A stretch of DNA of 38,574 nucleotides, from assembly GCA_018435055.1 (NCBI GenBank), contig JAHDOA010000044.1, positions 1 to 38,574 on the forward strand, in the 5' to 3' direction. A program made the position numbers and the translations under genes. Positions within the stretch are counted from its first letter, which is position 1. Each line of letters opens with the position of its first letter. The stretch is from Pelotomaculum sp. (GTDB lineage: Bacteria; Bacillota; Desulfotomaculia; Desulfotomaculales; Pelotomaculaceae). Shown here in pieces: positions 1-38,574 of this stretch. The notes beneath the pieces were generated by a model, which ran no database searches, was not told the origin of the DNA, and worked only from the letters and a program-made list of their open reading frames with translations.

Positions 1-1
1 A

Positions 2-391
2 ATGGAGGAAATTGCTATGAGCAACCCAGGTATTAAAAAAGCGTTGACCATTGAGCAGATCTTTCAAAAAAATAAGAGAGAACGCAGGGTGTATGAATTA
101 AGAGAGAAGGCGTACAGAGACGAACTCTCCGCATTGGCCGGAGCCAGGGCGGAAGGAGAGGCTGCGGGAGAAGCCAGGGGAGAAGCCAGGGGAGAAGCTA
201 AGGGTAGACAGGAGGCCATTTGCAAATACCTGGAGGCCAGGTTCGGGGACGCTTCGTTAGGCTTGCAAGAGAAAGTCAAGCAGCACACCGAAATAGAAAA
301 ACTGGACAAAATTATAAATAAGATATACACTGTCCGTTCGCTTGAAGAGGCCGGCGCTGTCATTAACGGTACCGGTAGCGTCTATAGTTGA
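2..391 (+). CDS. C-terminal part of an Rpn / PD-(D/E)XK transposase-like nuclease (cut by window edge)
   Basis: The reading frame is open at the left edge and ends at TGA 389-391, so only about 129 C-terminal residues are visible. The tail is a charged helical segment with an EARGEARGEAKG repeat (from a 12-bp tandem DNA repeat near 168-200), followed by a helical end with EKLDKIINKIYTVRSLEEAGAVI. This arrangement is typical of the C-terminus of Rpn-family (PD-(D/E)XK transposase-like) proteins, which are about 300 residues long and carry the nuclease domain N-terminally, outside this window. Rpn proteins are recombination-promoting nucleases that are usually multicopy and mobile. The ATG at position 2 is unlikely to be the true start. 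The family call rests on the tail only. Confidence 0.6.
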   Translation: MEEIAMSNPGIKKALTIEQIFQKNKRERRVYELREKAYRDELSALAGARAEGEAAGEARGEARGEAKGRQEAICKYLEARFGDASLGLQEKVKQHTEIEKLDKIINKIYTVRSLEEAGAVINGTGSVYS

Positions 392-565
392 AAAAGTTTT
401 TACACCCGACCTTCTAAAGTTATTTATTGTTTCTTGTACGATAGGTGTTAAATTATCATTAAAAAAACTCGTCATAAGACCACCTCTATTATGTAATCAG
501 CTAAAAACGAAAAGAAATGGCAGATTCGGACTAAGCCACCGGTTGCCTTAACGGATATTTTAGGT

Positions 566-597
566 AAAGAGTCTCACGATTTCTCGTGAGACTCTTT
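566..597 (-). terminator. Strong hairpin downstream of the split flagellin
   Basis: A 14-bp perfect stem (566-579 with 584-597) closes a 4-nt loop about 14 nt beyond the flagellin exon 2 stop codon. Only a short T run follows on either strand, and the better one is on plus (TTTGCTTTT). It may act in both directions, between the convergent Rpn-like gene and the flagellin. The 392-565 stretch before it holds no clear gene. Confidence 0.6.
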
Positions 598-610
598 GCT
601 TTTAACTGTG

Positions 611-659
611 TTACCGCAGGAGCTGGAGAACTCCCTGAGGTTGTTGATTGGCCTGTGCT
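611..659 (-). pseudogene. Flagellin exon 2: C-terminal end beyond the group I intron
   Basis: Read on minus, this piece encodes AQANQQPQGVLQLLR and TAA, exactly the C-terminus of the intact flagellin at 18113-20947. It is separated from the rest of its gene by a 348-nt intron. If the splice joins 1008 to 659, the broken codon becomes CTA (Leu) and the protein reads QAMLAQANQQPQG without a gap, as in the intact paralogue. Without splicing, translation runs into the intron and stops after a few foreign residues (EVPAA). It is typed as pseudogene because the 5' end of the whole gene is missing; the exon itself is undamaged. Confidence 0.85.
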
Positions 660-1007
660 CTGCCGGCCCGCCGGTTTTCACCGGCGCCTAGACTATATCT
701 TCATCCTGCCCTGGCGGGCGGGAGCCGGGCGCTTCGGGTACTCCGATACCCTACGGGCTTCATCACCATGCCTTGCCGGCTCAGGTGGTATGCCCTAGTC
801 GTTGAACCTTCCCCAACCTTTCGGTACAGGGGCTTGGCTGCTGATTGCCCAATCCCTTCATTTTTTTAAACCTTTACGTTTGCCGTTTCCAGCTCCGCTG
901 TGGTATGAGGGGCTATCAGGGGTTTCCAGCAATTCACCCGGTGATTCTCCCGGAAGTTACCCTCCGGGACGCCTGTGGTTCCGTCGCCTTAGGCGGCTGG
1001 AACTTCA
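660..1007 (-). ncRNA. Group I self-splicing intron inside a flagellin gene
   Basis: The four conserved group I core elements occur in order on minus: P (AATTGCTGGAAACCCC, 934-919), Q (AATCAGCAGCCAAGCCCC, 846-829), R (GTTCAACGACTA, 807-796) and S (AAGATATAGTCT, 701-690). R and S supply the P7 pairing GACTA/TAGTC that forms the guanosine site. At the 5' end, exon sequence ATGCT pairs with GGCGT inside the intron (P1), with the required U.G pair at the splice site and an extended P1 hairpin. The intron ends in G at 660. A P2 hairpin (TCCCGGA/TCCGGGA) and a P9-like hairpin (CGCCGG/CCGGCG) are visible. It is 348 nt and too short for a homing endonuclease. Splicing restores the flagellin C-terminus exactly, which supports both boundaries. 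Group I introns are known from a Geobacillus flagellin gene. The subgroup was not determined. Confidence 0.92.
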
Positions 1008-3391
1008 AGCATGGCCTGGGCTGCTTGTGAGAGGATGTTTAGTTTGGTGAACTCCATCATTTCCTTGGCCATGTCAACGTCTCTAATGCGGGATTCCGCT
1101 GAGGATAGGTTTTCAGAAGACGTACCCAGGTTGTTGATGGTGTGTTCTAACCTATTTTGGTAGGCACCCAGCTTGGAACGCTCGGCGGATACGGTTTCAA
1201 TGGCATCGTTGATAACACTGACAGCTGCGGTTGCTTTTTGGTGATCTGAAACATCCAGCGCATATTCAACATTAACATTATCTGTGCCGTTAGTTATATT
1301 TGCAGTAGCTACATAAGATGCTTCTACACCATTCTTAGCTGTTGCCTTGGCGCCGGATTCCTTGCCGCTCACGCCAAGGGCTGCGGATCTCATATCGTTT
1401 ACTTCGATGGTCATGCTTTGACCGCTGTTAGCTCCCACTTGGAAAGAAGCCTGGAAATTCACATTTTTATTAGTACTGGTTTCAGCCGTAACGGCAGTCA
1501 TAGATTCTTTGCCTGACTTTTGGGTTAAGGTAATGCGGTTACTGGAGGCCTCAACGTCATATTTTTCACTGAGGGCAGAATTGGCCGCAATGGCATTGGC
1601 TAAATTTGTTGCCTGCTGGGTGGTATCTGCCGCATACAGTACGGCTGTGCCTTTTGACAGTCCGGCATGATTGACGTTATCTGTTACTTCGATGTTTACA
1701 CCACCGACTGAATACCTGCCACCTACCGCTACCGATTCATCCACGTTGAAAGAATATTTGCCTTGTACGGCATCATTGGTCGGTCCCACAACCATGCCAC
1801 CAGTAACGGCTGCGCCTGTGGCTTGCATTGTTTTTTCACGCAGGGTTATTTTAGCGCCGTCTACAATGGCATCAAAACGTGCATTTAAGGTGCTATTGGC
1901 ATTAATCGCCGCGGCTAAACTAATTGCCTGTTGTGCTTTATCAGTACCTACATTAAACTCGCCACTGGCGGCCTTGGCGTCAGAGGCAACAGAGGTAAAG
2001 GTTTGACCGGCAATATTAATGCTAGCCCCTGCTTTTTCAAAGGCTGTGTTTATTTCGAAGCTATACTCCCCGCGAACTTCTGTTACACCATCTGTTGTAG
2101 CTTTTGCTGCTGTAGCACCTGCTACATCACCTGATACTGCTAACGCAAATGCATTATTCTTATCTCCATCTTCTTTTGTGCCAGTGATTTTTATTTTGTT
2201 GGTATCTGTTTCAAAAGTAAAGTTTGCCAGTGAGCCTGTAGAAGGCTGGGCTGCTTTTACAGCATTAAAGGCATCGACAATTTGCTGAGCTTGTGCTGCT
2301 TGGTCTCCTGTAGTGTCAATAACTAAATTGGCACCCACTTGGTTAACACCACTGATTCCATCAGTTGCACTATCGACACCCGTAATATTGATCGTTACAC
2401 CAGCAAAGGATATAGTACCGGATTGGCCATTAGTTAAAGCGGTTAAATCACCGGATAGCCACTGTGCTGCTACTGCGGCTTTGCTAGAGGCTACTGTGGT
2501 AATAGGGATAGATGATGAGCCTGCGGTAACCTCTGTAACACCTGCAGTAGTTAACTGGGTTGCACCATCATTTGTTAAACCCATTGTTCCAGTAATTACT
2601 TCACCATTATTGCTATCACCTTGAGCTGTTGTTCCTGTTATTGTTACGTTATTAGCTGCAGTAAATGTAAAACCTTCTAGTTCAGTAGTAGCTGCATCAG
2701 CTTGGTAAGCTTCAAGAGCAGTTTTTACAGCACCCGCTGTGGTAGCCGCTGTTGCGGTGTTAGCAATACCAATTGTTACTGTTTTCGCATTAGCATCAAC
2801 AACCGCTCCAGCTGCTGCACCAGTACTAACTGTAACTGTTACGCCTTTAAAAATAAAGGTTGCTGAAGAATTATCAGTAATTGCAGTAACAGCCCCAGTA
2901 TCCCACACTGCGGCTTCTGCTGTCGCAGGAGTAAGGGCCGCCCCACCCTTAAAAGCCCCTCCGGCGGCACCGGCCTGCATCGTGTTCATTGCAATTGCTT
3001 TTAATTCTCCGCCACCGTTCAAAAGTTTCTGGGTGTTGAACTCGGTGGTGTTGCCAATACGGTTGATTTCAGAGGTTAACTGGTTAATTTCCTTTTGAAT
3101 CTCGTTACGGTCAATATTGACGTTAGTATCGTTAGCCGCTTGGTTAGCCAGTTCCCGCATGCGCTGGAGAATAGAGTGGGCTTCGTTTAGGCCCCCCTCA
3201 GCAGTTTGAATCATAGAGATACCATCCTGGGCGTTACGGGAAGCCTGATCCAAACCGCGAATCTGAGCGCGCATCTTTTCAGAAATAGCCAAGCCAGCCG
3301 CATCATCACCAGCCTTGTTAATACGCAAACCCGCTGACAGTTTTTCCAGTGACTTTTGAGTGTTAATACTATTGGTACTCAACTGACGAAA
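1008..3391 (-). pseudogene. Flagellin exon 1, missing its 5' end
   Basis: This encodes the flagellin body: the N-terminal D0/D1 helices ([20 protein letters not shown], then the [12 protein letters not shown] segment), a very long central region rich in Ala, Thr, Val and Gly (about 550 residues with repeated domain-like units), and the C-terminal D1/D0 helices to QAAQAML. Homology with the intact flagellin stops abruptly at the codon equivalent to Tyr13 (3389-3391). Upstream residues (to an in-frame ATG at 3476-3478) are unrelated. The first 12 residues of D0, the ribosome site and a SigD promoter are all absent. Flagellin needs both terminal D0 helices for export and polymerisation, so this copy is probably not functional as it stands. 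Its central region differs strongly from the intact copy, so it is not a recent duplicate. Loss of the 5' end is best explained by arrival of the neighbouring island or a later deletion. Confidence 0.85.
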
Positions 3392-3567
3392 AGCAACGTC
3401 CAAACTCCACCCAAATTCCTGTTTTTTCCTGCCCCACAGGCCAAGCAACTCAAGGACAGAGCCATTCCTGTTGCACAACCATTTGAAGCTAAAAACAGAA
3501 CGGAAAGTTCCGTTTCCAAAAGGGCTTGTTGCAAAAGGAAACCAAAATGTTTTGGAAGCAAATTCCT
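3392..3567. other. Junction between truncated flagellin and mobile island
   Basis: This is the first non-flagellin sequence to the right of the flagellin break. It holds short palindromes (AACGGAA/TTCCGTT at 3499-3514; CCAAAA/TTTTGG at 3542-3555) and several scattered TTTGGAAA-like units. It may be the end of the integrated element, but I found no matching copy near the right side of the island, so no att site is claimed. Confidence 0.4.
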
Positions 3568-3702
3568 CTACACTTTGGTTTCCAGTGGTTTTCCAAATGG
3601 TTGTCTTGGAAGCCCAACAAATTCAACGGATGCCGCACCTGGCTTGTCTCTGTTGCAATTTCCGAGAACAATGTCTCCGGTTTTGTAACATGCCAGCATC
3701 AT
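3568..3702 (-). CDS. Small 44-residue protein, translationally coupled
   Basis: A short frame starts at an ATG that overlaps the stop codon of the upstream gene (ATGA at 3702-3699), immediately followed by a second ATG, and ends at TAG 3570-3568. The product begins [19 protein letters not shown] and continues [20 protein letters not shown]. It has two cysteines and no signal peptide or membrane segment. The four-base overlap is the usual arrangement for translational coupling, which is the main reason to believe it. I do not recognise the family. It would be the last gene of the integrase-side operon. A weak hairpin (3542-3555) follows it. Confidence 0.5.
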
Positions 3703-4535
3703 TTTTTCAGGATTGTTTCAATTTCCCTTTCGTAGCCGTAACGCTTGAAAAATTCCACCAAGGCAATCTCGAAAATGTCTCTCTGGGCAATGTTCTTCTC
3801 AGCACTGTAATCCCGAACCATCTGGTCAAGTTGGTTTGACATGTGCACAGACTTGGTGACAAAAACACCTGGAATACTGTAGCGTGGTAAACTGCCTGTG
3901 GAAAGCTGCTCTGCCACCCTTGCCAGCAACCCCTTGAGGGCAACTTCGTTTGATTTTAGGAACTGTAGCAGGGGTAGATAGCTCTGGATTGTAGCATCCT
4001 CCAATTCACATGGACTAGCAGTCACCACTTGTGAGCTTTCAGTCAATTTTTCTTCTGGTTCCTTCACATCCTGCCGTTTCCCTATGGCTATCACATTGTC
4101 ATTCACCTCTGGGGGTTCTTCATCATTACTTTTTCCTTCCATTATATAGTTGGCCACCTGTGAATCCCAGGTGTAACCCTTTGACTTCATATAAACTGCC
4201 AGATCCCTGTGACTCTCAAAGCCTACCCTGTTTGCTATTTCCTTGGCATCCATACCACCCTTAGCAAACAAAGCAAGGACTTCTCTAACCTTGTCGAGGG
4301 TAGTGGCATCTTCTGTCCTTGCATACCTACCAGAGTTCCTACTGCTGGTGAGCACATAGGTTCCCCCTAGTCTATCCCAGGAATACCCTTGTCTTCTCAT
4401 AAAAATGTCCATTGTTCTGTAGTTCTTGTAGCCTAATTCCAGGGCAATATCATTCCGTTGCCTTTTGGACTGCAATCCCTGAAGGATGTGCTTCACCTTT
4501 TCATCCTGGCTCATATCTAGTAAAGCCTGTTGCAT
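3699..4535 (-). CDS. Putative DNA-binding protein: two related HTH-like repeats plus a ribbon-helix-helix-like end
   Basis: This protein of 278 residues is not assigned to a named family. Residues about 10-62 and 80-132 are related copies: each has a short helix pair, a segment like IALELGYKNYRTMDIFMRR or IANRVGFESHRDLAVYMKS, and the ending GY(S/T)WD. The first half of each copy looks like a helix-turn-helix. After an acidic linker, residues about 225-270 (TKSVHMSNQLDQMV, then a helix and FEIALVEFFKRYGY) have the pattern of a ribbon-helix-helix domain. Together this suggests a sequence-specific DNA-binding protein, for example a partition, excision or regulatory factor of the element. It lies just downstream of a tyrosine recombinase gene. 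The start is an ATG preceded by AGGAGATGG. The domain reading is inference from the sequence pattern. Confidence 0.6.
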   Translation of the reverse strand: MQQALLDMSQDEKVKHILQGLQSKRQRNDIALELGYKNYRTMDIFMRRQGYSWDRLGGTYVLTSSRNSGRYARTEDATTLDKVREVLALFAKGGMDAKEIANRVGFESHRDLAVYMKSKGYTWDSQVANYIMEGKSNDEEPPEVNDNVIAIGKRQDVKEPEEKLTESSQVVTASPCELEDATIQSYLPLLQFLKSNEVALKGLLARVAEQLSTGSLPRYSIPGVFVTKSVHMSNQLDQMVRDYSAEKNIAQRDIFEIALVEFFKRYGYEREIETILKK

Positions 4536-4616
4536 GAAATTCCATCTCCTTTTGAAATATTGCTTTCAAGTCTAAAAAATGTCCCTCTCCAAACAAATTG
4601 GAGAAGGACGAAAATA

Positions 4617-5471
4617 CTAAAGGACGTTGACTGCATCTTCAAGTTGGGAAGTATCGGTGTGGGTGTAAACTGAGGTAACCTTGATATCGGAGTGCCCGAG
4701 CAATTTGCTAATATGAACAATGTTGATGTTCTTAGCTACCAGTTGACTGGCAAAGGCATGCCTAAAGGTGTGGGCAGTGACATTTTTCTTCAGATTTAGT
4801 TTCTGTCTTGTCTGCCGAATGGCTCGATCAACAGTCATCTTGGATACCCTTCCTGTCTTTTCAGTAGCGAAAAAGTGTTCTGAATTTACTCTCCAAGCAA
4901 CATAATCCAGAAGCAGGTCACGAAGCTTGCCGCAAATTGGTATTGTTCGGTCCTTGCGACCTTTACCATTTACCACCTTGATCACTTTCTTTTCTAAATT
5001 CACATCATCCACCTTTAGGTTGGTAATCTCTGAAATTCTAAGCCCCGTGTAATACATGGCCAGGACTATCACCCTGGCAAGATCATGATCCATGGCCCTA
5101 GCAAAATCCATGACTTCTTTTTCAGACAAATAGTCCCTTTCCTTCAAGGGAACCTTGATGGACTCAATTTCCGAGGCAATATCTTCCTTACACAGCTTCT
5201 TTTTGTAGGCATACTTGAGAAACATTTTGATGCTGATAGAGGCTCTTTTTCGGCTAGCTGGTTGGTACTTTCGTTCCTCCTTTAGCATCAACAGGTATTT
5301 TTCAATGTCTCGTATGGTAATGTCCTCAACAAAGGCTGGGCAATTGTATTCGGCCTCAAGCCACCTCAGGAAGGAATCGAGGTCAATGCTGTAGCCTTCA
5401 AGTGTTGCGGGACTTTTGTCGGTTGTAGTTAGATATTCCTTGTATTCTTCCAAAGAGCTGGATAGTAACAT
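4617..5471 (-). CDS. Tyrosine recombinase / integrase, XerC/D-like (first)
   Basis: A 284-residue protein of normal XerC/D size. The N-terminal SAM-like core-binding domain spans about residues 5-95 and the catalytic domain about 115-284. The catalytic set is complete: Arg145 in TGLRISE, Lys170 in NGKGRKDR, His234 and Arg237 in AHTFRHAF, His260 in LLGHSD, and the nucleophile Tyr269 in TSVYTH. Such enzymes cut and join att or dif-type sites without external energy. The gene is at the left part of the island, next to the flagellin junction and upstream of the DNA-binding protein at 3699, so it is a candidate for integrating or resolving the element. The ATG start is preceded by AAGGAGGGAAG. Its relation to the second recombinase at 15336 is distant. 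Confidence 0.9.
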   Translation of the reverse strand: MLLSSSLEEYKEYLTTTDKSPATLEGYSIDLDSFLRWLEAEYNCPAFVEDITIRDIEKYLLMLKEERKYQPASRKRASISIKMFLKYAYKKKLCKEDIASEIESIKVPLKERDYLSEKEVMDFARAMDHDLARVIVLAMYYTGLRISEITNLKVDDVNLEKKVIKVVNGKGRKDRTIPICGKLRDLLLDYVAWRVNSEHFFATEKTGRVSKMTVDRAIRQTRQKLNLKKNVTAHTFRHAFASQLVAKNINIVHISKLLGHSDIKVTSVYTHTDTSQLEDAVNVL

Positions 5472-5583
5472 CTGCTTCCCTCCTTGTCTAACATTCTAGT
5501 ACTATAAGAATAATATATGTTCCAAAATAGTGCATTGACGTATTTTCCCCCAACTGCAGTGGCTGAAAAAGCTTTATTCTGAG

Positions 5584-5637
5584 ATCCTCTTTAGGAGAGA
5601 AAAAAATTTACAAAAAATTTTCCTTTCCCTAGAGGAT
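5584..5637 (-). terminator. Imperfect inverted repeat between polymerase and integrase genes
   Basis: ATCCTCT (5584-5590) pairs with AGAGGAT (5631-5637), followed inward by a shorter AGG/CCT match around a very A/T-rich centre. It begins about 12 nt after the polymerase stop codon and could act as a weak terminator or processing site. Confidence 0.4.
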
Positions 5638-5648
5638 GTTTCAAAATG

Positions 5649-8033
5649 TCAGCTTCTCAGCCACAAATCGTGCCGATACTTCTGTTCCTTTTTCACCGCC
5701 CAGCTATCACCCACTGCAGCAGAGATTTCAATGGGTGTGCTGGTGATGATTTGTTGCCAGGCTTCGGCCATTGCTTCGAGCAATAGTTCCTTTACATGTT
5801 CTGCTTTGTCTGCAGGTGCCTCCAGAACAAGTTCATCGTGCAAGGTAATGATTAGGTACACATCTTCCCAACCTTTGACGACCAATTTGTGGTAGACTTT
5901 TGCCATAGCTAGCTTGATGATGTTTGCTCCTGTCCCCTGGTCAGGGGTGTTATAGAGTTCCGTCACTGCACCTACTTTGGCAACATAGGGCTTGCCTGAC
6001 TTGCGAGCTTCCTTTTGCTCCTTTGGAAACACTCTGACTCTTCCACAAAGAGCAGCTGTCCCTGGCCTCCATTCAAAGCAATAGCCTTTGGTGAAATTGT
6101 GTTGATGAAAAACCCCGAAACGATTCTCAAACTGGTACTGAGACTCCTGTTTCTGCCAACTTGCAACACCATCGTAAATCTGGAAGAATTTTTCCTTTGC
6201 TAGGTCCGCTTCATCTTGTGTCATGCGAACGCCGTAAGAATTCTCAGCATATTCCCTCAGACCGGCAGCACTCATGCCGTAGATGAGACCAAAATTAACA
6301 GCTTTGGCTGCCTGCCTCTCATCCCTGCCCACCTCTTCTATTGCCTTTCCTGTCAGGTTAGCAGCTGTGTAAGAATGAACGTCCAAGCCATCGTTGAAGG
6401 CTTTAAGAAGCGTCTTGTCCTCCGACAACTCGGCCATAATCGCCATTTCAATGGCGGAATAGTCACCAGAGATTAACTTTTCACCCTCACCTGGATTGAA
6501 AAGCCCACGAATATCTTCGTCATGAGAAACCTGCTGAAGGTTAGGATTTGAAGCAGAAAACCTCCCCACCCCAAGGGGATTCAACTGCCTTAAACTCGTG
6601 TGCAACCGATTTGTTTCTGAGTGGATTTTTCCTAGGTAACTCTCTAGTCCATCTATTCTTGATTTCAGTGAGCGGTACTCCCCAAGCCTTTGAATGAATT
6701 TCTTTAGCTGACTACCCTCAGGTAGTCTTCCCTCTACTCGATAGATCACCGACTTGTTGGAAACAACAGGAAAGACTTCCCGTTGTTGTGTCTCTTTATT
6801 GAAGAAATCAAATTGCGATCCATCCTGAGACAGCACCTTTTCCCGATCCCCAAACCACTGGAGACAAGCTTTCAAATCAACGTAGGAATTTAGGTTCAGC
6901 AATCCCGCTGTCTGCTTATTGCCCTTTTTGGGTGGTGGAACAAACCCGAGATCTTTTACTTCCGACTGAATCGCTTGTTCCAATAGCAAAAGTTTTTGTT
7001 TCTCCTGCTTTTGCAATCGCCTTGTTTCTGCTGCGTTAAAGGGAACACCCGCCCATTCTATTTCTGCTGTTGCAGGGAGACAGTCAAATTCGATCTGGGC
7101 AGTTTCTAGCACTTCGTTTTTATAGAGCAGGTTAGAAAGGATTTCAGCCAATGGTATAAGGATAGCCGCGTCTAAGGCTGCATAGCGGATCATTTCCTCC
7201 GATATTTCCTGCTCCCAATTATCCTTTTGATGACTCTTGTCTAGCAACACACCTAGGTGCCTATAGGCCAAATCTCGAAGCCTGTGTGTGGGGTAATACA
7301 CCTTAACCCGCTTTCCGTAAATCATTTTTGTATCTACCTCAAAGTAGATCTCCTGCTTGTTCAGGTCCACAAACATGGTTTTTTTGTCTACAGTTTCCTT
7401 GCAAATCCCATTTCGTTGGCACCAATCTTCCATCTGACTCTCAGGAATATAGTCACCCGCGGTGGCCAATTGACTAGCCAACATAGTATCGAAAAGATTC
7501 CTGGCGTTGACCCGTTTCTTCCATTGCTGCCTCAGCATCTTTTGTTCAAACACTCCGTTGTGAGTGATCACTTGAATGTTGGAGCTTTCCATAAGCTCCA
7601 CTAATCCTGGAAGAATCTCATCCTGGTTAAATTCTTTTATATCCAGCACGTAGACTATGGCAGAGGTGCCATTGACAGGTTCCAGACCGTTATCTTTTAC
7701 TAGCTGATTTCTTTGCTGGCCGCCATATCTTGGAATTGCTAGCTGAATGAGTCGTATCTCATCCAACCAAGGATCAAGGCCCGTGGTTTCAAAATCCAGG
7801 CCACATTTCTTCGCCCCCCTCACTTGCCATAGGGCTTGCTCCCACTCCTTGAAATCCGTAATCCTTTTGATTTCCATTTGGTCAAACCAGTCATTCCAGC
7901 CGGCACCATTCACCTGATTCGTTGGTAAGAGAACCGTATCTTTGTTTTCTGTTACGGGTTGTGGTGCAAAGTTCTGTGTATTTTTAACGATTTGCTCAAA
8001 CCATTTTCTTGTTTGTTCTTGTAAAAATGTCAT
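5649..8033 (-). CDS. Family A DNA polymerase with 3'-5' proofreading domain (element-encoded)
   Basis: At 794 residues it is shorter than cellular Pol I because it lacks the 5'-3' exonuclease domain. The DEDD proofreading exonuclease is complete: Exo I DFETTGLDP (80-88), Exo II THNGVFEQ (157-164), Asp182 and Exo III YAALDA (284-289). The polymerase palm has motif A GDYSAIE (Asp524), motif B RQAAKAVNFGLIYG (573-586) and motif C LHDELV (His732, Asp733, Glu734), so both activities should be intact. Polymerases of this build are found in phages and plasmids. The gene lies directly downstream of the primase-helicase and reads the same way, which points to a private replication module of the mobile element rather than a housekeeping enzyme. 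The ATG start follows AGGAGG. Confidence 0.93.
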   Translation of the reverse strand: MTFLQEQTRKWFEQIVKNTQNFAPQPVTENKDTVLLPTNQVNGAGWNDWFDQMEIKRITDFKEWEQALWQVRGAKKCGLDFETTGLDPWLDEIRLIQLAIPRYGGQQRNQLVKDNGLEPVNGTSAIVYVLDIKEFNQDEILPGLVELMESSNIQVITHNGVFEQKMLRQQWKKRVNARNLFDTMLASQLATAGDYIPESQMEDWCQRNGICKETVDKKTMFVDLNKQEIYFEVDTKMIYGKRVKVYYPTHRLRDLAYRHLGVLLDKSHQKDNWEQEISEEMIRYAALDAAILIPLAEILSNLLYKNEVLETAQIEFDCLPATAEIEWAGVPFNAAETRRLQKQEKQKLLLLEQAIQSEVKDLGFVPPPKKGNKQTAGLLNLNSYVDLKACLQWFGDREKVLSQDGSQFDFFNKETQQREVFPVVSNKSVIYRVEGRLPEGSQLKKFIQRLGEYRSLKSRIDGLESYLGKIHSETNRLHTSLRQLNPLGVGRFSASNPNLQQVSHDEDIRGLFNPGEGEKLISGDYSAIEMAIMAELSEDKTLLKAFNDGLDVHSYTAANLTGKAIEEVGRDERQAAKAVNFGLIYGMSAAGLREYAENSYGVRMTQDEADLAKEKFFQIYDGVASWQKQESQYQFENRFGVFHQHNFTKGYCFEWRPGTAALCGRVRVFPKEQKEARKSGKPYVAKVGAVTELYNTPDQGTGANIIKLAMAKVYHKLVVKGWEDVYLIITLHDELVLEAPADKAEHVKELLLEAMAEAWQQIITSTPIEISAAVGDSWAVKKEQKYRHDLWLRS

Positions 8034-8091
8034 CTTGATTCCTCCTATCTCTCTCTATTGGCTGAGTATTCTCTACGAAAACTAAAACGTA

Positions 8092-8126
8092 GGGTGAGAA
8101 AAACGGTAAAAATTTTTTTCTCACCC
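8092..8126 (-). terminator. Hairpin between primase-helicase and polymerase genes
   Basis: GGGTGAGAAAAA pairs with the opposite TTTTTTTCTCACCC arm, giving a stem of about 12 bp starting about 25 nt after the primase-helicase stop codon. The U-rich arm lies inside the stem rather than after it, so it may attenuate or stabilise the message instead of ending it. Confidence 0.5.
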
Positions 8127-8151
8127 TCAAGGATTGTCATTTTTCTATTCA

Positions 8152-10968
8152 TCAGCCACATTGTTCTCCCAAAGAATTAAGTCCTTGTGGCAGAAAAAAT
8201 TGGACTAAAGTGTGGGTGCCTTGTCTCTCTTTCGTGACTTCCCTTACTACCTCTATTTGCAGTTTGCCTGCAACCCTTGCTGCCTGAGAACGTTGTCGGA
8301 GCATACTTCCCAAGGTGTGGGTGCTACCTATGGAAAACTTAAGATCTTGGGTAACAGCTTCTCCGTTGACTGCAGACAAAACTTCATCCAGGAAATACTT
8401 TTTGTTTTCCACTAGGCAGCCTTTTTGCACCAGGGAGAGCAGTAAGTTGAGCAAGGTATCGTCCTGGATTTGGAATTCAGCCTGTGCTTGGCCCAACTGG
8501 TAAAGGGTTCGGTCGGTCACTTGATCACCCATTTCCTCACCAAGGCTATAGCGGAGATAGGCCCTAAGGAAGGTGGCAAAGTCAGCCATTCGAAAGTGCT
8601 CACTATTTTTGGGCCAACCATAATCTCCGAAATAGCTAACCATTTCATTCAGCATCTGGACCAAAACCGACAGGTAATTGTTCCTCTTAGCGGACAATAG
8701 CCGTTTTATTTTCCCTTCGGGGTAAGGCTTTTTTATTTGAGACAGTTCAATGACAAGTAGTCTGTCTGCTATGTCATCCCTTCTGAACCGAGGTGTTCTG
8801 CTGGTTATTGTAAACCAAGAAACGATGGGATAATTGGCCATTTGGTTAGTTGTGTAGAGAACCCGCTTAGGCACAGTACCACCAGTGGCTGCGGTAGCCA
8901 GTATATCCTCAATCTTCTTGACACTGCCGTCCAGGTTATCAATGCATACCCAAGGCTGGTTGGTGAGTACGGTTAAAAACTGGTCCAGATTATCTGTGTT
9001 GATGGTGGAAACATCTACACCAACTCCGAATAACAACCACAACCAATAGCGGGCTAAACTACTCTTGCCTGAATCTTTTTCTCCACGAAAGAGCAAATAA
9101 GGCCTTGTGGGTTGTCGTTCTCTGAAAAAGCCAGCCATTCTCCAAGCCATGATGGCTACCTTAGCACAGGCAGGTTCTAGCTTTGCATTGCGGCTGAAAT
9201 TAACCCCTGTCATGATTTTGGTAAACAGCTTTTTATCTTTTTCTGTTACCTGAACGTACTCCCAAGGTTGCCAACCTCGGTCCCGTACAAAAAAGATACC
9301 ATCTGTACCATTCGTTACAGTCTCTATGATTCTGCCATCTAATCGTAAAATTTCTCCATTGTATTGATCCAGATAGAGAAGGTTTTTAGTTTCATCATAA
9401 TAGGCAATCCGACGAGGCTCAATTTTTTCGCCTTTCTGGTAGGCATAGGAATAGAGTCTATATAAGGAATCTGAACCAAATTCACTTTTCTTCGATAGGC
9501 CAGTATACTGCGTAAACAGTGTTTCAAAATCAACTTCGCCAAAACCCAGCATCTTTCTTTCATTCTTGAAGAACCACCAGGCTTCTCCATCAGCTCCTTT
9601 GGAGCTGAAGAAATCTCCCTCTTTTTCGAAGGTATCTCGAATCTTTTCAAAGACATGGTTCTTAATTATTTCTTTAGGTGAGGCTGGCGGTTGGCTCATA
9701 GCTGCAATGATCCCATTAACTGCTGGTGCCAGGCTTTCTAGCCCCTTACCCAGGGGAGGAAGTCCTTTTTGCCGTTTCTTAACTTCCTTAGCTCGGGCTT
9801 TAGCAGCCTTTAGAAGCATGGTCTTGCCCTTACCGAATTTCTGGGCATACTCATCAGCAAGCATTTCACCTTGGCTGATTAGCTTTGCAACCACAGCCAT
9901 GAGGATCTCTTCCTTTATAGGGTTACTTTTGCTGGCTACTATTTCAGTGAATTTCTCCACGCCACCCTTGGTTGGCACCCACACAGGGCTGTCATAGATT
10001 TTCTTCTTAAGTCCTGCTATCAGGTCTTTTAGAGGAATATTTTCTTGTTTGCCGTGGTTGATGAGGTCATCTAGTCCTGTCTTGTCATCATCTTTTAATT
10101 TGGGCAGCGTAAAAATGCGTACTTCCTCCGCTCCCAGTCGGTAAAGTTGTTCTGCCAGTCTGCCGAAAGCTGGCCAACCTGAGTGATGTTGGTCAATATC
10201 GGAATCATACAGCAGGACAATTCTTTTCCCACTCCAGTCCCTATCTAAATCAACATTCAGTGCTAATTCATCACTAATACTCGAAGTGGTACCACCACCC
10301 AGTAACTTCTGAACACCAGTCGTTAATGTACCTTTATCTGTTCGCCAGTTCCAAATCCCTGAGAGTGACACAACCGGCAAACCTGCCTGGTAGCCAGAAA
10401 TGGCTTTCATCTCTCCTTCTGTCACCCATATCTCTGGCGAATCTTCGTAATCTAATCCCATGGGGATATAGAGTCTATTTTCCTGCCCTGCAGGTCTTAG
10501 GTATTTTCTTCTCTTGCCTGATTCAGGATCAGTCAATGGTTTATTGAGCCTGATTGTAAAGGTGTTGGGATCATTGGGGTACACAATCAGGATTCCACCA
10601 CTTTGGATATCGTTTCTCCCCAGCAGGGTATTCGTTTCTTCTTTGGTTACCGATCGAATTAACTTTCTAGCTATGAGTTCCTTAACATCTGGTTTCTCGA
10701 TATCTAGGGCATACTGACTTTCCAGTTGTATCTGATGTGCTGGGGTTAGTGACTCGAAGAGAACCTCTGATTCTGACATATTCGCATCCTGAGTTTCTGG
10801 CAAAATGTTATCAGAAGATGGGTCTTCTTCAGTATCAGGATTGATTTGAACATTGCTTAGATCTTGCTCTTGTGCAACAACATCATCGTTAGGTTGCTGA
10901 TCCTTTATCAGTTCCCACTGTTCTTCTAAATTAGCCTGTATTAATTTTTTCTTGGTTCCTGGTTTCAT
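8152..10968 (-). CDS. Primase-helicase: Toprim (DUF3854-like) plus AAA+/SF3-like ATPase
   Basis: A 938-residue multidomain replication protein. After a charged, probably disordered N-terminus (1-75), residues about 110-310 hold a Toprim domain of the DUF3854 type: WVTEGEMKA (182-189), LLYDSDID (252-259) and KTGLDDL (296-302) supply the acidic metal-binding residues. A linker of about 250 residues leads to an ATPase module with Walker A GEKDSGKSS (629-637), Walker B VCIDNLD (674-680) and a later arginine-rich segment SRTPRFRRDDIADRL typical of the sensor/arginine-finger region. Toprim-ATPase fusions prime and unwind DNA in phage and plasmid replication. It is followed by the element's own DNA polymerase. 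The ATG follows GGAGGGG. The primase activity is inferred from domain order and not shown by sequence alone. Confidence 0.8.
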   Translation of the reverse strand: MKPGTKKKLIQANLEEQWELIKDQQPNDDVVAQEQDLSNVQINPDTEEDPSSDNILPETQDANMSESEVLFESLTPAHQIQLESQYALDIEKPDVKELIARKLIRSVTKEETNTLLGRNDIQSGGILIVYPNDPNTFTIRLNKPLTDPESGKRRKYLRPAGQENRLYIPMGLDYEDSPEIWVTEGEMKAISGYQAGLPVVSLSGIWNWRTDKGTLTTGVQKLLGGGTTSSISDELALNVDLDRDWSGKRIVLLYDSDIDQHHSGWPAFGRLAEQLYRLGAEEVRIFTLPKLKDDDKTGLDDLINHGKQENIPLKDLIAGLKKKIYDSPVWVPTKGGVEKFTEIVASKSNPIKEEILMAVVAKLISQGEMLADEYAQKFGKGKTMLLKAAKARAKEVKKRQKGLPPLGKGLESLAPAVNGIIAAMSQPPASPKEIIKNHVFEKIRDTFEKEGDFFSSKGADGEAWWFFKNERKMLGFGEVDFETLFTQYTGLSKKSEFGSDSLYRLYSYAYQKGEKIEPRRIAYYDETKNLLYLDQYNGEILRLDGRIIETVTNGTDGIFFVRDRGWQPWEYVQVTEKDKKLFTKIMTGVNFSRNAKLEPACAKVAIMAWRMAGFFRERQPTRPYLLFRGEKDSGKSSLARYWLWLLFGVGVDVSTINTDNLDQFLTVLTNQPWVCIDNLDGSVKKIEDILATAATGGTVPKRVLYTTNQMANYPIVSWFTITSRTPRFRRDDIADRLLVIELSQIKKPYPEGKIKRLLSAKRNNYLSVLVQMLNEMVSYFGDYGWPKNSEHFRMADFATFLRAYLRYSLGEEMGDQVTDRTLYQLGQAQAEFQIQDDTLLNLLLSLVQKGCLVENKKYFLDEVLSAVNGEAVTQDLKFSIGSTHTLGSMLRQRSQAARVAGKLQIEVVREVTKERQGTHTLVQFFLPQGLNSLGEQCG

Positions 10969-11005
10969 CTTGTTAACCCCTCCAATGCTATTTTGAAGTA
11001 AATGC

Positions 11006-11035
11006 CCTGGTATGGGTTCTGATTCCCATACCAGG
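11006..11035 (-). promoter_or_regulatory. Leader hairpin upstream of the primase-helicase gene
   Basis: CCTGGTATGGG (11006-11016) pairs perfectly with CCCATACCAGG (11025-11035) around an 8-nt loop, about 40 nt upstream of the primase-helicase start. It lies between the 74-nt inverted repeat and the ribosome binding site, so it should be in the transcript leader. It could control translation or be an initiator-protein site. Confidence 0.5.
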
Positions 11036-11059
11036 CACTATGCAATTAAGAAAGAGCAG

Positions 11060-11144
11060 AAAAACAAAAAAGACAATGCAAAATTTACCCATCAAAACAG
11101 GCATACTTATCCCCTGTCTTTGATAGTTAAAATTTACATTGTCT
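11060..11144 (-). repeat. Large two-part inverted repeat followed by a T-rich run (terminator or replication structure)
   Basis: The outer arms AGACAATG...AAAATTTA pair with TAAAATTTACATTGTCT, and inside them ATCAAAACAGG pairs with CCTGTCTTTGAT. The whole spans 11071-11144. On minus it is followed by TTTTTTGTTTTT, so it can end transcription of the ribbon-helix-helix gene. Two nested stems of this length exceed what a terminator needs; a cruciform or single-strand origin is also possible. The rest of the 11145-11288 gap shows no gene. Confidence 0.6.
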
Positions 11145-11288
11145 TATAAATCCCTCTTGCAATATCTACCACTACGTGACGGCAAGATTGGGTTGGTTTT
11201 GTATTCAGTTTTCCTTCCAATAATATTCCTTTTATTTTCCAATGTCAACTATTATTTATCAATGACCCATTGGACAAAGAACCTTCCC

Positions 11289-11750
11289 TTAACCTTTTTG
11301 CGTGAAGTAATGCTTTAATGCCTGGTTAACCACCCAACTGAAGGATGGGATATATTTGGCCTCCTTTAGCCCCTTCATGATTTTTTGCAGATCCTTCTCC
11401 ACATAGATTGTTAGCTTCTGGTAGTCTTCATGAAAGTTGGTTGTTTTCTGCAGTGGTCCGATCTGTAGGTCTCTCCCATTTAACTGAAAGTTTTTCGTAA
11501 TTTGATCGTTTGAAATGGCCTGCTCCTGCTGTCGCGAACCAGTTGGTACCTCTGCATTTTCAGGTGTTACCTCATCTTCTTCGCATTCTATTTCCTCCAT
11601 TTCTAGTTCTTCTTGCTCCTGGTTTTTGTCCCTAGTGGACCAGTTAATACCCGTGGTTTTTTCATTACTAGCCGCTGGTCTATTAAAATCTCCTAGGTTC
11701 AGGTTTCTTTTACGTCTTACTGGCCATCCACTGTTATGAAATCCACTCAT
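11289..11750 (-). CDS. Ribbon-helix-helix protein, possible partition or autoregulatory protein
   Basis: This protein has 153 residues. The first 100 are polar and low-complexity, with an acidic stretch (EEELEMEEIECEEDE). The last 50 (KLTIYVEKDLQKIMKGLKEA, then SFSWVVNQALKHYF) fit a ribbon-helix-helix domain: one beta strand with alternating basic and polar residues, then two helices. Such domains are found in CopG, ParG/Omega-type partition proteins and antitoxins. It starts its own transcription unit, because a terminator (11848-11878) lies upstream and three TCGAC(A/G)T repeats lie just before its start. Those repeats are plausible operator or centromere-like sites for it. No ParA-type ATPase is next to it. 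The ATG is preceded by AAGGAGG. The exact family is unknown to me. Confidence 0.55.
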   Translation of the reverse strand: MSGFHNSGWPVRRKRNLNLGDFNRPAASNEKTTGINWSTRDKNQEQEELEMEEIECEEDEVTPENAEVPTGSRQQEQAISNDQITKNFQLNGRDLQIGPLQKTTNFHEDYQKLTIYVEKDLQKIMKGLKEAKYIPSFSWVVNQALKHYFTQKG

Positions 11751-11772
11751 TGTTTTACCTCCTTCATCGCTA

Positions 11773-11809
11773 TCGACATCTATGTTTACGTCGACGTAGT
11801 TGTCGACGT
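11773..11809 (-). promoter_or_regulatory. Three TCGAC(A/G)T repeats: candidate operator or iteron array
   Basis: TCGACAT at 11773-11779, TCGACGT at 11791-11797 and TCGACGT at 11803-11809 are spaced 18 and 12 nt apart. The second is part of the palindrome ACGTCGACGT (11788-11797). They lie 23-59 nt upstream of the ribbon-helix-helix gene, where its promoter must be, as expected for autoregulation or a partition site. No clear -35/-10 pair is claimed. Confidence 0.5.
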
Positions 11810-11847
11810 TAATATTTTGTTAGAACAAATCTATCTATATTGAAAGC

Positions 11848-11878
11848 AAAAAAAGATGGGCTTAGTACCAGTAAGCCC
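11848..11878 (-). terminator. Rho-independent terminator of the radC/DUF960 operon
   Basis: On minus, GGGCTTA pairs with TAAGCCC (11858-11878, 7-nt loop) and is followed by ATCTTTTTTT. It lies about 30 nt after the stop codon of the 48-residue membrane protein, so it closes that operon. Confidence 0.85.
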
Positions 11879-11906
11879 TAATTCACTTGTTGCCCTTTTC
11901 CTATTC

Positions 11907-12053
11907 CTAGAGCCAAAGCTTCCTAAAGACCCATTTCCTGAACACGACAGCAACCACTGCTCCAAATACCAAACCAGAAGCTATCTCTGTATCGGTCCAA
12001 ATTGCACAAATGATACCTACTATGGCACCACCAATTGCCCATTTGACTAGCAT
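11907..12053 (-). CDS. 48-residue small membrane protein
   Basis: The frame runs from ATG 12053-12051 to TAG 11909-11907. The start is preceded by AAAGGTGG at good distance. The product has two hydrophobic segments, roughly residues 5-19 (WAIGGAIVGIICAIW) and 24-38 (IASGLVFGAVVAVVF), separated by a short acidic turn and ending in a basic tail (RKWVFRKLWL). It should be a two-pass membrane protein with a cytoplasmic basic end. It is the last gene before a terminator in the radC/DUF960 cluster. The overall shape resembles small holin-like or inhibitory membrane peptides, but there is no direct evidence for such a role. Family unknown. Confidence 0.6.
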   Translation of the reverse strand: MLVKWAIGGAIVGIICAIWTDTEIASGLVFGAVVAVVFRKWVFRKLWL

Positions 12054-12083
12054 TTTTTCACCACCTTTCGCCCTTGGTTTAAC

Positions 12084-12392
12084 CTAGTACTCGCTGGCAA
12101 ATAGCAGGGTGCAATGGTCTCCATCGTCAATGGCATAAAGTTTCCCCTGGATCGGTACGTCCACCACAAAGTGCTGGATCTTTCTGTAGGGTGGTACCTC
12201 CTGACGATGAAGAATTCTTTGAATTTTTCTGCCATTGCTCGCTTCTCTTGTGTCACACTCGAAGATTTGCAGGTAGTCTAATTGGCATTCGCTATTCTTT
12301 AGCTGGTCAATTAAGGACCATAGAACCATCTGCAAATCTAATCCTACCTGTCCATTAACTTCTCTTGTGATATATCTCCTTCCGTCAAACAT
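12084..12392 (-). CDS. DUF960 family protein
   Basis: This protein has 102 residues from the preferred start. The pattern MFDGRRYITREV, then LQMVLWSLIDQL, LDYLQIFEC and RILHRQEVPPYRK, matches DUF960, a small family common in Firmicute phages, plasmids and integrative elements. Its function is unknown. I chose ATG 12392 because the sequence GGGGGTGA lies just upstream; a GTG three codons earlier sits inside that ribosome site and is unlikely. It follows radC by about 24 nt and precedes the 48-residue membrane protein by about 30 nt, so the three probably share one message. No catalytic motif is evident. Confidence 0.75.
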   Translation of the reverse strand: MFDGRRYITREVNGQVGLDLQMVLWSLIDQLKNSECQLDYLQIFECDTREASNGRKIQRILHRQEVPPYRKIQHFVVDVPIQGKLYAIDDGDHCTLLFASEY

Positions 12393-12415
12393 TGGTCTCA
12401 CCCCCTGTTAACCTT

Positions 12416-12877
12416 TTAGAACAACCCCTTCTCCTTTAGGCTGACGTATTTCCCATCAGAGCCAATGACTATATGATCCAGGACAGAAATGTCTAGCAGT
12501 TCTCCTGCTTCAGCCAGTCTTTTGGTTAGTTGAATGTCTTCTCTACTGGGTGTTGGATCACCACTGGGATGGTTGTGGCTAAGGATGACGGCAGCAGAAT
12601 TGGCCATGATCGCTATCTGGAATGTCTCCCTTGGGTGTACAAGACTGGAGTTCAAGGTGCCAATTGAAACTGTAGCAATACAAGATGGTTGATTTTTGGT
12701 ATCTAAACACAGGACGCAGAAGCGTTCCCGGTCTGATTCTTCCAGAAAGGATCTCATAATGAAAGCGGCATCCCCTGGGCTGCTGATCTTTCGTTGTTGG
12801 TAAAGGAAGCTGCTTTCTCTAACCATTTTTAAGCTAATGATGTCCACCCGTTTGGCCTGTTGTTTATTATCTGCCAT
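12416..12877 (-). CDS. radC: RadC-like JAB (MPN+) domain protein
   Basis: A 153-residue protein consisting almost only of the RadC/JAB domain; chromosomal RadC is about 220 residues with an N-terminal helix-hairpin-helix part that is missing here. The metal-binding JAMM signature is complete: SHNHPSGDPTPSREDI gives H-x-H-x7-S-x2-D, and a Glu follows upstream in the usual position range. Short RadC proteins of this sort are common on prophages and integrative elements. Despite the name, a direct DNA-repair role is not established. Its ATG overlaps the end of the preceding gene by 11 nt and has AGGAGG upstream, indicating coupled translation. Confidence 0.85.
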   Translation of the reverse strand: MADNKQQAKRVDIISLKMVRESSFLYQQRKISSPGDAAFIMRSFLEESDRERFCVLCLDTKNQPSCIATVSIGTLNSSLVHPRETFQIAIMANSAAVILSHNHPSGDPTPSREDIQLTKRLAEAGELLDISVLDHIVIGSDGKYVSLKEKGLF

Positions 12878-13286
12878 TGGTTATTTCCTCCTTATCGCTA
12901 GAAATGTGTCCTTTTAGCCATTCTTCAATTTCATCATCAAACTGTCCAACCTGGCTAAAGAAGGTTACTGCATAGTCATTGTTGTAAAGTATTAAGATTC
13001 GATAGATGGTTAATTCAGGTAACTCTATTAGGTCAACAAATTCTGGATAGGTTCCAAGCAATCCCTGGTCCCCTGGGTTTAGCCCTACTACTGAAAGATC
13101 TCTTAGGTTGTCACCTTTCTCCACCACAACTAGATATCCGAACAAATCTGGATTCCATTCTGCAAGGCCACCGTATGCCTCTACTGTGTTGTTGAATTCC
13201 TCCGCCAGTTGGTTTAGATAGTCATTTGGTAGTGCTTGTGCTAATCGTAGGCATTCAATGTCCAGCAGTGATTTGATTATCCTCAC
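12867..13286 (-). CDS. Unrecognised element protein, paralogue of the 16474 gene
   Basis: This acidic protein has 139 residues. It shares its layout and many positions with the product of 16474-16890: both begin MRII, then have LP(N/K)DYLN, a central GDN(L/V)(R/K)DLS(V/I)VGLN, GLLGT(Y/V)PE, and a final (L/V)I(L/V)YN(N/D). No catalytic motif is evident, and the many hydrophobic and acidic residues suggest a compact globular protein. Function unknown; similar orphan proteins could be modulators such as anti-defence or regulatory factors, but that is speculation. AAAGGAGG precedes the ATG. The group IIC intron ends only about 15 nt before this ribosome site, so its original promoter region has been interrupted. 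Confidence 0.6.
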   Translation of the reverse strand: MRIIKSLLDIECLRLAQALPNDYLNQLAEEFNNTVEAYGGLAEWNPDLFGYLVVVEKGDNLRDLSVVGLNPGDQGLLGTYPEFVDLIELPELTIYRILILYNNDYAVTFFSQVGQFDDEIEEWLKGHISSDKEEITNGR

Positions 13287-13310
13287 ATGGGTTCCTCCTT
13301 TATAATTAGG

Positions 13311-15213
13311 ATAGGGGGCGGTGATTAACCGCCGACCCTCCTACACCACCGTACGTACCGTTCGGTATACGGCGGTTCATCAAGATGAACGTACTACTGA
13401 GTACCTTTGCGACAGACTTGTGAGACCTATGTTGACAAGGTATTGGTTGGTAAGAGTTCGATTTAGGATTGGGCTGCTGGATATTCTCCAGTAGCCTTTT
13501 CTTGTATTTGCAAACTGTATTGCTAGGCCTTTATTTAGACCGAGTTTGATAAGGTTCTTGAATCGTGTTTGAACCTTTCGCCATTGTTTCCAAATACACA
13601 TCCGGAGTCTGCGTCTAATCCATTCATCAAGGGTTGCCGCAACTTTCTTCATATCTGCCGGGCTAAAATAATTAACCCAACCAACAATCTTGCTGGTCAG
13701 TGACTTTACTTTTTGCTCCGTACTTTTGCCATTGCTCCTTGAAAGGACTTCCCTAACCTTATCTTTGAATTTCATAATTGATTTCTCATGTACGCGTATA
13801 CCGATACCACCCTTGCGGTTATAGAAGGAGAAGCCTAGAAACTTACGCTTCCAAGGCCGATCTACAGCACTCTTTTTCTCATTTACCTTTAGCTTTAGTC
13901 TTACTTCAAGAAATTGAGTAATGCTTTTCATCAGTCGTTCCCCGGCTCTTTTGCTCCGAACATAGATGTTAGCATCATCGGCATAACGGCAGAATTTATG
14001 TCCTCTTCTCTCCAGTTCTTTGTCTAATTCATCTAGCATGATATTACTGAGCAGTGGGCTAAGAGGTCCACCTTGTGGAACGCCTTCTTCGCTATATGAA
14101 ACTACTCCATTTAGCATCACGCCTGATTTGAGATAGAGCCGAATTAATTTAAGGACTCGCTTGTCTTTTACTTTTCTGGCAACCAGATTCATTAGTTTAT
14201 CCTGATTTACAGTGTCAAAGTATTTGGCCAAGTCCGTATCTACCACCCATTTATACCCATCTTCAATGTGCCTTCGGGCTGCTTCAACTGCCTGTTTTGC
14301 ACTTCTACCAGGTCTAAATCCGAAGCTACTCTCTGAGAATTCTGGGTCAAATATCGGTGACAGCACCTGCGTTATAGCCTGCTGTATCATCCTATCTAGT
14401 GCTGTTGGTATACCCAACTGTCTTTTGCCCCCATCGGGCTTGTCTATTTCAACTCGCCTAACGGGTTGGGGAGTGTATCTCCCTTCCAGAATTTCCTGCC
14501 TGATGGCCTCTCCGTTTTGTTTAAGGAAGGGCAGAAGTTCATCTACCTTCATTCCGTCCACTCCGTGGCTGCCCCTATTGGATTTTACTCTCTTAAACGC
14601 ATTGTTTAGATTATTTCTATCCAGTATTTTCTCAAGCAGGTTACCGGCGCATTCATTTCCGTTGTTTCTTCCCTTCTTGGACGCCGCAGATATACTCGGC
14701 ACTCCCTGCATACTTCGGGGTTCCACCCCTGCCTTTGCAGGCCAGCCTTCTTTTGAAGTTTTCTGCTTTCTTTGTATATCCGTCGAGTACCTCAAAATTC
14801 TGAAACCTCCTGATGTTTGGCCCTTCCTCTTCTGTGTATACCCTGAAAAGTACTATGGCCTCTGCTGACTTCTGGCAGTTCAGCCTTACATTACTGCAAG
14901 GGTTACTGTGTCAAAGTTCATTTTCACAGCATATCCACCAGATCTCCCCGGGTAAGAACGACCGCTTTCATTCCGTGTACTTGCCACATCTACTGTATAA
15001 GCCTCGGGTAGTATTGGGCTTCGTTTTGTATTGCAAACTCGCCCGACTTAATTCAGCCTATATGTGGTTCGTGTTCCTCAAGCCGGAACTTTGCTTACAG
15101 CTTCTTTCAGATTCCGCCTCACGGCGGACACCCTTGCTGTTCGGCTAGTGGTTGCTACTACCAAGCCCCACAGCGGACTTTCACCGCCAAGCTGTCGCCC
15201 ATGCCGGGCACAC
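13311..15213 (-). mobile_element. Group IIC intron (about 1.9 kb) inserted behind a terminator
   Basis: On minus, the intron begins GTGTGCCCGGCATGGG, a typical bacterial group II 5' end, directly after a terminator hairpin and TTCTTTATT. Near the 3' end, domain V is clear at 13376-13345: ACCGCCGTA pairs perfectly with TACGGTGGT, with a GAAC tetraloop hairpin and a small bulge, and a CGC catalytic triad. A GGCGGT/ACCGCC stem at 13340-13314 is domain VI. The intron-encoded protein lies in domain IV and lacks an endonuclease domain. Insertion next to a terminator, CGC triad and no endonuclease are the hallmarks of group IIC introns. The 5' end is firm; the 3' end (CCCCTAT at 13311) could be off by a few bases. 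Confidence 0.88.
13380..14795 (-). CDS. ltrA: Group II intron reverse transcriptase / maturase (LtrA-like)
   Basis: The intron-encoded protein, up to 471 residues. The reverse transcriptase domain spans about 50-330: RGSHGVDGM at 75-82, the first catalytic Asp in VVDTDLAKYFD (186/188), GVPQGGPLSPLLSN (238-251) and the active-site YADD at 271-274. The maturase domain X follows, and the C-terminus ends in RKGYWRISSSP and LTSLSQRY, as in class C proteins. There is no HNH endonuclease. The stop codon lies just before intron domain V, as usual. The protein helps the RNA splice and copies it into new sites. The exact start is uncertain, because the first 45 residues are poorly conserved in such proteins. 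All catalytic residues are present, so the intron may be active. Confidence 0.93.
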   Translation of the reverse strand: MRYSTDIQRKQKTSKEGWPAKAGVEPRSMQGVPSISAASKKGRNNGNECAGNLLEKILDRNNLNNAFKRVKSNRGSHGVDGMKVDELLPFLKQNGEAIRQEILEGRYTPQPVRRVEIDKPDGGKRQLGIPTALDRMIQQAITQVLSPIFDPEFSESSFGFRPGRSAKQAVEAARRHIEDGYKWVVDTDLAKYFDTVNQDKLMNLVARKVKDKRVLKLIRLYLKSGVMLNGVVSYSEEGVPQGGPLSPLLSNIMLDELDKELERRGHKFCRYADDANIYVRSKRAGERLMKSITQFLEVRLKLKVNEKKSAVDRPWKRKFLGFSFYNRKGGIGIRVHEKSIMKFKDKVREVLSRSNGKSTEQKVKSLTSKIVGWVNYFSPADMKKVAATLDEWIRRRLRMCIWKQWRKVQTRFKNLIKLGLNKGLAIQFANTRKGYWRISSSPILNRTLTNQYLVNIGLTSLSQRYSVVRSS

Positions 15214-15221
15214 AATAAAGA

Positions 15222-15251
15222 AGGCATTCCCGCTAAGTGGTAGGAATGCCT
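15222..15251 (-). terminator. Terminator of the second integrase gene, target of the group IIC intron
   Basis: AGGCATTCC pairs with GGAATGCCT around a 12-nt loop. On minus it is followed by TTCTTTATT and then the first base of the intron at 15213. It lies about 85 nt after the integrase stop codon. The intron has moved into the end of the T-rich tract, the standard group IIC target. Confidence 0.85.
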
Positions 15252-15335
15252 AAATAGGATTATCCAGCAGTCTGGATATCATAATAATATTAAATGTCTA
15301 TTTTTCTATTGGAAACGGATTTGGTGAGCGGTTGA

Positions 15336-16250
15336 TCAAAGCAGATTGACTGCAGCAAGCTTATCCTGTCTACTGGTAGAAATATAGAACTTGGCAGTGG
15401 TCTCAACCCCAGCGTGACCAGCTAGTTTGGCAACGGTGGTTAGGGGTACTCCCTTCTGTACTAAGCGGGAGCAAAAGGTATGTCTGAATTGGTGTGGGTG
15501 AAGATGGATATTGAGGTCTTTAGCTAGTTTTTCCAGCAGGGTATTTACGGCATCTCTGTGCATTTTCTTAGCACGTTGGCTGACCAGCAGGTATTCACTA
15601 TCGGAGAATTTATTTTCTGCCCTGTCTTTTTTCAGGTATTCTTTCGTTATTTCTATCAGTGATTCTTTGATTGGCACCTCCCTTAGTTTCTCTCCTTTAC
15701 CCCTGACGGTCAGGGTGTTTAGCAGAAAATCTATGTCTCTGACGCGGATGTTCACCAGCTCGCTGACTCTGCAGCCTGTGTAAAGCAGCAGATGGATGAT
15801 GAGGCGGTTTCTTAATCCCATTCTGACAGGATTGTTAGCTAGGGCCAACAGAGCGTTGACCTGCTGCTCGTTTAAGACGGACACTTCCCTTTCGCTGCCT
15901 GCAGCTACCTTTACCCGATCTTTCTTCGGTTCCACGATTCTTAGGTTGTCTGGCAGGATGCCCTGCTCCTTTAGGTACTGGGTGAAGCAACTAAGGCTGT
16001 TAATAGCTTTGTTGACGGTGGCTGGTTGGAAGCCCTGCTTTACCATGTAATTGCGGAAGGCAGTCACATCTTGGCGGGTAAGATTTGATAGTGGTTTGGG
16101 ATCAGTTTGAGTCACGTGGGTTAGGAAATTGCTGACGTCACTTACGTAGGACTGGACGGTTCTGGCGGCTTTCCCGTCGTCGTAAAGGTATTGACAGTAA
16201 GCGGTGATGATGTTTTGTTGCTCCTGGGGTAAGTTGACAATAGTTTCCAT
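15336..16250 (-). CDS. Tyrosine recombinase / integrase, XerD-like (second)
   Basis: A 304-residue phage-type integrase with a core-binding domain (about 20-110) and a catalytic domain (about 125-304). Counted from an upstream TTG ten codons earlier, the catalytic residues are Arg171 (TGCRVSE), Lys195 (RGKGEK), His263 and Arg266 (HPHQFRHTF), His289 (LAGHAG) and Tyr299 (KFYI). The set is complete. I chose ATG 16250 because AAGGAGATG lies five bases upstream. It is only distantly similar to the integrase at 4617, so the island may be composite or may use two recombinases for integration and resolution. A 16-nt direct repeat lies 170-210 nt upstream of its start and could be an arm-type binding site. 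Its terminator is occupied by the group IIC intron. Confidence 0.9.
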   Translation of the reverse strand: METIVNLPQEQQNIITAYCQYLYDDGKAARTVQSYVSDVSNFLTHVTQTDPKPLSNLTRQDVTAFRNYMVKQGFQPATVNKAINSLSCFTQYLKEQGILPDNLRIVEPKKDRVKVAAGSEREVSVLNEQQVNALLALANNPVRMGLRNRLIIHLLLYTGCRVSELVNIRVRDIDFLLNTLTVRGKGEKLREVPIKESLIEITKEYLKKDRAENKFSDSEYLLVSQRAKKMHRDAVNTLLEKLAKDLNIHLHPHQFRHTFCSRLVQKGVPLTTVAKLAGHAGVETTAKFYISTSRQDKLAAVNLL

Positions 16251-16283
16251 CGTGACATCTCCTTCATTTTTTCGGTGCAAAGC

Positions 16284-16312
16284 AAAAAGGCCAGTCTGGT
16301 TATTTCAGACTG
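16284..16312 (-). terminator. Terminator-like hairpin before the second integrase
   Basis: CAGTCTG (16292-16298) pairs with CAGACTG (16306-16312). On minus it is followed by GCCTTTTTGCTTT. It would end transcription of the 16474 gene, or attenuate the integrase message, whose start is about 35 nt further on. Confidence 0.6.
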
Positions 16313-16321
16313 ACTTGACTA

Positions 16322-16351
16322 GCTGCCTAATCTTAATTAGGTAGCGTTTTT
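16322..16351 (+). terminator. Second hairpin, with T tract on the plus strand
   Basis: GCTGCCTAAT pairs with ATTAGGTAGC around CTTA (16322-16345) and is followed by GTTTTTAG on plus. With the adjacent hairpin at 16284-16312 it makes a back-to-back pair that could block transcription from either side. No plus-strand gene is visible to its left. Confidence 0.5.
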
Positions 16352-16420
16352 AGGTTATGGATACTGCTGATGAGTTGTTATGAATCATGGAGTCCAACAA
16401 CGCCAATTGTTGGTACATAA

Positions 16421-16458
16421 CTTTTGCAGCAAGTTTATCAATCTTTTGCAGCTAGTTT
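16421..16458. repeat. 16-nt direct repeat next to the second integrase
   Basis: CTTTTGCAGCAAGTTT (16421-16436) recurs as CTTTTGCAGCTAGTTT (16443-16458), with one mismatch and a period of 22 nt, about two helix turns. Such spacing would place two protein molecules on the same DNA face. It lies between the integrase and the gene at 16474 and is a candidate integrase arm site or operator. Confidence 0.45.
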
Positions 16459-16473
16459 TGGCAGATTTAATTA

Positions 16474-16890
16474 TCAGCAATGCCAGCCTGTAGCCTCCAT
16501 CTCTTCAGTCAGGAATTCCTCCACTTCTTCGCCAAATGCTCCCGATTCCAGAAAGAACGTAGGAACATAGGAGTCATTGTAGACAATTAGCACCTTCCAA
16601 ATTGAACTGCCGTCTAAGTCAATTCGTTCCACGGTTTCAGGTACAGTTCCCAGCAAGCCTCTTTCTGCACTGTTTAGGCCAACTATGCTTAGATCCTTTA
16701 CGTTGTCACCTGGTTCCAGGACAATGATTGGGCCACATTGTTCCAGGGTGAATTCTTCTTCGGTTTCACCGTCACAATTAAACTCCATCAGGTCTTTAAA
16801 GTGTTGGCGAATTAGGTTGAGGTAGTCCTTTGGTAGGGTGTTGGTCTTCTCCAGTAGAGTGATGTCCGCTAGGGTGTTGATGATTCGCAT
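16474..16890 (-). CDS. Unrecognised element protein, paralogue of the 12867 gene
   Basis: This acidic protein has 138 residues. It begins MRIINTLADI and shares LPKDYLN, GDNVKDLSIVGLN, GLLGTVPE and LIVYND with the product of 12867-13286 over its full length, so the two are clear paralogues. It has no signal peptide, membrane segment or known motif. I chose ATG 16890 over one 12 codons upstream because AAAGGGG lies just before it and the paralogue starts at the same point. It is the rightmost gene that clearly belongs to the island. Two copies on one element suggest related but non-identical partners. Function unknown. Confidence 0.6.
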   Translation of the reverse strand: MRIINTLADITLLEKTNTLPKDYLNLIRQHFKDLMEFNCDGETEEEFTLEQCGPIIVLEPGDNVKDLSIVGLNSAERGLLGTVPETVERIDLDGSSIWKVLIVYNDSYVPTFFLESGAFGEEVEEFLTEEMEATGWHC

Positions 16891-16918
16891 GTTATTTCCC
16901 CTTTCTTGAAATAGAAAT

Positions 16919-16956
16919 AGCCCCACTGGTCATCTTGGTGATGCTCCAGTGGGGCT
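16919..16956. terminator. Perfect 11-bp hairpin in the leader of the 16474 gene
   Basis: AGCCCCACTGG (16919-16929) pairs with CCAGTGGGGCT (16946-16956). On plus it is followed by TTTTGTGC; on minus it lies about 30 nt upstream of the 16474 start. It may be a terminator facing out of the island or an attenuator in the leader. Confidence 0.55.
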
Positions 16957-17043
16957 TTTGTGCTTATTAAAGAATTAATTCTTGGCTTGTCGAAATTTGT
17001 AGGTTGTAGGTACCGGGTACCTTGCGAACGAGAGGCCTGCTAT

Positions 17044-17259
17044 GCAGGAATCCTGTTCGCCGAGTATTAACTGTAAACCCAGGAGGCGGTGCCTGGTTCC
17101 GTCCGCTGGCAACCTTTCATGCTCGTTTATCATCCTCATGCGAAGACGGTACCTGGCACCGCCTAGCTAATTTTTCATTGAAACCACCATATCCAAAAGA
17201 AATACATGCAAAACAGCCAACTCTTTACTTTGTCGAGCAGGAATCCTGTTCGCCGAGTA
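17044..17259. repeat. Repeat cluster at the right flank of the island
   Basis: A 23-nt sequence starting GCAGGAATCCTGTTCGCC occurs twice without change (17044-17066 and 17237-17259), and its CAGGA-A-TCCTG core is palindromic. Between the copies lies a 19-nt imperfect inverted repeat (17085-17103 with 17145-17163), with arms GGCGGTGCC and GGCACCGCC outermost. The arrangement resembles a small non-coding mobile or REP-like unit. The 16957-17264 gap holds no convincing gene. Confidence 0.65.
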
Positions 17260-17264
17260 CTTGA

Positions 17265-18011
17265 TCACAGTCCTTTTTCAATCGCTAAAAAGATATCTTT
17301 CAATGCTTTATTAAAGGTGATTAGCACATCTAGGCATTTTTCGAACTGTTTAATGGGTGGTTCAGGAAGTGCTTTTTCATTAATCCCATACATAATTACA
17401 TTTACAGGATCTTTTTCATTCTTAATACCAGGAGATACTTTGTTTACTTCCCACCGTGTCATTTCAGGATCAAATCTGTGGGTATGACCATGCCTTATTT
17501 GTTCAAATGCATCTAGCGAAGATTTCATGGTGGAAAGTATCACCTTAAATTCATCCTCATTATCTAATTTTTTGACAACATTTTTTAAATTTACATAATC
17601 CTTCCCCTTTGTATATGCCTCGGCTAGGTTAAGTTTCTTGTAGACATTAACCAATTGTGCTAACTTTTCCGCCAAAGAGAAAGCCTGATCAGCAGCATTG
17701 TCAATAAAATAAGATATATGCGGTTCATAGAACGGGTCAGTAGGATCTTTGCCATACAATCCTTCATTAATATTTTTTTGATGATAGGCCCATGTATAGA
17801 TAAGACTGGTGCAGAACTCAACATATTTCTTTTGTAACAAAAGTGCCCATTGAAAACTCTCAAATAACCTTTTCGAATCCTTTTCATTAGTTCCTATTGC
17901 TTTAAATATTTCCCCACCAATCCTATCAATATCAGGAAATTCAGGAATTTTTAACATACTATAGGCGTCATCTAAATAATTAGAATTGATATTAAATCGC
18001 AAAAAATCCAT
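17265..18011 (-). CDS. HEPN-like protein (Cthe_2314-type)
   Basis: This mostly helical protein has 248 residues. A conserved-looking IRHGHTHRFDPEMTRWEV segment at about 172-190 contains Arg173-x4-His178, the R-x4-6-H pattern of HEPN domains, placed late in a helical protein as in the Cthe_2314-like HEPN group. The upstream helices (about 45-80) contain aromatic residues typical of this fold. HEPN proteins can be RNases in toxin-antitoxin or defence systems, but many of this subgroup have no known partner, and no nucleotidyltransferase or antitoxin gene is adjacent. It sits alone between the repeat cluster and the flagellin, so it may be cargo next to the island. Ribosome site: AAAGGGGTTG. The family call is moderate. 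Confidence 0.5.
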   Translation of the reverse strand: MDFLRFNINSNYLDDAYSMLKIPEFPDIDRIGGEIFKAIGTNEKDSKRLFESFQWALLLQKKYVEFCTSLIYTWAYHQKNINEGLYGKDPTDPFYEPHISYFIDNAADQAFSLAEKLAQLVNVYKKLNLAEAYTKGKDYVNLKNVVKKLDNEDEFKVILSTMKSSLDAFEQIRHGHTHRFDPEMTRWEVNKVSPGIKNEKDPVNVIMYGINEKALPEPPIKQFEKCLDVLITFNKALKDIFLAIEKGL

Positions 18012-18070
18012 AATACAACCCCTTTACAGTTTATAAAACATGCCCCTTTTCTCACCACTATAAATATAAT

Positions 18071-18100
18071 CAGGAAGCCAACCTAATGGCTGGCTTCCTG
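18071..18100 (-). terminator. Terminator of the intact flagellin gene
   Basis: CAGGAAGCCA (18071-18080) pairs with TGGCTTCCTG (18091-18100), about 13 nt after the flagellin stop. On minus it is followed by the A/T-rich ATTATATTTATAG. The strong stem fits a highly expressed gene. Confidence 0.75.
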
Positions 18101-18112
18101 TAAAGGTAGCAA

Positions 18113-20947
18113 TTATCTGAGCAGTTGCAGTACGCCTTGAGGTTGCTGGTTGGCTTGAGCCAGCATAGCTTGAGCTGCTTGGGAGAGGATGTTGTTCTTG
18201 GTGAACTCCATCATTTCCTTAGCCATATCTACGTCACGGATACGGGATTCAGCAGCTGTCATGTTCTCAGAGGAGGTTCCAAGGTTGTTGATGGTGTGTT
18301 CCAGACGATTCTGGTAAGCACCTAATTGAGAACGCTGGGCAGAAACACTCTCAATAGCATCCTGAATTACACTAATTGCTGCGGAAGCCTTGGTATGATC
18401 AGATACATCAAGGGCAAACTCAACATTCTTGTTATCAGTTCCGTTTGATACGTTTTCAACTGCTACATAGGAAGCCACTTTACCATTCTTTGCGGTAACA
18501 GTACCACTGGCTTCTTGGCCGCTTACACCCAGTGCTACAGAGCGCATGTCTTTAATCTCAATAGTCATGCTTTGACCGGTATTAGCACCAATTTGGAAGG
18601 ATGCTGTAAATGTTCCGCCCACAACTTCAGAAGATTCTTGTGAAGCTGTCTTTGTTTCAAAAGACCAGCTAATGGAATCTCCAACAGCAAATTCTTCAGG
18701 ATCAAAAGTTCCTATGCTAACAACAGCCTCTCCTATACCATCAGCAGCTTGTAATGTTACATTTCCCTCGCCATTTGATACACGTACTGAAGACCCAGCT
18801 AGCGGTAAGCCAGTTGATTCATCAACACTACCTGCTTCTGTTAATGTAACTTCATAGTGTTGTGCATCAATGGTAAACTCAGTAAAATCATTAGCATCAG
18901 TATAATCTGCTTTTAGGAAAGATGCTCCAGTAGTAATTGTTAAGCCGTTTCCAAAATCAAGTGTTTGTGCAGCATCAGCAGTTGCTACAACACTTGTTCC
19001 CTCAGCATCTGACCATGAACCATCTGCTGCTTGTTTTTGGATCTTTACACTTGTATCAGCAGCACTATATATCATTCTATAGGTTCCAGAATCAAGTGTA
19101 CTTGAACCTGTAAAATCTATAGAAGCTATATCACCTGCAACCTGAGTTGCACCGAGCTGTCCCACGGTTGCAGTGCTTTCCACATAATTAATAGTTACCT
19201 TATGTTCCCCATCAGCTAATCCCTTTGCAGAGGTAACAGCTTCTCCTTCTAATTTGTTACTTCCATAGGTCTCAGTTACATTTACTGTAGCATTATTTCC
19301 AATTTTGATATCATTGCCAGCTATTCCAGCAGTTTTAGCTGTAACAACTAACTTGCTTCCTGATTGGGTAACAAATATACTATCAAAGGCACTCTTATCG
19401 GAACCATATGTTGGTTTACTGGTAGCAGTGGACGCTGTTACCGTATCTGCTGCAGCACCTGAGAATGCATCTACAATTTTAGCAACTATTTGCTCTGATG
19501 TTCTAGCTCCATTTAAATCAACTGCGAAGTCTGCTTCTCCTTCATAACTTCCATTAGCGCTATCATAGAAGTCTACTGTCTTTCCATCAAGAACGATTCC
19601 TGAACCTACTAAATCTGAAACCTTAACATTTGTGAAGTCGATTTCTTCAGTTGCATTTGTACCTATAGCACCAGTATTACCTGTAGGGTCTACCCCTGAA
19701 CCAAGAGTAATTGTGGAAGCATCAACAATATTAGCAATCGTAGCTCCAGAACTTAGGTCCATTGTCGCTAATGCATTTGCTCCATAACCCTGGTCCTCTA
19801 GAACATCATTAATTTTAGCTGTTAAGTTTGTAGCAGTTGTCGTTGCAGTCACACCTGACCAATCTGCAGATACAAGAACTGTATTATTATCTGAGTCCCA
19901 TGATGCTGTTACAGCATCCGCAGCAGCGGTTCCGTCATCTACGAACTTAACTTTAACTCCATTTAAATCTGTCCCAACATTAGTTGCAGTTAACACTATT
20001 GCTTTTGCTTCAGAATCATTTACAGAACCAGTAGACTTAACTCCGCCACCAACCATTACGTCCATGTTTTGAGTTACAGATACTTTTCCAGTGGTACCTG
20101 CACCTTGAAGTATACCATCTGCGGTTATGGAAAGTGCATCTGCAGAAATTGTGAGTGCAGCACTTGTAAGGGATACACTATAATTGTTCTTCAAAGAGGG
20201 ATCAGCATTAATAACTTTATTTAACTCATTCTTTACTAATCCGGCTATAGTAGTATTTGTCTTGGTATCAGATATACCTATTGTGATTGTATCTTCTTCA
20301 GTAGTACTTTCTGCATTTGTTTTGGTATTATCAAATTGTACCTTTAATGTTCTGTCACCAATTGTTATATTGAAACTTTCTCCATCATCGGCAGCTTGTA
20401 AAGTATCAAAGGTAATAGTTGCTTTTGCTAACTGCTCCTTAGCACCTTCCCCACCTTTTAATTCAATCGGGACATCTAATCCATTTGCAGAAATTTTACT
20501 TGAAGCACCAGAAACAGTTGGATCTACTCCGCCACCATTCAGTAATTTCTGGGTGTTGAACTCTGTGGTGTTACCGATTCGGTTAATTTCAGAAGTCAAT
20601 TGGTTGATTTCCTTCTGGATCTCTTCACGGTCAACGTTAACATTTGTATCATTGGCTGCCTGGTCAGCTAATTCACGCATACGCTGCAGAATGCTGTGAG
20701 TCTCGTTCAAAGCACCTTCTGCAGTTTGAACCATTGAGATACCATCCTGAGCATTACGAGAAGCTTGATCCAGTCCACGGATCTGGGCACGCATCTTTTC
20801 AGAGATGGCCAGACCTGCAGCATCATCACCGGCTTTGTTGATGCGTAACCCTGAGGATAATTTCTCTAAAGCTTTCTGACCATTGGTGCTGTTGGTATTT
20901 AACTGACGATAAGTGTTCAACGCTGCGATGTTGTGGTTGATAATCAT
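18113..20947 (-). CDS. fliC: Flagellin, large form with extended surface domain
   Basis: The main filament subunit, 944 residues, about three times the size of a minimal flagellin. Residues 1-145 are the conserved D0/D1 helices starting MIINHNIAALNTYRQL, with [19 protein letters not shown] and the ITSEINRI-like segment. The last 150 residues are the C-terminal D1/D0 helices ending QPQGVLQLLR. The middle of about 650 residues is Thr/Ser/Ala/Val/Asp-rich beta-type sequence and should form the exposed D2/D3 part. It is exported by the flagellar type III apparatus and has no signal peptide. The ATG at 20947 follows GGAGGA. Upstream are a CsrA-type hairpin and a SigD promoter, and csrA/fliW lie just before it. 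This is the intact counterpart of the truncated, intron-containing flagellin at 611-3391. It has no intron. Confidence 0.95.
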   Translation of the reverse strand: MIINHNIAALNTYRQLNTNSTNGQKALEKLSSGLRINKAGDDAAGLAISEKMRAQIRGLDQASRNAQDGISMVQTAEGALNETHSILQRMRELADQAANDTNVNVDREEIQKEINQLTSEINRIGNTTEFNTQKLLNGGGVDPTVSGASSKISANGLDVPIELKGGEGAKEQLAKATITFDTLQAADDGESFNITIGDRTLKVQFDNTKTNAESTTEEDTITIGISDTKTNTTIAGLVKNELNKVINADPSLKNNYSVSLTSAALTISADALSITADGILQGAGTTGKVSVTQNMDVMVGGGVKSTGSVNDSEAKAIVLTATNVGTDLNGVKVKFVDDGTAAADAVTASWDSDNNTVLVSADWSGVTATTTATNLTAKINDVLEDQGYGANALATMDLSSGATIANIVDASTITLGSGVDPTGNTGAIGTNATEEIDFTNVKVSDLVGSGIVLDGKTVDFYDSANGSYEGEADFAVDLNGARTSEQIVAKIVDAFSGAAADTVTASTATSKPTYGSDKSAFDSIFVTQSGSKLVVTAKTAGIAGNDIKIGNNATVNVTETYGSNKLEGEAVTSAKGLADGEHKVTINYVESTATVGQLGATQVAGDIASIDFTGSSTLDSGTYRMIYSAADTSVKIQKQAADGSWSDAEGTSVVATADAAQTLDFGNGLTITTGASFLKADYTDANDFTEFTIDAQHYEVTLTEAGSVDESTGLPLAGSSVRVSNGEGNVTLQAADGIGEAVVSIGTFDPEEFAVGDSISWSFETKTASQESSEVVGGTFTASFQIGANTGQSMTIEIKDMRSVALGVSGQEASGTVTAKNGKVASYVAVENVSNGTDNKNVEFALDVSDHTKASAAISVIQDAIESVSAQRSQLGAYQNRLEHTINNLGTSSENMTAAESRIRDVDMAKEMMEFTKNNILSQAAQAMLAQANQQPQGVLQLLR

Positions 20948-20955
20948 CTTTTCAT

Positions 20956-20994
20956 TCCTCCATGAATTTTATTTTTCCGCCGCTTCCATGCGGC
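20956..20994 (-). promoter_or_regulatory. Candidate CsrA binding sites in the flagellin leader
   Basis: On minus the leader forms GCCGC-ATGGAA-GCGGC (20994-20979), a 5-bp stem showing GGA in a six-base loop, the classic CsrA target. A second GGA lies in the ribosome site (ATGGAGGAAT, near 20953-20962). In Bacillus subtilis, CsrA represses hag through one leader hairpin and the ribosome site in just this way, and FliW relieves it. Both partner genes are about 1 kb upstream here. Confidence 0.75.
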
Positions 20995-21041
20995 AGTTGT
21001 TTTCCGGGTCGGCCGCCCCGGAAAAATCGTTACTATTATCT

Positions 21042-21068
21042 ATATCGGCACTGTGCGCTGATAATTTA
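21042..21068 (-). promoter_or_regulatory. SigD (sigma-28) promoter of the flagellin gene
   Basis: TAAA (21068-21065), a 15-nt spacer and GCCGATAT (21049-21042) match the sigma-28 consensus TAAA-N15-GCCGATAA at all but one base. It lies about 95 nt upstream of the flagellin start. Confidence 0.88.
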
Positions 21069-21155
21069 TCCTAATTTGGTCCTATTTTAAAAAAAAATGC
21101 GCCCGGGGGCACGTTTTTAGAGATAGAGTGGTATTGCGACGTTTTGATGTAATTG

Positions 21156-21203
21156 CTCCTGTTTTGATGCAGGGCGGGCTTTAGCCCGCCATTCCAGCAG
21201 GAG
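21156..21203. repeat. Nested palindrome, REP-like
   Basis: GGCGGGCT-TT-AGCCCGCC (21173-21190) sits inside outer arms CTCCTG (21156-21161) and CAGGAG (21198-21203). Its shape resembles the other palindromic repeats of the window at 22970 and 29878. Confidence 0.6.
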
Positions 21204-21212
21204 ATTATACCT

Positions 21213-21237
21213 CGACCCACGACCCAAAGGAATACCC
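21213..21237 (-). repeat. Fragment of the GGGGACA-associated dispersed repeat
   Basis: On minus this contains GGGTATTCCTTTGGGTCG, the core also found in the longer copies at 25456-25590 and 29950-30073. Here the GGGGACA arms are missing. Confidence 0.5.
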
Positions 21238-21257
21238 GTTAGAACTGTCGCAAGAGA

Positions 21258-21291
21258 GAGAGGCGTTGTCCCGCTTGGGGCAGCGCCTCTC
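21258..21291 (-). terminator. Hairpin behind the toxin remnant
   Basis: GAGAGGCG (21258-21265) pairs with CGCCTCTC (21284-21291). It begins about 25 nt after the toxin stop on minus. The run after it is CT-rich rather than pure T, so termination strength is uncertain. Confidence 0.5.
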
Positions 21292-21315
21292 CAAATGATT
21301 TATCAGGGTTTGCAG

Positions 21316-21510
21316 TTATTTACCTAAAACGCTCTTGTCGTCACCTTGCCGACAATCCTGTATATCATCAACAAACACTTGGTTACCATTGACCTGATAA
21401 ACGATCCGATACCTTTTGTTTGATAGTATATAGTGGTCAAAATGGTCAAACATCCTGTCATTTGCGCCGGATGAAATAATTACCTGATATACCTTTTCAT
21501 TGCGCTCCAT
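21316..21510 (-). pseudogene. RelE/ParE-family toxin with internal deletion
   Basis: This protein has 64 residues, versus about 85-105 for the family. The start (YQVIISSGANDRMFDHFD) matches the first strand and helix of RelE/ParE toxins, and the end (SNKRYRIVYQVNGNQVFVDDIQDCRQ) matches the last strands. The middle, about 30-40 residues with the second helix and first central strands, is missing without a frameshift. This looks like an in-frame deletion that should remove toxicity; it is therefore called a pseudogene, although the frame is open. It overlaps the antitoxin gene by 14 nt, the standard arrangement. A truncated toxin kept with its antitoxin could serve as a decoy, but drift is simpler. 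Confidence 0.65.
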
Positions 21511-21787
21511 GCTCCGCTCCCCTGGCGATTGCTTCCCTCATGTTCTTTTCGAACTGTTCAACCGTATATCCTTGGGTTCCAAGTAAATGGGAACGTTCCG
21601 AAGCAAGCAAACGCCCGGCTGTCGCCCAATCGTCCTCGCGCCGGTTAAATGTTTCCAGATCCATGATAACTGTATCACCGACGCCATTTTTCGTTAAAAA
21701 TACAGGCTCTTTCGTTTTACGGCAAATATCAGCGACGCTGTTGTAATTTTTCCGAAGCTCACTGGACGGCCTGATTATTGTACCCAT
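21497..21787 (-). CDS. Phd/YefM-family antitoxin
   Basis: The antitoxin has 96 residues from the chosen ATG. The N-terminal MGTIIRPSSELRKNYNSVADIC, followed by EPVFLTKNGVGDTVIMDLETF, is the DNA-binding Phd/YefM fold: a strand with SSELR, a helix, and the TKNG...VIMD hairpin. The C-terminal part (EQFEKNMREAIARG) would wrap a RelE-type toxin. I prefer ATG 21787, preceded by GGGGGGTTAAG, over an upstream TTG. Its partner directly downstream is truncated, so the pair is probably no longer a working addiction module, though the antitoxin may still repress its own promoter. The pair sits between csrA and the flagellin leader, which are adjacent in many Firmicutes, so it looks inserted. Confidence 0.85.
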   Translation of the reverse strand: MGTIIRPSSELRKNYNSVADICRKTKEPVFLTKNGVGDTVIMDLETFNRREDDWATAGRLLASERSHLLGTQGYTVEQFEKNMREAIARGAEHGAQ

Positions 21788-21862
21788 TTTTCTTAACCCC
21801 CCGAAGGTCAAATTTATATCAATATTATACCCTTATAAGACTAATATAACAACGCGCATTTT

Positions 21863-22096
21863 TTATGTATTTTTTTTACCGCCTTTTTTCAGCAGCCGCC
21901 TTGCTTCCTCAATGCCGGTAACAGCCTGGGTGTTTTCCTCCTGCAGCAAGCGATAAATCTCCTCCCGGAATATTTCCAGGCGGGGCGGGGCCTCTATGCC
22001 CAAACGCACCGTCTCCCCGGTCACTTCAGCCACAACTATTTTTATGTCCCCGCCGATCATGATCGACTGTCCTTTTTTGCGGGCCAGCACCAGCAT
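21863..22096 (-). CDS. csrA: CsrA, carbon storage / flagellin translation regulator
   Basis: This RNA-binding repressor has 77 residues. MLVLARKKGQSIMIGGDIKI and VRLGIEAPPRLEIFREEIY are diagnostic: five strands per chain form the dimer that grips GGA in hairpin loops. The conserved Arg in RKKGQS and in PRLEIFREEI are present. The start is ATG 22096, two bases after the fliW stop codon, which fixes it and implies coupled translation; a longer frame reading through from upstream is only a shadow in fliW. Its target is very probably the hairpin in the flagellin leader at 20979-20994. The last 15 residues (RRLLKKGGKKNT) are a basic tail that is longer than in many homologues. Confidence 0.95.
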   Translation of the reverse strand: MLVLARKKGQSIMIGGDIKIVVAEVTGETVRLGIEAPPRLEIFREEIYRLLQEENTQAVTGIEEARRLLKKGGKKNT

Positions 22097-22098
22097 TT

Positions 22099-22548
22099 TC
22101 AGCGCACCCCCGCTTCGCCGTCTTGTTCCAGGGGCAGCGGGGCGCGGTAGGAATAGCGCCGGTCGTGCAAAACCACCTGCTTGGCCCGGAGGCGTTCCGT
22201 ATTGATCACCAGCGGGGCCAGCAGGTTGACAGTCGCGGCGCCGATGCCCCTGCTCGTGTTCACCGTGCACAGGACCGCTATCTGCTTTTGATCGGCAATA
22301 TGGAGTTGGCCGGCGGCCTCACTGTCCAGATTAAATTCATAGTCTTTAAATATCACAAAAGGATTTACCAGCAGCAGCCCTATTTCAGGCCGGCTGTTGG
22401 AACGCATGTAATAAAAAGGGGAGTCCTTTTCCAGCGGGTTGAGGATAAATTCCCGGTGATCTTCCAATCCAGGAAGCCCCCAGGGAAAGGATATGATCAG
22501 ATCGCCTGCAAAACCCCTGTTTTTATTGATTTCTGTGATTGCCCCCAT
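22099..22548 (-). CDS. fliW: FliW, flagellar assembly factor and CsrA antagonist
   Basis: This protein has 149 residues. The pattern FPWGLPGLEDHREFIL, PFYYMRS, LLLVNPFVIFKDYEF and VNLLAPLVINTERLRAKQVVL is the FliW signature. In Bacillus, FliW binds either flagellin or CsrA: when flagellin is exported, free FliW captures CsrA and releases flagellin translation. The adjacent csrA and flagellin genes fit that three-part switch. I chose ATG 22548 because GGGAGGG precedes it; a further 17 codons upstream would overlap the previous gene. Length and motif coverage are normal. Confidence 0.93.
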   Translation of the reverse strand: MGAITEINKNRGFAGDLIISFPWGLPGLEDHREFILNPLEKDSPFYYMRSNSRPEIGLLLVNPFVIFKDYEFNLDSEAAGQLHIADQKQIAVLCTVNTSRGIGAATVNLLAPLVINTERLRAKQVVLHDRRYSYRAPLPLEQDGEAGVR

Positions 22549-22591
22549 TAATAACCCTCCCTGACAAAAAAGTGACCCGGCGGCCACCTCT

Positions 22592-22939
22592 TTATGCATA
22601 CCCGTTTAAATGCCTTCCTCCCTTTTCTTCCATTTGTTCCAGCCAGGCTTCGGCTTCCTCCAGGGTGAATTCCCGGCTGCTCCCGGTGCGCCGGTCCCTG
22701 GCCTTAATTTTTGGCTTGTCTTTTTTAATTAAGGCAAAGTCCAGGGGCTGGTTGTACATTTCCGCCGTCCGGCGCATCCGTTCCAGTGCTTTATTCAGTT
22801 CATACCTCATCCTGCGCAGGGCCAGATCTTCGCTTTGCAGCAATTCCTCGCCGACTGTCGTTTTCAGGCGCGCGGCGTCCAAGGTGCGCGCCGCTTCCTG
22901 GGCGACGATAGACTGCAGTCCGCCGGCGCCGATTTTCAT
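22592..22939 (-). CDS. Unrecognised small protein of the flagellar operon, weakly FlaG-like
   Basis: This charged, helical protein has 115 residues, encoded between flgL and fliW; Bacillus has yviE (DUF6470) at this place. This protein is shorter. Its C-terminal half (LDFALIKKDKPKIKARDRRTG, then a helix EFTLEEAEAWLEQMEE) is faintly like the FlaG pattern of a strand pair followed by a short helix, but the match is too weak to name. No signal peptide or membrane segment. ATG preceded by AAGGGGTGG. Operon position suggests a role in filament or hook-cap assembly. Confidence 0.55.
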   Translation of the reverse strand: MKIGAGGLQSIVAQEAARTLDAARLKTTVGEELLQSEDLALRRMRYELNKALERMRRTAEMYNQPLDFALIKKDKPKIKARDRRTGSSREFTLEEAEAWLEQMEEKGGRHLNGYA

Positions 22940-22969
22940 GGCTAACCACCCCTTATTTTATCTAAGGGC

Positions 22970-22991
22970 TTGTGCGGCTGAAGCCGCACAA
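22970..22991. repeat. Perfect palindrome between flgL and the small flagellar gene
   Basis: TTGTGCGGCT-GA-AGCCGCACAA is a perfect 10-bp stem. Its core TGCGGCTGAAG recurs in the palindrome at 29878-29926, so it is a member of a dispersed REP-like family, not only a terminator for flgL. Confidence 0.65.
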
Positions 22992-23032
22992 ACAGAAGGC
23001 ATATCCGTGCCTCTCCAGCCCCAACTGCTTTC

Positions 23033-23995
23033 TTATCTCAGGAAATCCAGCAGGCTGGTCTGCAGTATTTTTGCGCCCGCGGCCAGCGCCGCTTCATATG
23101 AAAGGAGCTGCTGGCCGTATTCTATGGACAGGCGCGCCATGTTGGCGCCTTCGATATTTTTCAGGTTTTCGGTCAGCTTGAGCTCCTGGTCCAACAGCAT
23201 GCCCTGCAGCGTCTCAAAATGATTGGCCCGGGCGCCCACCTGCACCCGGTATCCCAGCAGCGCATCCATTTCCTGCTGCAGTTTTCCCATGCTGTTCTGG
23301 ATACCGGCCGTGTTATTATTGTACAGGGTGTTTCTCAGGTCGAAAAGCGCCTGGAAAACCCCGGTACCGGCGGCGGGAACAGCGGCGCCGTCACAGACGT
23401 TATAGGTACCGTCACCGTTATCATCGCCCGAACCAAAAACACCCGGCGCCCCGGCAACGGTTATACCCGGGGAGTCAATCCGGTAAGCGGTTCCGGCCAG
23501 CACCTCCCGGCGGATTTCATTGGTGTCGCCAGAATAGATAATTTTGTCGCCATCTCTCTGGAAAGGAGGGTTACTGTTTTTTGTGCCGGCGTAAATGTAT
23601 TTGCCGCCTACAGTTGAGTTGGCCAGGTCCACCACCTGGTCGATCATTTTGTCAATTTGTTCCGCTATGGCTGTCCGGTCATTGGGGTTGCAGGTGTCGT
23701 TGGCGGCCTGGTTGGCATATTCGGCGGCCCTGGACAGGATGTCGCCCAGCGTGCCCATGGAAACGTCGCTCATATCAAGGTAGCTGAGCCCGTCGTCGAT
23801 GTTCCTGTTGTACTGCTCTATGTAAGACAGGCCGGACTTTATGGCCAGGAACTGGCCCATCACGTTGGAGTCGTCGCTGGGGCGCAGCAGCCTCCTGCCG
23901 CTGCCGAGCTGCTCCTGGCTGCGGGCTATTGCCCCCATATTTTTCTGGATACTGTTGATCAAGGTGTTGGTCATATACCTGTTGGTAATGCGCAC
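23033..23995 (-). CDS. flgL: FlgL, hook-filament junction protein (HAP3)
   Basis: This protein has 320 residues, normal for FlgL. N-terminal MRITNRYMTNTLINSIQKN and the following SGRRLLRPSDDSNVMGQFLAIKSGL are the flagellin-like D0/D1 helices; C-terminal VQVGARANHFETLQGMLLDQELKLTENLKNIEGANMARLSIEY completes the pair. The middle includes a Gly/Asp-rich loop (GSGDDNGDGTYN). The start is GTG, preceded by AGGGGATGAG and lying 13 nt after the flgK stop codon. FlgL joins FlgK to the first flagellin ring and is exported by the flagellar apparatus. It is part of the flgM-flgN-flgK-flgL transcription unit. Confidence 0.95.
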   Translation of the reverse strand: MRITNRYMTNTLINSIQKNMGAIARSQEQLGSGRRLLRPSDDSNVMGQFLAIKSGLSYIEQYNRNIDDGLSYLDMSDVSMGTLGDILSRAAEYANQAANDTCNPNDRTAIAEQIDKMIDQVVDLANSTVGGKYIYAGTKNSNPPFQRDGDKIIYSGDTNEIRREVLAGTAYRIDSPGITVAGAPGVFGSGDDNGDGTYNVCDGAAVPAAGTGVFQALFDLRNTLYNNNTAGIQNSMGKLQQEMDALLGYRVQVGARANHFETLQGMLLDQELKLTENLKNIEGANMARLSIEYGQQLLSYEAALAAGAKILQTSLLDFLR

Positions 23996-24008
23996 CGCTT
24001 CTCATCCC

Positions 24009-25427
24009 CTAACTTACAAGTCTGTTAATCACAATGTCCAGCATGCCGTCCAGCACCGTGACCAGCCTGGCGCTGGACTGGAAAGCATACTGATACTGGA
24101 TCATCCTGGTCATCTCTTCTTCTGTGGAAACACCGGAGGCCGAGTCCCGCAGGCTGATGATCTGTTCTTTTATTGCTGTCTGGTTGCCGGCCGTGTCGCC
24201 GGCCACCTTTACGGCGCCGCCCACCAGGGTGACCAGCAGGGCGTAATACTGCTCAAATGTGTACGGTTTGCCGGGCGGGTCGATCTGTACATCCCGCAGG
24301 GCGGCGACATCCCCGGCCCTGGCGCCGTCAATCAGGGTCGGGTTCTGCAAAAGCGCGGAATTTACAGCAAAGTTGCCGTCCGGCAGGGCGCCGGTAAAGA
24401 AACCTCCCGCGGCGACTCCCGTGCCCGCAATCATGTCGCTCATATTGGCGCCCAGGTCGTCCAGTTTTAACATATAATCTTCCACGCTCCGCCTGGCCCG
24501 CTCCAGCCCGAGGAGCGAACCGCCCAGGGCGGTATTAAAGGCGTTTTCTGTGAGGTTTATCGACATCCCATCGTCCGTGCCGCCGTTTATTTTCAGGCTG
24601 ATTTCCGTCCCGTTTGTCGTAAGATCCAGCGACGTGCCGGCCTGCTTGACGTCCATACCTAAAAAAGTAAACTGGCTCATCCCGCCGGTCGGCTTTCCGG
24701 ACGCCGTTTCAAATGTCACGTTTACCAGTCCGTATTGACTGAGTTTTTCCAGCAGCATATCCCTTTTGTCCAGCAGGTCGTTGGGCTGCTGGCCGACGTC
24801 ATATACCTTTTTAATCGAGCCGGTGAGATTATGGATCTGCGCCAGCAGGTCGTTGACTTCCGCCACCTGGCCGCTGATCCTCCCCCCGGTCACCGCTGAA
24901 GCAACAGGATCTATTACCGCTATGCTGTCCCGCACGTCACCAAGCTGGTTATAGGTGTACGACACCAGGGAGGCCAGGCTGTCCCCGGCCTGCGCCACCG
25001 CGGCCTTAACACCCGCGTCCTGGGGGCTGTTGTTCAGGTCCATCCAGGCCCGGAAAAAATCCGTGATGCGGTCCCCGATGCCGTCCGCCGCCGGTTCGGC
25101 GATGGACGCCTCGGCCAGCTGCAAAACGGGCAGCTGGCTTTCCCAGTAAGCGCTGTCGGTTGTGCAGCGGCGCACGTTGTTGTCCAGGTATTCGTCCTTG
25201 ACGCGGCGGACGCCGCTTATTTCCGCCCCGGCGCCGAGCTGGCCCGCCGTCACCCAGCTGGCCAGATCCGGCCTGGTATATGGGTCAGTGGGGCTGATTA
25301 CCGCCTCCTGCCTGGTGTAGCCCGGCGTTTCGGCGTTGGCCAGGTTATGTCCGGTAATATCGAGCGCCCGCTGGTTTAACATCATGCCCCGGCGAGCGAT
25401 TTCCAGACCGAACCATGTGCTTGTCAT
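24009..25427 (-). CDS. flgK: FlgK, hook-associated protein 1
   Basis: This protein has 472 residues, normal for FlgK. The N-terminus (FGLEIARRGMMLNQRALDITGHNLANAETPGYTRQEAV) is the rod/hook signature with the ANAETPGYTRQ motif. The middle contains DFFRAWMDLNNSPQD and the VNDLLAQIHNLTGSI helix; the C-terminus (GVSTEEEMTRMIQYQYAFQSSARLVTVLDGMLDIVINRL) pairs with the N-terminal helix. It forms the first junction ring on the hook, with FlgN as its chaperone and FlgL as its neighbour. ATG preceded by AGAGGTGG. It lies 168 nt from flgN, a gap filled by a dispersed repeat. Confidence 0.96.
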   Translation of the reverse strand: MTSTWFGLEIARRGMMLNQRALDITGHNLANAETPGYTRQEAVISPTDPYTRPDLASWVTAGQLGAGAEISGVRRVKDEYLDNNVRRCTTDSAYWESQLPVLQLAEASIAEPAADGIGDRITDFFRAWMDLNNSPQDAGVKAAVAQAGDSLASLVSYTYNQLGDVRDSIAVIDPVASAVTGGRISGQVAEVNDLLAQIHNLTGSIKKVYDVGQQPNDLLDKRDMLLEKLSQYGLVNVTFETASGKPTGGMSQFTFLGMDVKQAGTSLDLTTNGTEISLKINGGTDDGMSINLTENAFNTALGGSLLGLERARRSVEDYMLKLDDLGANMSDMIAGTGVAAGGFFTGALPDGNFAVNSALLQNPTLIDGARAGDVAALRDVQIDPPGKPYTFEQYYALLVTLVGGAVKVAGDTAGNQTAIKEQIISLRDSASGVSTEEEMTRMIQYQYAFQSSARLVTVLDGMLDIVINRLVS

Positions 25428-25455
25428 TTGTGGTTAGCCACCTCTTTCCAGATAG

Positions 25456-25590
25456 GACTATCGTTGCGTGATGCCAGACAGTGGAATGGGGACACACCTC
25501 TGTTCCGGGTATTCCTTTGGGGTCGGAGGAATGTCCCCGGTTGGAATGGGGGCTGAGTGATGTCCCCGCCTTGGAAAATGTCCCCGAATG
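25456..25590. repeat. GGGGACA/TGTCCCC dispersed repeat, copy 1
   Basis: A composite palindromic repeat between flgN and flgK: a lead-in close to CGTTGCG(T/C)GAT(G/A)CCAGACAG, then AATGGGGACACA, the core GGGTATTCCTTTGGGGTCG, and several TGTCCCC units facing the GGGGACA ones. A closely similar copy lies at 29950-30073 and a core fragment at 21213-21237. The form resembles REP elements spread by Y1-type (RAYT) transposases, though none is encoded here. Confidence 0.75.
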
Positions 25591-25595
25591 TACGG

Positions 25596-26087
25596 TTATA
25601 TGGTTTTGTCTACGAATGGCTGCGGTTGGGCGCGATCCTCCATTTTGCCGCTTTCACAGTATGTATTTCCGTTTTTCGGCCTGATCACTTTGAGCAGCTG
25701 TTCGGTAATGATCTGCCCGCGCCTGGCCAGTATGCTGTTTAGATCCTTAATCTCACTTAACTGCGTCAGGGTTGCTTTGAATGACCGGGACAGTTCTTTT
25801 AAGTCTTCAGCCGCCGCCGCGGGCGCATAAGACAACAGCGCGCTCAAAACGGGCGGTTTGTCCAACCTGTGTTCGCCGGCCAGTTTTCTCTGTATTTCCT
25901 CGCGCTCCCCATCCTGGACGATTAATTCGCGGGACAGCTTTTCCTGTTGAAACGATGTGGCCAGTATCGCCTTTGTGTCGTTTTTGCGCAAAGCCGTGTT
26001 ATGCTCCCAGGCGGCTGCCAATAACGCGGCGAGTGTCTGGTTTTGCTTGGTCAGGATTTTGGATAAATTTGAAAACAAGGATTCCAT
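25596..26087 (-). CDS. flgN: FlgN, export chaperone for FlgK and FlgL
   Basis: This protein has 163 residues, almost entirely helical, beginning MESLFSNLSKILTKQNQTLAALLAAAWEHNTALRKND; the long coiled helix with Gln/Leu spacing and LSRELIVQDGEREEI is typical of FlgN. Sequence conservation in this family is low, and the call rests on fold pattern plus its position between flgM and flgK, which is the conserved order in Firmicutes. I moved the start to ATG 26087, preceded by AAGGAAGG, dropping 27 upstream residues that overlap the intergenic region. It acts in the cytoplasm, delivering FlgK and FlgL to the export gate. Confidence 0.85.
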   Translation of the reverse strand: MESLFSNLSKILTKQNQTLAALLAAAWEHNTALRKNDTKAILATSFQQEKLSRELIVQDGEREEIQRKLAGEHRLDKPPVLSALLSYAPAAAAEDLKELSRSFKATLTQLSEIKDLNSILARRGQIITEQLLKVIRPKNGNTYCESGKMEDRAQPQPFVDKTI

Positions 26088-26133
26088 GCGTGAGCCTTCC
26101 TTATAAGAATAATTGGGCGCCGGCAAAACCGTC

Positions 26134-26436
26134 TTATGATCTGGTTTTGTCCAAACACCTTTCCGCAATTATGCCGGCAGCTATTTTTTCACTGTCCGGC
26201 CGGTAGGATCCATCCCGAATGTTTTGTTTCAAAGCCTCAACCAGTTCTTCCCGGATCACCGGCAATTTGCCAAGCGCGCTCCTGTATGACTGGATTTCCA
26301 TAGCTTTCTTTGAAATCTCCACACTATCCTCCAGGATCTGGCCGTCTTTTTCTTCTTTCTGCACAGTCCTATCTTTTTTCATCTGGGAAATGTATGCCTT
26401 TAAAGGCCCAATTCCGTCCGGCCCATTAATCTTCAA
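26134..26436 (-). CDS. flgM: FlgM, anti-sigma-28 factor
   Basis: This protein has about 100 residues. The N-terminal KINGPDGIGPLKAYIS is the loose, exported end; residues from about 38 (ILEDSVEISKKAMEIQSYRSAL) carry the conserved D-x-V-x-I-S-x-x-A segment, and the C-terminal helices (REELVEALKQNIRDGSYRPDSEKIAAGIIAE) bind SigD. It holds SigD inactive until the hook is complete. The start is a judgement: a TTG at 26436 has AGGCGGGTG at good distance and aligns with known FlgM starts, while an upstream TTG (26463) overlaps the candidate promoter. flgM heads the flgM-N-K-L unit. Confidence 0.88.
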   Translation of the reverse strand: MKINGPDGIGPLKAYISQMKKDRTVQKEEKDGQILEDSVEISKKAMEIQSYRSALGKLPVIREELVEALKQNIRDGSYRPDSEKIAAGIIAERCLDKTRS

Positions 26437-26465
26437 CTGGTTCACCCGCCTTTTTCTTAACAAAA

Positions 26466-26493
26466 TTATCGTCAGGGTTATTAGGAAACTTTA
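26466..26493 (-). promoter_or_regulatory. Candidate SigD promoter of flgM
   Basis: TAAA (26493-26490), a 16-nt spacer and GACGATAA (26473-26466) match sigma-28 with one mismatch and a spacer one base longer than ideal. The -10 lies about 30 nt from the chosen flgM start. Control of flgM by its own target sigma factor is common. Confidence 0.55.
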
Positions 26494-26570
26494 GTATTAA
26501 ATTGCCGCCCCGTCAACATCTTTAATATTTGCTGGAATGCCGGGATATCCTGCCTGGTAATCAGCGCCTG

Positions 26571-27410
26571 TCAAGTTTTTATGGATCCGGTAAGCCGGTC
26601 AGGGGAGTTTTGCCACATTTCCCCGGTTTCACCGGGGCTGATGGCCGGGGGCTGCAGCCCCGCCATTGGTTCAGCGGTTTCATATTTACTCTTCAGGACC
26701 ACAATATCCACCCGGCGGTTCTGCTGGCGGTTCTGGGGCGTGTCATTCGGCGATTTCGGGCGGAATTCACCGTAACCGGCGGCGGACAGGCGCTCAGGAT
26801 GGAAATCCAGCTCCCTGATCAGTTCCTGCACAACCCTGGTGGACCTTGTCACCGAAAGTTCCCAGTTGGAAGGGTATTGCGATGTATTAATAGGAAGGTT
26901 GTCTGTATGCCCCTCTACCCTGATGTACTGGGGAGCTTTTTTTAAAATTTGCCCGGTTTTATTGATCAATTCTCTGGCGTCCCCGGTCAGTTCGGCTGAA
27001 CCGAGGGGGAAAAGGGCCACGTCCTTAAAGCTCAATACGACGCCCCTCTCTTCCAGGGTAACTGATACCCTGTCGTTAAGGCCGTTCTCGTCTATGTAGG
27101 CCTGCAGCTCCTGTCTGATTTTTTCCAAATCGCTGATTTCTTTTGTGTCTATGGCCGCCTGCACATCCTCCGCCAGGGAACTGCCGGAAATCCCGGGGAC
27201 AAGCGAGGCGCCCGGCTCGTTCATTACCGACTGCCCGCCGCCCATGGCGCGGGAGAGAGACATGGCAATTTCCTGAAATTTTTTTGCGTTCAGGTTGCTC
27301 AAGGAATACATGACCACAAAAAATATCATGAGCAGCGTGATTAGATCTGAATATGTCAATAGCCATCTTTCAAGGTTGGATTTGCCCGACGTCCGGCGGC
27401 GCCTTTTCAT
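26571..27410 (-). CDS. motB: MotB, flagellar stator protein
   Basis: This protein has 279 residues. A basic N-terminus is followed by one membrane helix at about 16-42 (WLLTYSDLITLLMIFFVVMYSL); the Asp in TYSDLIT is the ion-binding residue of MotB. The periplasmic OmpA-like domain (about 140-250) contains EGHTDNLPI, NWELSVTRS, LSAAGYGEFRP and NRRVDIVVL for peptidoglycan binding. The gene starts 7 nt after motA, with AAAGGAG within the motA end, so they are translationally coupled. Residues around the channel suggest proton (MotB) rather than sodium use, but this is not decisive. A Pro/Gly-rich tail follows the OmpA domain. Confidence 0.95.
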   Translation of the reverse strand: MKRRRRTSGKSNLERWLLTYSDLITLLMIFFVVMYSLSNLNAKKFQEIAMSLSRAMGGGQSVMNEPGASLVPGISGSSLAEDVQAAIDTKEISDLEKIRQELQAYIDENGLNDRVSVTLEERGVVLSFKDVALFPLGSAELTGDARELINKTGQILKKAPQYIRVEGHTDNLPINTSQYPSNWELSVTRSTRVVQELIRELDFHPERLSAAGYGEFRPKSPNDTPQNRQQNRRVDIVVLKSKYETAEPMAGLQPPAISPGETGEMWQNSPDRLTGSIKT

Positions 27411-27416
27411 ATGCTT

Positions 27417-28208
27417 TTACTCCTTTTCCGCCGATTGCTCGCCCGATTCTTGCTTATCGCGAAGCGCGGGCTTCAGAAAAGCGGAGAGCCTTTCCCTGAT
27501 CAGCAGGGAGTTGTAACCTGCCTGGATGGAAATGATCCCCTCCAGCATCATTTCCTGCAGCATTACCTCTTTTCTGCTCAGGTTTTTCAATTTTTCCGCT
27601 ATGGGCAGCCACAGGATATTCGCGGAACCGATACCATAGAGGGTGGCGATAAAAGCAAGCGCGATAGAGGGACCGAGCGTCTCCGGGCTTTCCAGGTTGC
27701 CCAGCACGTGCACCAGTCCCATTACTGTCCCGATGATCCCCATTGTGGGGGCGTAGCCGCCGGCGGATTCAAAGATACTGGCGCCGGTGTGGTGGCGCTC
27801 ACGGATGGAATAAATTTCGGTTTCCAGGATCTGCTTGACCAGCTCCGGGTCGGTGCCGTCCACAACCAGTTGAATACCTTTACGCATGAAAGCGTCCTCG
27901 ATTTGCGGCAACTGGTTTTCCAGGTACAAAAGGCCTTCCCGGCGCACCTTGTCGGCCAGGCCGACGATTTGCTCAATCAGTTCCACCTCATTGGGCAGCT
28001 TGCGGTAGAGTATGACTCGCAAAAGCCCTGGTACAGTCTTGAGTTCATTTAATGAATAGCTGATCACAGTAGCGCCGATTGTGCCGCCAAAGACAATCAT
28101 AGCGGCGGTAGGCTTTACTAACGCCATCATATGGCCGCCGTCCATCAGAAACGCGGAAACAAGGCAAACAAAAGCAAACAATATCCCACCTATAACGGCT
28201 ATTTCCAA
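27417..28208 (-). CDS. motA: MotA, flagellar stator protein
   Basis: This protein has 263 residues. It has four membrane helices, two near the N-terminus (MEIAVIGGILFAFVCLVSAF; TAAMIVFGGTIGATVISYSL) and two after residue 145 (GGYAPTMGIIGTVMGLVHVL; ALAFIATLYGIGSANILWLPI), with a cytoplasmic loop carrying the charged residues that contact FliG. GYAPTMGIIGTVMGL is the MotA family signature. The start is TTG at 28208 with GGGAGGG upstream. A SigD-type promoter lies about 60 nt further up. It forms the stator with MotB in the inner membrane. Confidence 0.95.
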   Translation of the reverse strand: MEIAVIGGILFAFVCLVSAFLMDGGHMMALVKPTAAMIVFGGTIGATVISYSLNELKTVPGLLRVILYRKLPNEVELIEQIVGLADKVRREGLLYLENQLPQIEDAFMRKGIQLVVDGTDPELVKQILETEIYSIRERHHTGASIFESAGGYAPTMGIIGTVMGLVHVLGNLESPETLGPSIALAFIATLYGIGSANILWLPIAEKLKNLSRKEVMLQEMMLEGIISIQAGYNSLLIRERLSAFLKPALRDKQESGEQSAEKE

Positions 28209-28263
28209 CGCAATAAACCCTCCCGAATTTATAAAAGCTTCATAATAAAAAACATCAATTCTA

Positions 28264-28290
28264 TTTTCGGCTTTTTTGCTCTTTTATTTA
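28264..28290 (-). promoter_or_regulatory. SigD promoter of motA-motB
   Basis: TAAA (28290-28287), a 15-nt spacer and GCCGAAAA (28271-28264) match the sigma-28 consensus with one mismatch. The distance to the motA start is about 55 nt. Confidence 0.75.
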
Positions 28291-28376
28291 TAGCCTTTTT
28301 CTATTTAAGAATAAATTTGTCTGCGGCGGCCTGCAGGCTTATCCAAAAGTTTCATATAGCATAAGTCCCTTAACAA

Positions 28377-28399
28377 CAAAAATAGGCGCCGGGGCGCCC
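28377..28399 (-). terminator. Terminator-like hairpin behind hflX
   Basis: On minus, a GGCGC/GCGCC stem is followed by TATTTTTG. It lies about 105 nt after the hflX stop, beyond a dispersed repeat, and insulates hflX from the motA promoter. Confidence 0.6.
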
Positions 28400-28425
28400 A
28401 GGTTGACGGCAAACTTTTTTAACTT

Positions 28426-28478
28426 TCCCGCCGGGAAGTCCCCTTCCTGAGCGTTAGCGAAAGGAGGAGTAGTTCACC
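28426..28478. repeat. CCTTCCTGAGCGTTAGCG dispersed repeat, copy A
   Basis: About 50 nt starting CCGCCGGGAAGTCCCC and containing CCTTCCTGAGCGTTAGCG, then a GGAGGAGTAGTTCACC end. A nearly identical copy lies at 34894-34947. Both halves can pair into an imperfect hairpin, again REP-like, but unrelated to the GGGGACA family. Confidence 0.75.
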
Positions 28479-28502
28479 GAAAATTTTATGCCGCCGGGCG
28501 AT

Positions 28503-29759
28503 CTAAATTTCTGTTATCCTTGCCTGCACCCTGTCAGCCCAGACGGCCTCTATTTCCACATCAAGCGTTACCCCTTTTTCACCGTGTTCCTCACACAGCA
28601 CCTTTCCTTTTTCATGCAGCAGCGGCAGCAGCCAGCTTTTGTCGTAAGAAATAAAAAATGTTTTGCGCAGCCGCCTGGAAATGAAGGCCCGGGCGATAGC
28701 CTGCAGCAGTTCGGCGAACCCCCACCCCTTGCGGGCGGAAAGGGCCACCCCCGGCCGGCTTTTTTCGAACGGCAGACGCCCGTCCGGTAATAGATCAAAT
28801 TTGTTGTATACCATGACAAATGGTTTATCCGCCGCCCCCAGCGACTTGAGGACCTTTTGCACAGCCTCGATATGGTTTTCGGCGTTGGGATGGGCGGCGT
28901 CGACAACATGCAGCAGCAGATCGGCCTCCACGACCTCTTCCAGGGTGGCCCTGAACGCCGCTACCAGGTGGTGGGGCAGGTTCTGGATAAATCCCACGGT
29001 ATCGGTCAACAAAATTGCTTCGTTATTCGGCAGGACCACACGGCGTGTGGTGGGATCCAGGGTAGCAAAAAGCTTGTCCTCCACCAGCACGCCGGCGCCC
29101 GTCAATTCCCTGAGAATTGTCGATTTGCCCGCGTTTGTATATCCTACCAGCGCCACCAGGGGAATGGGGATCTCCCTGCGGCTCCGCCGCAATAAGTCTC
29201 GATGTTTTTTTACTTCCTTGATGTCCGCGTTCAGGTCCGCTATGCGTTTGCGGATGCGCCGGCGATCAATTTCCAGCTTTGTTTCACCGGGGCCTCTGGT
29301 GCCGATGCCGCCGCCCAGGCGGGACATCTCCGCCCCCCGCCCGGTCAGGCGCGGCAGCAGATAATTTAGCTGGGCCAGTTCAACCTGCAGTTTGCCCTCC
29401 CTGGTTTTAGCCCGGCAGGCGAAAATGTCGAGGATTAGCTGAGTCCGGTCAATAATCCGCACACCGGTGATTTCCTCCAGGTTGCGGGCCTGGACGGCGG
29501 ACAGCTCCCGGTCAAAAATGGCCAGGCCGGCTTCATTGTCCCGGCAGAGCGCCGCCAGTTCTTCCGCTTTGCCCCGGCCGAGAAGAGTAACGGCGTCGGG
29601 CTTGTTCCTTTTCTGGAACACTTGAAGCCGGACATCGGCGCCGGCCGTATCCGCCAGCCGGGCCAGCTCTTCCAGGGAATAAGCCGTCTGCGCGGGATCG
29701 TCGCCCGCCAATTCTATACCTACGAGGATTGCTTTCTCCTGCCCGGTGTTCAATGACAA
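28503..29759 (-). CDS. hflX: HflX, ribosome-associated GTPase
   Basis: This GTPase has 418 residues. The N-terminal HflX domain has LLGRGKAEELA (59-69), FDRELSAVQARNLEE, and the glycine-rich linker GGGIGTRGPGETKLEIDRR (149-167). The G domain follows: G1 GYTNAGKST (206-214), G2 region FATLDPTTR (231-239), G3 DTVGF (253-257), G4 NKFD (319-322) and G5 SARKG (341-345). HflX splits stalled or hibernating ribosomes and is induced by heat in many bacteria. The start is TTG 29759, preceded by GGGGAG. A short C-terminal domain follows. It is separated from clpB by about 440 nt filled with repeats, so it is probably transcribed on its own. Confidence 0.96.
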   Translation of the reverse strand: MSLNTGQEKAILVGIELAGDDPAQTAYSLEELARLADTAGADVRLQVFQKRNKPDAVTLLGRGKAEELAALCRDNEAGLAIFDRELSAVQARNLEEITGVRIIDRTQLILDIFACRAKTREGKLQVELAQLNYLLPRLTGRGAEMSRLGGGIGTRGPGETKLEIDRRRIRKRIADLNADIKEVKKHRDLLRRSRREIPIPLVALVGYTNAGKSTILRELTGAGVLVEDKLFATLDPTTRRVVLPNNEAILLTDTVGFIQNLPHHLVAAFRATLEEVVEADLLLHVVDAAHPNAENHIEAVQKVLKSLGAADKPFVMVYNKFDLLPDGRLPFEKSRPGVALSARKGWGFAELLQAIARAFISRRLRKTFFISYDKSWLLPLLHEKGKVLCEEHGEKGVTLDVEIEAVWADRVQARITEI

Positions 29760-29877
29760 CCAAATCTCCCCTGACTATTTAACATTACAATGATTATATA
29801 GCAGCAAGAGGCCCTGCGGCAACACGGCATTGACCTCCCCTTACAGGCGCAGGGCCGGTTTTAGCCGGGCAATATGA

Positions 29878-29926
29878 TGTAGGGCCAGCTTCAGCCGGCC
29901 ATTGTGCGGCTGAAGTCGCACCTACA
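29878..29926. repeat. REP-like palindrome upstream of hflX
   Basis: TGTAGG...CCTACA closes a stem containing CTTCAGCCG/CGGCTGAAG. The TGCGGCTGAAG core is shared with the palindrome at 22970. It lies about 120 nt upstream of the hflX start. Confidence 0.6.
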
Positions 29927-29949
29927 ATTCTCGTGCCTGACGTCAAAAG

Positions 29950-30073
29950 CGGGACGGGGACACACCTCTGTTTCTGCAACATTGTACCGTTGCGCGATAC
30001 CAGACAGAGGAATGGGGACACATCTCAGCTAAAGGGTATTCCTTTGGGGTCGAGATATGTCCCCGGTTGGGGT
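29950..30073. repeat. GGGGACA/TGTCCCC dispersed repeat, copy 2
   Basis: This matches copy 1 (25456-25590) over the CCAGACAG lead-in, AATGGGGACACA, the GGGTATTCCTTTGGGGTCG core and TGTCCCCGGTTGG. A further GGGGACACACCTCTG unit precedes it at 29956, and TGTCCCCGGTTGATTC follows at 30186, so the repeat seems to be nested or partly amplified. Confidence 0.75.
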
Positions 30074-30104
30074 ATTTTGGGTCTTTGACATTAAATTTTG
30101 TTCT

Positions 30105-30139
30105 AAATCCTGTTAATCCTTTTAAATCCTGTTAATCCT
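30105..30139. repeat. Two tandem copies of AAATCCTGTTAATCCT
   Basis: The 16-nt unit occurs at 30105-30120 and 30124-30139, in the gap between clpB and hflX. Short tandems of this sequence type occur in intergenic DNA of many bacteria. No function is suggested. Confidence 0.7.
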
Positions 30140-30202
30140 GTCAATTTGTTTTAATTTTGCTTTAAGGTAATATCCCCGATTGGAATGTCCCCGGTTGATT
30201 CG

Positions 30203-32794
30203 TTACGGCCGGTCTTCAAAGATCAGGCTGCCGCCTGGCGGGTCCGCTTTTACCAGGATGCTGCCGCCGCGGGCTTTTTTCCCTTCCAGCAGGTGTACCG
30301 AAAGCGGGTTTTCCAGGCGCTTCTGGATAGCCCTCTTCAGAGGCCTGGCCCCGTAGACCGGATCAAATCCTTCTTCCGCAAGCAACGCTCTGGCTTCCTT
30401 TGCAACCTCCAGGTTGAGGCCGAGTTTTTCCAGGCGCTGTTTCAGCAGGGCCAATTGGATGTCTACAATCTGGGCGATTTCATCCCGGCCCAGGTTGTTG
30501 AAAATCACAATTTCGTCAACACGGTTGAGAAACTCGGGCCGGAAGCTGGCCCGCAGCTCATCCATCACACGGGACTCCAGCCCGGCGCGGTTATCTTCCC
30601 CGACCTCACGGAACCAGTGGCTGCCCAGGTTGGAAGTCATAATCACGACGGTATTGCGGAAATCCACGGTGCGGCCGTGCCCGTCCGTCAGCCGGCCGTC
30701 GTCCAGCAGCTGTAGCAGGATGTTGAACACATCCGGGTGCGCCTTCTCGATCTCGTCGAACAGAATTACCGCGTAGGGCCGGCGGCGTACAGCTTCGGTC
30801 AGCTGACCGCCCTCCTCGTAGCCGACATAGCCGGGAGGCGCCCCGACCAGCCGCGAGACTGTGTGTTTTTCCATATATTCGCTCATGTCGAAACGCAACA
30901 TGGCCCGCTCATCATTAAACAGAAAGTGCGCCAGCGCCCTGGCCAGCTCGGTTTTGCCGACGCCGGTGGGACCCAGGAAGATAAAAGAACCCATCGGCCT
31001 GTTCGGGTCGGACACCCCGGCCCGGGCCCGGCGGATGGCGTCGGAAACCGCCTGCACCGCCTTTTTCTGGCCGACAACCCGGTCCGTCAGCAGTTTTTCC
31101 ATCTGCAGCAGTTTCTGCACTTCCCCTTCCAGCATCCTGGATACGGGGACACCGGTCCACTTGGATACTACCTCCGCGATGTCTTCTTCGTCAACCTCCT
31201 CTTTCAGCATCCTGTGCGCCTTTTGCAGTTCCTCCAGCTTTGCGTTGTTTTGCTGCAGGCGTTTGTTTAAGTCCGGCAGTACGCCGTAACGCAGTTCGGC
31301 TACCCTGGCCAGGTCGGTGTCCCGCTCCGCCGTTTGCTCCAGCAGGCGGGTCTCTTCTATCCTCTCCTTGATTTCCCGGATGCTCTGGATTAGCTCTTTT
31401 TCTTTATGCCAGTGCTCTTTCAAGGTTTCCATACTTGACTTGAGCGCGGCCAGCTCTTCTTCCATTTTTTCCAGCCGCTCCCGGCTGGCCTGATCCTGCT
31501 CCCTGGCCAGCGCCTGCTTTTCAATTTCCAGCTGCCTGACCCGCCTGTCTATCTCATCTATTTCGGTCGGCATGCTGTCGATTTCTATGCGCAGGCGGGA
31601 CGCCGCCTCATCTATTAGATCAATAGCCTTGTCAGGCAGGAAGCGCTCGGAAATATAGCGGTGCGAAAGCATCGCCGCAGCCACCAGGGCGGTGTCTTTA
31701 ATCCGCACCCCGTGGTGCACTTCATATTTTTCTTTCAAGCCGCGCAGGATGGCTATGGTATCCTCTACGTTGGGTTCTCCCACGTAGACAGGCTGAAAAC
31801 GGCGTTCCAGAGCGGCGTCTTTTTCTATATGTTTGCGGTACTCGTCCAGGGTAGTCGCCCCCACGCAGCGCAGTTCACCCCGCGCCAGCGCCGGCTTGAG
31901 CATATTGGCCGCGTCAACGGCCCCTTCCGCCGCCCCGGCGCCCACCAGGGTATGCAGCTCATCAATAAAAAGGACAATTTCTCCCTGGGCTTCGTTGATT
32001 TCCTTTAATACTGCCTTCAGCCGGTCCTCAAATTCACCGCGATATTTTGAGCCCGCGACCATGGCCCCGATATCCAGGCTGAGCAGGCGCTTGTTTTTTA
32101 AGCTTTCGGGCACATCACCGCTCACTATGCGCTGGGCCAGCCCTTCAACGATAGCGGTCTTGCCCACGCCGGGCTCACCAATCAGAACAGGGTTGTTTTT
32201 GGTGCGTCTGGAGAGCACCTGGACCACCCTGCGGATCTCCTCGTCCCGGCCGATCACCGGGTCCATCTTGCCCTTGCGGGCCAGATCGGTCAGGTCTCTG
32301 GTATAGCGCGCCAGGGACTGGTACTTGTCTTCCGGGTTCTGATCCGTCACACGCTGGGCGCCGCGGATTTCCACCAGGATTTTATAAACGCGGTCCTGGG
32401 TAACCCCGCTGGCGCGCAGGATTTTCCCCGCTTCCCCTTCCCTGCTGGCAAGCATGCCCAGCAGGATGTGCTCGGTGCTCAAATATTCGTCCTTGAGCCT
32501 CTCCGCTTCTTTCCAGGCCAGGTCGACAATTTGGGAAAGCCCCTGGGAAACGTACATCCCGCCGGCGCCGCGCACTTTCGGCAGCCGGTCCACAGCGGAC
32601 TGAACCTGGTCCGTCAGTTTAGCTATGTCTATCTCAAGTTTTTTCAGGATCTGTCTGACCAGCCCCTCATCCTGCCGCAGCAGGCCCAGTAACAGGTGTT
32701 CGCTCTCCATTTGCTGGTTGCCGTATTCAGACATAAGTTTTTGCGCGTCCTCAAACGCTTCCTGGGTTTTCAGGGTCAGTTTATCCAGCCTCAT
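30203..32794 (-). CDS. clpB: ClpB, protein disaggregase
   Basis: This AAA+ disaggregase has 863 residues, normal for ClpB. Two Clp N repeats (1-145) precede the first AAA+ domain with Walker A GEPGVGKT (about 207) and Walker B FIDELH. The long coiled-coil M domain (about 405-525, [21 protein letters not shown]...) marks ClpB rather than ClpC or ClpA. The second AAA+ domain has GPTGVGKT (about 603) and [14 protein letters not shown]. There is no ClpP-binding loop of the ClpA/ClpX kind that I can see. It pulls proteins out of aggregates with DnaK and small heat-shock proteins; hsp20 lies just upstream in the same direction, separated by a terminator, so partial read-through would join both under the CtsR-controlled promoter. 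The ATG follows AGAGGAGTG. Confidence 0.96.
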
Positions 32795-32819
32795 AAAATC
32801 ACTCCTCTCTATGCGTATC

Positions 32820-32850
32820 TACAGATCGGGTTAACCGGGCCGAATCTGTA
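32820..32850 (-). promoter_or_regulatory. Leader hairpin upstream of clpB
   Basis: TACAGAT and ATCTGTA pair at the outside of an imperfect stem with CGG/CCG inside. It lies between the hsp20 terminator and the clpB ribosome site and could affect clpB translation or message stability. Confidence 0.45.
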
Positions 32851-32877
32851 AAAACGAGGGAACTGCTCTTCCCTCGT
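32849..32877 (-). terminator. Rho-independent terminator of hsp20
   Basis: On minus, ACGAGGGAA pairs with TTCCCTCGT (6-nt loop) and is followed by TTTTTAC. It lies about 35 nt after the hsp20 stop codon and before clpB. Confidence 0.85.
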
Positions 32878-32910
32878 TATGAAAAAGAATATATCGCCGG
32901 GGCATCTAAA

Positions 32911-33354
32911 TTATTCAACCTTAATATTGATTTCTTCCCTTGGTACAACTTTCTCCTTGGGCAACGTTATTTCAAGGACACCTTCCTGGTAACTGGCCCT
33001 GGCCTCAGCTTGTTTTACCGGCATGTCAACCGTGAAAGACCTGCTGAACGAGCCATAGCTGCGTTCGGTCCTTACATAATTCGCCCCTTCTTCTTTTTCT
33101 TCCTTGCTGCGTTCAGCCTGAATGGTCAGTATGTTTTCATTAAAATTAATTTTTATATCTTCTTTTTTCAACCCGGGCAGTTCAGCCTTAATCAGGACAG
33201 AATCCGGAGTCTCCTTTATATCCACGGGAAATGCAATCTGATTGGCGGCGCCCTCCGGCATCCTCAAATAGCTTATGTTATCGTCAAAAAGCTTCGCTAT
33301 TGCTCCCTGCAGGCCCGCCAGTTCACGAAACGGATCCCACCTTACTAACGCCAT
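32911..33354 (-). CDS. hsp20: Hsp20 / alpha-crystallin small heat-shock protein
   Basis: This small heat-shock protein has 147 residues. MALVRWDPFRELAGLQGAI is the typical start. The alpha-crystallin domain runs from about 42 to 135: FPVDIKETPDSVLIKAELPGLKKEDIKI, then YGSFSRSFTVDMPV and the GVLEITLPK motif. The I-x-I-type tail is EINIKVE. It binds unfolding proteins without ATP and hands them to DnaK/ClpB. Its regulation is readable: a perfect-consensus SigA promoter (33442-33470) with a CtsR operator at the start site. The ATG is preceded by GGAGGTG. Confidence 0.95.
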   Translation of the reverse strand: MALVRWDPFRELAGLQGAIAKLFDDNISYLRMPEGAANQIAFPVDIKETPDSVLIKAELPGLKKEDIKINFNENILTIQAERSKEEKEEGANYVRTERSYGSFSRSFTVDMPVKQAEARASYQEGVLEITLPKEKVVPREEINIKVE

Positions 33355-33415
33355 TTAAAGAACACCTCCACATAGTAATAGTTATTAAGTAATGCCCCGG
33401 CGGTATTTAACTGTC

Positions 33416-33432
33416 TTTGACCTTATTTGACC
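33416..33432 (-). promoter_or_regulatory. CtsR operator of hsp20
   Basis: On minus GGTCAAA-TAA-GGTCAAA fits the CtsR heptad repeat RGTCAAA-NAN-RGTCAAA exactly. It covers the expected transcription start, 10 nt downstream of the -10 box, where a repressor would block initiation. Confidence 0.88.
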
Positions 33433-33441
33433 TTTAACATA

Positions 33442-33470
33442 ATTATAAAATAAGGTTTTATTACTGTCAA
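33442..33470 (-). promoter_or_regulatory. Consensus SigA promoter of hsp20
   Basis: TTGACA (33470-33465), 17-nt spacer and TATAAT (33447-33442): a perfect vegetative promoter, kept silent by the adjacent CtsR operator. Confidence 0.92.
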
Positions 33471-33566
33471 TATCGTGCTAATTTCTTTAAGAAAATATTA
33501 ACCTTTATTTAATATTTTCCCCAAATTGCCCCGCCCTCAGTCCGGACTTGCTGAAATTTTCAGGAA

Positions 33567-33592
33567 ATATCCGGCGCGTACAAGCATACACT
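33567..33592 (+). promoter_or_regulatory. Candidate SigE (mother-cell) promoter
   Basis: ATA (33567-33569), a 15-nt spacer and CATACACT (33585-33592) match the SigE consensus ATA-N15/16-CATACANT. It lies 33 nt upstream of the membrane protein gene at 33625. Confidence 0.6.
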
Positions 33593-33624
33593 TTAGTAAA
33601 ATTAGAAAGGGGGGAAAGTAAATT

Positions 33625-34041
33625 ATGAAGGTTTTTAATGCTGTCGCAGCCGGGCTGCTCACCGGCCTTCTCTTATATTTTCTGGCATCGCTGGCCATAG
33701 CGAAGGCCGCTTTTTATGTTTTTGTGATCGGTACGCTGCTGTTTGCCTATCTCCTTTACCGCAATTCCCGGTCAATCGGCGTCATCTGGAGCAAGGCCTG
33801 CCTGGTCGCCGCCGTCGAATGTCTGGTTATACCCGTGGCGTCCTGGGTCCTGCCGCTTTTTTATGGTCAGCAGGCCGTTATGACTGCTCAACAGGGCGCC
33901 CGGGCTGTCGGCGCATCTTTTGGCGCCGCGCTGGGCGGCGGTCTGGTAAGCCTGTTGACAGGCTATACCGGGATTTTGATTGGTATATTTCTCCTGGCCA
34001 TTGCTTATATTTCTGTCAAACCCGCCCGAAGAAGGTGTTAG
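33625..34041 (+). CDS. Four-pass membrane protein, probably sporulation-expressed
   Basis: This protein has 138 residues with about four hydrophobic segments: 5-24 (NAVAAGLLTGLLLYFLASLA), 27-46 (KAAFYVFVIGTLLFAYLLY), 58-80 and 103-132 (a Gly/Ala-rich stretch LGGGLVSLLTGYTGILIGIFLLAIAY). It ends in a basic KPARRRC tail on the cytoplasmic side. I do not recognise the family. The SigE-like promoter just upstream and the coat genes downstream suggest mother-cell expression during sporulation. ATG preceded by AAAGGGGGG. A terminator follows, so it is monocistronic. Confidence 0.7.
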   Translation: MKVFNAVAAGLLTGLLLYFLASLAIAKAAFYVFVIGTLLFAYLLYRNSRSIGVIWSKACLVAAVECLVIPVASWVLPLFYGQQAVMTAQQGARAVGASFGAALGGGLVSLLTGYTGILIGIFLLAIAYISVKPARRRC

Positions 34042-34078
34042 GCGAAATTTCTTATGACATTGATAAATTTATTGTGTT

Positions 34079-34108
34079 AACCCGGGATACTAATATGCCG
34101 GGTTTTTT
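34079..34108 (+). terminator. Terminator of the 33625 gene
   Basis: AACCCGG pairs with CCGGGTT around a 12-nt loop and runs into TTTTTTACG. It starts about 38 nt after the stop codon. Confidence 0.85.
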
Positions 34109-34210
34109 ACGTTTTTTTTGCATTATTTTTATTTCCATGAGCAAACTATTAAAGAAATTCCAACCAGCTACCAGGGGCTTTTATCCAAACAATAAAAGGG
34201 GGTGATTTTA

Positions 34211-34420
34211 TTGACGCAATTAACCGATATGGAGCTTTTTCAGCTGGGAGAACAGCTAAGGACCGAGGCCCTGGCAATTAGCAAGAATATGACGTATGCC
34301 CAGGAAACGACCGATCCGAAACTTCAGCAATTGTATACAAAGGTTGCTGACAGGCACAGGGGGCATTATGAAATCTTGATGAGGAACGCGCAAAATTTTG
34401 CCCAGCAAAGGCAATTCTAG
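34211..34420 (+). CDS. Small coat-associated protein (CotF-like helical)
   Basis: This helical protein has 69 residues: MTQLTDMELFQLGEQLRTEA, then AISKNMTYAQETTDPKLQQLYTKVADRHRGHYEILMRNAQ. The two long helices with LxxLY and HRGHYE resemble half of a CotF/ferritin-like coat domain. It directly precedes the CotF-like gene (11-nt gap), so the two are one operon and may act together in the spore coat. I chose TTG 34211 because GGGGGTGA lies five bases upstream; a GTG at 34202 is part of that site. Named by pattern and context only. Confidence 0.65.
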   Translation: MTQLTDMELFQLGEQLRTEALAISKNMTYAQETTDPKLQQLYTKVADRHRGHYEILMRNAQNFAQQRQF

Positions 34421-34431
34421 GAGGTGTAAAT

Positions 34432-34848
34432 ATGCTTGATGATAAGGACCGTTTAACTGATGTCCTGATTACAGAGAAATATATAGCCGGCGGTTATAAC
34501 CATGCGTCGCTGGAGTCGGCCAACAGCCAGCTCCTGGATGCCTTTACCGGTATTTTAAGAGATGTGCACCAGATCCAGCACGAAATTTTCCTGGAAATGA
34601 ATAACCGCGGCTGGTATCAGCCCAAAACAGCAAATATGAACGAACTCAACCAGAATATTAACAAGTGGAACCAGGAGCTGCAAAAAGCGCAGAACACGGT
34701 TGCCAGACGCGCCATGCCTCCGCAACAGGCTTTCCAGGGGAATATACCCCAGTATAATTACCAGACCGGTATGACCATGCCCCAACAAATGGGTATGCCC
34801 CCGGCACAGACCACCATGTACCGGCCGCCGCAAAGCCCTGTGATCTAA
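34432..34848 (+). CDS. Spore coat protein, CotF family
   Basis: This protein has 138 residues. Residues about 5-65 are the CotF domain: LTDVLITEKYIAGGYNHASLESANSQLLDAFTGILRDVHQIQHEIFLEMNNRGWYQP, with the conserved ITEKY, ESAN and RGWY. The second half is a Gln/Pro/Met-rich tail (NYQTGMTMPQQMGMPPAQ) typical of coat proteins, where Gln and Tyr can be cross-linked. It supports an endospore-forming host. ATG preceded by AGGAGGTG. A strong terminator follows. Confidence 0.9.
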   Translation: MLDDKDRLTDVLITEKYIAGGYNHASLESANSQLLDAFTGILRDVHQIQHEIFLEMNNRGWYQPKTANMNELNQNINKWNQELQKAQNTVARRAMPPQQAFQGNIPQYNYQTGMTMPQQMGMPPAQTTMYRPPQSPVI

Positions 34849-34855
34849 GCTTAAA

Positions 34856-34880
34856 CGGCGCCAGTTTACACCTGGCGCCG
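34856..34880 (+). terminator. Terminator of the coat operon
   Basis: CGGCGCCAG pairs with CTGGCGCCG around a short loop, followed by CTCAGGTTTTACTTTT. Confidence 0.8.
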
Positions 34881-34893
34881 CTCAGGTTTTACT

Positions 34894-34947
34894 TTTCCGC
34901 CGGGTAGTCCCCTTCCTGAGCGTTAGCGAAGGGAGGGGTAGTTCACC
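34894..34947. repeat. CCTTCCTGAGCGTTAGCG dispersed repeat, copy B
   Basis: A near-identical copy of 28426-28478 (CCGCCGGGTAGTCCCC start and GGGGTAGTTCACCC end), lying between the coat operon and acsA. The rest of the gap to 35220 is A/T-rich and probably contains the acsA promoter, but I see no clear -35/-10 pair. Confidence 0.75.
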
Positions 34948-35220
34948 CGCAGGCAATTTCAATACTAGCCCGGTTATTTTTGACACCGCCGGCCTATTAT
35001 CCCAGCAAACCGGTTTACCCTGAAATACAACCATCCGCCCCGTTTCCCCGCCAAACATTACCATGGATAAAAACCATTCAACCCGCATTTTTAGCCTTTA
35101 AACTCAAAATTCTTAATTTTTGCAAAAATATAATATATTATAAGTGCATTGTTTATTATAGATAGTTAATTGTTTAATGTAAAATTTTTGTACTATTTAA
35201 TTCAGGCGGAGGGGTAGTAA

Positions 35221-37197
35221 ATGCCGAAAAAAGGAACTGGCAGCATGCAATCTTCACTGAGCGAGAAAAGAGTATTCAGTCCGGCGCCTGATTTTGCCGA
35301 AAAAGCGCTAATCGGCAGTATGGCGGAGCGCGACAAAATGTGGCGCAGGTCCATTGAAAAACCGGACGAATTCTGGGCTGAAATGGCAGAACATATTGAC
35401 TGGTTCAAAAAGTGGGATAAGGTTGAAGAATATGATTTTGGAGATAATTTCTTTATCAGATATTTTGACGGCGGCAAATTAAACGCCTCATACAACTGCC
35501 TGGACCGCCATTTAAAAAGCTGGCGCCGGAACAAAGCCGCCCTGATCTGGCAGGGGGAGCCGCAGGAAGAAAGCCGGACATACACCTATCTCCAGCTGCA
35601 CCGCGAGGTCTGCAAATTTGCCAATGTTTTAAAAAGCCTGGGGGTAAAGAAAGGGGACCGCGTCAGTGTATACCTGCCGATGATCCCCGAACTTGTGATT
35701 ACCCTGCTGGCCTGCGCCAGGATTGGGGCGATCCACAGCGTGGTCTTCGGCGGCTTCAGCGCGGAAGCGCTGCGCGACCGGATCCTGGACGCGGGTTCAG
35801 AAATCCTGGTTACCAATAATTATGGGTACAGGTCCGGCAAATCGCTGCCGGCGAAAAAAATTGCGGATGAAGCGCTGCGTGACTGCCCGGGAATTAAGAA
35901 ATGCATTGTAGTCAGGCGGCTAGAGCAGGATTGCGAGATGAAAGAAGGCCGCGATCTCTGGTATCACGACCTGATGAAAATCGCCCCAATAGACTGCGCG
36001 CCGGAGCAGATGGAGGCGGAAGACCCGCTTTTCATACTTTACACCAGCGGCAGCACCGGCAAACCCAAAGGCGTGCTGCACACCACCGGCGGCTACCTGG
36101 TATTTGCCAACACAACCTTCAGGTATATTTTCGACTACCGTGATGAGGATGTATTCTGGTGCACGGCTGATATCGGCTGGGTTACCGGACACAGCTACAT
36201 AGTCTACGGTCCTCTTTCGGCAGGCGCGACTTCATTGATGTTTGAAGGCACGCCTAATTATCCCGAACCGGACAGGTTCTGGGAAGTCATAGAAAAATAC
36301 CGGGTCAATATCTTTTACACCGCGCCCACGGCCATACGCTCCATGATGAGAGACGGCGACCATTGGCCGCTTGGCAGGGATCTCAGCAGCCTGCGCCTGC
36401 TTGGCTCTGTCGGCGAACCGATTAATCCCGAGGCCTGGATGTGGTTCTACAAGGTAATCGGCAAGGAAAAATGCCCTATTGTCGATACCTGGTGGCAGAC
36501 GGAGACAGGCGGCGTCTTGATATCCCCCCTGCCCGGCTGTGTTCCGCTGAAGCCCGGCGCGGCCACACTGCCGTTTTTCGGTGTGGACGCGAAGGTTATT
36601 CGCCACGACGGCTCTGAGGCCGGCGTCAATGAGGGCGGATACCTGGTCATAACGAGGCCCTGGCCCGGCATCATGCGCGGCGTCTACGGCGAACCCCAAA
36701 AATTTAGGAACACCTATTTTACCCAATACCAGGGCTGCTATTTCACGGCTGACGGCGCCCGCAGGGACGAGGACGGTTATTTCTGGCTGACGGGCCGCGT
36801 AGACGACGTGATCAACATTTCCGGGCACCGGCTGGGCACAGCCGAGGTGGAAAGCTCGCTGGTAGCGCACCCCAAAGTGGCTGAAGCGGCAGTAGTAGGC
36901 TACCCGCACGATATCAAAGGTGAAGGTATTTACGCCTATGTCACGTTAATAGAAGGATTTATCGCCACAGAAGACTTGCGGAAAGAGCTTGTCACCATCG
37001 TGCGCAAGGAGATCGGCCCGATTGCTTCGCCGGATATCATACATTTCACTCATTCTCTGCCGAAAACCAGGAGCGGCAAGATCCTCAGGCGGATCCTGAG
37101 GAAAATCGCGGCCGGGGAGATTGATCAACTTGGCGACATCTCCACACTGGCGGACCCGGCAATAGTAGAGTCACTGATCACCGATAAACCTTGTTAA
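35221..37197 (+). CDS. acsA: Acetyl-CoA synthetase (AMP-forming)
   Basis: This enzyme has 658 residues, full length for AcsA. It converts acetate, ATP and CoA to acetyl-CoA, AMP and pyrophosphate in the cytoplasm. Motifs: the N-terminal ACAS domain ([18 protein letters not shown], 51-68), the adenylation P-loop [10 protein letters not shown] (275-284), the acetate pocket and AMP-binding motif [10 protein letters not shown] (about 422-431), the hinge region [20 protein letters not shown] (about 518-537), and the C-terminal SGKILRR with the Lys that is regulated by acetylation. All are intact. WWQTE marks acetyl- rather than long-chain-specific enzymes, but propionate may also be used. In a syntrophic or sulfate-reducing host it would serve acetate assimilation. 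ATG preceded by GGAGGGG. No partner gene is adjacent. Confidence 0.95.
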
Positions 37198-37288
37198 AAT
37201 AAAATCCTTTTTACCTGCCAACAGTATTTATTATACTAACTCTGATCGGGAATAAATAGTTATCTGCAACACCAGCCATAAGAAAATA

Positions 37289-37312
37289 AACCCCCTGCTT
37301 GTCCAGGGGGTT
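37289..37312. terminator. Bidirectional terminator between acsA and nifU-like gene 1
   Basis: AACCCCCTG pairs with CAGGGGGTT around CTTGTC. T-rich sequence follows on minus (TTTATTTTC); on plus the run is TTGTTG. It serves the convergent acsA and NifU-domain genes and ends 7 nt from the latter's stop codon. Confidence 0.85.
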
Positions 37313-37318
37313 GTTGCA

Positions 37319-37540
37319 TTAAACTGATATTACTTCTTTAACTTCCGGTACTTCCTGCTTGAGCACCCGCTCAATACCCTGCTTGAGGGTTATTTTAGCG
37401 CCGGGTCAACCACTGCAGGCGCCTTTCAGGCGAACTTTAACCAAACCGTTTTCGCCAACATCGACAAGCTGTACATCGCCACCGTCTCTTTGAAGAAAAG
37501 GACGCACTTTTCCAAGGGCCGCCTCAACTTTTTCTTTCAC
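37319..37540 (-). CDS. NifU-domain protein with in-frame TGA at the second CxxC position: candidate selenoprotein
   Basis: It starts at GTG 37540 (GGGAGGT upstream) and ends at TAA 37321-37319: 73 residues, exactly as long as the intact tandem paralogue at 37803 and about 85% identical by eye. The product is a stand-alone NifU C-terminal (Nfu) domain that binds or carries an iron-sulfur cluster through CxxC. Here the motif reads C42-S-G-TGA45-P-G, where the paralogue has CSGCPG. The frame is otherwise intact, with many silent differences from the paralogue, so selection seems to have kept the protein. A SECIS-like hairpin begins 15 nt after the TGA and is absent from the paralogue. Either the TGA is read as selenocysteine or it is a recent nonsense change that leaves a 44-residue peptide. 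Standard gene finders would miss or split it. Confidence 0.7.
37365..37390 (-). promoter_or_regulatory. SECIS-like hairpin downstream of the in-frame TGA
   Basis: On minus, CC-CTCAA and TTGAG-C-GG pair (one bulged C) around the 8-base loop GCAGGGTA, which opens 23 nt after the TGA and begins with G. Bacterial SECIS elements have this distance (about 16-37 nt) and a G at the start of the loop. An alternative ACCCT/AGGGT fold with a CAAGC loop competes. No pairing of this kind exists at the same place in the Cys paralogue. Confidence 0.5.
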
Positions 37541-37738
37541 CGGTATTTGACCTCCCTTCAGCTATAATTATTATGACTACTCATAACCGTAAGTATGTGT
37601 CTAAAGCTTTACAGTTTAAACCTATTTTACCTGTTATAAAACGCTATTACAACAATATATCTTATAATTAAAGGCTAAATTATAAAATAGTTTTATAACA
37701 CAACCATATATGATCTAGTTAACGCACATAAAAAATAC

Positions 37739-37775
37739 AGCCCTCCACCTCTCAGCCTATGAGAAGTGAAGGGCT
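37739..37775. terminator. Terminator of the second NifU-domain gene
   Basis: AGCCCT...AGGGCT closes a long imperfect stem. On minus it is followed by GTATTTTTTATG and on plus by TTTTTGC. It starts about 27 nt after the 37803 gene, so the two NifU genes are separate transcripts. The 37541-37738 gap is A/T-rich and holds no gene. Confidence 0.85.
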
Positions 37776-37802
37776 TTTTGCTACTAAATTACTTTGGGAA
37801 AG

Positions 37803-38024
37803 CTAAACAGAAATTACCTCCTTAACTTCCGGGATCTCCTGTTTGAGCATTCTCTCGACGCCTTGTTTTAAAGTAATCTTCGCGCCCGGGCACCCGCTGC
37901 AAGCGCCTTTCAAGCGTACTTTAACCAATCCGCTGTCACTGACATCAACCAACTCAACATCGCCGCCGTCTCGCTGGAGAAATGGTCTTATCTTGCCCAG
38001 TACTTCCTCGACCTTTTCCTTCAT
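37803..38024 (-). CDS. NifU C-terminal (Nfu) domain protein, Cys form
   Basis: This small protein has 73 residues and consists only of the Nfu domain: [20 protein letters not shown], then [34 protein letters not shown]. The CSGCPGAK motif (Cys42, Cys45) holds a [4Fe-4S] cluster at a dimer interface in related proteins and passes it to apo-enzymes. Short Nfu proteins of this type are common in anaerobic Firmicutes. ATG preceded by GAGAGGAGC. It is the intact counterpart of the TGA-containing copy 260 nt downstream. Confidence 0.95.
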
Positions 38025-38268
38025 GGTTTATAGCTCCTCTCAATACACTTTAGAAACATTAGATTTACTGCCAGAGTTAAATTTATTCTAGCTATTTTTC
38101 CCGTCATGCACAAGAGTATTTCAGCTTAATATCCGGATTGCTTATTGAATATTTTTATACTAAACCAGCCCCTAAAAAGTATATTATATAGCTGTTTAAC
38201 AGTGTTACCATAAAGGTCAGCTGTTAAACACCTGCCGCCCAGGGAATCCACAGGCCAGTCTATTCATA

Positions 38269-38298
38269 TTGACTTGGGCGCACCCTTTCTGTTAAAAT
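38269..38298 (+). promoter_or_regulatory. Promoter of tRNA-Leu
   Basis: TTGACT (38269-38274), an 18-nt spacer and TAAAAT (38293-38298), 21 nt before the tRNA. In 38025-38268 I see only an imperfect pair of TGTTTAAC / GTTAAACA inverted elements (38193-38230) and no gene. Confidence 0.7.
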
Positions 38299-38319
38299 GA
38301 AACTTGTTATATTGGCCAT

Positions 38320-38405
38320 GCCGATGTGGCGGAATTGGCAGACGCGGCGGTCTCAAAAACCGTTGGATAACCTCCATGCCGGTTCGACTCCGGCCATCGG
38401 CACCA
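38320..38405 (+). tRNA. tRNA-Leu (anticodon CAA)
   Basis: This class II tRNA has 86 nt including an encoded CCA. The acceptor stem GCCGATG pairs with CATCGGC; the D-arm has GGCGGAATTGGCAGACGC; the anticodon loop CTCAAAA gives CAA, reading UUG; a long variable arm (TGGATAACCTCCA) marks Leu; the T-arm is GCCGGTTCGACTCCGGC. Confidence 0.97.
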
Positions 38406-38420
38406 GAAGTTAATGCTCTT

Positions 38421-38455
38421 AAAGCCGCGATACAAGCGGATTTGAGGGCTTTTTC
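38421..38455 (+). terminator. Terminator of tRNA-Leu
   Basis: AAAGCC pairs with GGCTTT, with a CCGC/GCGG stem competing or stacking inside, followed by TTTTCTTTTG. It is 16 nt past the tRNA end. The remaining sequence to 38574 shows no gene. Confidence 0.65.
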
Positions 38456-38574
38456 TTTTGTTGCGGCACCCATCGTTTGACGTCCTTCATACCGTCACAT
38501 GAACCATTTTAGCGCAAATTTGCAGTGCCCTCAGCCCCCTATTTACCTGGCATTCCGCCCGTTTTGGAGGGATG

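Follow-up and report, generated by a model that had tools for sequence, protein, structure and literature searches.

The closest described systems to the locus reported here are the flagellin-remodeling prophages (FRphi), in which a prophage encodes a flagellin and the host flagellin gene is repressed by TldR (PMC13418256). That study describes its FRphi case as the first known prophage-encoded flagellin (PMC13418256). The element that we describe resembles FRphi in being a temperate element that would give its host a new flagellin, which would replace the old one in the filament. However, FRphi carries a whole flagellin gene and an RNA-guided repressor, whereas here replacement would result from integration itself, with only a flagellin body as cargo. 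The TldR (TnpB-like) protein and guide RNA of FRphi were not found here: there was no TnpB/OrfB-like Pfam match among the element proteins scanned, and an Rfam scan of the window detected no families beyond the group I and group II intron ones. Phage 21 and e14 integrate within icd, and the prophage regenerates its target gene. Our element is similar in that integration occurs within a gene and the element supplies the missing part in frame, with attL and attR both located in one gene. In phage 21 and e14 a near-identical 3' end restores the same enzyme, whereas here almost the whole exposed protein would be exchanged for a divergent one. We found no earlier description in the open-access literature of prophage integration or body exchange in flagellin, pilin, or S-layer genes.

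The window (the whole stretch of DNA analysed, 38,574 nucleotides) corresponds to contig C10 in a draft Pelotomaculum sp. genome of 70 contigs, and all features given below with coordinates are on its minus strand. It contains an integrative element of approximately 17.5 kb (positions 3383-20909) inside a flagellin gene, with flagellin sequence at both element ends, joined at TCGTCAG. Comparison of attL and attR places the attL core at 20903..20909, in codons 12-14 of flag2 (the intact flagellin at the distal end), and the attR core at 3383..3389. The two sites are identical at 12/60 positions left of the core and at 45/70 from the core onward. From the sequence, the exact crossover can be placed only somewhere among the shared bases, because the core is short and both flagellin bodies are homologous beyond it. 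The initial annotation had drawn the element at 3568-16956, boundaries that the cores replace; no direct repeats were found flanking those positions, because the true distal end lies inside flag2.

The distal end of the element consists of a promoter, codons 1-12, and the intact flag2, which is complete and is located behind fliW and the flgL/flgK genes. The retained 5' end (20910..21021), comprising the host flagellin leader and first codons, is homologous to the single flagellin of a congener, G005, from 21021 on. The flag2 body (18113..20909; Flagellin_N/C) has a GC content of 0.41, compared with 41-47% for most of the element and 0.53-0.60 for the flanking host flagellar genes, and its middle is unrelated to the G005 flagellin. 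At the proximal end the order is Int1, its partner gene, and then a second flagellin body, flag1 (989..3382), which is start-less and promoterless. The flag1 frame opens abruptly, with similarity to flag2 from 3393, at the att site, and its last exon lies at about 610-664, past a group I intron that interrupts the gene near its 3' end (669..975; RF00028, 77 bits). Neither the promoter and first codons of flag1 nor a second copy of the flagellin start was found elsewhere in the assembly. The attP arm (3390..3698) contains clustered TTCCAAA/GTTTCC motifs at the highest density in the window. Its final 15 bases at attR, GTTGCTTTTCGTCAG, are identical in genome G118. Comparison of the remaining arm DNA gave marginal similarity only with the arm of G108 and no convincing similarity with those of G118 and G102; the core half-site is the piece common to the window and the compared arms.

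The congener G005 has the same flagellar gene order as the window but a single flagellin. The leader and start of this flagellin resemble flag2, its body is 71-74% identical to flag1 (74% for aa 292-805), and nothing in flag2 corresponds to its middle. One flagellin with a flag1-type body is the arrangement expected of an uninserted locus, supported by this one genome, which belongs to another species with ~72-77% DNA identity. The comparison therefore suggests that the old gene consisted of the flag2 start and the flag1 body, and that the 17,520 bp between the two TCGTCAG cores, flag2 body included, are the insertion. The flag2 body thus appears to be cargo brought by the element, an assignment based on the layout and on parallels in other loci.

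We consider it likely that, as a whole, these features are best explained by an integration event that swaps the flagellin body of the host for one carried by the element. The element would integrate by tyrosine recombination at TCGTCAG, within codons 12-16 of the only flagellin gene of the host. In the predicted attP, TCGTCAG is preceded by an arm with GACGTTGCTTT at its end and followed by TTAAATACCAACAGC of flag2; this site would directly precede a promoterless flagellin body carried by the element. The predicted attB runs from the flag2 start to TCGTCAG, followed by TTGAGTACCAATAG of flag1. Because attP would lie in front of the carried body, the host promoter and first codons would join the new body in frame (flag2), and the old body (flag1) would be left start-less behind Int1 and its partner. 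Int1 and the partner are the likely machinery for integration and excision, and the repeat-rich ~300 bp between the partner gene and the core would be the arm region. We infer that Int1 acts at these sites and that excision occurs, which would restore the original gene, so that the old body would be silent and recoverable. For the Toprim-helicase and PolA, the probable role is copying of the circle after excision, or conversion of single strands on entry. With flag2 presumably expressed and flag1 silent, the likely benefit would be an altered filament surface against flagellum-binding phages or predators.

The same layout was found at flagellin, pilin, and S-layer-like genes in other genomes. 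Both ends could be compared at five loci (the window, G118, G475, G407, and G102), and in all five pairs attL and attR are identical at 10-16/60 positions left of the core and at 39-68/70 from the core. The closest parallel is G118, from a different family, which has a flagellin version of the element. Its order is fliW...intact flagellin, an accessory gene, an Int2 homologue, a PrimPol-helicase, an Int1 homologue, the partner, and a 5'-less flagellin body (48%, 48%, and 42% identity to the window for Int2, Int1, and the partner, respectively). The start-less body is followed by the same accessory gene again, a second partner, and another flagellin fragment, a double layout as expected from two successive integrations. 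A pilin version of 17.9 kb is present in G475, consisting of an intact prepilin, RadC, a DUF927 helicase, Int, the partner, and a 5'-less pilin. In G407, a complete chromosome, a 41.8-kb prophage has an intact surface gene on one side and, on the other, a 5'-less body that is 88% identical to the body of the intact gene. G102 has the same layout around a ~59.6-kb prophage; here a single expressed gene is surrounded, on the two strands, by at least four start-less bodies that have the same core. Upstream of the intact gene, G102 also has an orphan 5' half, given which the element may there have carried a whole replacement gene. Judged from these sequences, the case for the bodies as cargo appears strongest in G118 and the window, where a congener is available, and weakest in G102.

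These loci bear on an alternative in which tandem flagellins came first, the element later went in between the two, and the second lost its start by deletion, such that there was neither cargo nor swap. In its favour, tandem flagellins are common in bacteria, and flag1 and flag2 have conserved ends in common. However, the G118 flagellin is cut off at the very bases where flag1 is and shares the attR half-site, the pattern is repeated in pilin and S-layer-like genes at their own conserved starts, and G005 has a single flagellin with the flag1 body. The tandem origin is already disfavoured by these observations and we regard it as very unlikely.

The module formed by Int1 and its partner is also present in siphovirus prophages and in small elements from across the Bacillota, with an Int1 homologue beside the partner gene in nearly every module locus. 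The partner gene was present in 19 of 398 sampled genomes of the phylum; searching the order and IMG/VR added more cases, on eight contigs in IMG/VR. Most of the comparison genomes are drafts, and a locus was considered readable if it had at least 1 kb of downstream sequence (24 loci). A 5'-truncated surface gene in the same direction follows the module in 17 of these 24 loci. The truncated gene is a flagellin in the window and in G118 (twice), a pilin in G108 and G475, and an S-layer-like or Ig-like gene in C24, G102 (three times), G085, G407, G452, G194, G465, L184, L185, and L186. In the other seven loci a 5'-less surface gene was absent from the sequence read; G469, which is among these seven, does have an intact flagellin close by. 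Apart from G085, which has another junction, the S-layer-like genes are all interrupted at a common core, GTGCTATTA, located in SAIN codons. Two IMG/VR prophages, L184 and L185, are 97% identical over 1,958 bp and then diverge exactly at GTGCTATTA, beyond which they hold different surface bodies. The boundary is therefore one fixed by recombination at the core. The conserved start, which encodes parts that the proteins keep, would explain how such targets are open to related modules.

We also considered shufflon-like phase variation, a trait of the host in which inversions or deletions made by a recombinase would bring different bodies behind a single expressed start. The G102 array, with its bodies on both strands and its orphan start, is suggestive of such switching, as are the two displaced bodies in G118. 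On the other hand, the module is located at the end of complete prophages and replicating elements and is missing from most of the sampled genomes, single-insertion cases (the window, G407, and G475) look like plain integrations, and the arrays fit repeated tandem integrations. Host switching is unlikely as the explanation, and shufflon-like switching and element integration could both be true. On balance, we favour the reading that the integrase-partner module is widespread, and that phages and small replicating elements of Bacillota target flagellin, type IV pilin, and S-layer-like genes, integrate in their conserved 5' region, and each time exchange the exposed body for one of their own. 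The old bodies would form a silent, recoverable archive and lysogeny itself would be an antigen switch.

If this is correct, integration by itself exchanges the exposed portion of a filament or coat protein with the host promoter and start kept, and mobile DNA may routinely alter the surface that bacteria present. Such exchange would account for the start-less flagellin, pilin, and S-layer genes seen beside integrases, and it predicts hidden archives of surface variants. Whether lysogens are protected from phages that attach to flagella, pili, or S-layers could also be tested simply, and the integrase pair could serve as a tool for protein-body exchange at fixed in-frame sites.

The sizeable genes from 3.6 to ~18 kb are all on the minus strand, which upholds the initial annotation of a one-way gene set for the part up to 17 kb. 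In reading order, the element has genes for a HEPN-like protein, a 150-aa protein, and Int2, then a group II intron with a reverse transcriptase, and then genes for a 139-aa protein, RadC, a DUF960 protein, a 153-aa protein, the Toprim-helicase, PolA, Int1, and the 278-aa partner. The accessory gene adjoining the cargo body encodes a HEPN_Cthe2314-like protein (17265..18011; PF18730, E 2e-11). The 150-aa protein (16474..16926) has no Pfam match and is 41% identical to its paralogue, the 139-aa protein (12867..13286). Both tyrosine recombinases that had been noted match PF00589: the XerD-like Int2 (15336..16280; E 1e-40), whose homologue (48%) occupies the equivalent position in the G118 flagellin element, and Int1 (4617..5471). 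RadC/JAB (12416..12877; PF04002, E 6e-44) has homologues in the G475 pilin element (54%) and in G012 (63%). The DUF960 protein (12084..12401; PF06124, E 3e-20) belongs to a family also found on SCC-type islands (PMC10581047). Two proteins had been called ribbon-helix-helix-like, which was not confirmed. The 153-aa protein (11289..11750), whose C-terminus is RHH-like by eye, has no credible family match, and the 278-aa DNA-binding partner (3699..4535), defined by a family alignment, has weak double-HTH similarity and a low-confidence fold model. A fold assignment for the partner was dropped, given this low confidence and the weak AraC-like HTH matches.

The family A DNA polymerase (PolA; 5649..8033; PF00476, E 6e-64, and PF01612) combines a DNA_pol_A domain with a 3'-5' exonuclease domain; the motifs of both activities are intact and invariant in the alignment, and a 5'-3' exonuclease domain gave no match. 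It is thus a proofreading enzyme, as originally described. The 938-aa Toprim (DUF3854) primase/helicase (8152..10968; PF12965, E 3e-8) had been described as a Toprim/AAA+ fusion. Its N-terminus is indeed DUF3854/Toprim-like, but its C-terminal half has no Pfam AAA match and shows a Walker-A-like GEKDSGKS and weak helicase similarity (25-29%). A fold claim for this protein was dropped, as the predicted model is poor beyond residue 402. Related Toprim-helicase/PolA pairs are present in other Desulfotomaculales genomes (35-44% PolA identity), as the initial annotation had proposed to check. One of these pairs lies ~14 kb from a T4SS coupling protein (T4CP) and the same helicase type is carried by a phage; the pair is therefore common to several kinds of element. 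Searches of the Toprim-helicase against phage and plasmid databases gave no phage match and partial, weak plasmid matches. Single-sequence searches revealed no close viral relatives of the Toprim-helicase or PolA, and an alignment-based viral search recovered many distant Toprim phages, the best being L055, a terminase-bearing phage. Relatives of PolA encoded on plasmids of cyanobacteria were no closer, at ~30% identity.

Replication by the Toprim-helicase and PolA is suggested by their families, as there are plasmids whose replication is driven by DUF3854 proteins (PMC10079941) and SCC-like islands that encode PolA-type enzymes together with helicases (PMC10061031). In CyRepA, the Rep of cyanobacterial plasmids shown to drive their replication, a DUF3854 Toprim-like domain is likewise fused to a helicase (PMC10079941); unlike in our element, the helicase domain is of another type and PolA is not linked to it. 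SCC/SCCmec and SCC-like islands with a PolA-SSB primase (CcPol-MP) and Cch helicase (PMC10061031, PMC10581047) have a family A polymerase, a helicase, DUF960, and a site-specific recombinase, and are thought to replicate after excision. Replication of our element probably resembles that of SCC/SaPI-type elements, given its Toprim-helicase, PolA, RadC, and DUF960. In contrast, SCC/SCCmec use a large serine recombinase (Ccr) and insert at the end of rlmH, whereas here both recombinases are of the tyrosine type and the target is a flagellin, with Toprim fused to the helicase and a proofreading polymerase. CcPol-MP islands also have an SSB-like OB-fold gene between polymerase and helicase; here only ~118 bp separate the Toprim-helicase end (8152) from the PolA start (8033), with no SSB-like gene between.

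Pipolins, whose targets are tRNA, are also integrated elements with their own DNA polymerase and a tyrosine recombinase. Their piPolB is a family B primer-independent polymerase (PMC10061031) and their replication proteins are unrelated, whereas the polymerase here belongs to family A. The initial comparison with pipolins is consequently weak; an integrated element with its own replication genes stands, but elements of Bacillota with PolA, helicase, and recombinase are already known (PMC10061031), and a polymerase-helicase element as such is not the new part. A pipolin-like, self-replicating PolA plasmid element for which the flagellin insertion was incidental would account for the presence of PolA and the Toprim-helicase and for their conservation as a pair elsewhere. 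It is nevertheless improbable, since the sister swap elements have no PolA match, and their helicase is a PrimPol-helicase in G118 and a DUF927 helicase in G475; the surface-gene target, not PolA, is thus the defining trait.

Prophages carry terminase, capsid, and tail genes and ICEs carry relaxase and T4SS genes; none of the former were found among the element proteins scanned and no relaxase, T4SS, or conjugation gene in 3.4-21 kb, in agreement with the initial reading of the span. Small size and a primase-helicase and integrase without structural genes are features of phage satellites (PICI) that are also seen here. The element (17-18 kb, one-way genes) may possibly be a SaPI/PICI-like satellite helped by siphoviruses with the same integration module. 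A candidate helper is present on contig C24 of the same genome, where a siphovirus prophage with TerL and tail genes ends in an integrase and a partner gene 33% identical to that of the window. We hold this doubtful, because no packaging, capsid-size, or derepression gene was recognised in the element and Int1 is only 39.5% identical to the C24 integrase.

The initial annotation made no mention of RadC, DUF960, the flagellin target and cargo, the flanking group I intron, or a group II intron with its reverse transcriptase. What sets the element apart most, the inferred exchange of the host flagellin body, thus lay beyond the coordinates first given. The group II intron (13330..15212, ends approximate; RF02001 and RF01998) encodes the reverse transcriptase at 13380-14795 (RVT_1 and GIIM) and sits downstream of a terminator-like hairpin.

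Two introns lie on the minus strand of the window. A group I intron (669-975) near the 3' end of flag1, the start-less flagellin body read as displaced, separates its last ~15 codons from the rest of the gene, whereas the congener's flagellin has no intron. A group II intron with its reverse transcriptase (~13330-15212) follows Int2, the second tyrosine recombinase of the element, immediately 3' of a terminator-like hairpin, a placement typical of class C introns. The HEPN gene is adjoined by an exact 23-bp direct repeat (GCAGGAATCCTGTTCGCCGAGTA; 17044-17066 and 17237-17259), and the ~170 bp between the two copies contain GGTGCCAGG-type sequences.

In G102, a carrier of the integrase-partner module, at least four S-layer-like bodies without a start, with one core, were found at 4.45-4.64 Mb of contig C1 (loci L145, L144, L147, L146, and L172). 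These bodies are on both strands and surround a single expressed gene, and the array also contains an orphan 5' half that is truncated at the core. Bodies in this array could be switched by inversion. A solitary arm-plus-core remnant (L158, G102:C1:3198625), followed by a short broken frame, is located 1.3 Mb away.

In many prophages of the module group, the stretch from the partner gene to the att core repeatedly carries Rpn/PD-(D/E)XK-like genes, with DUF4351 at the C-terminus (L033:5495-6391, L145:12357-13400, L258:721-1719, and, in L256, 3' of the partner gene). At locus L260 (G469:C34), the module is followed by an Rpn-like gene and by an intact flagellin and fliD; the flagellin near this module is not truncated.

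Relatives of the replication genes include a triad in Desulfovirgula thermocuniculi, comprising a Toprim-DUF927 helicase, a DinG-like helicase, and PolA (L047:12180-14684 with L035). This triad is ~14 kb away from a T4SS coupling protein, and probably belongs to a conjugative element. An IMG/VR phage (L055) encodes a terminase and a Cch-like DUF3854-DUF927-HTH_56 protein, which connects phage Toprim-helicases to the Cch helicases of SCC-type islands.
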